Positions 1 to 64,000 of a DNA stretch of 64,000 nt are shown piece by piece; positions within the stretch are counted from its first letter, which is position 1, and every line of letters begins with the position of its first letter. A model generated the notes under the pieces. That model was not told the DNA's origin. It saw only the letters and a list, made by a program, of their open reading frames with translations, and did not search any database. The stretch is from positions 31,466 to 95,465 of IMG/VR virus record IMGVR_UViG_3300032291_001492, one strand, 5' to 3'. The position numbers and the translations under genes were made by a program. The stretch is from a virus.

Positions 1-2
1 TT

Positions 3-2309
3 AGAGCATATGTTCGTGCAGGCAACGCACTAACTTATGTAATTCAACCTACTGAAATGCAAGGCATTTCAATTTCATTTAGTTACATTAGTCGAGTTGG
101 TCGTCAAGAAACATTGACTGTTGGATTGTCATTAACAACTCCTGTTTCAAATGCTCAAGCACGTGAAACATTAGCTAATATTAAACAACGTGCTCCAACT
201 CGTTACTACACACAAAATCGTATGGTTAACGGGGAAGATTATAATAACTTTCCGTATACACTTTATAGTTCTATTATAAAGAGTAAAGCAATTAATAGAA
301 GTAGTGTTGGTGTATCACGTAATTTAGATTTGTTAGACCCAACAGGAAAATATTCAAGTACAAATACTTTTGCAGATGATGGCGCGGTATACTTAGACAC
401 AAATAATGGTTTTTCAATATTAACTATTAATAGTTCAGGTGATATCATTACCTTCTTATCTGACACACTAGCAGCCATACTTGCTGATAATCGTTCAATT
501 CAATATTATATACAAAACTATACTAGATATAATGTTAATCAAGCATCAGGTGATGGCACAGTTTCTTGGCAAACTAGTACAGTCAATGCAAGTAGTTTGA
601 CTGGATATTTTTATAACCTTACAAATAATGTTGATACTCCTATTCCAACAGGAACATATTCTACATACAATGCAAAATATATAACAAAAGGTGCATTGTT
701 AAAATTTATTGCACCTCCTGGTTTTTACTTTGATAGTAATAATCGTTTAGTTAGTGGAGTAGCAACACCAACAGATACTACTTTTATTTGGACAACTGTT
801 TTAAATGTTGTAGGAGATGGCTATAATAACGGATCAGGTCAATTTGCAAATGGAACAGGCCCAATTACATTAAATGGATTTGTGCCTACTGAAGCCGTGT
901 TATCAGTAATTATACCTGCATTTGACAATACGTTACCAAATTCAGTTATACAAGAATGTATCATAAAACTTGAATTGCAACAAAACTTTTCATTAGTGTT
1001 TAATAACTCACTAACGATTGCACAAGATCGTTGGAGTGTTGAAGCATATAACGCAACTGGTTATTTTGTTAATTTTGAAAGTACTGGGTACAACAGATAT
1101 ACAGTTACATATCGTTCATTAGCTTATTATTTTGGTAGTGTAGCTGATACTAGATTTACATTTGATTCAGGTAAATTAGTTTATGATCCATTCAGTGGTA
1201 AAATTTTACAAGACTTTGTAAAAGTATTAGCAACCAATACTCAACCTAGTTCTAATTATCCACTGACTGCACCAGTTTCTGCTAGTATTATAGGACAAAC
1301 GGTGCAGTCTGATGGTTATATTGATGACTTTGAAGTTGAAGTAGCAAGCATTGATGTTAATGATAGAACGGTTGTCGAGAATCCAGATTTTTTTAATCAG
1401 ATTACTGGGTATGTAACTGGTAATACCAATGTTGGAATTTATGCATTTTTTGAAGAAGTACAAGATGCTATTAATTTATCTCGCTTGCAATTAATACCTA
1501 CAGCAGATGTTGTGTATCAATATTCAACTACTAGTCAAATTGAAGTTGTAAAATATGAATACCCTGTAGGTCAGTTGTTTTATGCATCTTCAGAAAATGT
1601 ATTTTATATAACTGTGCAAGATGAAACTATTAATACTCCTTTTTATGTATTAGTATTGCAACCACAGTATAGTATGAAGCCAGGACGTCAAGGTTTACAA
1701 TTCCAATATCGTCACAATAGTAATAACACAACACGTATTGATCCTGCTACTACAAATATTATTGATTTGTATGTAGTAACACAAGCATACTATACTGCAT
1801 ATCAAAATTGGATTCAAGATAGTACAGATACTGTACCGTTACCAAGTAGACCTACTATCAATGAATTAAATCAAGAATACGGACAGATACAAGATTTTAA
1901 AATGTTAAGTGATAGTGTAGTTTTAAATAGCGTTGTGTTTAAACCATTGTTTGGCCCTAAAGCCGCAAGTGCATTAAGAGCAACTATTAAAGTGATTCAA
2001 AATAGTAATACAAATGCTAGTGTAAGTGAGATTCGTAGTGCAATATTGGCTTCAATGGATACTTACTTTGATATTAATAATTGGAATTTTGGTGACACAT
2101 TTTATTTTAGTGAATTAGCCGCATACTTACACGCACAAAACGGATCACTAGTCAGTTCAGTTGTTTTAGTACCCAATGATCCAACAATGCGTTTTGGAGA
2201 TTTATATGAAATTAAATGCCAACCATACGAAATATTTGTTAATGCCGCAACTGCTAATGATGTAGTAGTTATAGCCGCACTTACACCCGCCGAATTACAG
2301 ATAGCATAA
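3..2309 (+). CDS. T4 gp6-like baseplate wedge protein (5'-truncated by window)
   Basis: The reading frame is open from base 3, before the first ATG at 57, so the gene starts upstream of the window and at least 768 codons are visible. A segment near residues 60-80, APTRYYTQNRMVNGEDY, resembles the conserved 'A..F.A.QNRMVT..DY' stretch of T4 gp6 and the related phage baseplate J family. In T4, gp6 forms the inner ring of the baseplate wedge and drives sheath contraction. The product is longer than T4 gp6 (660 residues). It is followed 29 nt later by the giant structural gene, as expected in a baseplate cluster. Family assignment is from recall of the motif, not a search. Confidence 0.75.
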   Translation, partial: RAYVRAGNALTYVIQPTEMQGISISFSYISRVGRQETLTVGLSLTTPVSNAQARETLANIKQRAPTRYYTQNRMVNGEDYNNFPYTLYSSIIKSKAINRSSVGVSRNLDLLDPTGKYSSTNTFADDGAVYLDTNNGFSILTINSSGDIITFLSDTLAAILADNRSIQYYIQNYTRYNVNQASGDGTVSWQTSTVNASSLTGYFYNLTNNVDTPIPTGTYSTYNAKYITKGALLKFIAPPGFYFDSNNRLVSGVATPTDTTFIWTTVLNVVGDGYNNGSGQFANGTGPITLNGFVPTEAVLSVIIPAFDNTLPNSVIQECIIKLELQQNFSLVFNNSLTIAQDRWSVEAYNATGYFVNFESTGYNRYTVTYRSLAYYFGSVADTRFTFDSGKLVYDPFSGKILQDFVKVLATNTQPSSNYPLTAPVSASIIGQTVQSDGYIDDFEVEVASIDVNDRTVVENPDFFNQITGYVTGNTNVGIYAFFEEVQDAINLSRLQLIPTADVVYQYSTTSQIEVVKYEYPVGQLFYASSENVFYITVQDETINTPFYVLVLQPQYSMKPGRQGLQFQYRHNSNNTTRIDPATTNIIDLYVVTQAYYTAYQNWIQDSTDTVPLPSRPTINELNQEYGQIQDFKMLSDSVVLNSVVFKPLFGPKAASALRATIKVIQNSNTNASVSEIRSAILASMDTYFDINNWNFGDTFYFSELAAYLHAQNGSLVSSVVLVPNDPTMRFGDLYEIKCQPYEIFVNAATANDVVVIAALTPAELQIA

Positions 2310-2338
2310 GTAATATATAACAATAGAGATTTTAAAAG

Positions 2339-5300
2339 ATGGCAACAAGAATTAGAACGCTAAATTTTCTTCCAGAAATATTTAAAACACAAACCAATGC
2401 ACAGTTCCTAGCGGCAACACTAGATCAACTTGTAGCACAACCTAACACAAAAAAGATACAAGGTTATGTGGGTAGTAGATTTGGTTATGGAGTAAATGCG
2501 ACTGATTACTATGTTACTGAACCTACTAAAGTTAGAACAGATTATCAATTAGACCCCGGTGTCGTATTCTTAAAAGAAAATGATACTACTGCAAATGACT
2601 TTATTAGTTATCCTGGTATTGTTGATGGCATAAAACTTGAAGGTGGATTAACTCAGGATAATAATAGACTATTCAACAGTCAATTTTATTCTTGGGACTC
2701 ATTCACTAATCTAGATAAAATAATTAACTTTAATGAATATTACTGGTTACCAGATGGACCTGACCGTGTAATAATTTCTACGGATGTAGTGTTTAATTCG
2801 TCTAATTATCTAGTTCAAAGTTTATCAAATGAATATTTAATTTCTTCTGAGTCTCAATCTGCAACAAGCAATCCTACGCTTACTTTATTGAGAGGCGGAT
2901 CATATACTTTTAGTGTAAATCAAAATACACAATTTTGGATACAAGGTGAACCCGGTGTTACTGGATATAGCCCAACACAGCCCAACGTGCAAACACGTGA
3001 CGTATTTGGAGTTACCAATAATGGTGCTGAGAATGGGGTTATTACATTTGAAGTTCCTGCACAGAATGCATTAAACGAATATAATTTTCCTCCTGGTCCT
3101 GCCGTAGGAGTTGTATCTTCATTACCGTTTAGTCAAATCAATGGTGCAAGAGTAACTGAAATAGGCGGAATTGATGGCGTTACAGCATTGGATGGTTTGA
3201 CTGTGATGTTTTATAATACCGGCATAGCTGATGAAATAGGTTATATTCAAAAATTTTACGATCAAACTTTATTTGATGAAGACGGTGGTGTTCCTTACAA
3301 TGAAGCAACTGATTATCCCGGAACATCTGAATTTTATAATAATTATGAAGGTGGTTTTTACAGCCCAGTAAATTCTAATTTTTACACAATTACTTTGTTA
3401 GGAGACCAATCTAATCCTATCATTCAACTTACCCCGGCAGGAATTATTCCTACTAATCAAACAATCACACCTACATTTGGTTCCGAGTGGGTAAACAGAA
3501 ATTTTTATAGAAGTGTAGATGGTGCAATTGCTTTAGTTCCATATAACAGTGCAATACTAGACACACTATATTATCAAGACGGTACTAATCCAAATAAAGT
3601 TGGTATTATTAGATTAGCTAATAGCAATGTTTCTAATTCATTAGATGTTGTTACTGAGATTTTAGGAAAGCCACAATATACTGCACCCAATGGAGTAGTA
3701 TTTACAAATGGATTAAAAATTTTATTCCAGGGTAATGTTACTCCTGAAATTTATAATAACACTGAATTCTATGTTGAAGGTGTAGGTACCGCAATTGAAT
3801 TAATACCAGTTGCAGATTTAGTTAGCCCCGGTGCATTTGCTGAAGGTTCTTATATTCCATTCGACACTACGCCATATGATGTGGGTAATTTTGATTCAAG
3901 TTTATATCTTTTAATAGATCCGGATTATATTACTATTGCAAGAAATGCAATTAATAGAAATGCATGGTCACGTAGTAATAGATGGTTTCACATTGATGTT
4001 ATAAATGCAACCGCAGATTATAATAATAATCCCGAATTAGCCTCAGTTGCTACAATTTATAATAAAGCATCTCGTCCTATTATAGAATTTTATCCAAATC
4101 TTAGTTTATTCGATTCTGGTGTGATAGGTAAACAACCTATCGATTTTATAGATTTTAGAACTACTGATGCATTTACATTGGTTGCAGGTCAACCTACATA
4201 TTATCCTGATGTTGCAGGATATACAGGCTATTCTGCAACAATTGCACCAGTCTTAGCAGCCGTTACAAGTAAAACAGCAACTCAAACAGTTGGTTTGGTA
4301 AATCAAGTTATATTAAGTCCTGACACAGCAGGTATATACGTTAATGACACTATTGTGTTTGGTTTAGTAACTGCCGGAGGATTTGTTCCCGGCACTACGT
4401 ACAAAATCGTAACTCCGGGAAACACTGATTTCACTGCAATAGGTGCATCTTCTAACGCGGTAGGTACTGTGTTTGTTGCAACAGGGGCAGGCTCAGGAAC
4501 AGGTACTGCCGGAGATGTCGATTCAGAATTTGGTGGATTAATTGCCGGAGTAACTTATTATATTACTGAAATTTTTGGCAACAGAATAACAATCTCAACT
4601 GAAAAACAAGGTACAAGTGTTATCTTGTCATCTGTAGCGGGTTCTATGAGTACGTCAATATATCCTTACAGTACAACTATCACGGTTGCAACGGATGAGG
4701 TATTTGGATTATTTGAGGTTAACCAATATATTGCAGACTCAACAGGCATTCTTCCTGCAGTAACATTTATTAATGCAATAACAGAAGTCGGGTCTAATAC
4801 AATCTTAACAGTTTCTTGGTATAACCAAGAAGTTATCACCGGAACTTCAGTTGCATCTATTGTATCTGCTGATACTACTTTATCAAACTATGCTTTATTT
4901 GATGGGGCTAGAGTAGTTTTTGCTGCCGATACTAATTTAAGTGTTAGAAACAAAATATATATTTCTCGTTTTTCTTCTATTGATGGTACAGGAACTCCTG
5001 TAATTACACTATCTGAAGCCTTTGATGGTCAAGTATTACCGGATGAGCAGACTTCGGTTTATAGAGGATATAATTATAAAGGTAAAGATTTTTACTTTAA
5101 TGTTGAAAATTGGCAACAAGCACAACAAAAAATTACAATTAATCAGGCCCCTAAATTTGACATATATGATGAAAATGGTATAAGTTTTGGTGATAGCACA
5201 GTTTATATTGGTACGTCATTCACTGGTTGTTCACTATTTCAATATGGCTTGGGAACAGGTATAAGTGATCCTGTTTTGGGTTTCCCATTACGTTATAGTA

Positions 5301-8300
5301 CAGTAAATAATATAGGTGATGTTAGTTTTGATGTTACACTAGATTCACAAACATTTAATTATGTTCAAGGAACAAATCCAATTACACAAAAAGTGAATAC
5401 TGGATATGTATACAACTATACATCACGTACTAGCTTTGTAAGACAATTGGGTTGGCAAACAGCAGTATCACCTAGTGTACAATATCAAATTTTTGAATTT
5501 AATTGGTCAATCGATAATCCAATAACTAACTTTGTATGTGATATAGCTCCGGTATCTTCTAGTTCAACTAATTGGCCAACTGTACAAGTTTATATAAATA
5601 ATACCTATTTACCAGATACTGATTTTACAGTTTCAACAACTGATAATACAACCACAGTTACTATATCTCAGATTGACGCTGTTAATACTGTAGTTCAGGT
5701 ATTGATATTAAGTGATCAAGTAAGTTCTACTGCATATTATCAAATACCAATTAACTTAAGCAATAATCCTTTCAATGAAGATGTAACAACAGTTAATATT
5801 GGTGATATTCGCGGACAGTATCAAAGTATGTTCTTTAATAATCCAAATACTTTGGGACCAGTATTTGGACGTAACAACTTCCGTGATTTAGGAAATCTTG
5901 TTCCTTGGGGAAATAGAATTATTCAAAACAGTGCTTCACTTGTGTTGCCTGGAACATTCTTGCGTAAACAAAATCATAATTTGTTTAATTCTATTTTATA
6001 CAACAGTAGACAATACATTACGTTTAAAAATTTATTAATTGATACCGTAAACAATACAGATTATAATCGTATGTTGTCTCCGGCAGAAATGTTAGATGAT
6101 GCAATGGATCAAATAACATCTACAAAAACAGACAGTCAACCATTCTTCTGGAGTGATATGTTGCCTTCTAAGGCACCTTATATTTCTAATACGTATTCTT
6201 TTGCAAACACACTGGATGTTAGTATATATCCTTTAAGCAGAATTTATGATTTTGACAAAGCAAATTATTATGGTGTATTGGTTTATCTAATTAGAGACAG
6301 TATCACCTCACAATTAATTTCTGGAGTGGATTATACTGTAAGCACCAGTGCTCCTTCATTAACAGTTACATTAGATTTATTATCTAACGATCAAATTGTT
6401 ATTAATGAATATAATCAAACATATGGTAGCTATGTACCTAACACGCCTACTAAATTAGGTCTTTACCCTTCGACTATTCCAGCAGTTGTTGTCGATACTG
6501 CATATTTTGAACCTACATATTTTATAGTAGGACATGATGGGTCATATAATAAATTGTTTGGATCATATGATAGTACTACAGGACAATTAGAAGATTTCAG
6601 AGATCAAGTATTACTTGAGTATGAGACACGTATATATAATAACTTAAAACTAAGCAACGTTATTCCAATTCAAACATATGAAGTAATCCCGGGTTTCTTT
6701 AGAGACCTTCAATATTCATATGATGAATTCTTAGAAGTTTATTCTGAATCTTTCTTGGATTGGGTTGGACAAAACAGAGTTGACTATAAAAGACAATTTT
6801 ATAATCCAGTAAATGAATTTTCATATAATTATCGTAACAGCGGAAACAAAATAAACCGAGAAGCAATACAACAGGGATATTTTAGAGGATTGTATTTGTA
6901 TTATTATGATACAACTACTCCTAATGTAACACCTTGGCAAATGATAGGTTATGCAGATCAGCCAACATGGTGGACTGAGCGTTATGGTCCTGCTCCATAT
7001 ACAAGTGATAACTTAATTTTATGGAACGATTTAGCAGAAGGTATAGATTGGAACAATGGTAATCCTGTAGTCATAACAGAATATATTCGTCCTGAGTTAT
7101 TGCAAGTGTTACCAGTAGACAGTAACGGTGATTTAGTGTCACCTCTTACATCTATTGTTGGAAACTATAATAACAATATTTTCAAGCGTGATTGGAAAGT
7201 TGGCGATGTTGGGCCTACAGAATTTAGTTATCGTAGAAGCAGTACATGGCCATTTGATTTGATGCGTCTTTATGCATTAGCAAAGCCAGCTAATTTCTTT
7301 AACTTAGCAGTGGATGTTGACAATTACAAGTACAGTGCTGAGTTTGACCAATATTTGGTTAACAATAGAAGTCATTTACAATTAGGTGATATACCTATAT
7401 ATGGTTTAGGAACTCCTGCAACTAGCTATATTAACTGGATAGTTGATTTTGAAAAACAAGTTGGCATTGATGCAACAACTGATATCACTACTTTATTAAA
7501 GAATTTAGATGTACGTTTGGTATATCGTGTAGCAGGGTTTTCAGATAAGAATTTGTTAAAGTTTTATGTTGAAAAAAGTTCAGCAAACACAACTAATAGT
7601 TCATTATTAATACCTGATGAAAGTTATTCTGTATTATTATACGATAATCAACCATTTGATAGAATTGTATATTCTGGTGTAGTTATCCAAATAACAGAAA
7701 ATGGTTATCAAGTATATGGAAATTCTCAAACTAACGCATACTTTAAAATTTTATTGCCAAAAAATTCAGGATACAGTGAAACTATTGAAGTTGAAAATTT
7801 GTCAGTTAGGATAGCTGATCAATATACAGATAAAGTTGGTATTATTCCTTATGGTACAGAATTTTATAGCGTTCAGGAAGTTGCACAGTTTCTAAGTTCT
7901 TATGGAAAATACCTTGAAAACCAGGGTATGAAATTTGACCAGATAGAAAATGGTATTCCTGTTAATTGGGCTCAAATGATTGCTGAGTTTTTATATTGGT
8001 CGCAAATCGGTTGGGAAATTGGTAGTATAACTACAATAAATCCTTCTGCCTCTACATTAGTAATTGACAAAGACAGTAGCGTTGTACAACCATTAACAGT
8101 AAGACAACGTAACTTTGTACTAAATCAAAACTTATTTCCAATACAATCAATTGATTTAAATGTTGTTCGTCAAGATACTGCATTTACAGCACAACCATTG
8201 AATCAAGGTGATGCGATCAGTTATGGTCAATTTAATATTAGTAACTTTGAACACGGTATCGTTTTTGACAACGTTACATTATTCAACGACATAATTTATA

Positions 8301-11300
8301 ATTTAATTACTGGTTTACGTCAATATCGTGTATCAGTCCGCGGAGCTATAACAGCAGACTGGAATGGTACAGTTGATGCGGCAGGCTTCATTTTAAATCA
8401 AGACAACATCCAAGAATGGAATAGAGAAATTAAATATACCAAGGGTGAAATTGTTCTTTATAAAAATAGGTATTGGACATCTTTAACTATTGTACAACCT
8501 AAAGTATTATTTGACGAACGTGATTGGAAAGAAACAAACTATAACGAAATTCAAAAAGGATTATTGCCTAACAGTCAAACTCGTTCTTTTGAAAGTACAT
8601 TATACTATAACACTGATTCTGCAAACTTAGAAAATGATGCAGATTTATTAAGTTTTAGTTTGATTGGATATCGTCCAAGAGATTACTTAGCACTTGCTGA
8701 TTTAACAGATATCACGCAAGTAAACGTGTACAAAAACATGATTAAAGAAAAAGGTACATTGAATGCAGCCAGTGCGTTCAAGGGTGCTAATTTACCACAA
8801 GGTGGAATTAATTATGACATTTATGAAAACTGGGCTATTAAATCAGGTGAGTTTGGTGGCGTATTAAACAACAACTTTATTGAATTTAACTTAAATCAAG
8901 CGTCATTGACAGGTAATCCAAGTATTGTTGGTTTAACTAATGGAATATTTACTGATGGAGTACAACAAGAAGTACCGTTGTATTCTATATTCAATTATGG
9001 TAGACCAATAACTAGCCCTAATATATTACCTACTATTTCAGCCTCTGAGCCTTCTTCATTATTCCCTACAGCAGGCTATGTCAATTACAATGACGTTAAA
9101 ATGTCAAGTTATTATTATTCTGGTTTAGCTACTGCAACTAATGCTAGTGGAACAATAGTACCTATCAATGAATTTTATGTACGTGATTATGTTTGGTTAG
9201 CAAATTATCTATCTGACTGGAGAGTGTATACACCAGTCAGTTTAGGTTCAATCATTAATGCCAAGAATAATTTGAATGGTACCGTGACTATTACATTTAG
9301 CCAGGCTCATAATTTAACAAGATTTGAGTTATTTGGTATAACAAACTTTGATGTAGCAATTAATAACTATTATCTAGTGGCAGCAGTTGTTGATCCGGTT
9401 AGAGTCATTATTAATCTTTCATTGAGTCCTAGCACACTTAATATTGTGGGTCAAGGTATTGGTTTAAGAATGCAAAGTCAACGTGTAGCAACTGCACCTG
9501 AAATTGTTGATTTACCATTATTAAATAATGAATTCACTAAATCAAAAGTTTGGGTTGATGAAAACAATGACGGCAGCTGGGCAGTATATCGTAAGAGTTT
9601 GAACTATCAGTATGATGCAGAAATCATTAGGGCTTCAAGCCAAACATTTGGTAGCGCAGTTGCATACACTACTCCTATGGGATACTTGATTGGTGATGCA
9701 GATGTTGGAGCAGTATACCGCTATACTTTTAATGCAGAAGCAAATACCTACACACTAGACCAAGCTATTACAAATAGCACTTCATTTGGTTCATATATAT
9801 CTTATGCTGATGATTTATTTGTAATTTCAGAACCAACAAGTGGTTCACCTAAAGTATATGTATATCAATTGATAACCACTACTCTAGTAGACAATCTGAA
9901 TTCTTATCAAACTATTTCTGCACCAGGCGGAGTAACTGACTGGGGTAGCACGACTGCTATTTCAGGTGATCAAAATTGGTTATACATCTCAGATACAGGT
10001 AATGCTAGAGTTTATGTATATCGCAAATCAACTCTTACCAACTTGTATGAAAGTGTAGGATATATTTCAGTAGCAGGTTTAACTTCTGCTGACAATTTTG
10101 GATTTTCGATTGCAACAGACTACTATGGTGATACTGTAGTAATTGGCGCGCCCGATCAAGACTATAATGTAAACACTGATAACTACGGATATGTGTACGT
10201 GTTTGCAAGAACAGTACAGAATTTTATAGCACCTTCTACCAGCCAATCATACATCCCGCAAACATTTGCATTGTCTTGGTCACCCGTCACAGTTACACAA
10301 ACTGCAACTGCTACAGATAGTACCAACGATAGAATCACGATAACAAGTTCTGCTGGTTTTAGTGTTAATGATCCTGTAGTATTCTCTGGTGATATTTTAT
10401 CTTCTGGTGCAATTTCTCAAAATACTGTGTATTATGTTTATGATAAACCAACAGCTACTACATTTAGAATTGCATCAACACGTAATGCAGCCGCACCAAT
10501 TGAATTAACTACAGCTTCAGGCCCACCAAACATGACTGTTACTGTACAAACAACACCGTTGTTTGTTAACATTAACGGAACATTGCTTGAAGATGATTCT
10601 TATGCAGTTATAGGGTCTACGTTATATGTTTACAGTGGATTAACCCCAACATTAAATGCAGGTGATATTCTTTCTGTTAGTGGATCAAATTTTGTATTGA
10701 CACAAACATTAGACAACGGTCAGACACCACGTGTGGGTGTGCAGTTTGGACAAAGCGTAGATACAAATACATACGCTAATGAAATTTTAGTAGGTGCACC
10801 GTTTGAATTAAGTGCTGACAATTATGAAGGTGCTGTACATAGATTTACTAATGGTGGTGAAAAATATGGTTTTATTATTGGTACTGCTAATTGTAATATC
10901 ACAACACCAAGAACAATTTTAATAAACGGATATCAAGTTATTTTACCAATAGGTAATGCAACAAATGCTTCAAACTTTATTAATGCAGCTAACATTCCCA
11001 ATGTAAGTGCTACTTCTATTGACGGTAAATTAGTCATTCAATTAGTTGACATTGCTATAGGATTTGCAGGTTCAAAACTTTCATTGACTGTGTTGAATTC
11101 AGCAACTCCTGCTGAAATGGGAATTAATATCTATACAGCAACACAAACTATTGCTTGCCCACACTTAACTGGACCTACACAATTTGGAAGTGTAATTAAA
11201 TTTAATGAGTTTGGTTCATTTATAGCTAGCGCCCCTACAGGAACTCGCTACTCAGCTACAACATTTGATTTTACAGATGATGAATTAGATAATGACACTG

Positions 11301-14300
11301 TATTTGATAACAATGCTACACAATGGATTGACACATTTACCAATGCTGGTGCAGTATATATGTTTGATTATATTTCTGCATATAATGAAAGTTTAAATAA
11401 TCCAGGTAAATTTGTATATGCTCAAAGTACAAATGCAGAAAATATTGATTACGGTTCGCAACCTTATTATGGTCAGGCATTAGATTTTAATGATAATAGA
11501 GTTACAGTAGGAACTCCTAATTTTAGACCAGGATATGATAATGGTCAAGTAGTAGCATATACTAGTACTAGTACCGAACAAGACTGGGCAGTCTATAGAA
11601 GTTCTGCACCTATCGTTGATATAAATGGTATTGCAAACATTCAGTTATTCAGCGGATCATCTAATACAACATTAGACAACTTAGATTACTTTGATCCATT
11701 ACAAGGAAAATTATTAGGGGCAATTAGAGAAAATATTGATGTTATTTCTAATTCAGATCCTGCGGCATATAACTCTCCTAATAGCATACAGCGTGGTTTA
11801 GTATGGGGAGCAGACAAAGTAGGTCAATTATGGTTTGATACATCAAACACAAGATTTGTTAATTATCATCAAAATGATATTGTTTATAACAGCGCATATT
11901 GGGGTAGAATTTTCTCAGGCAGTGACGTTGCGGTATATTCGTGGGTAGTAAGTAATGTTAGTCCACTCGACTATATTGGCCCAGGCATTCCGTATGATAT
12001 TGATACCTATACTGTTAACGGAGTAATCAATGCAGAAGGCACTATTGTTCCATTATATTATTTCTGGGTAAGAAATACAAATATTGTATTTGAAAAGACT
12101 GGAAAAACATTAGCTGATTCTACATTAGAGGCATACATATCTCAACCTCAAAACACCGGTATAAGTTATTTTGCACCATTACAACCTAACATTTTTGCTT
12201 TATACAATTCAGGTGATTATTTAAATGGTAATGATACTGTATTGCATATTGGTTATGCAACAGGAACTAACGATGATCCTATACACAATCAATATGAATT
12301 GATTCGTGCTGATTATGCAGATGATTTCTTGTCAGGTGTTCCGGGATCAGGTGCTGGATATCAAACACGTTCATCAACGGGTATAACAGAACCAATCTCA
12401 TTGTATAATAGAATGTTAGATAGTATGTGCGGCGTAGATAATGCCGGTGCAGTAGTACCTAACCCATTCTTACCAAGAGCAGTTCAAACCGGTGTTCTTG
12501 CAAGACCGAGACAAAGTTTCTTCTATGATAGATATGATGCATTAAAGAATTATTTACAATATGCCAATGAAGTATTAGCACAATTTCCTATAACAGAAAT
12601 AAGAAATCCTTCATTCTTAAATACTACTGGTGCTACGAACCCATCAACAGTAGACAATCCTGATTGGACAGGAAGTGTATTACCATTCTATGATACAACT
12701 AACTATTGGAGTTATATAAATTGGTGGGCGCCTGGTTATGATAATAATACAAAGTCTGCATTACAAGTTCCGATTTATGCTGATTTATCAACACTAACTG
12801 TTACACCTGGAACAATTGTTACTGTAGCAACAAATGGCAATGGAAATTCAGAAACATATATCTATAATGTAGATGGTTCTTGGACCCGAATTGGATTAAC
12901 AAACGGTACAATTGAATTTAGTAGTGCATTATGGGATTACTCTACTTATAGACTAGGATTTGGTGACAATTTCTTTGATACTACACCGTATGATAACTAC
13001 CCGTCAGAAGAAACTAGATATATTATTCGTTCTTTAAATGAAGAAATTTACAACAACGAATTGTTAATTTTCAGAAATAAAAGTTTAATTTTATTATTTG
13101 AATACATCCAGAGTGAAACATCTGAGAATCAAAATTATTTGCCTTGGTTAAATAAAACATCATTCTTAGATGTATCACACACTATCCGTGAACTACGTCC
13201 AATTGAAGTATTCCAATCAGACAACGAGTTATTCTTGGAAGGTTACATGAATGAAGTTAAACCATATCATGTAGTTATTAAAGAATTCTTATTCAAATAT
13301 ACCGGCACTGATGTATACGAAGGTGACATCACTGATTTTGATTTACCTGCACAGTACAACAGTTCAGTGCAACAGTTTATAACACCGGAATTAGTTTATT
13401 CTAATCCAAACGGTGATAATCAGTATTTACCAAATGATCCTATATGGCAAACTGCCCCTTACATTCAATGGTTTAATAATCACGGAGTAAGTATTGTTGG
13501 TGAAAATGATTATCCTATATCAGTTTTAACATCATACATTGCGACAAATTCAAACTCATGTTATGTTGACAACGTAACCGGATTCCCTGTTACTGGAACA
13601 ATTTTAATTGGCACTGAGTTGATTGGATATTCTAGTGTAAATCTATTAACTAACCAATTATTAGGATTAGCAAGAGGACTACAAAATACTGTAATACAAC
13701 AACACATTCCGGGAGAAACAATCTTTATTGATTTGCCTGCTGTATTAGTGTTGAATGCAGGTAGATTGTATGACAATCCTCCTAAAATTACTGCAATAAC
13801 TGATACTACTATATATCCTGAACCAACAGTACCCGCACAGTTTGAAGCTGTAATGGGCTTAGGTACTGTCATTGGTATAAATGTTATAAATCCTGGACAA
13901 GGATACGCAGTACTTCCTAAAATTGAAATTGATCCTGCTGTTGTTGTTGAAGTTAATAGTACTCAAGTAAATATTTCAAACAATACAATAGAACTTACTA
14001 TACCTACATTACAAACAGGAGATTTGATTGTATATCAGCCTGGTACAAACAGTACTGTAATAGGTGGATTAACTTCAGGACAAAAATATTATGTTAACTT
14101 GTTGGAAGTTTCTCCGGCTCCAATTATAGCACTTTACGCTAGTTATATTGATGCTGATAGAGATCATAACCGTGTAGTTTTAACTAGCACTGGTTCAGGA
14201 GTTCAAAAATTAAACTTAGGTGCAGTTGCGTCTTGTATAACTAGCTCTGTACCAGTGAGAGAAAATAGTATTAATCTACGATTTGACAGAACTTCATATA

Positions 14301-17300
14301 CTTCACAGGTAACTGAGTGGGCATCAGGTGATTTTTACGGTTCATTTTACGCAGGAACTTATTCAAATAGTGACCAAGTTTCATCTTCTTCAATAGCCTT
14401 GCAAAGCACTCAACCACCAATTGATACTATTTTGGCAAGTGCTCAGGGTGCAACATTTGAAATTTTAGATGCTACTAATGATCAAACATTAACATGGTCT
14501 TCACGTACAAGAGAAACAGTACAAACATACGGACCGGCTACTTTATATCCAAATGCTATAAGAATCAATCCATCAACAGGTGGCTCACCCGTTGCAGGAG
14601 AATTGGGTTCTACTGTAGGTTTCTATATAGGGATGCCAGTTAAATTCGTAGGTGCAACTGTAGGAAATTTAGTTAATGAAACTACTTACTATGTAAAATC
14701 TTTGGTAGATTTACCTAATCTAGTTACATCAAATCCGGAAGCTACTGGTTTTACTATATCAGCGACCGTAGATGAAGACGGTGTGCCAGGATCAACATTT
14801 GTTCTTTCAACTGCAACTGTTACGGCTGCTGGTTTACCGATGTTTGTAGGTGAAGTCACTAATACTGCTGTGCTAACTATTAATTATAGCGGCATTAGAA
14901 ACGCAACAGTTACTACATCAGGTACTAACACAATTACAGTATTGCTTACTGCTACTGGACAAAATGGCACTAATGGATTATATACAGGTATACCTGTATA
15001 CTTTACCGGAAATGTGTTTGGTGGAATTTCTGAGAACGAGATTTACTATGTAACTACTGTTACTGGTCCACAGACATTCACTATGTCTACTCAAACAAAT
15101 CCAACAACACTAACTATAACAGAAACAGATTCAGTTACTGATGCTATTACTTGTGACAGTACATTAACTCTTTCTCTTAATGAACCAATCGTGTTTACTG
15201 GAGATGTGTTTGGTAATATTGTTGAAGGTACACAATATTACATTAGAGAACTATTCTCAGGAAATATAACGTTCTCGATTTCTGAAACTATTAACGGACC
15301 TGTATTTGCACTTGCATCTGACACTGGTTCTTGCACAATGATAAGTCAAAAAGACACTGTAACATTACAAGATGATATTGGTTCTATGACAATGAATGTC
15401 AGCTTACCAGTAAGTCCAGGTCAAGTCAATGGACAACTATTTACATTATATCCTACTTCTCAGCAATATATCAATCAAACAGGTGTAGTTACTAACTTGA
15501 TAGAAAGAGACATTAATGCAACTCTTTCAACCGTAAACAGATTGTGCTTGTCAACTTTTACTGGCGGTATTTTAAATTTATATACTAACTTTGAGTTTGA
15601 TGTTGCAAGCAATATAGGCGGACTAACAACATCAGGTGGACCATACATTGTAACTGCTGTAGGAACAACAACTGTTAACGTGTCTAGCACTAGTGGGTCA
15701 GGCAATTGGTTAACTGTACCATTAGATACTAATCCATATACAACTGATGTGTTGTATTCTGGAATGCCAATAATATTCAGTGGGGTATCATTGGGAGGCG
15801 TATTATTAAATACAGTTTACTATGTAGATACTATTGACGCAAGCCCTCCAGTTGGCTCAGGAAGATTTACTATATCAGAAACTTCTGATTTGTCAAGTGG
15901 TATATTTGTAGTTACCAATGATAATGGTGACATGGTTGGTACAGGTGATCCATTCATTCAAGTAGCAGATACATTAAGTAATGCAACAGGTCCGGTGATG
16001 CTAACACAAACTGTTGGCACTACCCCAACATTCGATGTAAGTTATATTTTAGGCGGTTACCGAGTAACAATTCAAAATCCAGGTAGTGTATTTGCAATTG
16101 ACAACACTATAACTATTTTAGGAACTAATTTAGGTGGTACTACACCAGAAAATGATTTAGTGCTGACTGTTTCTTCAATTAATACTACTGGTGGAATAGT
16201 ATCTACTATATGTAACGGAACACCTGCAGGCACAACTGAACAATATTATTTTAAGGTTGTATCAGAAAATCAAGTAGAAGTTTACGAAAATGCAGCCTTA
16301 AGTGTTCCGGTAAGTGGACAAAATTTCCCTTATGTTGGAATCACTTCAACTACTGCTACGATAGCAACTGCTTCAAATGATAGATTTACAGTAACTAGTT
16401 CAGCCGACTTTAGTATAAATGATCCGGTTGTATTTACTGGAACAGTATTTGGTGGAGTTACATTAGGTCAAACATATTATATTAAATCTAAACCAACAGG
16501 CACTACTGTTACTATTACAGAAACTGTAGATGGTACCGTATTCAATATCACTACCAATGCTACAGGTTCAATGACAATGGCAAAATCAGGTGATTATGCA
16601 CTATTACCGGAGCCATTCTTCTTTAGTCCTAGTATCGTAAAATATAACAATCGTGTTTATCAATGTATCGTAAGTAACAATGATCCTGAATTTATTTTAG
16701 GTAAATGGGAACTATTAGATCCGGGTAATAGAAAACTTAACGGGTTAGATAGAGTTATTGCATATTACAGACCTACTGTAAATATGCCGGGTGTTGATTT
16801 AACTCAATTAGTTACCGGTATAACATATCCAAACAGTACATATTTGGGTAATGCATTTGCTCCGGATGACGAATTTACAGTAGATGTTAATTTAACAGAT
16901 CAACCATTTTACCCAACCGGAATTGATTTAAGCACTATTATTTGGAATGGTATAAGCTATCTTGCAGGATCGAATGCAGAAACATACTCATCTATTAATT
17001 TAAGTGAGACTGGTTCATCTTGGGTCATCAATAAAATTTCCAATCAACCAATTGGTATTACCGATTTGCTTTTTGCAGGAGGTAGTTATGTTCTAACTTC
17101 TAATAATCCAGCTACTCCTATACTAATAAGTGACAATGGATTTACTTGGATTAGTAACGGAACATTTACTCCGTTTGATTCAACACCTTATGATATAACA
17201 ACTTTTGATATATCTTCTGTAAATGTTCCTTCTCTGTTATTGAACGGAGTAGTTTACTATAACGGAATATACATTGCAGTGGGAAATAATATCATTTCAT

Positions 17301-20300
17301 CTACTGATTTGTATTCATGGGTTGAACGTTATGCATTCACAAGCACTACATTATCAAATGTATTAAACGATGTTGCTTATGTTAGCACTCCTGGATATAC
17401 TGGATTTGTCGCAGTTGGATTAGGACAACGTTTAATTAGTGGAACAGCAGTAAATGTTGCATTAATATTCACTAGTACGGACGGTTATAACTGGAATCAA
17501 GTATCGTTTACTGACACTGTATTCTCATTAAATGCGATTGCATCAAACAGCGGTAGCATTGTTGCAGTTGGTAATAATGGTATTATCTATGTTAGTTTCA
17601 ATACTGTTAACTGGTTTGCACAAACATCACCGGTATCAGAAAACTTAAACAATATTATTTGGGATAGTTATAATAATCAATTTGTTGCAGTAGGTGATAA
17701 CGGAACTATATTGACCGGTGATGCTAATGGCAACGCATGGACAGCACGAACATCTGGCACAACAGAAGATATACAAAGTGTTGTTTGGAATAATGATGAT
17801 GGCATTTATATTGCTGTTGGATTGAACAATACAATTTTACAAAGTGCTGATGCTATAACATGGATCTCAATTGCTACATTTGAAGTATTACCGTCAGTCT
17901 ATGATATTCAAGGTGATGCGTTTACTGCAGGTTATGGTCCGGAAGAAATGGTTCCTGGGGTAGTATCTGATACTATTACTATGACTGTTGCGACCCGTCC
18001 AGGAACTAACTGGGATGAAACTGTTTATCAACATGTTGGATATAATGTAGTATCTATTGAATTATCACCAATTAATGCATTACAAACAGAGTACAGTTTT
18101 GTAAATATAACCTCTACTCCTGCACAATTAAGTGTGTTTATCATTGACTATACAACAGAATTAAGCACAACAATTTATCAAGGTATTGATTATACAATAG
18201 ATTGGATCAACAAAGTTGTGACTTTGACAAATCCATTAAGTTTTGTTACAGAAGGTACATCAGATAGATTACGTATTGATGTATATGAAGTTGGTAATGG
18301 TGATCAGTTAGTAAAAGCAAATACAGAAACTGATCCTATTAGATTAAACACCACTACTGGATTTCAAGAAATATATGTAAATGCTAATTATAGTGCAGAC
18401 ATTTATCAAGGTTCAGGTATTATTAGACCTAATACTAATCCACTAGAAGCAATTGCGATTGCAACGGATGAAACAACAGATGCAATTACTTGTGAAAGTG
18501 TTGAGAATTTTGTATTGAACGGCACAATTACTTTTAGCGGAGCAGTGTTTGGTGGAATAGTAGAAGACCAAGTTTATTATGTAAAATCTATTAGTTATAT
18601 ATCAAACAGAATTACTATTTCTGAAATATTTAATACAGGTTCAGGCACTGCAGGAGCAACGTTCCCGTTGACTACTGCAACCGGGTTAATGACTGCAATT
18701 ATTCAAGTTGGTACCGGTACAGTATGGACACCTCCTAGCGTGTTCCACAATGGTACTAAACTAGTATTGGGTCATACTGCAAATATAACTAGAACTAAAT
18801 CAGGAACCAATACTATAACTACGAATACTACCGGTGACTTAGTTCCTAATCTATCTATTAAGTTTAGTTCAACTATGTTTGGTGGAGTAATCGTACCGTT
18901 ACAAACATATTACATTAAAACAATTTATGATGGAAATGAATTTACAATTTCAGAAACACCAGGTGGCGCAGAATTAGAATTGACCAACGCTACGGGTGGT
19001 GCAATTTTCATATCAGGTGATTATGCGATTGGTATTGCAGATAATGGCATTTCTGCTGCGGTGTTGTTGGCAAATGAATATGATGCATTAACAGACTATA
19101 TCACTTATACTTTCTTTGGACAAACATTACCTGTACAATATGGTTACACACTTCCGGAAGTGCAACTATTTGAAGGTGATGGATCAACTGCATCATTTAC
19201 ATTAACTAATTATGTGGGTGATAGTAATGTTACAAGTGCAATTGTCGAAATTGATGGTATAAGACAAACTATTTCTGCCTATAATATAAGTGCAATCTCT
19301 AACACTATATTGTTCAACACACCTCCGGCAAACGGATCAACTATAGCGGTTACTTCATATAATTTGACAGACCGTCAATATTTTAATACACAATACGGCA
19401 TTACAGGTTCTTCTGGTGCAACTACAACTACTATTGTAGTTAGTGACACAACCCATAGCGTGGGCACGTTTGACCAAGATACTCCAACTATTGAAACATT
19501 TGACCAAGATACTCCTAGTGTAGTTTTATATGACCAAGAATTAGATTGGCTAACACTGGGTTCAGGCTCAACAAGCAGTTTATCAATTAATTTCCCAATT
19601 GTATTCCAAGCACCAACTCTAGGTGGGTTAATTGCTGGACAAATCTATTATGTAGTAGAAATATTAAATTCAACTGATTTTGTTGTATCTACTCAAGTAG
19701 ACGGAACACCCACAACAGTTACTACTGATAGTGGTTCAATGAATGGTGTGGTTAATGGATTAACAGTTGCTAATATAATTAATATTAATAATGCTATTTC
19801 TAGTCCTTTGACAACTGTATTAGTTACTGGAACTACAGGTGGTGCATCAGATTATGTAGTGTGTGGTTCTACAACTGGACTAATCGTAGATCAACCAATT
19901 ATATTTAAAGCCGCAATAACTACTGCTGGCTCATTTGTTGTAGGTAAAACTTATAAAATTACTACACTAACAGGTACTTCACAAGTGCAGTGGAATACTA
20001 CTGCTGGAACTTCAGGAGTAACATATGTAGTGGGTGATATATTCACAGCCGCAACAGTTGGTGCTGGTACTGGTCAGGCGTTATTAACTGATTTGGGTGG
20101 AATTAATACATTGGGTGAAGTATATTTTGTTCGTTCTGTTGCAAGTGGAACTGAATTTACAATTAAAGATCAGTATGGAACATTAGTTAATCTAACTACT
20201 GCTAGCGGTAGTTTAGTAGGATTTATGGGTGGTCTATCTGCAATTAGTGTAACAACTGGCATAGATCATAATCTATCGGAAAATGAAATAGTTCGTATTG

Positions 20301-21730
20301 ATGGCACATTAGGTTCAGTACAACTTAATAACAATACATACTATACTAAAATAATAACTGACACTGAATTCTTGTTATACGATCAGCCATATAATCCAGC
20401 ATTGAATGCAGTTAATTACCCAGTTACATTCTCATCAACTTATATATCAGGCGGTTACGTTTGGTTAGATGGATTATTTACTGTATCATGTACTAATACA
20501 ATTCGTACATCTTCAAATGGAAATAGAATTACAGTAGATAGCACTGAGTCATTAATTCCTAATACTCCTGTATACTTTACATCAATAGGTGAAAGTCAAG
20601 GTACTAACATATTAGGAAATATCTTAGCAAAGACTGAATATTATGTTTTAGCGGTAAGACCTGAAGTAACTGCTGGTAATTTTATTGTAGGCAATGAATA
20701 TGAGATTGTAGATTTAGGAAATACTAATTGGAATACTTGTGCCGGAACAGTTAGCGTAACTTATGCAATCGGAGATACTTTTGTTGCAGCCGCAACTGAT
20801 CCAGGAACTACTGGTATTGCAACTGGTCTACAAGAGTTTACTATTACTGAAAACAGATTCCCTGATGAAGCTGAAGTTGTATTAACTAATGCTACTGGTA
20901 GTGTTGATGTATCACAATTCCAGCAAGTTAATGTTGATAGATTGTGGGTAACAATAAATGGATACAGAATCCCTTCTTCATTATTGAGAATTAATGAATA
21001 TAATAATTTAAGTATTTTATCAACTGTTACTACCGGTGATGAAGTTATCATTACAAGTATGATGCCAACAGCAACACCTAATGAAAATGTATATTTGTTA
21101 AATGTAACTACAACAAATCAACCTACAGTTTATAGAGCAAACACTCAAACTAGAACTTGGTTAACTCAACCATTGAGTTTCACGGATGAAGTTATTTACT
21201 TAAATGATGCTACTAGGGTTACTGATTCTATAGTACAAGAAGTAATTGCGCCCGCACCAGTTGACGGTAAATATAATATTGGATTAGAAGCTAATAAAAA
21301 TGTAATATGTCACGTGACCGTGTACAACAATACAACTTCAACTTTAGTAGATCCTGCTAATTTTGCAATTATTATCGTTAATTTGGCTCCAATATTACAA
21401 ATTTCAGATGAAGTAAACACTGGAGATTCGTTGACAATAACTACACTTGAGGGAAGATTGTTGTTTGTTAATGGAGAACAGATTGCGTTTGCTGAATGTG
21501 ACATTATAAATAATACAGTCAGTGGATTAACTAGAGGGGCAAATGGTACAGGGGAACAAACTTTTATTCCGTTATATTCTGAAGTATTTGGTATTATTCC
21601 TAATAACAGAATGACTAATGTAACCTACGGGGCTGTGTGGAATTCTTACATTTATAATTCCGTAGACGGGGATCCATTGCAAATTAGTCAGACTATAGGT
21701 GCAAATTTCTTAAAAGTGGATAGAAGTTAA
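2339..21730 (+). CDS. Giant modular baseplate/tail structural protein, 6463 aa
   Basis: One uninterrupted frame of 19.4 kb. The N-terminus (LNFLPEIFKTQTN...GSRFGYG) is of a kind I associate with large structural proteins of marine T4-like phages. Its position after gp6 suggests a gp7-like wedge role, which is inference. Residues about 2430-3080 hold seven FG-GAP-like blades (FGSAVAY, FGSYISY, WGSTTAI, FGFSIAT, FGQSVDT, FGSVIKF, YGQALDF), with an unrelated insert after the fourth. Residues about 4865-5180 hold a second propeller of the YCF48/BNR kind (repeated 'VAVGxNGTI' and 'STDGYNWNQ'). About a dozen modules of the form 'PVVFTGxVFGGVxxGxxYYIKxI..TISET' lie mainly at residues 4080-4750 and 5380-6190. 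No signal peptide or enzyme motif was seen. Confidence 0.8.
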   Translation: MATRIRTLNFLPEIFKTQTNAQFLAATLDQLVAQPNTKKIQGYVGSRFGYGVNATDYYVTEPTKVRTDYQLDPGVVFLKENDTTANDFISYPGIVDGIKLEGGLTQDNNRLFNSQFYSWDSFTNLDKIINFNEYYWLPDGPDRVIISTDVVFNSSNYLVQSLSNEYLISSESQSATSNPTLTLLRGGSYTFSVNQNTQFWIQGEPGVTGYSPTQPNVQTRDVFGVTNNGAENGVITFEVPAQNALNEYNFPPGPAVGVVSSLPFSQINGARVTEIGGIDGVTALDGLTVMFYNTGIADEIGYIQKFYDQTLFDEDGGVPYNEATDYPGTSEFYNNYEGGFYSPVNSNFYTITLLGDQSNPIIQLTPAGIIPTNQTITPTFGSEWVNRNFYRSVDGAIALVPYNSAILDTLYYQDGTNPNKVGIIRLANSNVSNSLDVVTEILGKPQYTAPNGVVFTNGLKILFQGNVTPEIYNNTEFYVEGVGTAIELIPVADLVSPGAFAEGSYIPFDTTPYDVGNFDSSLYLLIDPDYITIARNAINRNAWSRSNRWFHIDVINATADYNNNPELASVATIYNKASRPIIEFYPNLSLFDSGVIGKQPIDFIDFRTTDAFTLVAGQPTYYPDVAGYTGYSATIAPVLAAVTSKTATQTVGLVNQVILSPDTAGIYVNDTIVFGLVTAGGFVPGTTYKIVTPGNTDFTAIGASSNAVGTVFVATGAGSGTGTAGDVDSEFGGLIAGVTYYITEIFGNRITISTEKQGTSVILSSVAGSMSTSIYPYSTTITVATDEVFGLFEVNQYIADSTGILPAVTFINAITEVGSNTILTVSWYNQEVITGTSVASIVSADTTLSNYALFDGARVVFAADTNLSVRNKIYISRFSSIDGTGTPVITLSEAFDGQVLPDEQTSVYRGYNYKGKDFYFNVENWQQAQQKITINQAPKFDIYDENGISFGDSTVYIGTSFTGCSLFQYGLGTGISDPVLGFPLRYSTVNNIGDVSFDVTLDSQTFNYVQGTNPITQKVNTGYVYNYTSRTSFVRQLGWQTAVSPSVQYQIFEFNWSIDNPITNFVCDIAPVSSSSTNWPTVQVYINNTYLPDTDFTVSTTDNTTTVTISQIDAVNTVVQVLILSDQVSSTAYYQIPINLSNNPFNEDVTTVNIGDIRGQYQSMFFNNPNTLGPVFGRNNFRDLGNLVPWGNRIIQNSASLVLPGTFLRKQNHNLFNSILYNSRQYITFKNLLIDTVNNTDYNRMLSPAEMLDDAMDQITSTKTDSQPFFWSDMLPSKAPYISNTYSFANTLDVSIYPLSRIYDFDKANYYGVLVYLIRDSITSQLISGVDYTVSTSAPSLTVTLDLLSNDQIVINEYNQTYGSYVPNTPTKLGLYPSTIPAVVVDTAYFEPTYFIVGHDGSYNKLFGSYDSTTGQLEDFRDQVLLEYETRIYNNLKLSNVIPIQTYEVIPGFFRDLQYSYDEFLEVYSESFLDWVGQNRVDYKRQFYNPVNEFSYNYRNSGNKINREAIQQGYFRGLYLYYYDTTTPNVTPWQMIGYADQPTWWTERYGPAPYTSDNLILWNDLAEGIDWNNGNPVVITEYIRPELLQVLPVDSNGDLVSPLTSIVGNYNNNIFKRDWKVGDVGPTEFSYRRSSTWPFDLMRLYALAKPANFFNLAVDVDNYKYSAEFDQYLVNNRSHLQLGDIPIYGLGTPATSYINWIVDFEKQVGIDATTDITTLLKNLDVRLVYRVAGFSDKNLLKFYVEKSSANTTNSSLLIPDESYSVLLYDNQPFDRIVYSGVVIQITENGYQVYGNSQTNAYFKILLPKNSGYSETIEVENLSVRIADQYTDKVGIIPYGTEFYSVQEVAQFLSSYGKYLENQGMKFDQIENGIPVNWAQMIAEFLYWSQIGWEIGSITTINPSASTLVIDKDSSVVQPLTVRQRNFVLNQNLFPIQSIDLNVVRQDTAFTAQPLNQGDAISYGQFNISNFEHGIVFDNVTLFNDIIYNLITGLRQYRVSVRGAITADWNGTVDAAGFILNQDNIQEWNREIKYTKGEIVLYKNRYWTSLTIVQPKVLFDERDWKETNYNEIQKGLLPNSQTRSFESTLYYNTDSANLENDADLLSFSLIGYRPRDYLALADLTDITQVNVYKNMIKEKGTLNAASAFKGANLPQGGINYDIYENWAIKSGEFGGVLNNNFIEFNLNQASLTGNPSIVGLTNGIFTDGVQQEVPLYSIFNYGRPITSPNILPTISASEPSSLFPTAGYVNYNDVKMSSYYYSGLATATNASGTIVPINEFYVRDYVWLANYLSDWRVYTPVSLGSIINAKNNLNGTVTITFSQAHNLTRFELFGITNFDVAINNYYLVAAVVDPVRVIINLSLSPSTLNIVGQGIGLRMQSQRVATAPEIVDLPLLNNEFTKSKVWVDENNDGSWAVYRKSLNYQYDAEIIRASSQTFGSAVAYTTPMGYLIGDADVGAVYRYTFNAEANTYTLDQAITNSTSFGSYISYADDLFVISEPTSGSPKVYVYQLITTTLVDNLNSYQTISAPGGVTDWGSTTAISGDQNWLYISDTGNARVYVYRKSTLTNLYESVGYISVAGLTSADNFGFSIATDYYGDTVVIGAPDQDYNVNTDNYGYVYVFARTVQNFIAPSTSQSYIPQTFALSWSPVTVTQTATATDSTNDRITITSSAGFSVNDPVVFSGDILSSGAISQNTVYYVYDKPTATTFRIASTRNAAAPIELTTASGPPNMTVTVQTTPLFVNINGTLLEDDSYAVIGSTLYVYSGLTPTLNAGDILSVSGSNFVLTQTLDNGQTPRVGVQFGQSVDTNTYANEILVGAPFELSADNYEGAVHRFTNGGEKYGFIIGTANCNITTPRTILINGYQVILPIGNATNASNFINAANIPNVSATSIDGKLVIQLVDIAIGFAGSKLSLTVLNSATPAEMGINIYTATQTIACPHLTGPTQFGSVIKFNEFGSFIASAPTGTRYSATTFDFTDDELDNDTVFDNNATQWIDTFTNAGAVYMFDYISAYNESLNNPGKFVYAQSTNAENIDYGSQPYYGQALDFNDNRVTVGTPNFRPGYDNGQVVAYTSTSTEQDWAVYRSSAPIVDINGIANIQLFSGSSNTTLDNLDYFDPLQGKLLGAIRENIDVISNSDPAAYNSPNSIQRGLVWGADKVGQLWFDTSNTRFVNYHQNDIVYNSAYWGRIFSGSDVAVYSWVVSNVSPLDYIGPGIPYDIDTYTVNGVINAEGTIVPLYYFWVRNTNIVFEKTGKTLADSTLEAYISQPQNTGISYFAPLQPNIFALYNSGDYLNGNDTVLHIGYATGTNDDPIHNQYELIRADYADDFLSGVPGSGAGYQTRSSTGITEPISLYNRMLDSMCGVDNAGAVVPNPFLPRAVQTGVLARPRQSFFYDRYDALKNYLQYANEVLAQFPITEIRNPSFLNTTGATNPSTVDNPDWTGSVLPFYDTTNYWSYINWWAPGYDNNTKSALQVPIYADLSTLTVTPGTIVTVATNGNGNSETYIYNVDGSWTRIGLTNGTIEFSSALWDYSTYRLGFGDNFFDTTPYDNYPSEETRYIIRSLNEEIYNNELLIFRNKSLILLFEYIQSETSENQNYLPWLNKTSFLDVSHTIRELRPIEVFQSDNELFLEGYMNEVKPYHVVIKEFLFKYTGTDVYEGDITDFDLPAQYNSSVQQFITPELVYSNPNGDNQYLPNDPIWQTAPYIQWFNNHGVSIVGENDYPISVLTSYIATNSNSCYVDNVTGFPVTGTILIGTELIGYSSVNLLTNQLLGLARGLQNTVIQQHIPGETIFIDLPAVLVLNAGRLYDNPPKITAITDTTIYPEPTVPAQFEAVMGLGTVIGINVINPGQGYAVLPKIEIDPAVVVEVNSTQVNISNNTIELTIPTLQTGDLIVYQPGTNSTVIGGLTSGQKYYVNLLEVSPAPIIALYASYIDADRDHNRVVLTSTGSGVQKLNLGAVASCITSSVPVRENSINLRFDRTSYTSQVTEWASGDFYGSFYAGTYSNSDQVSSSSIALQSTQPPIDTILASAQGATFEILDATNDQTLTWSSRTRETVQTYGPATLYPNAIRINPSTGGSPVAGELGSTVGFYIGMPVKFVGATVGNLVNETTYYVKSLVDLPNLVTSNPEATGFTISATVDEDGVPGSTFVLSTATVTAAGLPMFVGEVTNTAVLTINYSGIRNATVTTSGTNTITVLLTATGQNGTNGLYTGIPVYFTGNVFGGISENEIYYVTTVTGPQTFTMSTQTNPTTLTITETDSVTDAITCDSTLTLSLNEPIVFTGDVFGNIVEGTQYYIRELFSGNITFSISETINGPVFALASDTGSCTMISQKDTVTLQDDIGSMTMNVSLPVSPGQVNGQLFTLYPTSQQYINQTGVVTNLIERDINATLSTVNRLCLSTFTGGILNLYTNFEFDVASNIGGLTTSGGPYIVTAVGTTTVNVSSTSGSGNWLTVPLDTNPYTTDVLYSGMPIIFSGVSLGGVLLNTVYYVDTIDASPPVGSGRFTISETSDLSSGIFVVTNDNGDMVGTGDPFIQVADTLSNATGPVMLTQTVGTTPTFDVSYILGGYRVTIQNPGSVFAIDNTITILGTNLGGTTPENDLVLTVSSINTTGGIVSTICNGTPAGTTEQYYFKVVSENQVEVYENAALSVPVSGQNFPYVGITSTTATIATASNDRFTVTSSADFSINDPVVFTGTVFGGVTLGQTYYIKSKPTGTTVTITETVDGTVFNITTNATGSMTMAKSGDYALLPEPFFFSPSIVKYNNRVYQCIVSNNDPEFILGKWELLDPGNRKLNGLDRVIAYYRPTVNMPGVDLTQLVTGITYPNSTYLGNAFAPDDEFTVDVNLTDQPFYPTGIDLSTIIWNGISYLAGSNAETYSSINLSETGSSWVINKISNQPIGITDLLFAGGSYVLTSNNPATPILISDNGFTWISNGTFTPFDSTPYDITTFDISSVNVPSLLLNGVVYYNGIYIAVGNNIISSTDLYSWVERYAFTSTTLSNVLNDVAYVSTPGYTGFVAVGLGQRLISGTAVNVALIFTSTDGYNWNQVSFTDTVFSLNAIASNSGSIVAVGNNGIIYVSFNTVNWFAQTSPVSENLNNIIWDSYNNQFVAVGDNGTILTGDANGNAWTARTSGTTEDIQSVVWNNDDGIYIAVGLNNTILQSADAITWISIATFEVLPSVYDIQGDAFTAGYGPEEMVPGVVSDTITMTVATRPGTNWDETVYQHVGYNVVSIELSPINALQTEYSFVNITSTPAQLSVFIIDYTTELSTTIYQGIDYTIDWINKVVTLTNPLSFVTEGTSDRLRIDVYEVGNGDQLVKANTETDPIRLNTTTGFQEIYVNANYSADIYQGSGIIRPNTNPLEAIAIATDETTDAITCESVENFVLNGTITFSGAVFGGIVEDQVYYVKSISYISNRITISEIFNTGSGTAGATFPLTTATGLMTAIIQVGTGTVWTPPSVFHNGTKLVLGHTANITRTKSGTNTITTNTTGDLVPNLSIKFSSTMFGGVIVPLQTYYIKTIYDGNEFTISETPGGAELELTNATGGAIFISGDYAIGIADNGISAAVLLANEYDALTDYITYTFFGQTLPVQYGYTLPEVQLFEGDGSTASFTLTNYVGDSNVTSAIVEIDGIRQTISAYNISAISNTILFNTPPANGSTIAVTSYNLTDRQYFNTQYGITGSSGATTTTIVVSDTTHSVGTFDQDTPTIETFDQDTPSVVLYDQELDWLTLGSGSTSSLSINFPIVFQAPTLGGLIAGQIYYVVEILNSTDFVVSTQVDGTPTTVTTDSGSMNGVVNGLTVANIININNAISSPLTTVLVTGTTGGASDYVVCGSTTGLIVDQPIIFKAAITTAGSFVVGKTYKITTLTGTSQVQWNTTAGTSGVTYVVGDIFTAATVGAGTGQALLTDLGGINTLGEVYFVRSVASGTEFTIKDQYGTLVNLTTASGSLVGFMGGLSAISVTTGIDHNLSENEIVRIDGTLGSVQLNNNTYYTKIITDTEFLLYDQPYNPALNAVNYPVTFSSTYISGGYVWLDGLFTVSCTNTIRTSSNGNRITVDSTESLIPNTPVYFTSIGESQGTNILGNILAKTEYYVLAVRPEVTAGNFIVGNEYEIVDLGNTNWNTCAGTVSVTYAIGDTFVAAATDPGTTGIATGLQEFTITENRFPDEAEVVLTNATGSVDVSQFQQVNVDRLWVTINGYRIPSSLLRINEYNNLSILSTVTTGDEVIITSMMPTATPNENVYLLNVTTTNQPTVYRANTQTRTWLTQPLSFTDEVIYLNDATRVTDSIVQEVIAPAPVDGKYNIGLEANKNVICHVTVYNNTTSTLVDPANFAIIIVNLAPILQISDEVNTGDSLTITTLEGRLLFVNGEQIAFAECDIINNTVSGLTRGANGTGEQTFIPLYSEVFGIIPNNRMTNVTYGAVWNSYIYNSVDGDPLQISQTIGANFLKVDRS
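19465..19545 (+). repeat. Three-copy 30-bp tandem repeat inside the giant gene
   Basis: The sequence tgaccaagat recurs at 19471, 19501 and 19531, exactly 30 bp apart. It encodes three successive ten-residue units of the type TFDQDTPxxx, the last one degenerate (LYDQELDW). The third unit has drifted and the reading frame is kept. Confidence 0.85.
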
Positions 21731-21732
21731 AA

Positions 21733-21740
21733 GATAAATA
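21733..21740 (+). promoter_or_regulatory. Late-type promoter octamer GATAAATA
   Basis: GATAAATA lies just after the giant gene and matches seven of eight bases of the T4 late promoter consensus TATAAATA. It sits 5 nt before the ATG of the next small gene, so transcription would start at or next to that codon. No -35 element is visible, as expected for a gp55-type late promoter. Confidence 0.55.
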
Positions 21741-21745
21741 AATAT

Positions 21746-21898
21746 ATGAACGAAAACTTGGAAAATTCAAAGCAAGAGCAACCCGAAAAATCTGGGCCAA
21801 AACCCAATGAACACGGTGGGTTTTATTTTTCTTCTAGTGTTAAAATAACAGATCCTAATAGCAAAGAAATATTAGTCCACATGCGAGGCGATAACTAA
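21746..21898 (+). CDS. Small conserved-looking tail-region protein, 50 aa
   Basis: This small frame encodes 50 residues. The N-terminal half is charged and rich in Glu, Lys and Pro. The C-terminal half is FYFSSSVKITDPNSKEILV followed by HMRGDN. Its stop overlaps the next start (TAATG at 21896-21900), which indicates translational coupling and supports it as a real gene. It has no Shine-Dalgarno sequence and lies directly behind a late-type promoter octamer. I do not recognise a function. Its place between the giant protein and another structural gene suggests an accessory baseplate or chaperone role, which is inference. Confidence 0.6.
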   Translation: MNENLENSKQEQPEKSGPKPNEHGGFYFSSSVKITDPNSKEILVHMRGDN

Positions 21899-22518
21899 TG
21901 TCAGTAATTACACTATCATATAAAATAGAAGGATTTTTAAAAATCTACGACCCTAATAACGGGGAAATATTTGTAGATAAGAAAAATGCCATCAACTATG
22001 AAAATATGTCAGAAGCAATCGCTGACACTCTAAGTAGTCGTGGATACGGTGAAATATACGAGATGGCATTTGGAAACGGCGGGGCAAGCGTTTCCGATAC
22101 AGGTGTCATCACATATTTGCCACCTAATACCACAGGACAAAATGCAGCCTTGTACAACCAAACTTACGCTAAAATAGTTGATGATACTAGCGTTTTTAAC
22201 TTAGACCCAACTAGAAACAAAATGACAGTTTCGCATACTACGGGCAAAGTTTACACAGATATTTTGGTTCAGTGTTTATTAGATTACGGCGAGCCTGCAG
22301 GGCAGGCAGCTTTTGACAATAGTACGTCAACAGATTCAGCATATATTTTTGATGAATTGGGTTTACTTGCAAATTACGGTACAGATAATGATGGAAACGT
22401 CATTACTAGATTATTAACTCATGTGATTTTTCACCCCGTACAAAAGAGTTTAAATAGACAGATTCAAATAGACTACACAGTTAGAATTCAAAGTCTGACT
22501 AATTTAGTGACAATATAA
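21898..22518 (+). CDS. Putative baseplate/tail structural protein, 206 aa
   Basis: A 206-residue protein with no signal peptide or membrane segment. It begins with beta-rich sequence (ITLSYKIEGFLKIYDPNNGE). A central part (YGEIYEMAFGNGGASVSDTG) and a C-terminus ending in a repeated hydrophobic/basic pattern (QIQIDYTVRIQSLTNLVTI) resemble structural proteins of marine myoviruses. It is coupled to the 50-aa gene before it by a TAATG overlap. It is followed by a late-type promoter and the fibre genes. The position would fit a wedge component such as the T4 gp8 neighbourhood, but I see no specific gp8 motif, so the role is inferred from context. Confidence 0.6.
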   Translation: MSVITLSYKIEGFLKIYDPNNGEIFVDKKNAINYENMSEAIADTLSSRGYGEIYEMAFGNGGASVSDTGVITYLPPNTTGQNAALYNQTYAKIVDDTSVFNLDPTRNKMTVSHTTGKVYTDILVQCLLDYGEPAGQAAFDNSTSTDSAYIFDELGLLANYGTDNDGNVITRLLTHVIFHPVQKSLNRQIQIDYTVRIQSLTNLVTI

Positions 22519-22526
22519 GATAAATA
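22519..22526 (+). promoter_or_regulatory. Late-type promoter octamer GATAAATA
   Basis: The octamer GATAAATA overlaps the end of the preceding gene by nothing and lies 23 nt before the ATG at 22550. A Shine-Dalgarno-like ggaga sits at 22536-22540. It is the same octamer as at 21733-21740. Confidence 0.55.
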
Positions 22527-22549
22527 ACAGATATCGGAGAAATTTTAAA

Positions 22550-23794
22550 ATGGCATATACAATTGTAAAATCAAATGGACAGGTCTTAACCACCATCCCT
22601 GACGGTACTATCAATACTAGCAGTACATCATTAGGCTTACCCGGAAGAAATTTTGCTGGTTACGGACAGTACATTGACACAAACTTTGTCCATATGATGG
22701 AAAATTTTGCCGACACTGCCCCACCTGCAAACCCATTGCAAGGTCAATTATGGTACAATACTAATGCTAATACGCTTTATGTATGTCCTGCTGACGGAAC
22801 AGCAAACGCTAATGCATGGTTAGCACTGACTTCAACCTCAGGTGGCGGAACAACAACATTTGGTGCGGTTACAATCACAGGAAATTTAACAGCAAATAAT
22901 TCAACTATTACAAACGGAATTACTGCTGATACAATCACAGTTAGATTAGCCACAGTAACAGATTTAGCTACCATTGCTAATGCAAACGTTACAACTGCTA
23001 ATATAGGAACAACAAATACAACAACAATTTCAGCTGGTTCACAATCAACTAATGGCACATTGACTGGTGTGTGGACTGCTAATGGTTCAGGTACTGCAAA
23101 CAGTGTTGCCGGAACAAGTATGTGGATCACTGGTGGTAACTTAGTTATCACCGGTGGTGCAAGTTTAGGTATCAGAACAGATAATTATTACTATGCTAAC
23201 GGAACACCAATCAGTTTTGCTGGTACATATAACAACGGTAATGTGTTTGACTATTTGACAGGATCAAATGCAGTTTCAAGATTTGGTGGCGCAATTGCAG
23301 TGTCGAGTATTACCACAGCTAATATAACAACAGGCGCTTCGGGTACAGCTGGTCAATTAACTGGTAACTTTACATTAAGTAGTGGTTCACGATTAAATGC
23401 AACATACGCTGACTTAGCAGAACGTTTTGAAGCAGATGCTTCATATGATGCCGGTACAGTAGTTGAATTAGGCGGATCCAAAGAAATTACTGCTGTTCAG
23501 TATGAATTAAGCGAAGATGTATTTGGTGTTATATCTGACACAGCGGCTTATTTAATGAATTCAGCAGCCGGTTCAAACGATACTCACCCTCCAGTAGCAA
23601 TGACTGGTCGAGTACAAGTTAAAGTAATGGGTGTAGTTAAAAAGGGTGATAGATTAGTTAGTGCAGGCAAAGGAATTGCTAGGGCAGCTAAAAAAGGCGA
23701 AGCTAATGCATTCAATACTATTGGTCGCTCATTAGCAAATAAAACTGATGAACAACTCGGCACCGTATTAGCAACCGTAGTTATTGCAAGATAA
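22550..23794 (+). CDS. Tail fibre-like protein, 414 aa
   Basis: The N-terminal 90 residues (TIVKSNGQVLTTIPDGTIN...NPLQGQLWYNT) are of the type that attaches phage fibres to the baseplate. Residues about 100-280 are low-complexity Thr/Asn/Ala/Gly beta-repeats typical of fibre shafts (ITGNLTANN, TTANITTGASGT). From about residue 285, TYADLAERFEADASYDAGTV begins a compact C-terminal domain shared by many fibres of marine myoviruses. Its later text, VAMTGRVQVKVMGVVKKGDR, resembles chaperone-like or peptidase G2-like fibre ends, though I cannot assign catalysis. The likely role is host recognition on the virion surface. Confidence 0.75.
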   Translation: MAYTIVKSNGQVLTTIPDGTINTSSTSLGLPGRNFAGYGQYIDTNFVHMMENFADTAPPANPLQGQLWYNTNANTLYVCPADGTANANAWLALTSTSGGGTTTFGAVTITGNLTANNSTITNGITADTITVRLATVTDLATIANANVTTANIGTTNTTTISAGSQSTNGTLTGVWTANGSGTANSVAGTSMWITGGNLVITGGASLGIRTDNYYYANGTPISFAGTYNNGNVFDYLTGSNAVSRFGGAIAVSSITTANITTGASGTAGQLTGNFTLSSGSRLNATYADLAERFEADASYDAGTVVELGGSKEITAVQYELSEDVFGVISDTAAYLMNSAAGSNDTHPPVAMTGRVQVKVMGVVKKGDRLVSAGKGIARAAKKGEANAFNTIGRSLANKTDEQLGTVLATVVIAR

Positions 23795-23803
23795 GGAATA
23801 AAA

Positions 23804-24760
23804 ATGGCATACGCACAATTTGGTACAATTCAAGCCGCAGATTTTAACACATTAGTCGGTGGTGACCCGGTAACTTCATCAGGTACATTAAATGCTGTTT
23901 GGGCAACAGGTGGAACTAATGCTGGGTATGGTCAAACAGCAGTGGCTAACGTAGCAGTTGGTGCCGTAGTTGCAGCAAATCAGCAATGGGCAAATTTGGT
24001 AACATATACTGCTAACTCGGCAACACATCAAGGCACTTCAATAACTGCGGTGTCCGCACCGGTTACAGGCGGAACTATTACATATCTGTCTGCAATCCCT
24101 ACAAACCTAACTTCAATTTATAATAGTAGATTAAACGCAGCCACACAAGGTGCAACTACTTCTAATTCAGCGGTATATGGTAGTACTTGGACAGCTGGTA
24201 TTACTTTTACACATACTGTTACCTTTGCAAATGGAAATGCCGCAAGATATTTCTTTAACTCAGGTGGTCAATTAAAAGTAACATGTTCACATGCAAACTC
24301 AACTGCTGGTATTAATTTATTATTAAATAATTTGGCAAGTAATGTGGGAACGGTTGTTATGAGTTCGCCTACATCAGGTGCAATCACAGTATCAGGTACA
24401 TCTTATAATGGAATTACTAAGATTGGTGGGGGAGGTAATGCACCTACTATTAGTACTAACACAGGGTACTTTGCGTTGACTACATCCAATGCAACAATAT
24501 TTACACAAACAGCAAGTACAGGTCCTTCTGGATATCTGGGAACATTTATTCGTATGATTGCAAAATCAAATGGAACTCAAGGTGCAAACGGAGATGCAGG
24601 TAGTGTTATAACCATATACACTATTTGGGATGAAGTTCCGGACGGTCTTACTGCTGGTACAGGTTCAACCACAACTGTTACTGCACAAGCACCAGAAACA
24701 ACTAATATAGCTAATACCTGGGGTGCAATAACTATATCAGGTACAGTTTCTGGTTCATGA
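23804..24760 (+). CDS. Putative tail fibre or adhesin protein, 318 aa
   Basis: A 318-residue protein rich in Thr, Ala, Ser, Gly and Asn, with no signal peptide. It starts 10 nt after the previous fibre gene with a ggaa ribosome site, and both begin with 'MAY'. It opens with AQFGTIQAADFNTLVGG and has a long beta-rich region with aromatic positions (WAN, WTAGITFTHTV), then a C-terminus rich in TTVTAQAPETTN. These features fit a second fibre or receptor-binding component in the same transcript. No catalytic motif was recognised, and the assignment rests on composition and position. Confidence 0.65.
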   Translation: MAYAQFGTIQAADFNTLVGGDPVTSSGTLNAVWATGGTNAGYGQTAVANVAVGAVVAANQQWANLVTYTANSATHQGTSITAVSAPVTGGTITYLSAIPTNLTSIYNSRLNAATQGATTSNSAVYGSTWTAGITFTHTVTFANGNAARYFFNSGGQLKVTCSHANSTAGINLLLNNLASNVGTVVMSSPTSGAITVSGTSYNGITKIGGGGNAPTISTNTGYFALTTSNATIFTQTASTGPSGYLGTFIRMIAKSNGTQGANGDAGSVITIYTIWDEVPDGLTAGTGSTTTVTAQAPETTNIANTWGAITISGTVSGS

Positions 24761-24782
24761 TTTTTATTAACGTCTTTGTATC

Positions 24783-24790
24783 TATCTAAA
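24783..24790 (+). promoter_or_regulatory. Late-type promoter octamer TCTAAATA
   Basis: TCTAAATA lies in the 47-bp gap before the large modification operon, followed by taggag (24795-24800) and an ATG at 24808. Within the following 20 kb I saw few other gaps that could hold a promoter, so this may drive much of the operon. Confidence 0.55.
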
Positions 24791-24807
24791 TACTCTTAGG
24801 AGTACAC

Positions 24808-25113
24808 ATGGATACAAAGACATTGATTTCCGAAGCTAAAGCCCGCTTCAATCACAACTCAGCCAAAGCATACTTAAAGGACAAGTACGATAGTAAGTTT
24901 ATCGTAGCAGACCAATCAGGGCTTTGGAGAGCCGACTTAGAAACTATTAATTTTTTAACTGCCTACACAGATGAATGGGTTATTTTAATTGACACCTTTA
25001 AAAATCCAGTCAGAGTAAACAGAGTTACTCTACTTGAAAAACTTTCTGAAACATACAAATCTGTTATGGATGATTGGTATACAGAATGGACTGAATTAGA
25101 GAAAAAAAGATGA
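24808..25113 (+). CDS. Uncharacterised protein, 101 aa, first gene of the modification operon
   Basis: A soluble, mixed alpha/beta protein of 101 residues without cysteine motifs, signal peptide or membrane segment. Visible stretches include AKAYLKDKYDSKFIVADQSG and a C-terminal amphipathic helix ending TEWTELEKKR. It has a good ribosome site (taggag, 8 nt before ATG) behind a late-type promoter octamer. It is coupled by an ATGA overlap to the glycosyltransferase-like gene that follows, so it opens the operon. I do not recognise the family. Proteins with such a profile often follow fibre genes in marine phages, so a fibre accessory role is possible but unproven. Confidence 0.6.
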   Translation: MDTKTLISEAKARFNHNSAKAYLKDKYDSKFIVADQSGLWRADLETINFLTAYTDEWVILIDTFKNPVRVNRVTLLEKLSETYKSVMDDWYTEWTELEKKR

Positions 25114-25913
25114 GTAGAGGGGCATTATTATTTGCATTTAATAGTCCTAAATTTAACTACTATGACATGGCAGTAGCAACTGCTAAACGCATTAATCACT
25201 TTTTGGACATTCCGGTTACTATAGTAACGGATAACGAATCATTGCCTGAAAATCAAAGTTACACGTTTGACAATGTTATATTAGCAGAGGCTGACAAAAA
25301 CAATAAGCGTGACTGGGGTATGTGGATAAATAAAGGTCGATATCGTGCTTTTAATTTAAGTCCATATGATGAAACTTTGTTGTTAGATACTGATTATATG
25401 GTAAATTCAAATAAGTTATTAAAAACTTTTGATTTACCTACTGATTTTTGTTGCCATGATACAACTAGTTTCCTAATGTATCCTGATGCCGCACAAGAAG
25501 TACTCAGTTCATATAGTTTTAAAACACTATGGGCAACTGCAATTACTTTTAAAAAAACAAAAAGATCAAAATTAATATTTGATTGTTTAGAAATGGTTCA
25601 GAAAAATTTTGAACATTATGCAAACCTTCATGGTTTTATTTCTGTAACTTTTCGCAATGACTATGGATTGACGTTAGCTACTAGAATAGTTAACGGACAT
25701 ACTACTCCTATAGAAGACATAATTCCCTGGAATCTATTACACGCAGGTAAAAACACCACCATATATAAAAATAGTGATGATGAATTTAATACTGACTATA
25801 CTATAATGTTTGATAATTGGAATAAAGGTAAAATTCGCAAAGAATATATAATCATTAAAGATACTGACTTTCATGTTATGAACAAAGAAAACTTTTTGGA
25901 GTTAATCAAATGA
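25110..25913 (+). CDS. GT-A-like glycosyltransferase, 267 aa
   Basis: The protein begins with a Rossmann-type strand (GALLFAFNSPKFNYYDMAVATA) and contains SPYDETLLLDTDYMV, in which D93-T94-D95 is a DxD motif. In GT-A glycosyltransferases this motif holds the metal and nucleotide sugar. The length (267 aa) fits a single GT-A domain, and it is probably cytoplasmic. It overlaps its neighbours by 4 nt (ATGA) on both sides. The next gene encodes a relative with the same SPYDET motif, so they probably arose by duplication. The acceptor is unknown; sugar addition to a virion protein or to a cell-surface glycan is the likely role given the operon. Confidence 0.65.
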   Translation: MSRGALLFAFNSPKFNYYDMAVATAKRINHFLDIPVTIVTDNESLPENQSYTFDNVILAEADKNNKRDWGMWINKGRYRAFNLSPYDETLLLDTDYMVNSNKLLKTFDLPTDFCCHDTTSFLMYPDAAQEVLSSYSFKTLWATAITFKKTKRSKLIFDCLEMVQKNFEHYANLHGFISVTFRNDYGLTLATRIVNGHTTPIEDIIPWNLLHAGKNTTIYKNSDDEFNTDYTIMFDNWNKGKIRKEYIIIKDTDFHVMNKENFLELIK

Positions 25914-26674
25914 CCAAAGGTTTTGTAATAATGGCACAAAATACAACAAATGTGAAATATACTAACTGTGCCAAAGCCTTAGAAAAAAGTATAAAGCGTG
26001 TTATGCCAAACGCTAATGTTACTATTGTTACTACTGAAATGCTGCCTCACGGAGATTTGGCTCCCGCGAGTGATTGGAAATTAATAAACGATTGGCAAGT
26101 CTATGAAGCAAGTCCATATGATGAGACTATTAAATTAGAAGCAGATATGTACATTCCTAGAAGTATTGAACATTGGTGGGATATATTATCTCAAAAAGAT
26201 GTTGTGGTGTGTAATACTATTAGGAATTTTAAACAAGAAATTTCAGATGTACGAGTATATCGTAGATTTATTGATGATAATAATTTACCAGATGTATATA
26301 ACGCAATTACATATTTTAAGAAATCGGATACAGCTAAACAATTTTTTTACATTGTGAGAAATGTATTTGATAATTGGAAAGAATATAAAGCTATACTAAA
26401 ATGCAATCCGGAAGAACCGGCGACAACTGATTGGGCGTATGCAATTGCATGTCATATTATTGGTATTGAAAAAACAATGTTACCTAACTTTACCGAAATG
26501 AGTATGGTACATATGAAACAATTTATTAACAATACCCCTACAGAAAATTGGACAGATACATTTGTTTATGAATGTTTGCCCAATCAAATTAGAATTCAAA
26601 CCGTACCGCAATTTTATCCTTTTCACTATCATATAAAGAACTTTAGTGATAAAATATTAGAAAGTATGAAATGA
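25910..26674 (+). CDS. GT-A-like glycosyltransferase paralogue with ExD instead of DxD, 254 aa
   Basis: This protein parallels the previous one: an N-terminal strand (KGFVIMAQNTTNVKYTNCAKAL), then TIVTTEMLPHGD, then SPYDETIKLEADMYIP. The DxD position reads E77-A78-D79, so the first metal-binding Asp is replaced by Glu. The second half contains AITYFKKSDTAKQFF, matching the 'TAITFKKTKRSKLIF' of its neighbour. It is translationally coupled on both sides by ATGA overlaps. It is either an active GT with altered metal binding or a partner subunit of the first. The substrate is not known. Confidence 0.6.
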   Translation: MTKGFVIMAQNTTNVKYTNCAKALEKSIKRVMPNANVTIVTTEMLPHGDLAPASDWKLINDWQVYEASPYDETIKLEADMYIPRSIEHWWDILSQKDVVVCNTIRNFKQEISDVRVYRRFIDDNNLPDVYNAITYFKKSDTAKQFFYIVRNVFDNWKEYKAILKCNPEEPATTDWAYAIACHIIGIEKTMLPNFTEMSMVHMKQFINNTPTENWTDTFVYECLPNQIRIQTVPQFYPFHYHIKNFSDKILESMK

Positions 26675-27027
26675 ATACCGAAGACACCTCATCAGATTTT
26701 GTAATAATATGGGAACCCCCTAAACTAGAAACACCTGAGTTTAGGTTATATTATGATAGCACCGGCGCAGTAATATGTTACACCGGTGACAAATCTATGC
26801 AGGGTAATTATATTGTAATTGATGCACATACATTTGCTGCCGCAAGACCTGATGTAAGAGTTATCGATGGTAGGATATCTAGTGTTGCACCTAATGCAGT
26901 AGTTTATAAATTAATGCCAGACAATATCGAAGGTAAAGACTGTCATATTGAAGATATAAGTGTATTAGTTGATGAATTATATACTGGCAAAAAGCAAAAA
27001 TGGAAATTAAACATATATGAACTCTGA
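26671..27027 (+). CDS. Uncharacterised protein, 118 aa
   Basis: A small soluble protein with an early beta segment (FRLYYDSTGAVICYTGDK) and the stretch NYIVIDAHTFAAARPDVRVIDGRI. It has no signal peptide, metal motif or membrane segment. It overlaps the previous gene by 4 nt and the next by 11 nt, so it is embedded in the operon. The profile, with a Tyr-rich start then 'IVIDxxTFxxARPDVRVIDG', is one I associate with small proteins carried next to sugar-transfer genes of marine phages. I cannot name a function. Confidence 0.55.
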   Translation: MNTEDTSSDFVIIWEPPKLETPEFRLYYDSTGAVICYTGDKSMQGNYIVIDAHTFAAARPDVRVIDGRISSVAPNAVVYKLMPDNIEGKDCHIEDISVLVDELYTGKKQKWKLNIYEL

Positions 27028-27970
27028 TGATATTATTGATGTTGCGGATTTAGATTGTGTATATCTAAGCTATGATGAACCACAAAAAGAAGAATTTTGG
27101 ATTAAGATAAAAAATATGGTGCCTTGGGCAAAACGTGTTGATGGTGTAAAAGGAAGTGATGCCGCACACAAAGCCGCAGGTGAAGCAAGCGACACGGAAC
27201 GTTTCATTCTAATTGATGGCGACAATATGCCAAACGAAGATTTCTTCAATATTCAATTAGATTTTACAAACAAAGATCCTTCATTTAAGAAAGCACAGTT
27301 TCGTTGGAAAGCAGTAAACAGTATTAATGGTTTGCGTTATGGTAATGGTGGCATGAGTAGTTGGACAAAAGAATATGTTGCTAATATGAAAACGCATGAA
27401 CATCAAACAGAAGGTGATGTATCTCGCATTGCTGATTTCTGTATGGGAGGTAATGATAATTTATATTGGGCTATGTACAATTGCTACAGCACAACATACC
27501 CTAACTACACACCCTTTCAAGCATGGCGTGCAGGATTCCGTGAAGGTGTTAAAATGAGTTTAGACAGAGGTGCAAGACCTTCTGTTGAAGCGTTTAAAGA
27601 AACAGTAGCAAGTAGAAATTTAAATAATCTAACTATCTGGCACAACGTAGGTATGGATGTAGAAAACGGTGAGTGGGCGATAATGGGAGCCCGTATGGGT
27701 ACACATATGACTATGCTCACTGATTGGGACCATGCTAATGTTCAATGGTTTGATAATTACATTGAGATGTGGAATAAGATCAAAGACGAAGATCCATTAG
27801 AACTATCAGAAATATATGGCATCGAACTAAAAACTAAATTGGATTTGCCAATGTGTGCATTAGATAGTGACCAAAGTAAATTTTTTAAGCGTCACTATAA
27901 AGCAGATTTTCATAACTTAGATCCATTAGTAACTGAGATGGATGTAATTCGTAGAATTGAAGGATGGTAA
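27017..27970 (+). CDS. GT-A-like protein with DGD motif, 317 aa
   Basis: The N-terminus (DLDCVYLSYDEPQKEEFW) and the stretch RVDGVKGSDAAHKAAGEAS, followed by FILIDGDNMP, look like a GT-A fold, with D67-G68-D69 as the DxD motif. The same 'RVDGVKGxxxAxHAAAEAS' signature occurs near the C-terminus of the 1510-aa repeat protein at 49707-54239, so the two share a domain. A later conserved stretch, AWRAGFREGVKMSLDRGA, is matched there by TWRTSFREALKLR. The likely role is sugar transfer in the cytoplasm, with unknown acceptor. It ends in a TAATG overlap with the first radical SAM gene. Confidence 0.6.
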   Translation: MNSDDIIDVADLDCVYLSYDEPQKEEFWIKIKNMVPWAKRVDGVKGSDAAHKAAGEASDTERFILIDGDNMPNEDFFNIQLDFTNKDPSFKKAQFRWKAVNSINGLRYGNGGMSSWTKEYVANMKTHEHQTEGDVSRIADFCMGGNDNLYWAMYNCYSTTYPNYTPFQAWRAGFREGVKMSLDRGARPSVEAFKETVASRNLNNLTIWHNVGMDVENGEWAIMGARMGTHMTMLTDWDHANVQWFDNYIEMWNKIKDEDPLELSEIYGIELKTKLDLPMCALDSDQSKFFKRHYKADFHNLDPLVTEMDVIRRIEGW

Positions 27971-29364
27971 TGAGTAGCGAACAGCAACGTATAAAAGACA
28001 TTAAGATTAAAATTGAGAATGAAGTAGGTCCAACCTTCTGTCTTGCTAAATGGCACCATGTTACTATGTACCTACAGTCAGGAGAAACACATAGTTGTTA
28101 TCATCCACAACCTCATAAAATTCCAATTAGCGAGTTAATAGACAATCCTTCAGCGTTACATAATACACAACAAAAAAAAGAAGAACGTAAACTTATGTTA
28201 GATGGTGGTAAACCATCCGGTTGCCAGTATTGCTGGAACATTGAGAGTATGGGTCCTGACTATATTAGTGATAGACATATACGCAACGCTAGCATATTCA
28301 CAGAAGAACGATATGAACAGACTGTCAAAGGTCCTTGGAATCAAAATATAAATCCAGAATACTTAGAAATTAACTTTGGTAACGAATGTAATTTCAAGTG
28401 CGGCTATTGTCATCCTAAGTATTCTACTAGTTTCTATAATGAAATTAAAAAGAATGGCCCTGTCACTACAGTAAAAAATCATAGATGTGACATTGACTGG
28501 ATGACACTTTATCAACGTGAAGAAGAAAATCCATACGTTGATGCATTTTGGAAATGGTGGCCCGAATTACGTAAAACATTAAACATTATGCGAGTAACCG
28601 GCGGCGAACCTACGATGCATACTAGCACATGGAAATTGTTGAAAGAGATTGAGCAAGATCCTATGCCTTGGTTAGAACTAAATATCAATAGTAATTTAGG
28701 AACTAAAACTGCACTAGTAGAAAAATTAGCTGATAGTGTTAAAAAATTAGTAGACAATAAAAAAATACGTGCATTCAAATTGTTTACTAGTCTGGATACA
28801 TGGGGTGAACGTGCAGAGTACATTAGAACCGGATTAGATTTAGAATTGTGGGAAAAGAATTTTCACACATATTTGACCCGTACAGATAGTCCAATCACAT
28901 TTATGATAACCTTTAATATATTTTCAGTCACTACATTTAAGTCATTACTTGAAAAAATGTTAGAATGGCGTGAACAATATGGTTGGTATGAAGATATAAA
29001 AAGCCATCGTGTTAGATTTGACACCCCGTATTTGCGAGACCCAATTCAATACGATATGAATATATTGCCTAAAGAAGAATTCATGCCTTATATGAATGAT
29101 ACACTGGCATTTATGAAAGCTAATGTAGATGATGAAGCCAGTAATAAATTTACAACAGTTGAATATGAAAAATTTAAACGTGTTGTTGATTATATGGCTG
29201 AGACAGTATATCCAGAAAGTAAATTGATTGAAGGTCGAAGAGATTTTTATAATTGGTTTAATGAACTAGATGAACGCCGCGAAAATGATATGTTATCTGT
29301 GTTTCCTGAAATGTTAGGATTTTATAGATTATGTCAAGAGGTTAACCAAACACATCCAAAATGA
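27970..29364 (+). CDS. Radical SAM protein with N-terminal twitch-like cysteine region, about 464 aa
   Basis: C140-x3-C144-x2-C147 (ECNFKCGYC) is the 4Fe-4S/SAM-binding motif, followed by a 'VTGGEPTMH' strand-2 motif typical of SAM binding. Before the core, residues 18-90 carry FCLAKWHHVTMYLQSG and a SGCQYCW cluster, an N-terminal auxiliary-cluster-like (twitch) region. Such enzymes usually modify peptides or proteins. I chose the ATG at 27970 (TAATG overlap) over an in-frame ATG at 27964. It is coupled to the next radical SAM gene by ATGA. It is the most divergent of four tandem twitch-type genes. Confidence 0.8.
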   Translation: MSSEQQRIKDIKIKIENEVGPTFCLAKWHHVTMYLQSGETHSCYHPQPHKIPISELIDNPSALHNTQQKKEERKLMLDGGKPSGCQYCWNIESMGPDYISDRHIRNASIFTEERYEQTVKGPWNQNINPEYLEINFGNECNFKCGYCHPKYSTSFYNEIKKNGPVTTVKNHRCDIDWMTLYQREEENPYVDAFWKWWPELRKTLNIMRVTGGEPTMHTSTWKLLKEIEQDPMPWLELNINSNLGTKTALVEKLADSVKKLVDNKKIRAFKLFTSLDTWGERAEYIRTGLDLELWEKNFHTYLTRTDSPITFMITFNIFSVTTFKSLLEKMLEWREQYGWYEDIKSHRVRFDTPYLRDPIQYDMNILPKEEFMPYMNDTLAFMKANVDDEASNKFTTVEYEKFKRVVDYMAETVYPESKLIEGRRDFYNWFNELDERRENDMLSVFPEMLGFYRLCQEVNQTHPK

Positions 29365-30638
29365 CAGAAAAAATATCAAACAATAAAGAATTCGATCTTA
29401 CGCAAAGTAAAACTTTTTGCATGTCTCCTTGGATACACTTGTACTCAAGTCCTAGTGGTGAGGCAGCACCGTGTTGTATTGCTGAATCATGTGCCCAGGG
29501 CGGAGTGGGTAACACTAGAACACAATCATTAATGGAAGTAGTTAATTCACCTAAAATGAATCAACTACGAAATGATATGCTATCTGGGGTAAAGAATAAA
29601 GAATGCGATAAATGTTACATGCATGAAGATCAAAACTTATTAAGTTCACGTAATATGCTTAATACTAGATTTGGTCCTAATTTCTACGATGAAGTTATTG
29701 AAAATACAAACATTGACGGATCATTGGCTAAATTTAAAATGAGATATTTTGATATTCGTTTTAGTAATATATGTAATTTTAAATGTAGAACATGCGGTTC
29801 CGGCTTTAGTACACAATGGGAACAAGAAGATTTAAAAAATAATGTTTACCATGCAAAAATAATTCCAAAAAATGATAATCCAGATTTTTTAAAAGAAATA
29901 TTTGATCAAATAGATTTTATGGAAACCGCTTATTTTGCGGGCGGTGAACCCTTAATCACAGAAGAACATTATATTTTGTTAGAAGAAATGATACGAAGAG
30001 GTCGTACTGATATCCAACTAAGGTATAATACAAACTTAAGCAATTTTAAATTTAAAAACAAAGATTTATTATCTTTATGGAAGCATTTTAGTAAAGGGGT
30101 CGATATATATGCAAGCATTGACCATTACGGAGAACGTGCAGAGTATATAAGACACGGAACAGATTGGGGAGTAGTAGAAAGTAATTTTTTACAAGCTAAA
30201 AAAACTCCCTATTTAAGAGTGAATATGAACACTGTATTAAGTGTTTTTAATTTTTTAACAATACATGAATTTTATCAATATCTAATAGATAAAAAATTAT
30301 ATACTCCTAATAGTAGTGTTTATACACTATATAACATGTCAACTCCTGATTATTTGGCTTGTCATATTTTGCCCTTAGATTATAAAGATGTTGGAAAAAA
30401 TAGTATTGAAAAAACTATGCGATTATTAAAAGATAAGAGATTTAAAAAACACCATATAACGCAACTATCAGATACTATTCCTTGGATTTATTCAAAAGAT
30501 TCATGGGATGAAAACAAATATCAATTTAGAAAAGAAGTAAAAAGATTAGACTCAATTAGAGGGGAAGATTTTTCAAAAACTTTTCCTGAATTAGCTCCGT
30601 TGTTACTTCCAGATCGTAATAAATTTTTCCCTATATGA
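29361..30638 (+). CDS. Twitch-type radical SAM protein, 425 aa (second of four)
   Basis: The core motif is C138-x3-C142-x2-C145 (ICNFKCRTC), followed by 'YFAGGEPLITEEHY'. The N-terminus carries TFCMSPWIHLYSS, a PCC pair and a CDKC pair, which resemble the auxiliary cluster ligands of SPASM/twitch domains but placed before rather than after the core. The next gene is a close paralogue, sharing 'FDIRFSNICNFKCRTCGS', 'EEMIRRGRTDI' and 'DHYGERAEYIRHGTDWG'. This implies tandem duplication. Coupled at both ends by ATGA overlaps. A peptide- or protein-modifying role is inferred; the substrate is unknown. Confidence 0.8.
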   Translation: MTEKISNNKEFDLTQSKTFCMSPWIHLYSSPSGEAAPCCIAESCAQGGVGNTRTQSLMEVVNSPKMNQLRNDMLSGVKNKECDKCYMHEDQNLLSSRNMLNTRFGPNFYDEVIENTNIDGSLAKFKMRYFDIRFSNICNFKCRTCGSGFSTQWEQEDLKNNVYHAKIIPKNDNPDFLKEIFDQIDFMETAYFAGGEPLITEEHYILLEEMIRRGRTDIQLRYNTNLSNFKFKNKDLLSLWKHFSKGVDIYASIDHYGERAEYIRHGTDWGVVESNFLQAKKTPYLRVNMNTVLSVFNFLTIHEFYQYLIDKKLYTPNSSVYTLYNMSTPDYLACHILPLDYKDVGKNSIEKTMRLLKDKRFKKHHITQLSDTIPWIYSKDSWDENKYQFRKEVKRLDSIRGEDFSKTFPELAPLLLPDRNKFFPI

Positions 30639-31861
30639 ACAAAAATTATCTATTAAATGATAGCAAAACGTTTTGTATGTTTCCGTGGGTACATCTAAAT
30701 GTAACTCCCAAAGGTGATATATATCCTTGCTGTAGTAATGACTATACGCAACCCTTCGGAAACACAAAAGAAATAACATTAAAACAGGCATTTAACAGTG
30801 AACCAATGAAGCAATTGCGATTGGACATGTTAAATGACAAACCTAATAAAATATGCAATTTCTGTTACAAGCACGAAGAAGCAGGTCCGCATAGTTTTAG
30901 AAATTACAGTAAAGAACATTTTGGAAAACACTTTGATGAAGTTGTGCCCACTACGTTAGAAGATGGAACTGTTCCTGAATTTAAGATGCATTACTTTGAC
31001 ATTCGTTTTAGTAACATATGTAATTTCAAATGTAGAACATGCGGTAGTGAGTTTAGCAGTCAGTGGGGAGCAGAGATGCGAGCTAATCATGATCCTAAGC
31101 ATCCCATTATTATTCATGCTGATGAAAAAGGTAATTTATTGCGTGAAGTACTAGAACAAGTAGAACACATTGATTTGGCATATTTTGCAGGTGGAGAGCC
31201 CACACTTACCGAAGAGCATTATATAATGCTTGAAGAAATGATACGTAAAGGCCGCACTGACATTACATTACGCTATAACACAAACGCTAGTAATATCAAG
31301 TTTAAAGATTATGATTTACTAGACATGTGGAAGCACTTTAAGAAAATTGAATTGAGTTGCAGTGTTGACCATTATGGTGAACGTGCAGAATGGCTACGTC
31401 ATGGTACTGATTGGGGATTAGTTGAAAGTAATCTGTTAAAGTTCCGTGAATTAGATTATGTTAGTTTTCAAATGAACACTGTATTCAGTATCTTTAACTA
31501 TAGTACAATTGGTGAATTTTATCAGTACTTAAAAGACAAGAATATTATTAGAGCAGAAGATTGGTATCATAGTTTGTACTTGGCAGTACATCCTAGTTAT
31601 TATAGTGCTAAGAGTCTACCCAAAGAATTAAAAATTGAAGCCGCAAAGAAAGCACTTGATTGGGCAGATAAGAATACAGGTGATCATACCTCATTATCAC
31701 GCTTAGTTACTGATGCAGTAAACTTTGCTACAGACGATGACATATGGACTGAAAATAAAGAAACTTTCATGTTGCATACAGGTTCAGGAGATAGAATTCG
31801 TAATGAAAGTTTCTGGAAAACATTCCCTGAATTAAATAAATTGATGGATTTAACGGAGTAA
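30635..31861 (+). CDS. Twitch-type radical SAM protein, 408 aa (third of four)
   Basis: The core motif is C129-x3-C133-x2-C136, with AYFAGGEPTLTEEHYIMLEE downstream. The N-terminal TFCMFPWVHLNVTPKGDIYP is followed by a Cys pair and CNFCYKHE, giving extra cluster ligands. It is clearly homologous along its full length to the preceding gene and more distantly to the next. Adjacent paralogues with intact motifs suggest different substrates or a heteromeric complex rather than decay. It is followed by a 2-nt gap and an ATG with acggag just upstream. Confidence 0.8.
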   Translation: MNKNYLLNDSKTFCMFPWVHLNVTPKGDIYPCCSNDYTQPFGNTKEITLKQAFNSEPMKQLRLDMLNDKPNKICNFCYKHEEAGPHSFRNYSKEHFGKHFDEVVPTTLEDGTVPEFKMHYFDIRFSNICNFKCRTCGSEFSSQWGAEMRANHDPKHPIIIHADEKGNLLREVLEQVEHIDLAYFAGGEPTLTEEHYIMLEEMIRKGRTDITLRYNTNASNIKFKDYDLLDMWKHFKKIELSCSVDHYGERAEWLRHGTDWGLVESNLLKFRELDYVSFQMNTVFSIFNYSTIGEFYQYLKDKNIIRAEDWYHSLYLAVHPSYYSAKSLPKELKIEAAKKALDWADKNTGDHTSLSRLVTDAVNFATDDDIWTENKETFMLHTGSGDRIRNESFWKTFPELNKLMDLTE

Positions 31862-31863
31862 AA

Positions 31864-33135
31864 ATGCAAGACCCAATAGTTGTAGAGAATTTAGTAAAAC
31901 ATGGTAAACACTTTTGTGTATTACCCTGGGTCCACTTTCATTCATGGCCTGATGGCAGAGTTATGCCTTGCTGTGTTGCTGATAGTAATATGCCAGTGGC
32001 TGAGATTAAAAAAGATGAATCTATCATACAAATGGTTAATAGTGAAGATTTCAAAAAAATGCGTACTGCTATGTTAGCTGATGAACCAGTTGAAGCATGT
32101 AAGCGTTGCTATGACCTAGAGTTAATGGGTACTTGGACAATGCGTTTAAGTCATAATAAACGCCGAGGATTAGAGTATGTTAATCATATAAGTGAAATTA
32201 CAGAAGATGATGGTAGTTTGACGGAATTCAAAATGAAATACATGGATTTACGTTTTAGTAATATGTGTAACATGAAGTGCCGTAGTTGTGGTCCTGGCTG
32301 TAGTAGTTTATGGGCACAAGAGTTTATTGATGAACGTGGCGTGGATGTATACGAAGAATATTTTCACACAAAAAAAATTGTAATTAACAAAGCAGAAGAA
32401 ATGGGCTTTATGAATAAATTAAAGCCATATCTAAAAGATGTTACTGAGGTTTATTTTGCTGGTGGTGAAATTATTATCACCCCGGAACATTATGAATGTT
32501 TAGATTATTGGATTGAGAATGGCTTAAACGAACAAGTCGAACTAACATACACAACTAACTTTAGTTCGTTGAAATACAAAGACAAAGATTTAATTGGTTA
32601 TTGGAAGAAATTCCCCCAACTTAAAATATGGGCTAGTTTAGATGCAGAAGGCGCGGTCGCAGAAACTATTCGTAAAGGAACAGATTGGGACAGAATTGTT
32701 AAAAACATCAAAACATTAAAAGAGCAAGTACCACACGCACAGTTTCAAATCACTCCTACTATTAGTATTTGGAATGTGTTTCATTTCCCTGATTTCTTTG
32801 ACTATATGATTGAACAAGGATTTATTGATACAACATCAAGTCCTAGATTTAATCTAGCAACTAATCCATGGTATGCAAATATTATGATATTACCTGTTCA
32901 CGTTAAACGTAGATTAGCAGAGTTATATCGGGTGTATCAAAACAAATATAAAGACAACGTTGATATCTACAATGGTTTTAAGATGATTATATACAACTTA
33001 ACTGTAGGTGAAGAAAACAAAGGTGGAATCTTAGAATTCAAACAGTTTAATGATGAGTTAGATGAATTCAGAGATGAAAAATTAATAGACATTATTCCAG
33101 AATTAAAAGAGGTATATGAATGGGCAAAAAGCTAA
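31864..33135 (+). CDS. Twitch-type radical SAM protein, 423 aa (fourth of four)
   Basis: Core motif C135-x3-C139-x2-C142 (MCNMKCRSC), then an extra cysteine in CGPGC, and 'VYFAGGEIIITPEHY', where the usual GGEP is GGEI. N-terminal FCVLPWVHFHSWPDG, a CC pair and CKRCYDLE supply auxiliary ligands. It overlaps the next radical SAM gene by 16 nt. The GGEP to GGEI change lies in the SAM amino-group binding strand and sets it apart from its paralogues. The function is inferred as peptide or sugar modification by family only. Confidence 0.8.
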   Translation: MQDPIVVENLVKHGKHFCVLPWVHFHSWPDGRVMPCCVADSNMPVAEIKKDESIIQMVNSEDFKKMRTAMLADEPVEACKRCYDLELMGTWTMRLSHNKRRGLEYVNHISEITEDDGSLTEFKMKYMDLRFSNMCNMKCRSCGPGCSSLWAQEFIDERGVDVYEEYFHTKKIVINKAEEMGFMNKLKPYLKDVTEVYFAGGEIIITPEHYECLDYWIENGLNEQVELTYTTNFSSLKYKDKDLIGYWKKFPQLKIWASLDAEGAVAETIRKGTDWDRIVKNIKTLKEQVPHAQFQITPTISIWNVFHFPDFFDYMIEQGFIDTTSSPRFNLATNPWYANIMILPVHVKRRLAELYRVYQNKYKDNVDIYNGFKMIIYNLTVGEENKGGILEFKQFNDELDEFRDEKLIDIIPELKEVYEWAKS

Positions 33136-34094
33136 TCGCAATTGAGGCGCCACAGCCCTATCTTGCAATCACATGGCAAGTTAACAACTATTGCAACTTT
33201 AAATGTAGCTACTGCAATCCTGGTAACTGGGGAGGCACAGATATTAATGACGGTAATTTAGATTTGTATATCAGCAATTTAGCTACCATGATTAATAAGT
33301 ATAAAGCTGCCGGATATAAGAATTTTAAGTTCTTTTTTAGTGGTGGTGAACCTACAGCATGGAAAAACTTTATTCCAATATGTGAATGGATTTACAAAGA
33401 ACTACCACGTGCTACACTAGCAGTTAATACTAATTTAAGTCGCCCATTAGCCTGGTGGGAAAAGCATTATCATTTGTTTGATGATGTTGTTGCCAGTTAT
33501 CATGTTGAATTTAGTGATAAAAGAAGATATGAAGAAAACAGTATTTTCTTGTGTGATAAAGTTAATTATCTTAGCACTAAGATGCTAATGCACGAAGAAA
33601 GATTCTGGGAAGTAGTTGAGTATGGTAATTACTTAAAAACAGTAATGCCAAATTATTTCTTAGAATGGACTCCGTTATTTGATGAGATGAGTGTTAATGC
33701 AGGACCTTGGCAGTACAAAGATCCAACAAAAGAACAATGGTTACGTGAACACACTACTGAAATTCAACAAACTAAACGTAAACCTATGAAGCGAACAACA
33801 CTTACTGTTAGTTATAATAAATACGATGACGGAAGTAATGAAGTTTGTAATAGTAATGAAGTGATTGTAGCAGGTAATAATTTCTTTAGTGGTTGGAATT
33901 GTAATGTAGGTGATGCTATCTTTATTAATCCAGTAGGTGAAATGAGTTTAGCAAGTTGCGGCATGGGCGGTTATGTTGGACATATATTAACTGACATTAA
34001 TCGTGTAGGGCCAAAACAAATTGTATGTGAAAAAGAACATTGTCATTGCGGTACTGATATTATTATTCCTAAATTTATAGGAGAAACAACATGA
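33120..34094 (+). CDS. Short radical SAM protein, 324 aa
   Basis: The motif lies very near the N-terminus, C25-x3-C29-x2-C32 (YCNFKCSYC), with 'FFFSGGEPTAWKNF' as the SAM-binding strand. There is no N-terminal twitch region. The C-terminus carries scattered cysteines (WNCNVGD, ASCGMGG, CEKEHCHCGTD) that could bind a second cluster in SPASM-like order. It belongs to a different radical SAM subfamily from the four genes before it. It overlaps the preceding gene by 16 nt and the next by ATGA. The substrate is unknown. Confidence 0.75.
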   Translation: MGKKLIAIEAPQPYLAITWQVNNYCNFKCSYCNPGNWGGTDINDGNLDLYISNLATMINKYKAAGYKNFKFFFSGGEPTAWKNFIPICEWIYKELPRATLAVNTNLSRPLAWWEKHYHLFDDVVASYHVEFSDKRRYEENSIFLCDKVNYLSTKMLMHEERFWEVVEYGNYLKTVMPNYFLEWTPLFDEMSVNAGPWQYKDPTKEQWLREHTTEIQQTKRKPMKRTTLTVSYNKYDDGSNEVCNSNEVIVAGNNFFSGWNCNVGDAIFINPVGEMSLASCGMGGYVGHILTDINRVGPKQIVCEKEHCHCGTDIIIPKFIGETT

Positions 34095-35410
34095 GTTCCC
34101 CAATACGCATAGCATATAGTTGGATAGGGCCCAGAGGCCCTATGATTAACACAGAGCTACCTAATATATTATCTTTTGCCGCCGTAGCAGAAGGAGCACA
34201 AACAACATCTCGTAACTTTTGGGCAGATGATATATGGTGGAGAATATTCCATGAAAACGGAGATTATGAATTATCTAGCGTATTCGGATTAGATCAACGA
34301 CATACTTTTATATATCCTTTCACATTAACTTGGCGTGTTCCCTTTGCTAATTATTTTTACGGGAATTCAGGAATATTTGAATTTTCTCATACTCCTAATC
34401 ATATTATACATCATGTGCGTAGGAGTAATGGTTATATTTTAATTGATTGTACTGCGGAAGCGTGGGTAGAAGATTCTCATTTGCAATCGATGCATACTTA
34501 TTTTGGTCACTTTAATCATATTCCAATGGGAAAAATTATATATCTTACTGGGTGTATGAATGCAACAGATGTATATGAAAAATTTTGTGAAAAAAATAAT
34601 ATACCAAATAATAGTAAGGATAGAATGAAATTATTTTCTTTTCCTATATCTCAAAGCGGAATCGCAACTAATTTATTTCATCAACCTAATGAACCTGTTT
34701 ATGATGTTGATATTGTCCCTGAGAAATTATTTTTGTGTTGGAACAGAAGATTTCGCAGTCATAGAACATCTCTCGCCTTGGCTCTCGACAAACATGGATT
34801 GGTGGATAGAAGTTATTATAGTATGGGATTAGTAGATCCAGAAGCGACTACCGTAACTTTTCAAAGCACAGTCAATTTATATAACGGTAACAAAGATAAA
34901 ATAACAACAGATGATGTAACTAATTTTGTAAATAAATTACCATTGATAATTGATGGTGAAAATGATATTCATCAAATGTGTCACGACTTTGATGCCGCGG
35001 CCCGCAATTTTTATATCAATAGTTTAGTTAGTATAGTGACCGAAACTAATTTTTCATCCAGAGCATTAACTTTAACTGAAAAATCATTTAAACCATCTAA
35101 AGAAAAACATCCATTTATTATTGTAGGAGTCAAGGGTGCATTAAAATCAATGCGTGAGTTTGGATTTCAGACATTTGGTGAGTTTTGGGATGAATCGTAT
35201 GACGAAGAAGAAAATCCAACAATAAGATTACATAAAATAATAGAAGTTTGTAAAGATATAGGAAATTGGGATAGAGAAAAAATACTCGATTTTAAAAGAA
35301 AAGTAAAACCAATATTAGAGAATAACTATATAATGGTGCAAAGTAACACTGCTAAAGTTGTAGCAGGAAAAATAGAAAATACAATAAGGCAAGGGAAAAA
35401 CTTACTATGA
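34091..35410 (+). CDS. TEK-domain protein, glycosyltransferase-like, 439 aa
   Basis: I do not recognise a named family. Residues about 316-370 hold the pattern 'TETNFSS...LTEKSFKP...HPFIIVG..GALKSMREFGFQTF...WDESYDEEENP'. The same pattern occurs in three other proteins of this operon, at 39176, 40120 and 43181. An earlier conserved block, KLFLCWNRRFRSHRTSLALAL, is matched in the 43181 protein by KKFLCFNKLEREQRLRLIERM. In overall form it recalls nucleotide-sugar binding C-terminal halves of GT-B-like enzymes, but this is inference. It is coupled to both neighbours by ATGA. Confidence 0.55.
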   Translation: MSSPIRIAYSWIGPRGPMINTELPNILSFAAVAEGAQTTSRNFWADDIWWRIFHENGDYELSSVFGLDQRHTFIYPFTLTWRVPFANYFYGNSGIFEFSHTPNHIIHHVRRSNGYILIDCTAEAWVEDSHLQSMHTYFGHFNHIPMGKIIYLTGCMNATDVYEKFCEKNNIPNNSKDRMKLFSFPISQSGIATNLFHQPNEPVYDVDIVPEKLFLCWNRRFRSHRTSLALALDKHGLVDRSYYSMGLVDPEATTVTFQSTVNLYNGNKDKITTDDVTNFVNKLPLIIDGENDIHQMCHDFDAAARNFYINSLVSIVTETNFSSRALTLTEKSFKPSKEKHPFIIVGVKGALKSMREFGFQTFGEFWDESYDEEENPTIRLHKIIEVCKDIGNWDREKILDFKRKVKPILENNYIMVQSNTAKVVAGKIENTIRQGKNLL

Positions 35411-36384
35411 AAAAAATATTAGTATGTGGTGCAGGTGGATTCATTGGCTCTCACCTAGTAGAAAAATTAAAAGAACAAGGTAACTATGTTATAGGAGTTG
35501 ACTTGCATTACCCATTGTATAGTTCAACTAAAGCTGATGTATTTTATCTAATGGATTTGCGTGAACAAGAAAATGTTCGTAAATTAATTACACGTGATAT
35601 TGATGAAATTTATCAACTAGCCGCAGACATGGGCGGAGCAGGATATATTTTTACAGGTGAGCATGATGCTGACATTATGCATAACAGTTGTCAAATTAAT
35701 TTGAATGTACTAGATGCAATGGTTAAAGCTAACGTAAAGAAAGTGTTTTATAGTTCAAGCGCATGTATGTATCCGAGTCATAATCAGGAAGATCCTGATA
35801 ATCCATTGATGGCAGAAGATAGTGCATACCCGGCTAATCCAGATAGTGAGTACGGCTGGGAAAAACTATTTAGTGAACGTTTGTATATGACATATGCTAA
35901 GAACTATGGATTTGATGTACGTATTGCAAGATTTCATAATATTTTCGGGCCGCATGGTTCATGGGATAACGGTAAAGAAAAAGCACCGGCGGCGTTATGT
36001 CGTAAAGTAGCACTATGCAAAGATGGTGGAGTTGTTGATGTTTGGGGTCCTGGAAATCAAACTCGTAGTTTCTTATTCATTGACGAATGTGTTGAAGGTA
36101 TACAGCGTATTATGAATAGCAATTATACTAAGCCAGTTAATCTAGGAAGTACTAGAATGATTAGTATTAATGACTTAGTAAAATTAATTGCATTATTGAA
36201 CGGAAAGAATATTGATATTCGCAATATTGATGGACCTCGCGGTGTTATGGGTCGTAACAGTGATAACAAATTAATTAAAGAAGTTATAGGTTGGGTACCA
36301 GACGAAGATTTAGAATCTGGCTTGATTAAAACTTATAAATGGATTGATGAACAGATTCAATTAGGACTGAAGGATGCGGCATGA
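35407..36384 (+). CDS. GDP-mannose 3,5-epimerase-like NAD-dependent epimerase, 325 aa
   Basis: A full-length extended SDR enzyme. GAGGFIGSHL near residue 8 binds NAD, the SSSACMYP block carries the catalytic Ser/Cys region, and Y149-x3-K153 (YGWEK) is the catalytic pair. The 'ADMGGAGYIF' loop and 'SSSACMYP' with an active-site Cys are typical of GDP-mannose 3,5-epimerases, which turn GDP-mannose into GDP-L-galactose or GDP-gulose. A related NDP-sugar epimerase cannot be excluded. Length matches the family. It supplies an activated sugar, fitting the glycosyltransferase-like genes around it. Both junctions are ATGA overlaps. Confidence 0.8.
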   Translation: MKKILVCGAGGFIGSHLVEKLKEQGNYVIGVDLHYPLYSSTKADVFYLMDLREQENVRKLITRDIDEIYQLAADMGGAGYIFTGEHDADIMHNSCQINLNVLDAMVKANVKKVFYSSSACMYPSHNQEDPDNPLMAEDSAYPANPDSEYGWEKLFSERLYMTYAKNYGFDVRIARFHNIFGPHGSWDNGKEKAPAALCRKVALCKDGGVVDVWGPGNQTRSFLFIDECVEGIQRIMNSNYTKPVNLGSTRMISINDLVKLIALLNGKNIDIRNIDGPRGVMGRNSDNKLIKEVIGWVPDEDLESGLIKTYKWIDEQIQLGLKDAA

Positions 36385-37265
36385 AGAAATATATAATAGG
36401 ATTAGGTTGTAGCTGGACACAAGGCGAGGGTGGATATCCAGAAGAAATATGGAAACAATATAATGGAAGCCCTCAAAGAGCATTGCGTTGCAAAGATGAT
36501 TATCATATTAGGCACTATGAACATGAAAACAGTTGGGTTAACGTTTTGTGCCGCGACTATTTCAATGATTACACTCCGGTCAACTTAGGTGTTAAGGGTA
36601 TTGGTAATAGGGCGGCAGTTCATCAGTTACATTTTTGTGATGTAATTGATTGGGAGAACAGTGAAGGCATTATTGTTTTAATGTTGAGTGGATTTGAAAG
36701 GTTTGATTTCTTCCAACAACAACCTAAACGTAACGAAGGCAATGATAACAAATACAGCACTCCGGGTGAGTTTGCACATCATAAGTGGCGCACAGCATGG
36801 CCTATACCCAATCAGGGCGGGGAAGAAGCACCACTATACACTGTGTACAGTGATATGTTATGGAGTGAACAATTTGTTGCGTGTGAACAAATGATGGCTC
36901 TTTTAGATGCACAAACATTTGCCAAAGCACATGGATTCAAACTAGTAGTTGCAAATGGGTTTAATCAACGACGAGAAGGTATAAAAACTTATTTACGAAA
37001 CAATGCAGGAAGTTTAACTGACAAATTTAATTGGGATTCTTACATACATCATACTACGGATTATTCCGCATTTGTAGAAAAGCTAGTTCGACTAGATGGA
37101 CTTATTCCTGCTCGTAATTGGGATAGATTCCATTCATTCTATAGTCAACGTGATTGGCCTGCTAAATATCTTACAAACTGTGAAGGTGCACATCCTACCC
37201 TTGAGGGTTATAAAGTAATAGGAAGTGAACTCGCACAATTTATAAGATTGCGTGGTTATGTCTAA
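36381..37265 (+). CDS. SGNH-hydrolase-like protein, 294 aa
   Basis: The N-terminus, IIGLGCSWTQGEGG, carries a Ser in a block I-like GCSxT context. A later NLGVKGIGNRAAV gives a block II-like Gly/Asn. The C-terminal GAHPTLEGYKVIG resembles block V, with the His that completes the triad. SGNH enzymes are esterases or acyltransferases acting on glycans and lipids. Two other proteins in the operon, at 41205 and 47352, share the GCSxT start. Removing or adding acyl groups on sugars would fit the locus, but the reaction is not proven. It overlaps the next gene by 8 nt. Confidence 0.6.
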   Translation: MKKYIIGLGCSWTQGEGGYPEEIWKQYNGSPQRALRCKDDYHIRHYEHENSWVNVLCRDYFNDYTPVNLGVKGIGNRAAVHQLHFCDVIDWENSEGIIVLMLSGFERFDFFQQQPKRNEGNDNKYSTPGEFAHHKWRTAWPIPNQGGEEAPLYTVYSDMLWSEQFVACEQMMALLDAQTFAKAHGFKLVVANGFNQRREGIKTYLRNNAGSLTDKFNWDSYIHHTTDYSAFVEKLVRLDGLIPARNWDRFHSFYSQRDWPAKYLTNCEGAHPTLEGYKVIGSELAQFIRLRGYV

Positions 37266-39183
37266 AAAAATAATTAGTTTTGTAAATCCAAATTTTCAGC
37301 AAGGCCCTAAAGAATTTAATGCATATTATCTTCCGTATAGCCCTGCTGTCCTATGGTCATACGTAGCACAATTTGAAAACATTACTAAAGAATATGAATT
37401 GGGTGAATTCATTTGGCGTAGAGATTTAATTGAAGAAGCAGTAGCTAGACTAAAAGATCATGCAATTGTTGGATTCAGTACATATATTTGGAATCGTAGT
37501 TATAATACTGTGTTAGCACGTGAATTAAAAAAGGCTAATCCAAACATTCTTATTCTTGCAGGTGGACCAGAGTACCCTATTGAGAAACCACACTTTTTTA
37601 AAACATACCCATTCATTGATATTTGTGCTAAGTTAGAAGGAGAAAAATCATTCAAAAAGATTCTTGAACACTTCTTAACAGATAAAGACTATACATCTAT
37701 TCCTGGCTTGTTAATTAACAATAACGGAGAGACAATCGATACAGGCGATGCTATACGTATTGACGATTTGGATACAATACCTAGTCCATACTTAACTGAT
37801 GTATTCAAAAGTCTCATGGAAAAACATCCAGAGATACGTTGGAATGCTACACTAGAAACAAACAGAGGTTGTCCATATGCTTGTACTTTTTGCGACTGGG
37901 GTTCACTAACATATAACAAAGTTAAAAAGTTTAACCTTGAACGTGTATATGAAGAACTAGAGTGGATCGGAAAGAACCAATGTGACTTTGTTAGTTTGAC
38001 TGATGCTAACTTTGGTATCTTCCCTGAACGTGACAGCATGATTGCTGATAAACTAATTGCTGTTCAAAAAGAATATAACAATCCTAAAGCATATACAATT
38101 GCATGGGCAAAGAATCAAAAACGTGAAGTAGTAGAGATTGTACGTAAATTAATTTATGAAGGTGGCAGTAAGATGGGTCTTAATCTGTCTGTGCAGTCTA
38201 TGGATGATAATGTACTTGAGATTATCAAACGCAAGAATTTAGAAATGAATAAGATCACCGAAGTCTTTGAGATGTGCGAAGAATATAATATCCCGTTATA
38301 TACTGAATTAATTTTAGGCTTGCCCGGTGAAACATTAGAAACTTGGAAAGATAATTTCTACAAGTTATATAAAGCAGGCAATCATACTGGTATCACTGTT
38401 TATCAAGCACAACTACTAGAAAACGCTGAAATGAATTTGTTACAGCGTAAGTTGTATAAACTAGAAGGTCAGATTGTATATGATTATCTGGTCGGTACAT
38501 ATAATGAACACGAATTAAAAGAGGGTATTGAAGTTATTGTTTCAACAAAAGATTTACCATTTGACAAAATGGTTGATGCTCAAATCTTTAGTTGGTTTAT
38601 GAACACGTTTCACATTAACGGTATTACTAACTATATCAGTCGATTTTTGTTCAAATATTCAAATATAGAATATGAAACATTCTATGGTAAACTTTTAGAA
38701 CACATTGAAAAAGATGATTGGTTTCTAAATGAAACAAAACGTATCAGAGAGCATTATAGTAATTGGAGTAAGTACGGCAGAATAGACCATGAACCTATTC
38801 AGGGTATGGAAATTCATGGCTGGAACTTAATTCATAGCACGTTGATTAACTTGCATGGTCAAGGTAAACACGAACATGTATTCAATATTATACGTGACTT
38901 TACAAAACAATTTAATCTACCAGAAGATATTTTTGAAGAATTAATGAAGTTCCAAAGTACTTTCTTAGTTGACCACAATAAGATACAACAGTATCCTCAA
39001 GTATTAGAGTTTAACCATGACATTATGGGTTATATTCAAACTGGTATGGAACTAAACAATCCTGTTAAGTATGAATTTGATTTTCCAGAAGATAAAGATA
39101 TGAGTTTACAAAGATTCTGTGAACAGATATTCTTTGCTAGAAGAAGAAATTTTGGTAAATCATGGGTGACTAAGAATGCCTAA
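37258..39183 (+). CDS. B12-binding-type radical SAM protein, 642 aa
   Basis: Residues about 1-165 form a cobalamin-binding-like Rossmann domain (PYSPAVLWSYV, VGFSTYIWNRSY, ILILAGGPEYP, CAKLEGEKSF). This is followed by the radical SAM core with C205-x3-C209-x2-C212 (GCPYACTFC) and a TIM-barrel segment with ELILGLPGETLETW. Members of this class often carry out methylations or ring rearrangements. The usual DxHxxG cobalamin loop is not evident, so B12 binding is uncertain. I chose the ATG at 37258 over a GTG at 37252. The C-terminal 200 residues are unrecognised. Confidence 0.8.
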   Translation: MSKKIISFVNPNFQQGPKEFNAYYLPYSPAVLWSYVAQFENITKEYELGEFIWRRDLIEEAVARLKDHAIVGFSTYIWNRSYNTVLARELKKANPNILILAGGPEYPIEKPHFFKTYPFIDICAKLEGEKSFKKILEHFLTDKDYTSIPGLLINNNGETIDTGDAIRIDDLDTIPSPYLTDVFKSLMEKHPEIRWNATLETNRGCPYACTFCDWGSLTYNKVKKFNLERVYEELEWIGKNQCDFVSLTDANFGIFPERDSMIADKLIAVQKEYNNPKAYTIAWAKNQKREVVEIVRKLIYEGGSKMGLNLSVQSMDDNVLEIIKRKNLEMNKITEVFEMCEEYNIPLYTELILGLPGETLETWKDNFYKLYKAGNHTGITVYQAQLLENAEMNLLQRKLYKLEGQIVYDYLVGTYNEHELKEGIEVIVSTKDLPFDKMVDAQIFSWFMNTFHINGITNYISRFLFKYSNIEYETFYGKLLEHIEKDDWFLNETKRIREHYSNWSKYGRIDHEPIQGMEIHGWNLIHSTLINLHGQGKHEHVFNIIRDFTKQFNLPEDIFEELMKFQSTFLVDHNKIQQYPQVLEFNHDIMGYIQTGMELNNPVKYEFDFPEDKDMSLQRFCEQIFFARRRNFGKSWVTKNA

Positions 39184-40123
39184 AAAATATTACACCTCAA
39201 TAAATGGTTTTAATTTTAAGGAAATATTAAACACTGATGCAAGTGAAATTGTTTTACTAAGTGAGACTGAGTGGGAAATTAATATTCCTAAGTATTTTTT
39301 AGACGAACTAAAAGTCCCGTTGACTATTGTGTTAGGATCGTTTAATTGCAAATACTATGATGAAAGATATAAGAATATCAATGTAGAATATTGGGATACT
39401 CATTGGCTAGGTTGGTCATTGATGCAACTTAAAAATGAACACTGGTTTAAAACATATAAATCTAAAACTGAGTTTAAACACCCTTTTATATCATTAAACA
39501 ATAGAAGTCACATACATCGTTGTGTATTCATTGATGAGTTAGCAAAACAAAACTTAGTTGACAAGGGTGTAGTTACTTGGATTAAACATTTAAATGAAAA
39601 TTCAAATTATTCTTATCAATATTTTGATAATCAAATTAGAAAACTTGATGATGACTTTCAAACACAATTAAACAGTTTTATTATACCTCAAGAGTTCCAT
39701 GATTCGTTTTTCCATGTAGTTACTGAAGCAACATGTGTAACACCTTTCTTAACTGAAAAAACAGCGATTCCTTTATTACTAAAGAAACCTTTTACGATAA
39801 TAGGGTCACAATATTATAATCAAAAACTTACTGAATTGGGTTTTAAATTATATGATGAATTGATTGATTATGAATATGATAGCGTACAGGACTTACATGA
39901 ACGATCCAGATTGTTTGTGAACAACATACATAGTATTGTGAATTGTAATTCTATAGAAATGTATGAAGTGTTAAAGCCTAAAATTGAGTTCAATTATAAT
40001 CGTGCTTTAGAGATTATTAACGATACTAATTTTATTCCTGATACTATAAAAGAACGACATGGTTCTGGCGCAAATGATTTAATAGTAGATGGTAGATACG
40101 AAGTATTGATGAGGAGTATATGA
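39176..40123 (+). CDS. TEK-domain protein, 315 aa
   Basis: The signature region at residues about 182-235 reads 'VVTEATCVTPFLTEKTAIPLLLKKPFTIIGSQ...LTELGFKLYDELIDYEYD'. The next gene shares this architecture and also an N-terminal stretch, 'HPFISLNNRSHIHRCVFIDELAKQNLVDKGVVTW', matched there by 'YPYITLNNISKLHRSLVMDLLAKHNLIDVGAIAW' (compare in parts). The two are therefore tandem paralogues. There is no signal peptide and no DxD metal motif at the expected place. I do not know its function; a transferase acting in the surface-modification pathway is the working guess. It overlaps neighbours by 8 and 4 nt. Confidence 0.5.
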   Translation: MPKKYYTSINGFNFKEILNTDASEIVLLSETEWEINIPKYFLDELKVPLTIVLGSFNCKYYDERYKNINVEYWDTHWLGWSLMQLKNEHWFKTYKSKTEFKHPFISLNNRSHIHRCVFIDELAKQNLVDKGVVTWIKHLNENSNYSYQYFDNQIRKLDDDFQTQLNSFIIPQEFHDSFFHVVTEATCVTPFLTEKTAIPLLLKKPFTIIGSQYYNQKLTELGFKLYDELIDYEYDSVQDLHERSRLFVNNIHSIVNCNSIEMYEVLKPKIEFNYNRALEIINDTNFIPDTIKERHGSGANDLIVDGRYEVLMRSI

Positions 40124-41208
40124 TAATTATAGGACAAGTTTGGAACTATAATTTTGGATTGCTTCTAACACAATTAGAAGAAAATTTACCAAATGTAAAA
40201 CATATTATTTTTGATTTCTTATTAGAGAGTAGCTATATACCTTCTATTAATCAACAAGAAGCATACTATAAGATGATTGATTTGGCATATGAAAATAATA
40301 TACCAGTCACTATACTTACACCATTTGATAGAACAGCAGAACCATTATTAGATTTTTCTCAACCTAAATTTGGACGTATTAAAATGATTTATTGGGAAAC
40401 ATTTTGGTTTAAACGTACTTACGTTGTATGGACAGCACCTTATAAAATTAGAGATAACTTAGAAAAGAATCTTGATATTGAAAGATTTGATAGCAGTAGA
40501 GAATTAAATGACTTTAAATATCCCTACATTACATTAAACAATATTTCAAAACTACACCGATCATTAGTGATGGATTTACTTGCAAAACATAACTTAATTG
40601 ATGTTGGTGCAATTGCATGGAGAGATATCAATCATGCCTGTGATGAAGTTAGACATACGTTCCCTGAGGGTATGACAGATAGTATGTATTTAGGATATCC
40701 ATATGAATATTGGAAACCAAAAAGAATGATATTGGATATGAACATCAGTGAGATTTTTAACCAAGAAACTATGCCATCTGAATTTAATCAATCATTCATG
40801 CAATTGGTTACTGAATCTGATTCAGATATTACTTTCTTTACTGAAAAAACTGCCACACCTATATTGTTTAACAAACCATTTTTAGTTGCATCAAATCAAA
40901 ATTTTCACAGTAGATTGCGTAGTTTTGGATTCGTAGACTATGATGAGTTATTTGACTATTCATTTGACAGTGAACCAAACATTGCATTAAGGTATGAGGG
41001 ATTGGTTGAAAATGTAAAAAGATATGCATCCTTTGATAAACAACAATTGAAAAAGCTACATGATAGAATATTTGACAAGTTATTGTACAACAAACAACAA
41101 GCAATGAATATTGTTAATAATATTCCACCTGAAATTGCAGAAATTGTTGATTACTTAAAACATGAAAACGTTCAAGGGTATGATGGACCACTAAATATAT
41201 TTCTATGA
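40120..41208 (+). CDS. TEK-domain protein, 362 aa (tandem paralogue)
   Basis: Residues about 231-285 carry 'VTESDSDITFFTEKTATPILFNKPFLVASNQ...LRSFGFVDYDELFDYSFD', parallel to the gene before it. The N-terminal 60 residues form an alpha/beta segment (GQVWNYNFGLLLTQLEENLPN). The invariant parts across four operon proteins are TE, TEK, KPF or HPF, GF and a D-rich turn (D-x-S/Y-x-D), which suggests a shared binding site. It ends in an ATGA overlap with an SGNH-like gene. No named family was recognised. Confidence 0.5.
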   Translation: MIIIGQVWNYNFGLLLTQLEENLPNVKHIIFDFLLESSYIPSINQQEAYYKMIDLAYENNIPVTILTPFDRTAEPLLDFSQPKFGRIKMIYWETFWFKRTYVVWTAPYKIRDNLEKNLDIERFDSSRELNDFKYPYITLNNISKLHRSLVMDLLAKHNLIDVGAIAWRDINHACDEVRHTFPEGMTDSMYLGYPYEYWKPKRMILDMNISEIFNQETMPSEFNQSFMQLVTESDSDITFFTEKTATPILFNKPFLVASNQNFHSRLRSFGFVDYDELFDYSFDSEPNIALRYEGLVENVKRYASFDKQQLKKLHDRIFDKLLYNKQQAMNIVNNIPPEIAEIVDYLKHENVQGYDGPLNIFL

Positions 41209-41981
41209 ATATTGATTGGACAAAATATAAACGCTTTTTTTCTTTTGGATGCAGTTTTACTAGCTATATGTGGCCTACATGGGCTGATGTTGTTTCTAAA
41301 GAAATGCCTAACGCTGAATTCTTTAATTTGGGTGTTAGTGGTTGCGGTAATCTTTTAATTTCATTGCGAGTTGCAGAAGCAAATGCAAGATTTAAATTTA
41401 CTGATACGGATTTAATTATGGTTATGTTTACAACATACACTAGAGAAGATCGCTACATAGATGATAAATGGCTTACTGCAGGTAATATTTACCATAATGA
41501 TATTTATCCTAAACAATGGGTAAAAGAATTTTGCAATGAACGTGGTTATTTAATACGTGATGCGGCTTTGATGGAAAACACGACTCGATATTTAGAATCA
41601 TTACCCTCTGATAGTTATTGTATGTTGAGTGTTCCCTTTAGAGAAGGAGCAAATGAGTGCGATTCTCCGTATGAAAATGTAAACAGTGACATATATAATT
41701 TATATTCAGATACTTTTATTAAATTTCCACCCTCAATGTATGAACTTGAACTTAAAAATATGTGGGAACCTGACTATAAAGGTTTTGATGACGGACATCC
41801 CACTACGATTCGTTATTATAATTATTTAGAAAAAATAGGATTAACACTATCAGAAAGTACAAAACAGTTTGCATTAGATGCAACACAAATATTAGTAGAA
41901 TCAAAAAGCAGAGCCATACTGCCTATAATGTTTCCTGAACAAGATAATAATATCTCAAAAGCATGTAAATTAATGTTTTAA
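41205..41981 (+). CDS. SGNH-hydrolase-like protein, 258 aa
   Basis: The start, RFFSFGCSFTSYMWPTWADV, places a Ser in the GCSxT context. It continues with FFNLGVSGCGNLLI (block II-like) and LIMVMFTTYTRED (the position of the GxN block, altered here). The C-terminal DDGHPTTIRYYNYL resembles block V with its His. It is related in layout to the proteins at 36381 and 47352. A glycan or lipid esterase or acyltransferase role is inferred, and the weak block III leaves activity uncertain. Six nucleotides separate its stop from the next start. Confidence 0.55.
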   Translation: MNIDWTKYKRFFSFGCSFTSYMWPTWADVVSKEMPNAEFFNLGVSGCGNLLISLRVAEANARFKFTDTDLIMVMFTTYTREDRYIDDKWLTAGNIYHNDIYPKQWVKEFCNERGYLIRDAALMENTTRYLESLPSDSYCMLSVPFREGANECDSPYENVNSDIYNLYSDTFIKFPPSMYELELKNMWEPDYKGFDDGHPTTIRYYNYLEKIGLTLSESTKQFALDATQILVESKSRAILPIMFPEQDNNISKACKLMF

Positions 41982-41987
41982 AGGAAT

Positions 41988-43184
41988 ATGATGAAAAAAG
42001 TAGCAATGATAGGTGTTGGTAAATTAGGACAAGATTGTGCTGAGGTTATGGCTGATGCGGGTAACGATGTAGTTGGGTATGATATAGAATATAGACTACC
42101 TATGTTTCCTATGAAAGAGACTATAGAAGAAGCAGTAAAAGATAGAGATATTATCTTTATCGCGGCACCAACACCTCACGATCCTATCTATGGTGGCGAA
42201 ACCCCGACAAGTCATTTACCTAATAAGGATTTTGATTATACAATAGTTAAAGATATTTTAGAAGAAGTTAATAAACACGTTAATAAAAGTCAATTAGTTG
42301 TCCTCATCAGTACCGTATTACCCGGAACAGTTCGCTCTTTACTTGAACCCTGTATCACTAACGCAAGGTTCATTTATAATCCTTATTTGATTGCAATGGG
42401 CACTATTAAGTGGGACATGGTCAATCCTGAAATGATAATTATTGGTACACAAGATGGTAGTATTACTGGTGATGCTAGTGAACTAATTGACTTTTATAAA
42501 GTGTTTATGAAAAATGATCCTCGCTATGAAGTAGGCACGTGGGATGAAGCAGAAGCAATTAAAATTTTCTATAATACATTTATAAGTACCAAACTTGCAT
42601 TAGTTAATATGATACAAGATGTAGCAGAAACTAATGGTAATATGAACGTTGATGTAGTCACGCAAGCACTAGCAAAATCAACACATCGTATCATGGGTCC
42701 TGCATATATGAAAGCAGGACTGGGTGATGCAGGTGCATGTCACCCTAGAGATAACATCGCACTGAGATATCTTGCTGAACGATTAGATTTAGGTTATGAT
42801 TTGTTTGATAGCATTATGACCGCTAGAGAAAAACAAGCCGAGCGTATGGCACAAAAGTGTTTGCAGTATGGCAAGAATATTACAATAATCGGTAAGGCAT
42901 ACAAGCCAGGTGTTCCTTATATAAACGGTAGTGCTAGTATGCTTGTAGGTCACTATATTCAAAAACATGGCGGCACCGTTCATTACTATGATTTAAATAC
43001 AGGCGATAATGAATTACGTGAAGATTGGACTCATGTATACTTAATTGGATATTGGGAGGAATGGGTAAACAGAATTTCATTACAAAATTCAGGGTGTGTT
43101 TTAATTGATCCATGGAGAATAGCAGAACACAGACACCACACTGGTGAAATTGTTTATTACGGTAACACTAGAAAGAAAAAATGA
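41988..43184 (+). CDS. UDP-glucose/GDP-mannose dehydrogenase family protein, 398 aa
   Basis: The N-terminal GVGKLGQDCAEV is a GxGxxG NAD-binding site. IFIAAPTPHDP corresponds to the family 'VxTPxxxx' segment, and VVLISTVLPGTVR to the 'STVxPGTT' segment. GACHPRDN with Cys251 matches the 'GGxCLPKD' catalytic loop. Enzymes of this family oxidise C6 of a nucleotide sugar to the uronic acid in two NAD-dependent steps. The length is a little short but complete, with the third domain (IIGKAYKPGVPYINGSAS) present. It would make an acidic sugar for the modification pathway. An ATGA overlap joins it to the next gene. Confidence 0.8.
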   Translation: MMKKVAMIGVGKLGQDCAEVMADAGNDVVGYDIEYRLPMFPMKETIEEAVKDRDIIFIAAPTPHDPIYGGETPTSHLPNKDFDYTIVKDILEEVNKHVNKSQLVVLISTVLPGTVRSLLEPCITNARFIYNPYLIAMGTIKWDMVNPEMIIIGTQDGSITGDASELIDFYKVFMKNDPRYEVGTWDEAEAIKIFYNTFISTKLALVNMIQDVAETNGNMNVDVVTQALAKSTHRIMGPAYMKAGLGDAGACHPRDNIALRYLAERLDLGYDLFDSIMTAREKQAERMAQKCLQYGKNITIIGKAYKPGVPYINGSASMLVGHYIQKHGGTVHYYDLNTGDNELREDWTHVYLIGYWEEWVNRISLQNSGCVLIDPWRIAEHRHHTGEIVYYGNTRKKK

Positions 43185-45067
43185 GAATTCCGCAAGAAAT
43201 AATGGCTCGGCAAATGTTTATTGCCTTTCCAGAACTTAAAAAATATGCTGATCAAATGTATTTTATTGATGCAACTATCAATAAGAGAGAAGTGTTTTTA
43301 ACTAGAGATACAAACACTATTGTTGAAGAAATAACAGAAGCATATAAACAAGGTCGTTCTAAGTTTGTTTTTTTTATGTTTACTGAAGCAGTATTGGCAC
43401 ATATAATTTTTAAAATACATAGAATAGCTGAAATATTTAGAGGGGCCATTCCTTCTGAAAATTTTATATATCTTTCAGGTGCAATAAACGGAGAAGAAGC
43501 ATATGAAAACGTAGCACAGACATATAATTTTCCATGTAGAATAACCACACTATCTGCATCAATGTTTCATTTTTATCTATTAGAAACAATAACAAATTAC
43601 AATATTGATTATTCAGTTGATATTAACCCAAAACTTAAAAAATTTCTGTGTTTCAATAAGCTAGAAAGAGAACAACGACTGCGGTTAATTGAACGTATGT
43701 TAGAAAATAAATTTGTAGAGTTGGGTTATTATTCATTTGAATCAGGAGATAGTGCAAACTTTTCTAAGTTTATAGATTCCTTAGTACAAGAAAAGTTTCC
43801 TAATATAAAAAAACATAAGGATACGTTTCCATTACGATTAAATATTAATCCAAATAGAACTAATCCTGTTAATGTTATTCCGGATGATATGGAATATTTT
43901 AAAAACAGTTATTTTAGTATTGTAAATGAAACAATATTCTACGGAGCTCTTAGTACTGAAAGTAATCCACTATTTCATCAACTCAGTGCAGAGTATTCAA
44001 GTGTATTCATTTCAGAAAAAACATATAAATGTTTGGCAGTGAAGCATCCTTTTGTTATTTTTGGAAGACCGGGTATTATTAAAGGACTACACAAATTAGG
44101 ATTCAAAACATTTAGTCCTTATTTTGATGAATCGTATGATGATATAATAGACGATGATGAAAGATTTGACGCTATCTTTAATGAAATAACCAGATTAATT
44201 CATTTGAGTGATGATGAATGGATAGAGATATTAAAAAATATACAGCCAATTCTTGAACATAATCATTCACTATTTTTTAATAGCACTAAGTTCGGAGTAA
44301 CTAAAGATGCAGAAAGATTTTTTAAAGACAATAACAAAGAACAATCTTTATTATTTGATAAAGTCATACAAAATTGTGACACCTTAGAATTAATGCCTTT
44401 ACCTAAAAACCCAGATTGGACATTGCAGAATAAAACATTAAAGAGCGGAATCGAAATACAATTTCCTACTCATTTGGATGGCGGTGGCATTGAAATGGTT
44501 GATGATTTAATTAGTGCAATTAAAAAAACAGGAAAACCATTTTATAATAGAGCATGTGAATGGTGTGCTGGATTTGGGGTATTAGGGTTTGAAGTATTAG
44601 GATTGGGTTTATCAAAACATATTGTATTCACTGATTACTATCATGTAGCAATTGATACCTGTTTAGAAAATGCTAGAAAAAATCATCTAATTAATAATGT
44701 TTCAGGACACGTATCAGGAACTATCAACGGCATACCTAATATAGAAAAATGGGATTTAGTCGTAAGCAATCCTCCGCATGTGTATGATAAAGAATATTTT
44801 TTAGAACACATCCCGGGAGGAAGAGAACAAAATCATAATTTAGATAATACTTGCCGATTAACAGTAGATCAAAATTTTGGTATACATAAAGAATTTTTTA
44901 AAAATATAAAAGAAAAGTTAACTACTGATGCAGATGTATATCTAATTGAAGCCGTAACTCCCGACTGTTTCATAGAATGGGCAGAACAGGGGGGATTGTA
45001 CTTACATAGTAGACATCCTGTAAGTTTTTTACCACACGGCGGAATATTGCATTTTAAAGTAAAGTAA
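43181..45067 (+). CDS. TEK-domain/methyltransferase fusion protein, 628 aa
   Basis: Residues about 145-370 carry the operon's TEK-type domain (FLCFNKLEREQRL, IVNETIFYG, FISEKTYKCLAVKHPFVIFG, LGFKTFSPYFDESYDD). Residues about 440-625 are a class I methyltransferase. EWCAGFGVLGFEVLGLG is the SAM motif I, VFTDYYHVAIDTCLENA is motif II, and VVSNPPHVYD (NPPH near residue 530) is the NPPY-type catalytic motif of PrmC/HemK-like N-methyltransferases. The fusion suggests that both activities act on one substrate, possibly a protein Gln or a sugar amine. It is the last gene before a small promoter-bearing gap. Confidence 0.7.
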   Translation: MRIPQEIMARQMFIAFPELKKYADQMYFIDATINKREVFLTRDTNTIVEEITEAYKQGRSKFVFFMFTEAVLAHIIFKIHRIAEIFRGAIPSENFIYLSGAINGEEAYENVAQTYNFPCRITTLSASMFHFYLLETITNYNIDYSVDINPKLKKFLCFNKLEREQRLRLIERMLENKFVELGYYSFESGDSANFSKFIDSLVQEKFPNIKKHKDTFPLRLNINPNRTNPVNVIPDDMEYFKNSYFSIVNETIFYGALSTESNPLFHQLSAEYSSVFISEKTYKCLAVKHPFVIFGRPGIIKGLHKLGFKTFSPYFDESYDDIIDDDERFDAIFNEITRLIHLSDDEWIEILKNIQPILEHNHSLFFNSTKFGVTKDAERFFKDNNKEQSLLFDKVIQNCDTLELMPLPKNPDWTLQNKTLKSGIEIQFPTHLDGGGIEMVDDLISAIKKTGKPFYNRACEWCAGFGVLGFEVLGLGLSKHIVFTDYYHVAIDTCLENARKNHLINNVSGHVSGTINGIPNIEKWDLVVSNPPHVYDKEYFLEHIPGGREQNHNLDNTCRLTVDQNFGIHKEFFKNIKEKLTTDADVYLIEAVTPDCFIEWAEQGGLYLHSRHPVSFLPHGGILHFKVK

Positions 45068-45090
45068 ATTATTGGGTAATATCTTATATT

Positions 45091-45098
45091 ATTAAATA
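45091..45098 (+). promoter_or_regulatory. Late-type promoter octamer ATTAAATA
   Basis: ATTAAATA lies in the 35-bp gap between the fusion gene and the next radical SAM gene. Only 4 nt separate it from the ATG at 45103, and no Shine-Dalgarno is present. It may start a second transcript of the operon. Confidence 0.45.
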
Positions 45099-45102
45099 CA
45101 GT

Positions 45103-47355
45103 ATGGACTTTACACTAAGACACCTAGCTGTTGATAAGCTAGAAGCAAAAGAAAAACCAACTGAGGATATTGCCGACGCACGCCATCGTAGTATGATGGA
45201 AGCTATTGCGCCATATGCAAAAACAACAGTTCAAAAGAATTTAACTCCCATATATGTAGATTACAAAACACGTAATACCAAATTAGTTCTAGTATTATGT
45301 CCTGAATGGAGTCCCTACATGCCACCTTTTAGTTTAGCAAGATTAAGTGGTGTTGCTAAGAGTGCAGGGTATGAAACGCACATTATGGATTTAAATGTAC
45401 GTGCATATAATGAATACAAAAATGATTGGAGACCTAATCAAAAATTACCATTTAGATTGTGGGATCCCAGTTCTAGTTGGCATTGGTTAGGTGATACATA
45501 TCTTAACGATATTCATCCTGTATTAGAACCTATTCTTAGTAAAGCAGTAGATGATATTGTTGCATTAAATCCAGAAGTAGTTGGATTTAGCATATATTAT
45601 ATTAGTGAAGAACCTAGTAAATGGATGTGCCGTGAATTGAAGCGCAGACTACCTAATGTAAAGATTGCAGTAGGTGGTCCTAACGTACATAAGTCATGGT
45701 TTAAAATTGAAGATTACTATGACTACGTTGTTGTGGGTGAAGGTGAAGCCAATCTACTTGTCTTGTTAGATGAAGTAGAAAATAAAATTAGAAATGATGC
45801 CCCAAAAATATTAAATCAACCAGAAGAAGAACGTATTAATATCAATGGCTTACCTATGCCAGACTATGAATCTATTGATTTTAGTCAATATGAATTACCC
45901 AATGGGGTTAACACTGAAATTAGTAGAGGATGTACAGCTAAATGTACTTTTTGCGAAGAAACACATTTTTGGAAATATCGTCAGCGCCAATCAGTTGATT
46001 TAATTTCTGAAATCGAATGGTTGTATTATAATAAAGGCACAGATGTTATTTGGTTTATTGATAGTTTAGTGAATGGAAATTTAAAAGAACTACGTGCATT
46101 TGTTAAGGCTGTAGCTGCTAAAGGATTAGAGATTAAATGGACTGGCTATGCACGTTGCGATGGACGTATGGATTTAGAATACTTTAAAGACCTTAAAGCA
46201 GGTGGTTGCATTATGTTTAATTATGGCATTGAGTCAGGTAGCCAAAAAGTACTAGATGATATGGCTAAGGGTGTAACTATTGCTGAAATGGAACAAAACT
46301 TTCGTGATGGTAAAGAAGTAGGTATATGGGCCGCTACAAACTGGATTGTTGGTTTCCCCACAGAAGATTATCAAGACTATGCTGACAGTATGACATTATT
46401 ATGGCGTATGCGTAATATGAATATTAATAATGCAGGTCTTGGCGTAGGCTATGGATTGGGACCAGAAACCATTGTAGGTCAGAACCCGCATAAATTTAAT
46501 ATCAGTTGGCACAAGTATCAAGGTCATTGGATTACTAATGATTTTAAAATAGGTGGCACACATGTTATGACACGTGTAAAAACATTCCACATGTTTGCTG
46601 ATTTTTTACAAGGATGTAGTGATGTTCCTATTGGATATCCTGTTAGAGTTAATTTAGCAAAAGAACACTATAAAATAAAATTAAATAACCCAACTTGTAT
46701 TAAAGAAATCGAATATGAAAAGTTCGATTACAATATAATTAAAGCAAACATTAATCCATTTGCTGATTCACTAGTAAATGAAATGTGGCCATTCTTTAGA
46801 ATGTTATGGAAAACTCGCGGTGGATATGAAGCCGAGGTTTATTTTAATCCTGAAATTGACTTAAAAGAATTTGGAACTCAGTATGGTCCAGGAATGTATA
46901 ACGCTGTTTATAAGTTTAAAATTACTGATGATGGTAAGTGGGAAGCAGATTTTGATATTAAATTTGATCAAATAGATAATCCTTTTGATGATAGATTGCC
47001 CCCTCCAGAAGGACGCAAAGGCCCGTTCTATGCACAAGACTATAGCAGATTGCAAAGTAATACAACTAAACGTGCTAGAAAATTAGCAAAGCCTACGTGG
47101 AGCACTGAAGAAGGTCGCAGTGGGCAAGATTTTACTGATTTGTTAAATGAAGAAAAATTATTAAATGAAACAATAGACTTTACATTCAAACTGCATTGGA
47201 TCGAATCAGGTGATTGGGGCAATTATGCTGATTACGAAATTAAAGTATCTGATACTAAACGTGATATTATTCCTGAAAAAGAAGCAATGCATGTTCCTAA
47301 AGTGACTACTATTGATGTTTCACAAATTAAACGTAGACCGGTATTTCCTATATGA
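45103..47355 (+). CDS. B12-binding-type radical SAM protein, 750 aa
   Basis: Residues about 65-240 form a cobalamin-binding-like domain (LVLCPEWSPYMPPFSLARL, VGFSIYYISEEPS, VKIAVGGPNVHKSW, VVVGEGEANLLVLL). The core motif is C277-x3-C281-x2-C284 (GCTAKCTFC), followed by VIWFIDSLVNGN and a NWIVGFPTEDYQDY strand. These two-domain enzymes include methyltransferases and enzymes of sugar or lipid biosynthesis. The C-terminal 230 residues form a separate, unrecognised domain with many aromatic residues (FKLHWIESGDWGNYADYEI). It has no ribosome site and sits 4 nt behind a promoter octamer. ATGA overlap with the next gene. Confidence 0.8.
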   Translation: MDFTLRHLAVDKLEAKEKPTEDIADARHRSMMEAIAPYAKTTVQKNLTPIYVDYKTRNTKLVLVLCPEWSPYMPPFSLARLSGVAKSAGYETHIMDLNVRAYNEYKNDWRPNQKLPFRLWDPSSSWHWLGDTYLNDIHPVLEPILSKAVDDIVALNPEVVGFSIYYISEEPSKWMCRELKRRLPNVKIAVGGPNVHKSWFKIEDYYDYVVVGEGEANLLVLLDEVENKIRNDAPKILNQPEEERININGLPMPDYESIDFSQYELPNGVNTEISRGCTAKCTFCEETHFWKYRQRQSVDLISEIEWLYYNKGTDVIWFIDSLVNGNLKELRAFVKAVAAKGLEIKWTGYARCDGRMDLEYFKDLKAGGCIMFNYGIESGSQKVLDDMAKGVTIAEMEQNFRDGKEVGIWAATNWIVGFPTEDYQDYADSMTLLWRMRNMNINNAGLGVGYGLGPETIVGQNPHKFNISWHKYQGHWITNDFKIGGTHVMTRVKTFHMFADFLQGCSDVPIGYPVRVNLAKEHYKIKLNNPTCIKEIEYEKFDYNIIKANINPFADSLVNEMWPFFRMLWKTRGGYEAEVYFNPEIDLKEFGTQYGPGMYNAVYKFKITDDGKWEADFDIKFDQIDNPFDDRLPPPEGRKGPFYAQDYSRLQSNTTKRARKLAKPTWSTEEGRSGQDFTDLLNEEKLLNETIDFTFKLHWIESGDWGNYADYEIKVSDTKRDIIPEKEAMHVPKVTTIDVSQIKRRPVFPI

Positions 47356-48119
47356 CAAATAAAGAAAAAATTATGTTGGTTGCTGGATGCAGCCACACCT
47401 CAGGATCAGAAATAAACGGTCTAGAAGATAGTGTATACAATAGACAGAAATCTTATGGCAATCAATTAGCATATATGATGGGTTACACACCTGTTAATAT
47501 AGCAGAACCCGGCTCTACAAACCCTACAATTGCCCGTAGTATATTACAATGGTTTAGTGAAAAGTACAATCCTTTTAGTATGGAAGTATATGTAGTAGTA
47601 GGGTGGACAGAAAGTACACGTATGGAAGTTCCATTTCATCGTCCGTGTCATTATAATCATCATTGTCCATTTGGTGATTATTATGCAAATACTAGCACAA
47701 ACTTTCTACGTATTAATATGGGTTGGGCTGGTAGCGATAACGAAGAAAAACAATTAATACCTGACTATCATAGATTTATGGCACAAAACGAAAAATATTT
47801 GGAAATTGTTAGTGCTAATGCAATACTACAAATTCAATATTTTTTACAATCAAAGGATGTTGATTATATAATGTGCAATGTCATGCATATGTTTACTGAA
47901 AAAGATAAACATACAAAATTCTACACGGATCAAATAGATACATCTAAATACTTCAACATGTTGGATAATGATCAATCTTTTTATCCCAAATATAAAAATT
48001 TAGGTTACACTAATCCCAAAGCCAAATATTGGCATCACAATGAAATTCCACACGCATTACATGCAGAAGAATTATACAAATTTATAGAGAGTGAAAATGT
48101 TTTTAATCAGATGGTTTAA
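47352..48119 (+). CDS. SGNH-hydrolase-like protein, 255 aa
   Basis: The opening IMLVAGCSHTSGSEINGL has the Ser-bearing GCSxT motif, and NIAEPGSTNPTIARSI is block II-like. VYVVVGWTESTR takes the block III place, with GWTES in place of GxN. The C-terminal IPHALHAEELYKFI offers a His for the catalytic pair but lacks a clear DxxH. It is the third SGNH-like protein of the operon. It is coupled to the preceding radical SAM gene and contains the start of a small basic gene in another frame at its 3' end. Confidence 0.55.
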   Translation: MTNKEKIMLVAGCSHTSGSEINGLEDSVYNRQKSYGNQLAYMMGYTPVNIAEPGSTNPTIARSILQWFSEKYNPFSMEVYVVVGWTESTRMEVPFHRPCHYNHHCPFGDYYANTSTNFLRINMGWAGSDNEEKQLIPDYHRFMAQNEKYLEIVSANAILQIQYFLQSKDVDYIMCNVMHMFTEKDKHTKFYTDQIDTSKYFNMLDNDQSFYPKYKNLGYTNPKAKYWHHNEIPHALHAEELYKFIESENVFNQMV

Positions 48120-48195
48120 AAATTTAGTCAGAGAATACAAATATCGTAAGCGTATCAAAGAATTGCGAAAGCGTGATCCGTTCATTTATAAGTAA
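48097..48195 (+). CDS. Small basic protein, 32 aa
   Basis: This short frame overlaps the end of the SGNH-like gene by 23 nt and stops 3 nt before the carbamoyltransferase start. It encodes a hydrophobic N-terminus (MFLIRWFKNLV) and a strongly basic helix ending ELRKRDPFIYK. Similar tiny 'RKRxKELRKRDPFIYK' proteins are, from memory, found in other marine phages, which supports translation. It could bind membranes or nucleic acid. It is too short for a confident family call. Confidence 0.5.
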   Translation: MFLIRWFKNLVREYKYRKRIKELRKRDPFIYK

Positions 48196-48198
48196 TCT

Positions 48199-49698
48199 AT
48201 GGAATATATAGGAATTAGCGCAGGTTTCCATGATGCCGCTATGGCAGTTGTTAATGACCACGGAGATATTTTATTTGCAAGTCATAGTGAACGTTATTGT
48301 GGAGATAAGCACACTAAACATCTAAACATGTCAATTGTTAAAGATGCATTAACTCATGTAAAAGACAGACAAAACACAGAGATTCATTATTATGAACGTC
48401 CGTGGATGAAGTATCTACGTCAACTACGTGCAGGTGAACCTACAAGTATTGCTAATATATCTGCAAAAAATATTATTGGTGAAGGCTTATTATATCAGTT
48501 ACAAGATGGTCGTGGTAACAAAGTTTACACACACAATCATCACTTGAGTCATGCGGCTGCTGGCTTTCAAACAAGTTCGTTTAATGATGCTACTGTAGTG
48601 GTAGTTGACGCTATTGGTGAGTTTGATACTATTACTATTTGGGATGCATGTTATGACAAAGATGGTATAGCCCGTTATAAAAAGATTTTTAGTAAGAAAT
48701 ATCCCAACTCAGTTGGACTATTCTATAGTGCAATGACAGACAAAGTTGGTCTGCGTCCTATGGATGAAGAATACATTCTCATGGGAATGGCAGCGTACGG
48801 TGAGCCTAAATATATGCAAGAAATGATGGATGAATATATTCACAGTCTCAAAGATTTTGAATTCAAACAGAATCTTCATATAGGTGCATCACCTAATTTC
48901 TTACCTAATGCTAATGATATGGATATTGCATGTTCTGCACAACATATGGTAGAATTTTTTGTTAAACAAATCATGGGTAAAGCTAGATTGATAGGTAAGA
49001 GTCGTAACTTAGTATACGGAGGTGGTGTAGCACTTAACTGTTTAGCTAATAGATTGTTAGGAGATTATTTTGAGAATATTTGGATTATGCCTAATCCTGG
49101 CGACGCCGGTAGTAGTCTCGGGGCTTGCGCTCTTGGCTATGGGAGAAAACTTAACTGGACTAATGCTTATCTCGGTCATAATATACACGGTAATTATCCT
49201 GTTAACAGGTTACTTGATGAATTACTTACTGGCAAGATTGTGGGAGTGGCATCCGGACGTGCCGAATTTGGCCCACGTGCCTTGGGTAACCGTTCGCTCT
49301 TGGCGGATCCAAGAGGAAATGAAATCAAAGATAAAGTAAATGAAATTAAACGTAGACAAAAATTCAGACCATTCGCCCCAGTTATTTTGGAGGAACTGGC
49401 TGATATGTACTTTGATATGCCTAATGGCTGGAGTAATAATAGGTATATGCAGTCAGTCGCTCGTTGTAGGCATCCTGAGTTATTTCCTGCTATCGTTCAT
49501 GCTGACGGCACTAGTCGTGTACAAACTGTACCGAAAGATGGAAGTGGAATCAGAGAACTACTAGAGAAATGGTATGTAATGACTGAATGCCCGATGTTAT
49601 TAAACACTAGTCTTAACATACGTGGTGAGCCTATGGTTAATGATAGAAGTGATGCGGATCGATTTGAAAAACTGTATGGCATAAAAGTATTATCATAA
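48199..49698 (+). CDS. NodU/CmcH-family O-carbamoyltransferase, 499 aa
   Basis: The N-terminal half is a Kae1-like ASKHA fold: YIGISAGFHDAAMAVV, then THNHHLSHAAAGF with metal/carbamoyl-adenylate His residues (about 111-121), then VVVVDAIGEFDT. The middle has LMGMAAYGEPKY and VYGGGVALNCLANR. The C-terminal part is the YrdC-like/carbamoyl-transfer region, GRAEFGPRALGNRSLLADPR and MLLNTSLNIRGEPMV. The enzymes use carbamoyl phosphate and ATP to carbamoylate hydroxyls of sugars or antibiotics. This would decorate the glycan built by the operon. Length is slightly below typical members (about 550-580), with all core motifs present. Confidence 0.85.
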   Translation: MEYIGISAGFHDAAMAVVNDHGDILFASHSERYCGDKHTKHLNMSIVKDALTHVKDRQNTEIHYYERPWMKYLRQLRAGEPTSIANISAKNIIGEGLLYQLQDGRGNKVYTHNHHLSHAAAGFQTSSFNDATVVVVDAIGEFDTITIWDACYDKDGIARYKKIFSKKYPNSVGLFYSAMTDKVGLRPMDEEYILMGMAAYGEPKYMQEMMDEYIHSLKDFEFKQNLHIGASPNFLPNANDMDIACSAQHMVEFFVKQIMGKARLIGKSRNLVYGGGVALNCLANRLLGDYFENIWIMPNPGDAGSSLGACALGYGRKLNWTNAYLGHNIHGNYPVNRLLDELLTGKIVGVASGRAEFGPRALGNRSLLADPRGNEIKDKVNEIKRRQKFRPFAPVILEELADMYFDMPNGWSNNRYMQSVARCRHPELFPAIVHADGTSRVQTVPKDGSGIRELLEKWYVMTECPMLLNTSLNIRGEPMVNDRSDADRFEKLYGIKVLS

Positions 49699-49706
49699 GT
49701 AGATAC

Positions 49707-52700
49707 ATGCTAAGAGATGTATTTTATTACGGTAAAAAACCTAACGTTCACCCAAAAGAAAAATTTGCAACTTCATTAGAAGATGCAAGAAAACAATCTA
49801 CTACAGAACATTTTTGGATAATCAATGAATATTGTGATTATCGTGGATTTGAATGGGATTTCGATTTTGAATTTTTACCAGACGAAGATGTATGGGCAGA
49901 AGAACATATAAATGTTTGGCCTAGTCAACATCAAAAAGATAGTGGTACCTGGTTATGTAATACAGATAATATATCCTCATTAATAATTTATCGGGCTGAT
50001 GTTAATCCTGTAAAGCGTAAAAACGAACTAAACATCTATTGGGTTATCAGAGATGTTATTGATAATACTAAATTTGATTTTAGTTGGCATCCTGACCCCA
50101 CAGACCCTCCATACATTTATATTTTCCCTACTAATTGGAACCCGGTAGGCGGCCCTGAATATCACATTGAAGGTGCGACAGAAAAGAAATACATTGCTAC
50201 CCAGATTGGTGTTACTATTCCTCAAATGGATAAATGGGAAGTCCCCGATTATATTGATGTAAGTGATTTTGATTTTAGTTGGGTTCCTCATCCCGACGAT
50301 CCTCCGTTTATATATGAGTTTGGTACGCAATGGCAGAAGACTTGCGGACCTCGTTATATAGTTGATGATGCCCAAGAAGTTAAGTATGTCAGTAATATTC
50401 GTGTTAAAGCACTAGCCAACATGACTAATTGGACATTACCTACCAATGTAGCTATTGATGATTTTGATTTTAGTTGGCACCCTGATTCAACAAGTCCCCC
50501 CTACATTTATAATTTTCCAACGCAGTGGGCAATGTCAGGGGGTCCAGTTTACACAGTAGAGGGTGCAACAGAAGTTAAGTATGTTGAAGACATGGTAGCA
50601 AAAGCAATTGCTGATCCTGAACGAAAGAATTGGGAAGTACCTGCATTTATTGACGTAGATAATTTTGACTTTAGCTGGCATCCATATGCCGAAGATGAAC
50701 CGTATATCTATCAATTTGGAACTCAATGGCAGAAGACAGGTGGACCTCGATTCTTAACTCCCGGAGTTCATAAGAATAGCCCAATAAAATATGTTGATAC
50801 AAGAATTATCAAATCAACTCGTTTGGCCTCACGTAAAAATTTTGCTATATTAAACAATCTCAGAATTGCTGAGTTTGACTATTCTTGGCACCCTGATACA
50901 ACAGAAGAACCATTCATCTATGTTTTTGGTAATCAACATTATCCAGGTGAAATCATGCCGACGATTGAATATGTTGTTCCTGGTGCAACTCAAATAAAAT
51001 ATGTCAATGACATTATTGCAACATTAGGACCTGACAGAACTAACTGGGTGATTATTCAACCTATCAATGAAGATAAGTTTGACTTCAGTTGGAAACCTAA
51101 CCCTAAAGACCCTCCGTATATCTATATATGGGGTAACTCTTATATAGATGGTAAGATTAAATCTACTATTGAATATCATGTTGACGGTGCGACAGAAAAG
51201 AAATACATGGACGAACTTGTTGAAGTGATTCCTGAATGGGATCGTTGGGACATTCCTAAAAACATTGACACAAGTAAATTTGATTTCACTTGGAGACCGG
51301 ATCCACTTGATGCTGATTTCATTTGGCAGTTTGGCACACAACATCAGAAGACAGGTGGTCCTCGTTATATAGTAGATGATGCTACTGAAATAAAATACGT
51401 AGAAGAAAACAGAGCAACCGCTATATTTACATCAATGAAACATTGGGAAATTCCAGAAGGGTTAGACATATCTGAGTTTGATTTTAGCTGGCATCCGGAT
51501 GCAACAGAAAAACCATACATATATGTTTTTGGAACTCAATGGGCTTTGACCGGTGGCCCTAAATATATTTCGCCTGGTGCAACAGAAGTGAAATATATTG
51601 ATGCACCTATTGCAAAGGCTGCACCTAATAGACAACACTGGATTATACCTGACAACATAGCAGTTGAAGAATTTGATTTTAGTTGGCATCCATATGCTGA
51701 AGATAAGCCATATATCTATCAATTTGGTACTCAATGGCAAAAGACGGGCGGCCCTCAATACATTACGCCTGGATCAGATGAAATGTCTCCGATCAAATAT
51801 GTTGATACTCGTATTTTAAAGGCAAGACAGTTAAAGTCTAAGGGAAGTTTTTCTGTAGTAGGTGATATCAAAATTAAAGATTTTGATTACTCATGGCATC
51901 CTGATAGTACTGAACAGCCATACATATATGTATTTGGTAACCAATGGCATCCTGCTGAACTAGAACCTACTATTGAATATCACGTGCCCGGAGCAACAAC
52001 TAAAAAATATATTCACGATATTGTTGCAACAACGGGTCCTGATATGAATCTATGGGATGTTCCTGAAGGTTTTAACAAAAATACGTTTGATTTTACTTGG
52101 AGACCTGATCCAACAAGTCCTCCCTACATTTATCAATTTGGTTCATTGATTGATAGAAATGATGGCCCTAGATATAATGTGCCCAATAATGACGGTGAAG
52201 TTGTATTCTTAGAAAGAAAAGAAATAGCATTACCCACTTCAGTTAAGGTTCCGCAATATTATATTGAAACCACACTAGAGGATCTTGTTAATAAACATCC
52301 AAACGAAATCTTTTGGGCGTTAAACAATGACATTGATTATGAGAAATTTGATTTTGATTGGAGACCTCAGATAGTTAATATTCAATGGGAAAACGAATAC
52401 GTATATGTGTTTGGTTCTCCTGAGAGTATACTTACTCAAACATATTTTGTTAATGCCGCTATGTATTTACAAGGCAATAAAGATTTTAAATTTGTTGAAA
52501 ATGAAACAATTAGTGAAAAATATCTAGCAACTTTATTCAAAAAATCTGATATGTTTTTTGTTGATAGAGGCAACAAAGAAGCACAAGAACGTTTTGACAA
52601 ATTAAAACAACGTTTCCCTACTATACAAAAGACAAGATATTTGAACACTTGGGTAGACACAATCAATCGTTGTATTAATCGTGCAACAACTAATTTATGT

Positions 52701-54239
52701 TGGATACTAAACAGTGAATTAGTATACGATAATTTTGATTTTGATTATTACCCTAACCCTTGGCAGATGAAAATGATTCAAGTGTTTGGAACTCAATGGA
52801 GTCATTGGGGTACTACCTTTATGGTTAATCGTGACACATTTGCTAAAGATACCAAATATGTTAAAGTCATTGAACACTTAAACAATCTTAACTTTGTAAA
52901 AGACCGTAGAGCAATTTCAACAAATGTATTGTACGATAAAATATATATTGACCATGGAAACAAACCTGTTCCTACTGATACTACAGTGATTCAATATGAA
53001 GAAAGTTATTTAAATACATTCAAAAAATTGTTAGACAAATTACCTGAAAAGAAAGAACATTTTGTTTGGATCACTAGTTCAATATGCGACTACACTGGAT
53101 TTGATTTTACTTATATTTGTGATCCATTTGCACGTGAACAGCTTCATGTATTTCCTAGCGACAAGCAGAAATTTGGAGATACATTTTTAATAAATGTTAA
53201 CAAATTACGTGAGTTGATTTCTGAAATGAATGTATTAGAAGATTACAACAAAGTAAATTATAATCAACACCAACGTGCAAAACGTTTACCCAGTCCAATT
53301 ATTATTACAGAAGGTGATACACATGTCTCTAGTATTGACACTAATTTTGATTTCCCTTATGCTACGTTTGTCACGATTGACAACAAAGACATACAAGTAA
53401 TTGATTCTGAACCCATGAGTTTATGGGATATAGAGAGTAAAACTATTCAGGTTACTAGTGTAGGTGGAACACGTATTGTTGTGCCTAAAGAAATTAAACA
53501 ACACTTCAAACGTGAATTATACGACTATCCATACATTAGCACAAATAGTAAACTTGCAAAATCTACCCCAATGGATATTGTGTTCTTAAGTAACGGTGAA
53601 ACAGGTGCAGATGAAAACTATGATCATTTAATAAAAACTACACAAGGTTTGCCTAATCGTGTAGTAAGAGTAGATGGTGTAAAGGGTCGTGTGCAAGCAT
53701 ATCATGCGGCAGCAGAAGCAAGCAATACTCCCTGGATGTTCACAGTTTTTGCTAAATTAAAAGTTAGTAACAAGTTTGATTGGAACTGGCAACCAGACAG
53801 ATTACAGATACCTAAACATTATGTATTTCACGCTAAGAATCCTGTCAATGGTTTAGTATACGGTCATATGGCTATGATTGCTTATAATAAAAAATTAACA
53901 CTTGCTAATAAAGGTAAAGGGCTTGACTTTACTATGGACGATGAGCATGAGGTTTTAGAAATCAATTCAGGAACTGCAAATTTTAATACGGATGAATGGT
54001 CAACTTGGCGTACTAGTTTCCGTGAAGCATTAAAGTTACGTGCTAATGAGGATCAGGTCAGTAAAGATAGACTTGATATTTGGTTAACTGTTGGTATGAG
54101 TAAATTCAACGAATATAGCATGGAAGGTGCTCAACATGCAGTTGAATACTATGAAGAAGTAAATGGTGACTTTGATAAGTTAAAACTGTCTTATGACTGG
54201 CCTTGGTTACGTGCTTACTTTGATAAGAAATACAAGTAA
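49707..54239 (+). CDS. Repeat protein with C-terminal GT-A-like domain, 1510 aa
   Basis: About 14 imperfect repeats of 65-70 residues run from residue about 40 to 1140. Each has the form 'W.IP..ID...FDFSWHPDPxxPPYIYxFGTQWQKTGGPxYxxxGATExKYV'. The last 220 residues contain IVFLSNGETGADENYDHL, RVVRVDGVKGRVQAYHAAAEAS and WRTSFREALKLRAN, shared with the GT-A-like protein at 27017. Inside this domain KFDWNWQPDRLQIPKHYVF resembles the repeat, so the array may derive from it. No signal peptide or membrane segment. It starts 8 nt after the carbamoyltransferase. The repeats could be a binding scaffold for the modification enzymes or a virion part. Confidence 0.65.
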   Translation: MLRDVFYYGKKPNVHPKEKFATSLEDARKQSTTEHFWIINEYCDYRGFEWDFDFEFLPDEDVWAEEHINVWPSQHQKDSGTWLCNTDNISSLIIYRADVNPVKRKNELNIYWVIRDVIDNTKFDFSWHPDPTDPPYIYIFPTNWNPVGGPEYHIEGATEKKYIATQIGVTIPQMDKWEVPDYIDVSDFDFSWVPHPDDPPFIYEFGTQWQKTCGPRYIVDDAQEVKYVSNIRVKALANMTNWTLPTNVAIDDFDFSWHPDSTSPPYIYNFPTQWAMSGGPVYTVEGATEVKYVEDMVAKAIADPERKNWEVPAFIDVDNFDFSWHPYAEDEPYIYQFGTQWQKTGGPRFLTPGVHKNSPIKYVDTRIIKSTRLASRKNFAILNNLRIAEFDYSWHPDTTEEPFIYVFGNQHYPGEIMPTIEYVVPGATQIKYVNDIIATLGPDRTNWVIIQPINEDKFDFSWKPNPKDPPYIYIWGNSYIDGKIKSTIEYHVDGATEKKYMDELVEVIPEWDRWDIPKNIDTSKFDFTWRPDPLDADFIWQFGTQHQKTGGPRYIVDDATEIKYVEENRATAIFTSMKHWEIPEGLDISEFDFSWHPDATEKPYIYVFGTQWALTGGPKYISPGATEVKYIDAPIAKAAPNRQHWIIPDNIAVEEFDFSWHPYAEDKPYIYQFGTQWQKTGGPQYITPGSDEMSPIKYVDTRILKARQLKSKGSFSVVGDIKIKDFDYSWHPDSTEQPYIYVFGNQWHPAELEPTIEYHVPGATTKKYIHDIVATTGPDMNLWDVPEGFNKNTFDFTWRPDPTSPPYIYQFGSLIDRNDGPRYNVPNNDGEVVFLERKEIALPTSVKVPQYYIETTLEDLVNKHPNEIFWALNNDIDYEKFDFDWRPQIVNIQWENEYVYVFGSPESILTQTYFVNAAMYLQGNKDFKFVENETISEKYLATLFKKSDMFFVDRGNKEAQERFDKLKQRFPTIQKTRYLNTWVDTINRCINRATTNLCWILNSELVYDNFDFDYYPNPWQMKMIQVFGTQWSHWGTTFMVNRDTFAKDTKYVKVIEHLNNLNFVKDRRAISTNVLYDKIYIDHGNKPVPTDTTVIQYEESYLNTFKKLLDKLPEKKEHFVWITSSICDYTGFDFTYICDPFAREQLHVFPSDKQKFGDTFLINVNKLRELISEMNVLEDYNKVNYNQHQRAKRLPSPIIITEGDTHVSSIDTNFDFPYATFVTIDNKDIQVIDSEPMSLWDIESKTIQVTSVGGTRIVVPKEIKQHFKRELYDYPYISTNSKLAKSTPMDIVFLSNGETGADENYDHLIKTTQGLPNRVVRVDGVKGRVQAYHAAAEASNTPWMFTVFAKLKVSNKFDWNWQPDRLQIPKHYVFHAKNPVNGLVYGHMAMIAYNKKLTLANKGKGLDFTMDDEHEVLEINSGTANFNTDEWSTWRTSFREALKLRANEDQVSKDRLDIWLTVGMSKFNEYSMEGAQHAVEYYEEVNGDFDKLKLSYDWPWLRAYFDKKYK
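50056..53130 (+). repeat. Tandem protein-coding repeats (FDFSWHPD type), period about 200 bp
   Basis: The core codons for FDFSW-like text fall near 50073, 50269, 50461, 50664, 50875, 51079, 51279, 51477, 51671, 51883, 52085, 52349, 52737 and 53102. Spacing is 190-212 bp for the first eleven, and longer and more degenerate for the last three. Nucleotide identity between copies is moderate, so the copies are not recent. Confidence 0.8.
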
Positions 54240-54266
54240 AAGCTAATCCATTCTTTTATATTTTTT

Positions 54267-54274
54267 AATAAATA
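54267..54274 (+). promoter_or_regulatory. Late-type promoter octamer AATAAATA
   Basis: The octamer lies in the gap after the repeat gene, 4 nt before the ATG at 54279, with no ribosome site between them. Confidence 0.5.
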
Positions 54275-54278
54275 TAGA

Positions 54279-54440
54279 ATGGGCAATCAATTAAAAACAC
54301 TGCAAGAAAATCTAGCCAAAGACTTAGTTAGTTTGGAAGATAATGAATTAGTGACAGAACAACAGTTGGACAAAATTACTGACGTATATAGTCAAGTGTA
54401 TGATATTATTACCAACGGTATTGATAAACCCAAAGAATAA
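54279..54440 (+). CDS. Small helical protein, 53 aa
   Basis: The frame encodes 53 residues predicted as two amphipathic helices (LKTLQENLAKDLVSLEDNEL and QLDKITDVYSQVYDIITNGI), with no cysteine, signal peptide or membrane segment. The acidic, heptad-like leucine pattern suggests a coiled coil. It is preceded at 4 nt by a late-type octamer and followed by the Pho box of the lipid-remodelling genes. It is a plausible real gene because it fills the gap exactly. Function unknown. Confidence 0.55.
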   Translation: MGNQLKTLQENLAKDLVSLEDNELVTEQQLDKITDVYSQVYDIITNGIDKPKE

Positions 54441-54447
54441 ATTCATA

Positions 54448-54482
54448 TTGTAACATTATTGTAACACACTATGAAATAAATA
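54448..54482 (+). promoter_or_regulatory. Pho box and PhoB-type promoter upstream of plcP
   Basis: TTGTAAC (54448-54454), ATTA, TTGTAAC (54459-54465) are two perfect 7-bp direct repeats with a 4-bp spacer, the geometry of a PhoB operator (consensus CTGTCAT-N4-CTGTCAT). Eleven nt further, TAAATA (54477-54482) can serve as the -10. There is no -35, as in PhoB-activated promoters. The upstream site at 59351 before pstS has the same 7-4-7-11-TAAATA layout. The last octamer AATAAATA (54475-54482) may also be a late promoter. Confidence 0.75.
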
Positions 54483-54489
54483 AGTCTAT

Positions 54490-55371
54490 ATGAAGACTTA
54501 CCGCTCTATCTTTATTAGTGATGTGCATCTCGGAACTAAAGACAGCCAAGCAGGAAAACTAAACAACTTTCTCAAACACAACACCTGCGATACACTTTAT
54601 CTTGTGGGTGACATTATAGATGCATGGCGAATACAACAAAACAAATGGCGTTGGAAACAAAGTCATACTAATGTAGTCCGACGTATACTAGGTCATGCCA
54701 AGCGAGGTACTAGAGTGATTTATGTTGCAGGCAATCACGATGAATTCTTAAGACCTATGATACCTTATGGATTTAGTTTTGGACTAATAGAGATACACAA
54801 TCAAATAGAACACATAGGTGCTGATGGCAAACACTATCTAGTAACGCACGGCGATTTGTTTGACGGCATTACCCGTTTAGCACCTTGGTTAGGTTTCTTG
54901 GGTGACAAAGCCTATGACTTTATATTATATCTTAATAGCAAGTTTAATTGGGTTCGTCATAAAATGGGATTTGGCTATTGGTCATTAAGCAAATATCTTA
55001 AATACAAAGTAAAAAAAGCAGTGGACTTTATATTTCAGTTTGAACGTAATTTAGCAGACTATTGTAAGAAGCGTGGGTTTGATGGTGTTATATGTGGACA
55101 TATACATCATGCTGAGATAAAAGAAATCAACGGCGTCATGTATATGAATGATGGTGATTGGGTTGAATCATGTACGGCATTAATAGAACATCATTCAGGT
55201 ACATGGGAAATTGTAACTTGGACTAAGGAGAAGGATGATGTGGGTATTGATACTAATAGCGGTACACATGAACGATCCAACAGACCAGCCCGGGAGAGTG
55301 GAGCTACAGTTCGCGGATCAAACAACTTGTCTGCAAGTACTAAGCACCCTCAAGTGGCAACTGAAATTTAA
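54490..55371 (+). CDS. plcP: PlcP-type phospholipase C (calcineurin-like metallophosphoesterase), 293 aa
   Basis: All metallophosphoesterase motifs are present: D11-x-H13 (SDVHLG), GD with D41, GNHDE with N82-H83-D84, THGD near residue 122 and GHIHH near 200. The stretches 'FNWVRHKMGFGYWSLSKYLK' and 'MNDGDWVESCTALIEHH' match what I recall of PlcP of Sinorhizobium and marine bacteria, more than LpxH. PlcP cleaves phosphatidylglycerol or phosphatidylethanolamine under phosphate starvation, releasing phosphate and leaving diacylglycerol. The glycosyltransferase that follows can use that diacylglycerol. The last 45 residues (after KEKD) are low in structure and overlap another frame (55235-55411). 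Confidence 0.85.
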   Translation: MKTYRSIFISDVHLGTKDSQAGKLNNFLKHNTCDTLYLVGDIIDAWRIQQNKWRWKQSHTNVVRRILGHAKRGTRVIYVAGNHDEFLRPMIPYGFSFGLIEIHNQIEHIGADGKHYLVTHGDLFDGITRLAPWLGFLGDKAYDFILYLNSKFNWVRHKMGFGYWSLSKYLKYKVKKAVDFIFQFERNLADYCKKRGFDGVICGHIHHAEIKEINGVMYMNDGDWVESCTALIEHHSGTWEIVTWTKEKDDVGIDTNSGTHERSNRPARESGATVRGSNNLSASTKHPQVATEI

Positions 55372-55411
55372 AAGTTTTAAGGTGGTAGGAGAATGCAAAA
55401 AACAATTCTGA
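55235..55411 (+). CDS. Small membrane-anchored two-cysteine protein nested across plcP/agt, 58 aa
   Basis: In the +1-shifted frame, a double ATG follows a strong aaggagaagg ribosome site (55225-55234). The product starts with a hydrophobic anchor (MMWVLILIAV) and has a C-terminal part with two cysteines 22 positions apart (TTCLQVL...VVGEC). It overlaps the plcP 3' end for 137 nt and the agt start for 19 nt. The plcP extension beyond the family's usual end begins where this frame begins, as expected for overprinting. The 57267-57446 protein has the same anchor and the same C-x3-L-...-G-x-C spacing. Confidence 0.55.
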   Translation: MMWVLILIAVHMNDPTDQPGRVELQFADQTTCLQVLSTLKWQLKFKSFKVVGECKKQF

Positions 55412-56403
55412 TAGTTACAGACAATTTACCGGATCAAATAAATGGTGTCGTTACAACATACAAAAATATTGAGGCTTGTGCGCTTTTGGATGGTTATAAT
55501 GTTGTTTACATTACTCCCGGGGACTTCCGCCACTTTGATTGTCCTGGCTACAACGAAGTCAAGATTGCCTATCCAAGGCAGATGGGCAAGAAGATTGAGG
55601 AGATCGGTCCGGATTATATCCATATCGCCACAGAGGGTCCTATTGGTTTGTCTGCTAGAAAATATCTTTCAAAACATAATCTTCGGTACAATACTGCTTA
55701 TCATACTAAGTTCCCTGAAGGACTTAGAGCCTTATTTGGTATCCCTGAGGCTCTTACTTGGCCTTTAGTCAGATGGTTTCATAAACACAGTGGCAAAGTA
55801 TTGACCACTACAGATACAATGGTAAAGGAGTTAAAAAATCATGGCTTTGATGGAGATATTATTCCTTGGACTCGTGGGGTTGATCGTACTATATTTTCTC
55901 CTGCCTTAAGAGATGAATGGCATGGTCAAGAAATTATTTTACTATGTGTTAGTCGTGTATCTAAAGAAAAAAACTTAGAAGATTTTTTTGAACTAGACTA
56001 TCCCAATAGTCGCAAGATAATGGTGGGCGATGGCCCTATGTTAGAAACTTACAAAAAGCAGTATCCTGACATAGATTTTGTGGGATTCAAAACAGGTGTA
56101 GAACTTGCTACCTATTATGCCAATGCTGATGTTTTTGTGTTTCCTAGCAAATGGGAAACGTTTGGTATTGTTATGATTGAAGCAATGGCTTGTGGTACCC
56201 CTGTTGCGGCTTATCCTGTGCAAGGCCCGTTAGATGTTATAGATGAGGGTGTGACTGGTTGTATGAATGATGAGTTAAAACAAGCAGTTAAGGATGCTCT
56301 AATGCTATCTAGAGGATTAGTATATCATGGCAGTCAGCGTTGGACTTGGGAACGTGCTTGGGAAATATTCCGTGACAATCTAGTTGACAAACATCATGAA
56401 TAA
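55393..56403 (+). CDS. agt: Family GT4 glycosyltransferase, Agt-like (glycolipid synthesis), 336 aa
   Basis: A full-length GT-B enzyme. The N-terminal domain starts LIVTDNLPDQINGVVTTYKNI, and the C-terminal domain has LLCVSRVSKEKNLEDFF, a VGDGPM loop and the E-x7-E motif in WETFGIVMIEAMACGTP. These fit the GT4 family that includes MgdA/Agt and SqdX. In bacteria with PlcP, the neighbouring Agt adds glucose or glucuronate to diacylglycerol, making phosphorus-free glycolipids. The sugar donor cannot be told from sequence. It has a taggag ribosome site and lies 21 nt after plcP, so they form one Pho-controlled transcript. Confidence 0.8.
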   Translation: MQKTILIVTDNLPDQINGVVTTYKNIEACALLDGYNVVYITPGDFRHFDCPGYNEVKIAYPRQMGKKIEEIGPDYIHIATEGPIGLSARKYLSKHNLRYNTAYHTKFPEGLRALFGIPEALTWPLVRWFHKHSGKVLTTTDTMVKELKNHGFDGDIIPWTRGVDRTIFSPALRDEWHGQEIILLCVSRVSKEKNLEDFFELDYPNSRKIMVGDGPMLETYKKQYPDIDFVGFKTGVELATYYANADVFVFPSKWETFGIVMIEAMACGTPVAAYPVQGPLDVIDEGVTGCMNDELKQAVKDALMLSRGLVYHGSQRWTWERAWEIFRDNLVDKHHE

Positions 56404-56406
56404 ATA
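56399..56406 (+). promoter_or_regulatory. Late-type promoter octamer AATAAATA
   Basis: AATAAATA overlaps the agt stop codon and lies 24 nt before the ATG at 56431. An aagga ribosome site is at 56418-56422. Confidence 0.5.
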
Positions 56407-56430
56407 TATAATAACTTAAGGACTATATTT

Positions 56431-56778
56431 ATGGATACAGATTTTTTTCGGAAATACATTAATTTGTTAGAAGACCAAGAAGTGCAACAATTGCGTCATG
56501 GTGATTTTGAACAACGTCAACTCCAACCAACAGAAATGCAAAAGTTAACTGGTAAAACTGTTAACGCATGGGCTCAACAACTGGGATTAGATTTATCTAA
56601 AATACAAACAGGATTGTTCACATTGAACGGTGGTGTGCAAGCTCCGGCAGTAAACGTTGGTATGCCCTCTCAAGTTGATCCAGAAACAATGGATGAAATG
56701 AAAAGAGCATTGGGGTCTATTGGAATCACTGTCATCCCAGGAGGTATTGGATTGTATCTAGTACTGAATGCTGGGTAA
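56431..56778 (+). CDS. Uncharacterised protein, 115 aa, possible capsid-targeted protein
   Basis: The N-terminus MDTDFFRKYINLLED is an amphipathic helix ending in L-L-E. In T4, the prohead protease cuts internal proteins after (L/I)-x-E, and their short leaders target them into the capsid. The match here is weak and inferred. Residues about 30-60 contain LQPTEMQKLTGKTVNAWAQ, and the C-terminus ends in GSIGITVIPGGIGLYLVLNAG. No enzyme motif. Preceded by a late-type promoter with a good ribosome site. I do not know the function. Confidence 0.55.
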   Translation: MDTDFFRKYINLLEDQEVQQLRHGDFEQRQLQPTEMQKLTGKTVNAWAQQLGLDLSKIQTGLFTLNGGVQAPAVNVGMPSQVDPETMDEMKRALGSIGITVIPGGIGLYLVLNAG

Positions 56779-56785
56779 AATTCTA

Positions 56786-56793
56786 GCTAAATA
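56786..56793 (+). promoter_or_regulatory. Late-type promoter octamer GCTAAATA
   Basis: GCTAAATA lies 4 nt before the ATG at 56798, with no ribosome site, in the 19-bp gap between two small genes. Confidence 0.45.
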
Positions 56794-56797
56794 CTAG

Positions 56798-57151
56798 ATG
56801 CGTATCATAGAAATCCTTACCGAATCACATCATAACTTTACCACTGCTTATCACATTACTACTGTTGAAAATGCAGACAACATCACATATGGTGGATTGG
56901 ATCCATATGATGGCAATGCCTATCTAATAGTAGATACCGGTAATAAAGAAAAACTTAGTAATGATTTCAGAACTGTTGCCGGTTGGATGCTGGCTAAAAC
57001 TGAACGCACAGAAGAACCACTGACTTTACTAAAAGTAAATATAACAGGAATCCCATTAGAAAAAGATAGTGGTTGGTATGTATCCAAGGCACCTATTCCA
57101 GCTGATCGTATCACTGATATGGGTGAAGATGCATTCAATAGCGTAGCATAA
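56798..57151 (+). CDS. Uncharacterised protein, 117 aa, possible ART-fold internal protein
   Basis: The protein opens with MRIIEILTES. The first nine residues look like a T4-type capsid-targeting leader (compare T4 Alt, MELITELFDE, from memory), with a possible (L)-T-E cleavage point. This is followed by 'AYHITTVENADNITYGGLDPYDGNAYLIVD', which resembles the 'H.T...NA..I...GL.P......L' segment of ADP-ribosyltransferase-like folds. The usual catalytic Glu is not identifiable, so enzyme activity is not claimed. No ribosome site; starts 4 nt after a late-type octamer. Confidence 0.5.
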   Translation: MRIIEILTESHHNFTTAYHITTVENADNITYGGLDPYDGNAYLIVDTGNKEKLSNDFRTVAGWMLAKTERTEEPLTLLKVNITGIPLEKDSGWYVSKAPIPADRITDMGEDAFNSVA

Positions 57152-57155
57152 TTAC

Positions 57156-57184
57156 TTGACAATTACTTTGAATAAATATATACT
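57156..57184 (+). promoter_or_regulatory. Strong sigma-70 promoter of the tmRNA gene
   Basis: TTGACA (57156-57161), a 17-bp spacer, then TATACT (57179-57184). The expected start is near 57191. An AATAAATA late-type octamer (57171-57178) lies inside the spacer, so early and late recognition may coincide. Confidence 0.8.
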
Positions 57185-57190
57185 GTAAGT

Positions 57191-57255
57191 TATTGCTGTA
57201 TGAAGCAAAGAGAAAAGTGTTCTGGACGGGGGTGCGAATCCCCCCAGGTCCACCA
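57191..57255 (+). ncRNA. ssrA: tmRNA acceptor piece (5' half of permuted gene)
   Basis: The 3' end carries a T-arm with stem GGGGG (57228-57232), loop TGCGAAT and CCCCC (57240-57244), the acceptor strand CAGGTCC (57245-57251), then ACCA with the CCA encoded. CAGGTCC pairs over 7 bp with GGGCCTG at 57459-57465 of the second piece, including the G3-U70 wobble that marks alanine acceptors. The order (acceptor piece first, coding piece second) is that of circularly permuted two-piece tmRNA genes. The 5' boundary is inferred from the promoter. Confidence 0.85.
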
Positions 57256-57266
57256 TAAGGAAAACT

Positions 57267-57446
57267 ATGAACACAACATTTGTGTGGGTGTTGACGTTTA
57301 CTGTTTTGGGAGTAAATCCTGAGCATAAGGCGTTTCCCAAATATCCATCCAAACAAGAGTGTGAGCAAGCGTTAGTGCAGACAAGAGCAGAGTACAAGGC
57401 AAAGAACAAGCATATAGCTGGCGCCTGTACACTGATTATAAAATAG
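57267..57446 (+). CDS. Small two-cysteine protein inside the tmRNA intervening segment, 59 aa
   Basis: An ATG at 57267 follows an aagga site (57257-57261) right after the encoded CCA. It encodes a hydrophobic N-terminus (MNTTFVWVLTFTVLGV) and a C-terminal part with two cysteines 22 positions apart (KQECEQAL...IAGACTLI). It stops 12 nt before the coding piece starts. The anchor 'WVL', C-x3-L, the K at +12 and +14 and G-x-C at +20/+22 all line up with the 55235-55411 protein, so this is probably a real relative. It looks like a secreted or membrane-tethered, disulfide-capable protein. Confidence 0.65.
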   Translation: MNTTFVWVLTFTVLGVNPEHKAFPKYPSKQECEQALVQTRAEYKAKNKHIAGACTLIIK

Positions 57447-57458
57447 TATCCTTATGAT

Positions 57459-57620
57459 GGGCCTGCATAGTTTCGACAGGGCAACAAGTAAATGAGTGGA
57501 CAGCACGGTAGGCGATGACCGTAAATCAAGCAAAAAAAGTAAACGCAAACGACTCACAGTTTAGCATTGCAGCCTGATTCAGGCAGCTAGGGTAAGACAT
57601 ACCTCGTAACAGAAACTCAG
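57459..57620 (+). ncRNA. ssrA: tmRNA coding piece with tag ANDSQFSIAA
   Basis: The piece starts GGGCCTGCATAGTTTCGACA, matching the tmRNA 5' consensus with its TTCGAC. The resume codon GCA at 57545 opens a tag frame to TGA at 57575-57577, reading ANDSQFSIAA. Trans-translation by tmRNA-SmpB rescues stalled ribosomes and marks the products for proteolysis. The tag ends in SIAA rather than the common LAA. No SmpB gene is visible in the window, so the host protein would be used. The 3' end is near the following hairpin and was not fixed. Confidence 0.9.
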
Positions 57621-57646
57621 AATAGGCTCTTCGGGGCCTATTTTCC
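57621..57646 (+). terminator. Terminator of the tmRNA gene
   Basis: AATAGGCTC (57621-57629), loop TTCG, GGGCCTATT (57634-57642), one G-U pair, followed by a short T run. The UUCG tetraloop makes it very stable. It could also protect the 3' end of the coding piece. Confidence 0.8.
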
Positions 57647-57703
57647 CGTTAAGAATGCATATTTATTGAGTAAAGAGTAAAATTATTGGTAGATATTTAT
57701 ATT

Positions 57704-57711
57704 AATAAATA
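57704..57711 (+). promoter_or_regulatory. Late-type promoter octamer AATAAATA
   Basis: AATAAATA lies in the 120-bp gap after the tmRNA terminator, upstream of the outer-membrane protein gene. Confidence 0.45.
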
Positions 57712-57720
57712 TTATTCTAG

Positions 57721-57733
57721 CCTGTAAAACAGG
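57721..57733 (+). promoter_or_regulatory. 5' leader hairpin of the outer-membrane protein gene
   Basis: CCTGT-AAA-ACAGG is a perfect 5-bp inverted repeat 10-18 nt after the octamer. It would sit at the 5' end of the transcript and may stabilise it. A further AT palindrome (tttaaatttaaa) follows, then aaggaaa as the ribosome site. Confidence 0.4.
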
Positions 57734-57765
57734 TTTAAATTTAAATCATAAAGGAAATATTTAAA

Positions 57766-58311
57766 ATGAAGAAAATTACAATCGCATCTCTATTTGCATT
57801 TTTAGCAATCAGCGCATCAGCCGCAGACTTTGTTACTGTTGACGTTGACTCAGTTAAAAACAACGTAAGTGGTGTTCAAAGCACCGCACAATATGTTCGT
57901 GCAGGTAAAGATATCGGCGGAATTCAATTTGGGCTACAAAGCCGCACCGCAGTTTCACATACAGGTGGTATGTTGAATAGTTTAGAACTTACCGGTGGTA
58001 AAGCTATTGGCGTTATTACACCCTTCGTTGGTGTAGGTTTTGATAATGGATTGAATGGTGCACGTGGTGCTGACTATCAATATGGACTATTAGGTGCAAC
58101 AACTGGTATGAAAGTTGGTCCTGGTTTTGCTCTAGTAGGTGTTAAAACACGTTTAGGAACAACAGCCGCAGTTGAAACAAAGCAAACTATCGCTTTTGGT
58201 ACATACAGTATTCCTGTTGCAAAGAATGTTGCATTGAATATTAACGCAAGCAAAAGCTATCAAGACATTCAAGAGAATGCTTATGGTTTAGGTTTAGGTT
58301 TTAGATTCTAA
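57766..58311 (+). CDS. Secreted small outer-membrane beta-barrel protein, 181 aa
   Basis: MKKITIASLFAFLAISASA followed by ADF is a clear Sec signal peptide with a cleavage site after residue 19. The mature 162 residues alternate polar and hydrophobic positions in about eight strands (VITPFVGVGFDN, YQYGLLGATTGMKVG, FALVGVKTRLG, QTIAFGTYSIPV). The protein ends with the terminal-Phe signal YGLGLGFRF used by the Bam machinery. It matches OmpW/Opa-size eight-strand barrels, but I cannot name a family. A phage-borne outer-membrane protein could block superinfection or change the envelope. It has its own promoter, leader hairpin and terminator. Confidence 0.75.
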   Translation: MKKITIASLFAFLAISASAADFVTVDVDSVKNNVSGVQSTAQYVRAGKDIGGIQFGLQSRTAVSHTGGMLNSLELTGGKAIGVITPFVGVGFDNGLNGARGADYQYGLLGATTGMKVGPGFALVGVKTRLGTTAAVETKQTIAFGTYSIPVAKNVALNINASKSYQDIQENAYGLGLGFRF

Positions 58312-58332
58312 TCATTGATTGATTATACCAAA

Positions 58333-58356
58333 GGGGCTTTACAGCCCCTTTTTTTT
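58333..58356 (+). terminator. Terminator of the outer-membrane protein gene
   Basis: GGGGCT (58333-58338), loop TTAC, AGCCCC (58343-58348), then eight T. A textbook Rho-independent terminator. Confidence 0.9.
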
Positions 58357-58395
58357 ATTATAAAATAGTCCTATATTTTATAATTAGGAGATATC

Positions 58396-58632
58396 ATGAC
58401 TGTAGAATCAGCAACAACATTTTTGGCAGCTACTATACTAAGTGGTTTGGGTTTTGTAATTATATGTGTTGTATTGGTAGTAGTTAATAACATTTTTTCA
58501 AAATATTGGAAGCCAGTTAATCTAGCACTATGGTTACCTAAATCTTTTTCTGCCGAGCCACCTAGATTTGCAACACAAGAAGAACTAGAAAGAATTGCAC
58601 CTACACTTGACGAAAAAGTTAAAGTTAAATGA
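58396..58632 (+). CDS. Small single-span membrane protein, 78 aa
   Basis: Residues about 9-36 form one strongly hydrophobic helix (FLAATILSGLGFVIICVVLV). The cytoplasmic-like remainder carries WKPVNLALWLPKSFSAEPP and an acidic C-terminal helix (ATQEELERIAPTLDEKVKVK). It has a taggag ribosome site and a TATAAT at 58379-58384, though no good -35. Located between the outer-membrane protein and the amidotransferase-like gene. A holin-type role is possible on size alone, but one span and an acidic tail do not settle it. Function unknown. Confidence 0.6.
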   Translation: MTVESATTFLAATILSGLGFVIICVVLVVVNNIFSKYWKPVNLALWLPKSFSAEPPRFATQEELERIAPTLDEKVKVK

Positions 58633-58646
58633 CAAAGATAGGGTTG

Positions 58647-58654
58647 AGTAAATA
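58647..58654 (+). promoter_or_regulatory. Late-type promoter octamer AGTAAATA
   Basis: AGTAAATA lies 5 nt before the ATG at 58660. No ribosome site is visible in the interval. It shares the octamer found before pstS (59378-59385). Confidence 0.45.
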
Positions 58655-58659
58655 GTTTA

Positions 58660-59304
58660 ATGAAACCCAAAATTGCATTATTTCTTCATCAACCTAAATG
58701 TTCAGTACAAAGCGGCAATGGCATAATGAAAGCGTTGTCCGATTATTATAATTTTAAAATTTTTACCAGACATGAATTAGAAAAAGATTTCTTTGATGAT
58801 GTTGATATGGTTGCAATACCCGGTGGTATTGGTGATAGCGATAGTTATGATTATCTAATGAAAATCAATGCCACACGTATTAAACAGTTTGTTAATCGAG
58901 GTGGCAAGTATCTTGGAATATGTATGGGTGCATATTGGGCCGATAAAAATTATATGGGCTTATTAGACAATGTTCGTGCAGTGCAATACATCAAACGTCC
59001 AGGAACTGACACAAAACGACCTCATGCAAAAAATTTAAAAGTTACTTGGGACAATCAACCTCGTAATATGTTTTTTTATGACGGGTGTGCGTTGATCGGA
59101 GACCGTACTAAGTTTAATACTATAGCAACGTATATGAATAATGATCCAATGGCAATCATCAAAGATAACATAGGGTTAATAGGGTGTCATCCTGAAAGCG
59201 ATCCCTACTGGTATGATAGTTATAGTTGGATGCGTGGTAAATATCACAACGGGGAACACCACGCTTTATTATTAGATTTTGTTGATAGATTGGTAAAACA
59301 ATGA
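58660..59304 (+). CDS. Class I glutamine amidotransferase-like (BPL-N type) protein, 214 aa
   Basis: The segment VAIPGGIGDSDSYDYL and then GGKYLGICMGAYWADKNYMG place Cys88 in the nucleophile elbow of the class I amidotransferase/DJ-1 superfamily, in the form seen in biotin-protein-ligase N-terminal (BPL-N) domains. A His and Glu (CHPES) near residue 172-176 could complete the triad. Free-standing BPL-N proteins are of uncertain function. The substrate is not known; amide or peptide chemistry on a small molecule is the family-level expectation. It lies just upstream of the Pho-controlled pstS. Confidence 0.65.
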   Translation: MKPKIALFLHQPKCSVQSGNGIMKALSDYYNFKIFTRHELEKDFFDDVDMVAIPGGIGDSDSYDYLMKINATRIKQFVNRGGKYLGICMGAYWADKNYMGLLDNVRAVQYIKRPGTDTKRPHAKNLKVTWDNQPRNMFFYDGCALIGDRTKFNTIATYMNNDPMAIIKDNIGLIGCHPESDPYWYDSYSWMRGKYHNGEHHALLLDFVDRLVKQ

Positions 59305-59350
59305 TAGTTGAAATATTTTTAACTAGAGAAAAAGGAAAAATAAGTCCTAT

Positions 59351-59385
59351 TTGTCACATTACTGTCACATAATTCTAAGTAAATA
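59351..59385 (+). promoter_or_regulatory. Pho box and PhoB-type promoter upstream of pstS
   Basis: TTGTCAC (59351-59357), ATTA, CTGTCAC (59362-59368) closely match the CTGTCAT PhoB operator repeat with a 4-bp spacer. The -10 TAAATA (59380-59385) begins 12 nt after the box, as in the plcP site. It is followed by an aaggag ribosome site at 59400-59405 and the ATG at 59413. Confidence 0.85.
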
Positions 59386-59412
59386 TATGTGTAACACACA
59401 AGGAGATTACAC

Positions 59413-60417
59413 ATGAAAAAGTTACTTGGTATGTTGATAGCAACAGTTGCATTAACTGTTCAAGCCACAGATATAACAGGGGCAGGTGCAACTTTCCCCT
59501 ATCCCATTTATGCTAAATGGGCAGAAGCATATAAAAAAGAAACAGGTGTTGGTCTTAACTATCAATCAATTGGTAGTTCAGGTGGCATTCGTCAAATTAA
59601 CGCAAAAACAGTAGCGTTTGGCGCTACAGATGCACCAGTATCAGGCGAGAATTTAGACAAGAATAACCAAGTTCAATTTCCAGCAATCATTGGTGGAACA
59701 GTTCCTGTTATTAACTTAGATGGCTTTAAGCCAGGTGAATTACGAATCACTGGTCTTGTATTAGCAGAAGTTTACATGGGTAACATTGTGAAATGGAATG
59801 ATCCTAAACTGGTAGCATTGAACCCAGGCAAGCGTCTTCCTGATGAAGCTATCACTGTGGTGCATCGTGCAGATGGTTCAGGTACGACATTCAACTGGAC
59901 AGACTACTTGAGTGCAGTCAGTAAAGAGTTCAACGACCGAGTAGGTAAAGGTGCCGCAGTCAAATGGCCTGCTGCCAGTTCAGTAGGTGGCAAAGGTAAC
60001 GAAGGCGTTGCTGCCAACGTGAACCGTATCAAAGGCTCAATTGGTTATGTTGAGTATGCCTATGTTAAAAAGAATAACATGAACTTTATGCAATTGCAAA
60101 ATAAAAGCGGCAAGTATGTTAGTCCGGATGATTTAACATTTGCAGCCGCGGCATCAGGAGCAGATTGGTTCAGTGTTCCGGGTATGGGTGTTAGTATTGT
60201 AGATCAAAGGGGTGATAATGTATGGCCAGTTTCTACTGCAAGTTTCATTATCATGTATAAGAATCCTGATGACAAAAAAGCGTCAACAGAAGTTTTGAAA
60301 TTTTTTGATTGGGCATTCAAGAATGGTAAAAAAATGAGTGAAGAATTAGATTATGTACATTTACCTGACAGTCTAACAAAACAAATTCGTGAAAGAGTTT
60401 GGACTCAAATTAAATAA
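59413..60417 (+). CDS. pstS: Phosphate ABC transporter periplasmic binding protein PstS, 334 aa
   Basis: MKKLLGMLIATVALTVQA is a signal peptide. The mature protein starts TDITGAGATFPYPIYAKWAEAY, the hallmark of PstS. Phosphate-binding loops follow: GSSGGIRQI, AFGATDAPVS and HRADGSGTTFNWTDYLS. The C-terminus carries the family's FFDWAFKNGKKMSEELDYVHLPDSL. It binds phosphate in the periplasm for the host PstCAB importer; no pstC, A or B is present here, so it must serve the host system. Pho box upstream and terminator downstream make it a single-gene unit. Cyanophages carry the same gene as an auxiliary metabolic gene. Confidence 0.95.
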   Translation: MKKLLGMLIATVALTVQATDITGAGATFPYPIYAKWAEAYKKETGVGLNYQSIGSSGGIRQINAKTVAFGATDAPVSGENLDKNNQVQFPAIIGGTVPVINLDGFKPGELRITGLVLAEVYMGNIVKWNDPKLVALNPGKRLPDEAITVVHRADGSGTTFNWTDYLSAVSKEFNDRVGKGAAVKWPAASSVGGKGNEGVAANVNRIKGSIGYVEYAYVKKNNMNFMQLQNKSGKYVSPDDLTFAAAASGADWFSVPGMGVSIVDQRGDNVWPVSTASFIIMYKNPDDKKASTEVLKFFDWAFKNGKKMSEELDYVHLPDSLTKQIRERVWTQIK

Positions 60418-60440
60418 ACCGTCCACAAAGATTGAGTGGT

Positions 60441-60483
60441 GCTGGAACTCGTAACCAGCAATAGGACCTTCGGGTCCTTTTTT
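60441..60483 (+). terminator. pstS terminator with an upstream hairpin
   Basis: A hairpin GCTGG...CCAGC spans 60441-60459. A second hairpin, AGGACC (60463-60468), loop TTCG, GGTCCT (60473-60478), is followed by a T run. The next promoter starts at 60486, so readthrough is blocked before it. Confidence 0.9.
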
Positions 60484-60485
60484 AT

Positions 60486-60514
60486 TTGACATGAATACCT
60501 AAAGGTGATATACT
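60486..60514 (+). promoter_or_regulatory. Strong sigma-70 promoter
   Basis: TTGACA (60486-60491), 17 bp, TATACT (60509-60514). The predicted start is at about 60520-60522, essentially on the ATG at 60521, so the transcript may be leaderless. Confidence 0.8.
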
Positions 60515-60520
60515 ACGGGT

Positions 60521-60775
60521 ATGAAAATCGAATACGCATTAGATTGGCAAGATGTATCTAGAAAACTACTTTCTGAAATGCATAGTGCTGGGTACAACCC
60601 AGACTTGAAAAAAATGTATAATAATATTAGTAGTATGGTTACTGAGTTGAGTAAACTTGAAGTAATGTCCAGACGAACACACAAGCATTCATTTACATCA
60701 GAAAAAGTAGAAAGTATTAATAAAGCAATCAATCACCTAGAAAAATTAGTACTTATTGCTAAATTAATGAAATAG
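60521..60775 (+). CDS. Small helical early protein, 84 aa
   Basis: A basic, mostly helical protein (ALDWQDVSRKLLSEMHSAGY, then YNNISSMVTELSKLEVMSRR) with no cysteine or membrane segment. The C-terminal helix SINKAINHLEKLVLIAKLMK is amphipathic. It is the first gene of the early-type block and sits directly on its promoter's start point. Small helical early phage proteins often bind host enzymes, but I have no motif to say which. Function unknown. Confidence 0.6.
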   Translation: MKIEYALDWQDVSRKLLSEMHSAGYNPDLKKMYNNISSMVTELSKLEVMSRRTHKHSFTSEKVESINKAINHLEKLVLIAKLMK

Positions 60776-60776
60776 G

Positions 60777-60805
60777 TTGACAACAAATCAATTTGGGTAT
60801 ACAAT
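60777..60805 (+). promoter_or_regulatory. Strong sigma-70 promoter
   Basis: TTGACA (60777-60782), 17 bp, TACAAT (60800-60805). It overlaps the end of the preceding gene by nothing and precedes the ATG at 60833. The bases after the -35 (ACAAATC) are identical to those of the promoter at 61536. Confidence 0.8.
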
Positions 60806-60832
60806 ACATGCTTAAACACTCAAAAGGTAAGT

Positions 60833-61072
60833 ATGAAGTTCAATTCTGTTGCTATATCTACGTTGTTTGTTAAAATTGTTTTTAAAAAGAAACCCTATAG
60901 TGATGAAGTTGTTTGCTTGCGAATCATTGCAGGTGATACTGAAAAACTTAGCGCAAAGACTGCACCCATCATATATGATTTTGATAAAATTCAAGTTGAA
61001 CCCAGTATCGTTGAAGCACACATTGAACGTATTCGCAAACAAAACAATTATGCTATAGTTCAAGTATTATGA
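60833..61072 (+). CDS. Uncharacterised early protein, 79 aa
   Basis: A small alpha/beta protein with a beta-hairpin-like start (FNSVAISTLFVKIVFKKKPY) and a C-terminal helix (PSIVEAHIERIRKQNN). It has no signal peptide and no metal motif. A short aaggtaag site precedes the ATG. Its stop overlaps the SprT-like gene (ATGA at 61069-61072), so the two are translated together and may act together. I do not recognise it. Confidence 0.55.
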   Translation: MKFNSVAISTLFVKIVFKKKPYSDEVVCLRIIAGDTEKLSAKTAPIIYDFDKIQVEPSIVEAHIERIRKQNNYAIVQVL

Positions 61073-61539
61073 TGAAATTTGAAATAATTGCACACGGGAA
61101 TACAAGTCAGGGTAGAATTGACTTGTTGAAAAATTCCGCAAGATTTTACGCAAAAGAACTTAATCTTTTGAATCTTGATTATAAGATTATAATTTATAGT
61201 GAACCTAATTTGCGTAAAAATGATGGTAACAATGGTACGGCTTGTAAAACGGATCAAAAAGAAATTACTATTATGATAGATAGTAAACTCAAATTACCCC
61301 ATATGCTTATTACGTTGGCTCATGAAATGGTTCATGCTAAACAGTATGTTCGTGGTCAATATCGTGCAGAACTATCACGCAACGGTAAAGTTAAAAAACT
61401 TTGGTTGGGCAGACCTTATTCAGTTTCATATCTGAAACGTCCTTGGGAACGTGAAGCCTTTCGCCGAGAAGGTGAATTGGCTTTGTCATTGATTGAATCA
61501 GTTGTCCAAAAAAAGCAAAAGAAAAAAAGTAGTAGTTGA
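61069..61539 (+). CDS. SprT-like zinc metallopeptidase-fold protein, 156 aa
   Basis: The catalytic motif H85-E86-x2-H89 lies in ITLAHEMVHAKQYVRGQ, the typical SprT-like text. Its usual third zinc ligand is a downstream His or Cys; a candidate Glu lies in the RPWEREAFRREGELA helix near residues 123-137, as in minigluzincin variants. SprT-like proteins in eukaryotes cleave DNA-protein crosslinks; bacterial and phage roles are unclear. It is cytoplasmic, basic at the C-terminus (KKQKKKSSS), and coupled to the small gene before it. Substrate unknown. Confidence 0.75.
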   Translation: MMKFEIIAHGNTSQGRIDLLKNSARFYAKELNLLNLDYKIIIYSEPNLRKNDGNNGTACKTDQKEITIMIDSKLKLPHMLITLAHEMVHAKQYVRGQYRAELSRNGKVKKLWLGRPYSVSYLKRPWEREAFRREGELALSLIESVVQKKQKKKSSS

Positions 61540-61564
61540 CAACAAATCCTATTTGATATATACT
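61536..61564 (+). promoter_or_regulatory. Strong sigma-70 promoter of the MoxR-type gene
   Basis: TTGACA (61536-61541), 17 bp, TATACT (61559-61564), overlapping the preceding stop codon. The transcript would have a leader of about 35 nt with aaggaga just before the ATG at 61606. Confidence 0.85.
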
Positions 61565-61605
61565 TCATTCATAAATTTTTTCAACAGCCATTACAAGGAG
61601 ATACT

Positions 61606-62709
61606 ATGGCATCGCATGTTTCTGACAATTTGACTATTACTAGTGTTCAAGCCCGCAAGGCAATGCTAAAAGCGTTTAAAGCTAAACGCCCACTCTTTAT
61701 CTGGGGCCCTCCCGGTATCGGCAAGAGTGAGGTGGTTGCCGAAGTTACTGAGGAACTCGGTGGCTTTATGATTGACTTGCGTATGGCGCAAATGGAACCT
61801 ACTGACATTCGGGGTATTCCGTTCTTTAATAAAGAAATTAATAAAATGGATTGGGCGGCACCAGTTGACTTGCCCGATGAAGAACTAGCATCACAATATC
61901 CGATTGTAGTGTTGTTCTTGGATGAAATGAATAGTGCAAGCCCCGCAGTACAAGCGGCAGGCTATCAGTTGATTTTGAATCGCCGTGTAGGTAAGTATGT
62001 CTTGCCAGATAACGTTGTTATCGTTGCGGCAGGTAATCGTGACAGTGATAAGGGTGTTACTTATCGTATGCCAATGCCCCTTGCTAATCGTTTCTTGCAT
62101 TTGGAAATGCGAGCCGACTTTGCATCATGGCAGAACTGGGCTGTGAATAAAGGTATTCACAAGGACGTAGTTGGTTATTTGAGTTTTGCTAAACAAGACT
62201 TGTACGAATTTGATAGTAAATCGTCAAGCCGTGCATTCGCTACACCACGCACATGGTGTTTCGTAAGTGATTTGTTGAATGAGGAAGATGATACTGATAG
62301 TGATACCTTGTTCAATTTGATTTCCGGTGCTGTTGGTGAGGGTCTTGCTGTTAAGTTTGCCGCTCACCGCAAAGTTGCAGGTCGTATGCCCGAGCCAGCT
62401 GATATCTTGTCAGGCAAAGTGACCGATCTTGCAGTTAAAGAAATTAGTGCAATGTACTCATTGACTATTTCTATGTGCTATGAATTGCGTGATGCAATTC
62501 AAACTAAAAAAGTGGACATGAAAAAGTTCCATGAAATGGCTGACAATTTCTTGACATACATTATGAAAAACTTTGAGACTGAGTTGGTCGTAATGGGTGC
62601 TAAGATTGCATTGAAAACATACAAGTTGCCAATCGAACCAAGTCAATTGAAAAACTTTGATGAGTTTCACAAAAAGTTTGGTAAGTACATTGTGGAAGCA
62701 GGCAACTAA
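61606..62709 (+). CDS. MoxR-family AAA+ ATPase, 367 aa
   Basis: Walker A is G34-x4-GK-S41 (GPPGIGKS), and Walker B is VLFLDEMNSA with D106-E107. A sensor 1-like stretch, NVVIVAAGNRDSD, and an arginine-rich 'MPMPLANRFLHLEM' segment follow, typical of MoxR proteins. These ATPases work with von Willebrand A (VWA) partners as metal-insertion or remodelling chaperones. The partner here is most likely the VWA protein starting at 62994. It has its own strong promoter and ribosome site. Confidence 0.85.
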   Translation: MASHVSDNLTITSVQARKAMLKAFKAKRPLFIWGPPGIGKSEVVAEVTEELGGFMIDLRMAQMEPTDIRGIPFFNKEINKMDWAAPVDLPDEELASQYPIVVLFLDEMNSASPAVQAAGYQLILNRRVGKYVLPDNVVIVAAGNRDSDKGVTYRMPMPLANRFLHLEMRADFASWQNWAVNKGIHKDVVGYLSFAKQDLYEFDSKSSSRAFATPRTWCFVSDLLNEEDDTDSDTLFNLISGAVGEGLAVKFAAHRKVAGRMPEPADILSGKVTDLAVKEISAMYSLTISMCYELRDAIQTKKVDMKKFHEMADNFLTYIMKNFETELVVMGAKIALKTYKLPIEPSQLKNFDEFHKKFGKYIVEAGN

Positions 62710-62710
62710 G

Positions 62711-62938
62711 TTGGACAATCAAAAGTTAAAAATAACTTTTGCTCCTGGGGCCTTCGATAATTTCGAAGGTACCCAAGAGGAGTTGGACCAATTGGTTTCT
62801 GAAATCAAACAGATGTTTGCATCAGGTGATGCATTTGAAAAGGCAACACCGATCGATTTGGATGATGTCCTTGAAGAATTATCTGATGAAGATATTTTTC
62901 ACCTTTTGCAAGAACCTTCCGACAGAAAACTACAGTAG
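62711..62938 (+). CDS. Small acidic protein between MoxR and VWA genes, about 75 aa
   Basis: I choose the TTG at 62711, 1 nt after the MoxR stop, because earlier in-frame starts (near 62657) lie inside the MoxR gene and encode text unlike the rest. The product (DNQKLKITFAPGAFDNFEG..., EELSDEDIFHLLQE) is acidic and helical, without known motif. Related text is, from memory, present in other phages. Its place between the two partner genes suggests it serves the same complex. The promoter of the next gene overlaps its stop. Confidence 0.6.
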   Translation: MDNQKLKITFAPGAFDNFEGTQEELDQLVSEIKQMFASGDAFEKATPIDLDDVLEELSDEDIFHLLQEPSDRKLQ

Positions 62939-62967
62939 TTGACAATAACACAAAACTGTAGTACAAT
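62939..62967 (+). promoter_or_regulatory. Strong sigma-70 promoter of the VWA gene
   Basis: TTGACA (62939-62944), 17 bp, TACAAT (62962-62967). aaagga precedes the ATG at 62994. Confidence 0.8.
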
Positions 62968-62993
62968 AAAGCATTGTAACAAAAGGAATTAAT

Positions 62994-64000
62994 ATGAGTG
63001 AAGTAATTGCACCTACTAAAAAACGTAAACGTAGTAAGAAATTTGAGAATCTTGTAGGTCCTACTGATTCTAAGATTGATATTCAAGCACGTGAACGTTT
63101 GGTAACTGCACGTATTGGATTGCTATTGCGTCATGCATTTTTCGGTAATCTAGCAACTCGCCTTCAACTTATCAATGCTGATGAATGGTGTAGTACTGCG
63201 GCAACAGATGGTCAAAAATTCTACTACAATAGCCGCTTCATTATGATGTTGAAGCCCAAAGAAGTTGAGTTTCTTGTAGCGCATGAGGTGTTGCACGTGG
63301 TATATGATCACATGGGTCGTAGAGGCAGTCGTGACCCTCAAATTTGGAATATTGCTGATGACTATTGCGTTAATGCTGACTTGAAACGACATAAGGTTGG
63401 TCAATTCATTACTACAGTGCCTTGCTTGTACGAACAAAAATATGACGGCAAGCCTGCTGAGGAAGTATATGATGACTTGATGAAGAATGTTCAAAAGATT
63501 AGTGTTGATGATTTGGTTGATCAAATGATTGATGATCATCTAGAAGGTGAAGGCGATAGTGATGGTGAGGGAGACGAAGAAGAAGGTAAAGGTCGTCCTA
63601 AAATGTCACCCGAAGAACGTGAACGTGTCCGTCAAGAAGTTAAGCAAGCAATTATCAATGCGGCAAGCACTGCCGAAGCTGGTCAACTACCACTAGGCGT
63701 TGAGCGTTTGATTAAGCAACACACTAACCCTGTGATGCCCTGGCGTGAATTGATTCAAACTAATTTGACTAGTGCTATTCGTACAGACTACACTTGGATG
63801 CGCCCATCACGTAGAGGTTGGCACATGGATGCTATCATGCCCGGAATGACTCCCGGTGAAGAAATTGATGTTGTCGTGACACTTGACATGTCAGGTAGTA
63901 TCAGTCAAAAACAAGCACAAGATTTCTTGGGTGAGATCGGTGGTATGATGAATGCGTTTGATGGTTACAAGGTTCATGTATTTTGTTTTGACACTGAAAT
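62994..64000 (+). CDS. Metallopeptidase-like/VWA protein (3' end outside window)
   Basis: The frame is open from the ATG to the window end, 335 codons. The N-terminus is basic (KKRKRSKK). Residues about 98-108 carry HEVLHVVYDHMGR, an HExxHxxxDH zinc-peptidase motif as in DUF2201-type proteins. An acidic linker follows (EGEGDSDGEGDEEE). Near residue 297 begins VTLDMSGSIS, the MIDAS metal-site motif (DxSxS) of a VWA-like domain. This two-domain form is the usual partner of MoxR ATPases, which lie just upstream. The substrate is unknown. Confidence 0.8.
   Translation, partial: MSEVIAPTKKRKRSKKFENLVGPTDSKIDIQARERLVTARIGLLLRHAFFGNLATRLQLINADEWCSTAATDGQKFYYNSRFIMMLKPKEVEFLVAHEVLHVVYDHMGRRGSRDPQIWNIADDYCVNADLKRHKVGQFITTVPCLYEQKYDGKPAEEVYDDLMKNVQKISVDDLVDQMIDDHLEGEGDSDGEGDEEEGKGRPKMSPEERERVRQEVKQAIINAASTAEAGQLPLGVERLIKQHTNPVMPWRELIQTNLTSAIRTDYTWMRPSRRGWHMDAIMPGMTPGEEIDVVVTLDMSGSISQKQAQDFLGEIGGMMNAFDGYKVHVFCFDTE

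What the first reader, a model, noticed from the sequence alone, without database searches (positions are those of the whole stretch)
54441..56403. Phage-borne phospholipid-to-glycolipid remodelling module (plcP-agt) behind a Pho box
The sequence shows a PlcP-type metallophosphoesterase followed at 21 nt by a GT4 glycosyltransferase, and directly upstream two perfect 7-bp repeats TTGTAAC separated by ATTA. In bacteria, PlcP plus Agt replaces membrane phospholipids with glycolipids during phosphate starvation. A phage with this pair could free phosphate from host membranes for its own DNA while keeping the host envelope intact. I know of pstS and phoA-type genes in phages, but not of an established phage plcP-agt pair, so this may be new.
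Basis: partly seen in the sequence, partly recalled or inferred. Interest (0 to 1): 0.9.

Follow-up and report, generated by a model that had tools for sequence, protein, structure and literature searches.

The report
Phage operon swapping host phospholipids for glycolipids
A large T4-like phage, and many of its uncultured relatives, carry a two-gene operon behind a phosphate-starvation switch that most likely cuts phosphate off the host's membrane lipids and caps what is left with sugar, so the virus could draw on phosphorus stored in the membrane without bursting the cell early.

Summary
The window is the end of a 95-kb viral record carrying a T4/jumbo-type capsid, portal and protease. ORF 54490-55371 is a PlcP-type phospholipase C: it groups with P. 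aeruginosa and S. meliloti PlcP-like proteins (56% and 46% identity), apart from a supported LpxH clade, and has GNHD where LpxH has GNRD. ORF 55393-56403 is a GT4 enzyme, 40% identical to the glycosyltransferase that follows plcP in P. aeruginosa (Agt1 type). TTGTAAC-ATTA-TTGTAAC is a convincing Pho box: in 120 distinct viral loci the 11-bp-period repeat precedes plcP in 54 (0.14 expected), usually exactly 11 nt before a -10-like TAAATA, and it also precedes the phage pstS at 59413. All 79 viral loci fetched by PlcP alone that have room carry a glycosyltransferase behind it, most often an unrelated GT2 (58), otherwise GT4 (21). So plcP is fixed and the lipid-capping enzyme is exchanged. Purifying selection is strong (dN/dS about 0.1). 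Burkholderiales relatives keep plcP-agt among pst, ppk and phoA genes. No held paper describes a phage plcP-agt pair; preprints and most subscription journals were not searchable. Enzymatic activity and benefit to the phage are inferred, not shown.

The parts
54448..54465 (+). Pho box: TTGTAAC ATTA TTGTAAC (11-bp period)
   Evidence: TGTNAY-N5-TGTNAY upstream of plcP in 54/120 viral loci against 0.14 expected, other spacings 0-3; only 3 strict matches in the 95-kb record
54477..54482 (+). TAAATA, -10-like element 11 nt after the Pho box and 7 nt before the ATG (predicted near-leaderless mRNA)
   Evidence: gap of exactly 11 nt in 39/54 loci, 21-22 (one further repeat unit) in 14
54490..55371 (+). 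plcP: PlcP-type metallophosphoesterase (phospholipase C), 293 aa; metal motifs DxH, GD, GNHD, HGD, GHIH intact; disordered tail after about residue 247
   Evidence: dN/dS median 0.089
55393..56403 (+). agt-like GT4 glycosyltransferase, 336 aa, GT-B fold, E-x7-E motif (E255/E263), EKN donor motif intact
   Evidence: (pLDDT 93); dN/dS median 0.107
59351..59368 (+). Second Pho box TTGTCAC ATTA CTGTCAC, 11 nt before TAAATA (59380-59385), upstream of pstS
   Evidence: same box before pstS in 13 of 15 distinct relatives
59413..60417 (+). pstS: phosphate ABC transporter substrate-binding protein, 334 aa
   Evidence: NCBIfam PRK10918 395.7 bits, cut-off 339; 78-79% identical to Burkholderiales PstS

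Best explanation
This is a phage-borne phospholipid-to-glycolipid remodelling operon switched on by the host's phosphate-starvation regulator. In a phosphate-starved host, activated host PhoB binds the Pho box and recruits RNA polymerase to the TAAATA element 11 nt downstream. The phage then makes PlcP, which cuts phospholipids into diacylglycerol and a phosphorylated head group. The GT4 enzyme glycosylates the diacylglycerol to a neutral or acidic glycolipid that keeps the bilayer intact and stops toxic DAG build-up. The phospho-head-group is further dephosphorylated by host enzymes and feeds phage DNA synthesis. The phage's own pstS, behind the same promoter type, keeps phosphate uptake running. 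Shown here: gene identities at family level, operon conservation, Pho-box conservation and architecture, purifying selection, phage origin. Inferred: enzymatic activities, the sugar added, PhoB binding, and phosphorus supply as the benefit.
For: PlcP clade, not LpxH; P. aeruginosa-like against S. meliloti-like reference identity 46.6% matches the published 46% for PA3219 against S. meliloti PlcP (PMC8528852). GT4 40% to the enzyme beside P. aeruginosa PlcP; in that paper Agt1 (PA3218) makes MGDG in E. coli. Bacterial counterparts: about 47 of 80 named-genome plcP relatives are followed by a homologous GT4; in Burkholderiales plcP-agt sits beside pstSCAB and dgkA, or ppk, ppx, phoA and pstS. 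Viral: 79/79 loci with room have a GT behind plcP; Pho box statistics; dN/dS about 0.1; T4-like MCP, portal and protease in the same record, and the same MCP in 8 of 9 plcP-bearing records of 249 kb or more. Published precedent: Pho-regulated bacterial plcP-agt (PMC4796936) and cyanophage genes under host PhoBR (PMC10976474).
Against: No activity or expression data. The substrate of the GT is known only from 40-47% identical relatives. PMC10976474 warns that Pho boxes predicted in phage genomes are not reliable, although the conservation here is far stronger than a single prediction. PlcP alone does not yield inorganic phosphate. pstS is rare among long plcP-bearing records (1 of 14), so the two are not a fixed set. 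Host unknown.
Confidence: 0.72

Rival explanations
1. The enzymes act as predicted, but the benefit is an altered host envelope rather than phosphorus: glycolipids change membrane charge and proteins, block superinfecting phages or antimicrobial peptides, or suit phage assembly. Pho control would then time it to cells that already remodel their lipids.
For: Glycolipids alter membrane properties in P. aeruginosa (PMC8528852 and PMC9804370). Two exchangeable GTs (GT4 or GT2) and two modules in one 524-kb record fit a role for the product as well as for phosphate release. pstS is absent from most long plcP-bearing records.
Against: The Pho box, and pstS with the same promoter type in the same genome, point to phosphorus; PlcP rather than the GT is the constant part.
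Confidence: 0.17
2. Lipid A / LPS modification: the first gene is an LpxH-like pyrophosphatase and the second an LPS-core glycosyltransferase, acting in receptor change or superinfection exclusion.
For: Databases annotate relatives as UDP-2,3-diacylglucosamine hydrolase; the nearest solved fold is LpxH.
Against: Outside the LpxH clade at 100/99 support; 45 bits against an LpxH cut-off of 134; GNHD not GNRD; genomes with PlcP often hold a separate LpxH; GT nearly unrelated to WaaG/WaaB; the Pho box is unexplained.
Confidence: 0.04
3. The GT glycosylates something else (phage DNA, a protein or a capsule sugar) and PlcP acts alone to release diacylglycerol and phosphate, the two being merely neighbours.
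For: GT4 and GT2 folds are generic; Mosig and S-SRM01 carry the phosphoesterase without a neighbouring GT.
Against: 79/79 adjacency and replacement by a second GT fold at the same position; bacterial plcP-GT4 homologues with known DAG glycosylation.
Confidence: 0.05

Closest known systems
Bacterial PlcP-Agt lipid remodelling (P. aeruginosa PA3219-PA3218; Phaeobacter MED193; SAR11 HTCC7211; Methylosinus OB3b)
   Same: Same two enzyme families, same gene order, Pho-box control, operon; 56% (PlcP) and 40% (GT4) identity to the P. aeruginosa-type pair
   Different: Carried by a phage, forms its own phage clade, partner GT exchangeable for a GT2, predicted near-leaderless plcP mRNA; no biochemical test
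Phage phosphorus genes under host PhoBR (cyanophage pstS and S-PM2d genes; PMC10976474)
   Same: Phage metabolic genes behind a Pho box read by the host regulator; pstS in the same genome
   Different: Those reported act on uptake and nucleotide recycling; here the target is membrane lipid. Repeat of TGTNAY type, not the cyanobacterial PyTTAAPyPyT/A type
Pelagibacter phage Mosig EXVC030M gene Mosig_00120
   Same: Isolated phage with a 48% identical PlcP-like gene, divergent from a phosphate ABC transporter gene, with an 11-bp-period TTTAAC/CTTAAC repeat between them
   Different: No adjacent glycosyltransferase; annotated as UDP-2,3-diacylglucosamine hydrolase
LpxH (UDP-2,3-diacylglucosamine diphosphatase)
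   Same: Calcineurin-like fold and metal motifs; nearest solved structures
   Different: Separate clade, GNRD signature, far below family cut-off

Membership tests
PlcP (Pho-regulated phospholipase C) | Phylogenetic placement with characterised or near-characterised PlcP, apart from LpxH | tested here: met
   (LpxH one clade at 100/99); 56% to P. aeruginosa-type and 46% to S. meliloti PlcP-like
PlcP (Pho-regulated phospholipase C) | Metallophosphoesterase metal ligands intact; GNHD instead of GNRD | tested here: met
PlcP (Pho-regulated phospholipase C) | Pho-box control and lipid-synthesis neighbour gene | tested here: met
   (by sequence only)
PlcP (Pho-regulated phospholipase C) | Cleaves PE/PG to diacylglycerol | not testable with these tools
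   needs enzyme assay
LpxH | Score above the family cut-off | tested here: not met
   45.1 bits against 134, and 32.9 against 190
LpxH | GNRD motif | tested here: not met
   GNHD in all but one phage homologue (GNHE in S-SRM01); GNRD in all 9 LpxH controls
Agt (GT4 diacylglycerol glycosyltransferase) | GT4 / GT-B fold with E-x7-E | tested here: met
Agt (GT4 diacylglycerol glycosyltransferase) | Groups with plcP-adjacent GT4s rather than other GT4s | tested here: inconclusive
   40-47% to plcP-adjacent bacterial GT4s, 30-32% to others, but outgroup branches in the tree are very long
Agt (GT4 diacylglycerol glycosyltransferase) | Makes MGDG/GADG from DAG | not testable with these tools
   needs expression and lipidomics
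Pho regulon member | Two direct repeats at 11-bp period about 10-11 bp before the -10 element | tested here: met
Pho regulon member | PhoB binding and low-phosphate induction | not testable with these tools
   needs EMSA or transcriptomics

The most novel reading that the evidence does not exclude
A widespread group of T4-like jumbo phages treats the host membrane as a regulated phosphorus store: a fixed plcP with an exchangeable lipid-capping enzyme (GT4 or GT2, sometimes two modules per genome), run by host PhoB, rebuilds the host envelope during infection. This would be phage-directed phospholipid-to-glycolipid remodelling, for which I found no published case.
Probability: 0.6. Interest if true: 0.85.

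Novelty: new variant of a known kind. Interest (0 to 1): 0.76.

Why it matters
Known phage phosphorus genes act on uptake, alkaline phosphatase or nucleotide recycling. If this operon works as predicted, phages also draw on the lipid-bound phosphorus pool of the cell and replace it with glycolipid, which changes how phosphorus limitation, lipid composition and viral lysis are linked in natural waters. The common annotation as UDP-2,3-diacylglucosamine hydrolase hides it.

Tried and rejected
LpxH/LPS reading: rejected by tree, motif and scores. Chance repeat: rejected by spacing and shuffle tests. Bacterial contamination of the viral record: rejected, because capsid, portal and protease lie on the same record and long viral records up to 525 kb carry both MCP and plcP. 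Is the GT2 partner bacterial? No match at 1e-15 in 300 genomes of the order of the Methylotenera genome G005 (no positive control in that search); no bacterial donor found. Host: not settled; PstS is nearest to genomes of that order (79%), but the best PlcP matches are 61% Alphaproteobacteria, so no recent donor. GT4 tree with E. coli WaaG/WaaB: extreme branch lengths, so placement of those outgroups is not used. The PlcP model is only moderate (pLDDT 73), so it is used for fold only. Literature searches found no phage plcP-agt, but preprints and most subscription papers are not held.

Full report
OBSERVATION. The window is positions 31466-95465 of a 95,465-base viral record. At 54448-54465 stands TTGTAAC-ATTA-TTGTAAC, then 11 nt, TAAATA, 7 nt, and the ATG of a 293-codon gene (54490-55371). 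After 21 nt containing a purine-rich ribosome site comes a 336-codon gene (55393-56403). Pfam gives calcineurin-like phosphoesterase for the first and GT4 glycosyltransferase domains for the second. A third gene, pstS at 59413-60417, scores above its curated cut-off and has its own box TTGTCAC-ATTA-CTGTCAC, again exactly 11 nt before TAAATA.

IS IT A PHAGE? Yes. The same record carries a major head protein (330 bits), portal (355 bits), head maturation protease (205 bits), a baseplate wedge subunit and SbcCD-type subunits. The head protein is 63-66% identical to those of large T4-like phages such as Vibrio phage 2.275.O and Pseudomonas phage PA5oct. Of nine plcP-bearing relatives of 249 kb or more that are mostly plcP-GT2 or plcP-GT4 carriers, eight carry this head protein at 76-96% identity (a tenth record of 266 kb, G615, has none). 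Fetched the other way, by head protein, one of three records above 200 kb has plcP. The module is therefore common in this lineage but not universal.

IDENTITY OF THE FIRST GENE. A 63-protein tree puts LpxH in one clade (100/99). The window's protein lies in a phage clade inside the larger group that holds the P. aeruginosa and S. meliloti PlcP-like proteins. Identity is 56% and 46% to those two, but only 25% over 120 residues to LpxH. The two references match each other at 46.6%, which fits the 46% published for PA3219 against S. meliloti PlcP (PMC8528852); the identification of these two loci rests on that figure and on gene neighbourhood, because they come from plasmid-collection records. 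All window-like proteins have GNHD at the metal site (one distant phage homologue has GNHE), while all nine LpxH controls have GNRD. Several genomes that have this protein also have a separate LpxH above cut-off.

IDENTITY OF THE SECOND GENE. It is 40% identical (240 bits) to the GT4 enzyme directly behind plcP in P. aeruginosa, up to 47% to other bacterial plcP neighbours, about 31% to GT4s not next to plcP, and shows only 31-35 bits to E. coli WaaB/WaaG. The model is confident (pLDDT 93) and has the GT-B fold of GT4. The E-x7-E motif is intact. In P. aeruginosa, Agt1 (PA3218) makes monoglucosyldiacylglycerol in E. coli (PMC8528852). Transfer of that activity to the phage enzyme is inference.

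OPERON CONSERVATION AND PARTNER EXCHANGE. Eighty viral loci were fetched with PlcP alone. One ends at the gene. All other 79 have a glycosyltransferase behind it: 58 a GT2 of about 240 residues, unrelated to GT4; 20 GT4 directly adjacent; one GT4 after an inserted RimK-like ATP-grasp gene. Of 78 further loci fetched with the GT4, 69 have plcP directly upstream, six have a gap of about 0.9-1 kb (filled by an ATP-grasp gene in the five that were read), and three lack plcP (two of these begin within 30 bases of the contig end). One 524-kb record carries two modules, one of each type. A constant PlcP with alternative glycosyltransferases is what is expected if the second step caps diacylglycerol and the exact sugar is negotiable. 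dN/dS is about 0.09 (plcP), 0.11 (GT4) and 0.06 (GT2). The loci are the closest matches and come from related phages, so the counts are not independent events.

REGULATION. TGTNAY-N5-TGTNAY occurs within 150 bp upstream of plcP in 54 of 120 distinct loci; shuffles give 0.14, and other spacings give 0-3. Many of the rest show one intact half and a degenerate second half. TAAATA follows at exactly 11 nt in 39 of the 54 and at 21-22 nt in 14, that is, one more repeat unit. The same box precedes pstS in 13 of 15 distinct loci. In the 95-kb record the strict pattern has three matches: plcP, pstS, and one inside a giant gene. This is the architecture of a PhoB-dependent promoter (published consensus CTGTCATNNNNCTGTCAT, PMC8528852). 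PhoB binding is not shown, and PMC10976474 warns that phage Pho-box predictions can fail.

BACTERIAL CONTEXT. Named bacterial plcP relatives (48-61% identity) are followed by a homologous GT4 in about 47 of 80 loci; one single-cell betaproteobacterial genome has plcP followed by a DUF3419 protein and a methyltransferase, which I read as btaA-btaB (betaine lipid synthesis). In genomes of the order of Methylotenera (Burkholderiales in GTDB, from my own knowledge), plcP-agt lies behind genes I read as pstSCAB and dgkA (L301), or is followed by ppk with ppx, two phoA and pstS nearby (L302). The latter genome's PstS is 78-80% identical to the phage's, which suggests a donor of that order for pstS, though not a proven host.

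MECHANISM. Low phosphate activates host PhoB, which transcribes plcP-GT and pstS from the phage genome. PlcP makes diacylglycerol plus a phosphorylated head group. The GT turns the diacylglycerol into glycolipid, keeping the bilayer and avoiding DAG toxicity. Host phosphatases free phosphate for DNA. The first and last steps and both catalytic steps are inferred from homology and published bacterial work (PMC4796936, PMC8528852, PMC9239053).

COMPARISON AND NOVELTY. It works like bacterial PlcP-Agt remodelling and like cyanophage Pho-controlled genes; it combines the two. Among named phage isolates, one has a PlcP relative near 50% (Pelagibacter phage Mosig, without a neighbouring GT) and one at 35% (S-SRM01), both annotated as UDP-2,3-diacylglucosamine enzymes; two further unannotated metagenomic records match at 44% and 27%. 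No held paper mentions a phage plcP-agt pair; bioRxiv and most subscription journals could not be searched, so prior description elsewhere is possible. Rated a new variant of a known kind.

Noticed in passing
L002-L081, e.g. L015:6904-7626: In 58 of 80 viral plcP loci the partner is a GT2 (about 240 aa, PF00535) in the exact place of GT4; no bacterial donor found in 300 genomes of one order.
   Followed up: partly
L068:6901-7788, L084:5078-6001, L112, L133, L138, L148: A RimK-like ATP-grasp ligase is inserted between plcP and GT4 in six loci, possibly adding an amino acid to a lipid or head group.
   Followed up: partly
IMGVR_UViG_3300027749_002876 (524,565 bp; L015 and L140), and G606: Single viral records carry two plcP genes; in the 524-kb record one is followed by GT2 and the other by GT4. 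The second copy in G606 lies at the end of the record.
   Followed up: partly
L024:5708, L026:7629, L048:3315, L070:7622 and others: A third gene family behind Pho boxes in relatives: an Ala/Val/Glu-rich, coiled-coil-looking protein starting MRLEDLAARLVAVEAKLATLTGTSVNTD, about 150-315 aa, function unknown.
   Followed up: no
window 45103, 54490, 56798, 58660; L260:2887; L261:14399: TAAATA 10-13 nt before the ATG of several genes: T4-late-like or -10 element placed so that transcripts would be nearly leaderless.
   Followed up: partly
L160 (MT647606.1) 4851-5000: In Pelagibacter phage Mosig the divergent promoter between the plcP-like and phosphate-transporter genes has TTTAACAAAAACTTAAC, an 11-bp repeat of cyanobacterial Pho-box type (9 of 2000 shuffles).
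   Followed up: partly
window 49707-54239: 1510-aa protein directly upstream with about a dozen repeats around FDFSWHPDxxxPPYIYxFGTQW; no Pfam match, weak PHROG tail-sheath hit.
   Followed up: no
window 2339-21730: A 6463-aa open reading frame, very long for a phage structural protein.
   Followed up: no
window 27964-34094: Run of five genes with Cys motifs (FCxxPWxH...CC; CNFKCSYC) suggestive of radical SAM/SPASM enzymes, amid glycan-like genes. Not tested.
   Followed up: no
L241 (Muricauda sp. TMED12 MAG contig NHBR02000105.1): This 'bacterial' contig looks like a misbinned marine phage contig with a plcP-GT4 pair (GT4 65% identical to the window's).
   Followed up: partly
L209 (Methylotenera MAG U-2020, 669-kb contig): plcP without GT amid many short same-strand ORFs, phage-like; no T4-type capsid found in that genome.
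   Followed up: partly
H25-H53 plasmid records; MT647606.1; MW015081.1: PlcP proteins are routinely annotated as UDP-2,3-diacylglucosamine diphosphatase, which hides them from surveys of phage metabolic genes.
   Followed up: yes

Follow-up and report, generated by a model that had tools for sequence, protein, structure and literature searches.

Organization of the locus

The window analysed here is a 64,000-nucleotide stretch (positions 31,466–95,465) of a 95,465-base virus record (IMGVR_UViG_3300032291_001492). ARAGORN calls a permuted tmRNA at 57163–57668 with the tag peptide ANDSQFSIAA, and the ARAGORN and Rfam calls together cover about 57142–57668. The Rfam matches are to RF04321 (tmRNA_permuted; 124.5 bits) and RF01850 (beta_tmRNA; 110.6 bits), so that both programs place the gene in the permuted, betaproteobacterial type. 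The acceptor piece lies upstream of the coding piece, the two acceptor strands are complementary, the CCA is encoded and the tag frame has a degron-like AA end. The G3–U70 alanine identity pair is kept in this tmRNA, as it is in all 255 loci listed (of at least 255). Between the last base of the CCA, at 57255, and the first of GGGCCTG, the acceptor 5′ strand, at 57459, lies an intervening segment of exactly 203 nt, which contains a 59-codon open reading frame. The features are as follows.

57156–57184, + strand: sigma-70-type promoter of the tmRNA gene, TTGACA-17-TATACT (11/12; same site in loci L002 and L003)
57194–57255, + strand: tmRNA acceptor (5′) piece with T-arm, acceptor-stem 3′ strand CAGGTCC and encoded CCA (57253–57255)
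57256–57458, + strand: 203-nt intervening segment, presumably excised from the precursor
57254–57268, + strand: 5′ strand of the closing helix (CAUAAGGA..ACUAU), extending into the start codon; predicted to pair with 57443–57456, in the same register in relatives
57257–57261, + strand: Shine–Dalgarno sequence AAGGA, within the 5′ strand of the closing helix
57267–57446, + strand: cargo gene, 59 codons, ATG...TAG, with Cys32 and Cys54
57443–57456, + strand: 3′ strand of the closing helix (AUAGU.UCCUUAUG), overlapping the stop codon and partner of the Shine–Dalgarno sequence
57459–57646, + strand: tmRNA coding (3′) piece with GGGCCTG carrying G3–U70, TTTCGACAGGG, tag frame 57545–57577 (ANDSQFSIAA) and terminal hairpin

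The geometry given in a preliminary description of this DNA, with a 203-nt segment and a 59-codon frame preceded by AAGGA and separated by 11 nt from the CCA upstream and by 12 nt from the coding piece downstream, proved exact. In a scan of 56800–58100, all other promoter-like sites score 9/12. Because none of them lies on the + strand between the tmRNA promoter and the frame at 57267–57446, the latter probably depends on the tmRNA transcript. No Rfam intron is found in the window at gathering scores and the frame is placed outside the T-loop, between the two pieces, which sets it apart from the open reading frames of group I introns. Elsewhere in the window, a single frame of 6463 codons occupies 2339–21730 (+).

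The 59-codon gene and its product

Searches with the 59-residue sequence alone gave no confirmed relative, and in the phage collection tblastn and blastn found nothing beyond chance matches; orthologs were recovered by a search with a two-sequence alignment. Equal-length, in-frame orthologs occupy the same tmRNA position in two independent relatives, L253 (with identical DNA in L283) and L284, the last within a tmRNA that has a different T-arm. Free-standing copies of the gene occur in L285 and in L017, whose own intervening segment is 70 nt long and without an open reading frame of note. Comparison of the window gene with its two tmRNA-locus orthologs gives dN/dS ratios of 0.25 and 0.27 (for the first pair, none of 4000 neutral simulations equalled the observed value), with zero frame breaks; selection on codons is purifying and insertions and deletions are in frame only. 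A segment-spanning frame led by a Shine–Dalgarno sequence arises in dinucleotide shuffles of the window segment with P = 0.0007, or 0.017 when the first 16 nt are kept. The preliminary claim of a protein gene inside the intervening segment is thus borne out by codon-level conservation in relatives, and that the frame is a gene under codon-level selection is well supported by these comparisons. A further frame of 58 codons at 55235–55411 (+), overlapping the gene at 54490–55371, is weakly similar to the 59-residue product (BLASTP 21% identity, E = 0.001, in a single comparison) and may be a paralog of it.

The AlphaFold2 model of the product is a β-β-α-β fold (mean pLDDT 86.5), and the protein probably forms a small, soluble domain. 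The preliminary description had spoken of a small hydrophobic, two-cysteine protein; the cysteines stand, but the model is of a soluble rather than a membrane protein, in which the hydrophobic N-terminus forms a strand. A fold search of the PDB with this model returned nothing significant. The nearest viral models are small uncharacterized phage proteins, at Foldseek E values of 0.07–0.4 only, in line with weak sequence matches to phrog_1092 (E = 0.0035 over residues 1–36; three of five orthologs match) and to DUF1482 (E = 0.021, 15.2 bits, below the Pfam cut-off of 25).

An exchangeable slot in related phages

Three pattern scans of IMG/VR, together with relatives of the window locus, yielded at least 255 loci with both tmRNA halves and at least 192 unique segments, 24–531 nt in length. 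Two of the scans used a pattern of tmRNA letters only and provide an unselected set; the third was preselected for AAGG...ATG and is left out of the frequencies. Among the matches listed, 33 of 130 unique unselected segments contain a segment-spanning frame led by a Shine–Dalgarno sequence. By length, again among the matches listed, this holds for none of 61 segments shorter than 80 nt, 14 of 38 at 80–110 nt and 19 of 31 above 110 nt; hence 33 of the 69 listed segments of 80 nt or more are coding, against about 0.5 expected from shuffles (0.42 at 80–110 nt and 0.05 above 110 nt; near 1.6 over all bins). Every coding example comes from a metagenome-assembled viral contig.

Over all scans, the distinct products number at least 88 and fall into at least about 46 unrelated similarity groups. 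They include a thioredoxin (L223; Pfam 75.4 bits against a cut-off of 23.5, E = 4e-21), a CxxCxxCC protein (L014; 29.4 bits against 23, E = 1.3e-6), a PGDYG protein (L207; 27.8 bits against 27), an HNH homing endonuclease (L204; phrog_655, E = 2.6e-15) and a phrog_13558 protein (L120), while many others are of 22–41 residues and have the look of a single membrane span. Tandem pairs of small frames share one segment in L162, L256, L277 and L279. Over 13 pairs of cargo genes dN/dS is 0.08–0.45, the sequences being related and not independent and two of the shortest pairs individually non-significant; codon-aligned families differ in length in frame only. Whole permuted tmRNAs surround the thioredoxin and CxxCxxCC genes according to Rfam. 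ARAGORN called no tmRNA in L014, L204, L223 or L274, and these misses go with the long coding segments there.

Other segments have different contents. A complete tRNA-Arg (CCG) gene lies in the segment of one permuted phage tmRNA (L151:171–244, – strand; Rfam tRNA 44.4 bits). The non-coding segments of L026, L007, L112, L113 and L164 are 116–237 nt long with strongly pairing ends, and no Rfam family besides tmRNA itself was found in them. T-arm-like GGTTCGATTCC motifs, perhaps tRNA remnants, occur in non-coding segments of L048, L074, L040, L009 and L175.

The preliminary remark on the great length of the segment is right when bacteria are the standard, ten permuted tmRNAs found there with one T-arm pattern having segments of 3–35 nt, but it fails within the phage group, given the range above. 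High-scoring Burkholderiales matches span 205–240 nt, compared with 384 nt for the window. A pattern of T-arm, CCA and NAAGG...ATG had zero matches in 84,980 bacterial and archaeal genomes, so that, as far as one pattern can tell, this form of the coding slot seems confined to phages.

Unrelated genes occupy the same position in otherwise similar loci. The window and L003 are 97% identical in DNA over the promoter and 5′ piece, 86% over the 3′ piece and 86% over the upstream gene, and carry unrelated cargos of 59 and 122 codons. At least 148 locus pairs, many of them not independent, combine exons at least 93% identical with segments below 60%. Cargo genes or their relatives are also found free-standing in other phages, often near the tmRNA; for the cargo of L216, tblastn finds free-standing counterparts in L002 and L003, and by eye the window frame at 54279–54440 matches it as well. 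On a tree of the exons, the presence of a frame changes at least 47 times (58–78 when shuffled) and the cargo group 23 times (minimum 9, shuffled 24–30); the tree, built from about 325 columns, is poorly resolved and is taken as support for exchange only. On these sequence comparisons, the intervening segment is an exchangeable slot for small protein genes, the same slot being occupied by unrelated genes in many relatives. In L001:5385–6950, a decayed 5′ tmRNA piece and an HNH endonuclease-like gene (near 5995) precede a complete permuted tmRNA (6617–6950), and L008 has one extra 5′ tmRNA piece.

The closing helix and the ribosome-binding site

Whether or not a segment is coding, its ends pair in a single register, in which base i meets base –(4+i); the resulting closing helix continues the acceptor stem past the CCA. 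Among related and hence not independent sequences, the paired share of helix cells is 93% for coding segments (79% with shuffled partners) and 95% for non-coding ones (62% with shuffled partners), and neighbouring registers show no excess of pairing. Predicted strengths overlap, averaging –8.6 kcal/mol for coding and –11.4 kcal/mol for non-coding segments. Because it is equally present in non-coding segments, the helix most likely exists for processing, and the Shine–Dalgarno sequence may only borrow it.

In coding segments, the Shine–Dalgarno sequence has a fixed place in the 5′ strand of the helix, with the start codon 8–14 nt past the CCA, and the 3′ strand holds the last codons or the stop, which is why unrelated cargo proteins end alike (...VSL, ...VLL, ...FL). 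Among the matches listed, AAGG is found in 26 of 41 coding but 2 of 71 non-coding segments of the unselected set, and 60 of 122 coding loci end the cargo with a UGA placed one nucleotide ahead of the acceptor. Thermodynamic predictions for the RNA alone, averaged over 89 complete coding precursors, have the Shine–Dalgarno guanines paired to the 3′ strand with a mean of 0.91 and unpaired with 0.04; when the last 18 nt of the segment are removed to model an unfinished transcript, the predicted unpaired value in this modelled fold is 0.44.

Relation to known systems

Like other permuted tmRNAs (RF04321 and RF01850), the phage loci have an acceptor piece followed by a coding piece, an encoded CCA and a segment that is presumably removed from the precursor; they differ in carrying protein genes in a segment that is short in the ten bacterial cases above. 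In the 2025 tmRNA database 11,946 sequences are permuted, and phage tmRNAs, whatever their form, number only 79; the accessible part of that paper describes one intervening segment with a tRNA-Ala gene and one with a repetitive element, and a protein gene is unmentioned there (PMC11915505). Group I introns with homing endonuclease genes occur in the tmRNA T-loop and likewise place a protein gene within a tmRNA precursor (PMC11915505). As described there, such introns are self-splicing, lie in the T-loop and encode a homing endonuclease, whereas in the window there is no intron, the gene lies between the pieces and the cargo among relatives is varied. A paper on methylophages places 50 of 53 permuted phage tmRNAs in marine or aquatic settings, and genes in the segment are unmentioned in its accessible part (PMC9004378).

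A tested precedent, by analogy, for the principle of the mechanism proposed below is I-TevI in the T4 td intron, where the ribosome-binding site is masked and the host intron splices less well when translation is released (PMC3014915, PMC2988022). The present loci differ in that no ribozyme or splicing is involved, the helix is a closing stem beside the acceptor, the cargo varies and the window segment is without a separate strong internal promoter (scan of 56800–58100). Phage tRNA arrays also have small, diverse genes between processed RNAs, and the same families stand free near these tmRNAs; here, however, the gene splits one mature RNA and supplies both strands of the closing helix. The preliminary description knew of no such case, and our literature search, with subscription papers and supplements outside it, also yielded no description of protein genes in tmRNA intervening segments.

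Proposed mechanism and alternatives

Permuted tmRNA is processed by RNase P and 3′ trimming. The best explanation of the observations as a whole, and one that we regard as likely, is that the slot is translated from the tmRNA precursor before this folds and is processed, and that its cargo is exchangeable. While the tmRNA is being transcribed, the Shine–Dalgarno sequence would be free and ribosomes would translate the cargo; synthesis of the 3′ strand would then let the helix close, ending translation of the cargo and committing the transcript to tmRNA. RNase P and 3′-end trimming would then free the two mature pieces and the segment would be discarded, every transcript acting as mRNA first and as tmRNA precursor second. 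Cargo would be swapped by recombination through the conserved flanking exons, with HNH homing endonucleases perhaps as occasional helpers. Since the Shine–Dalgarno sequence is itself one strand of the closing helix, precursor folding and ribosome binding would compete on one RNA. The coupling of tmRNA maturation to expression put forward in the preliminary description gains an anatomical footing from this covarying, acceptor-extending helix; beyond the anatomy, the switch between translation and maturation is putative.

Two readings would remove the gene or its host, and both were rejected. An untranslated chance frame is suggested by the shortness of the 59-codon frame and by a product without a clear family, but given the codon selection and simulations above, the shuffle probability, equal-length orthologs in three tmRNA loci with two free-standing copies, and unmistakable protein domains in other segments, we give it almost no credence. 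Equally negligible is the idea that the halves are chimeric or decaying, so that the frame lies outside a working tmRNA gene. The metagenomic origin of all coding examples speaks for it; the arrangement nevertheless recurs in contigs of many separate datasets, some of them identical, G3–U70 is kept throughout the listed loci, and the tmRNAs around the thioredoxin and CxxCxxCC genes are whole.

The main rival accepts a translated cargo without regulation: compact phages would place small genes in any tolerated gap, this one being tolerated as the halves of a two-piece tmRNA can do without a covalent link; the helix would serve processing alone. It accommodates the equal retention of the helix in non-coding segments, the great diversity of cargo, the tRNA gene in L151 and the free-standing members of the same small-gene families in other phages. 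It fits less well with a Shine–Dalgarno sequence whose position within the helix is fixed, the start following the CCA by 8–14 nt, and with the G–U wobbles at two helix positions of that sequence, which, given a G, are found in 63 of 105 coding but 24 of 76 non-coding cases (kinship uncorrected), as if pairing were tuned to admit ribosomes. We therefore consider it a serious but rather doubtful account. Less probable still is a slot driven by HNH homing endonucleases that target the tmRNA exons, with small cargos as passengers or remnants. The HNH gene inside the L204 segment and the gene order in L001 speak for it, but an endonuclease is present in only one of about 46 cargo groups and most segments are without a trace of one.

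More tentatively, and with the chances somewhat against it, the arrangement might be a general phage device in which the helix is a timed translation switch that ties the synthesis of a small, often membrane or redox, protein to that of tmRNA. Since the stop lies one nucleotide from the expected RNase P site in about half of the coding loci, processing could also make the cargo message near-stopless, to be rescued by the same tmRNA.

Introns provide known examples of genes nested in excised RNA segments. We know of no earlier case of a protein gene in a tmRNA intervening segment, nor of a closing helix that doubles as a ribosome-binding site. Nearly all bacteria have a tmRNA, the intervening segment of which has been regarded as waste; with dozens of unrelated selected genes, thioredoxin included, a structural RNA gene here hosts exchangeable protein genes without an intron. 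Many very small phage proteins, likely missed by gene finders, are added in this way. One transcript would have to act as both messenger and structural RNA, with a helix strand doubling as the ribosome-binding site, and the conflict between the two roles becomes directly testable on a small RNA.
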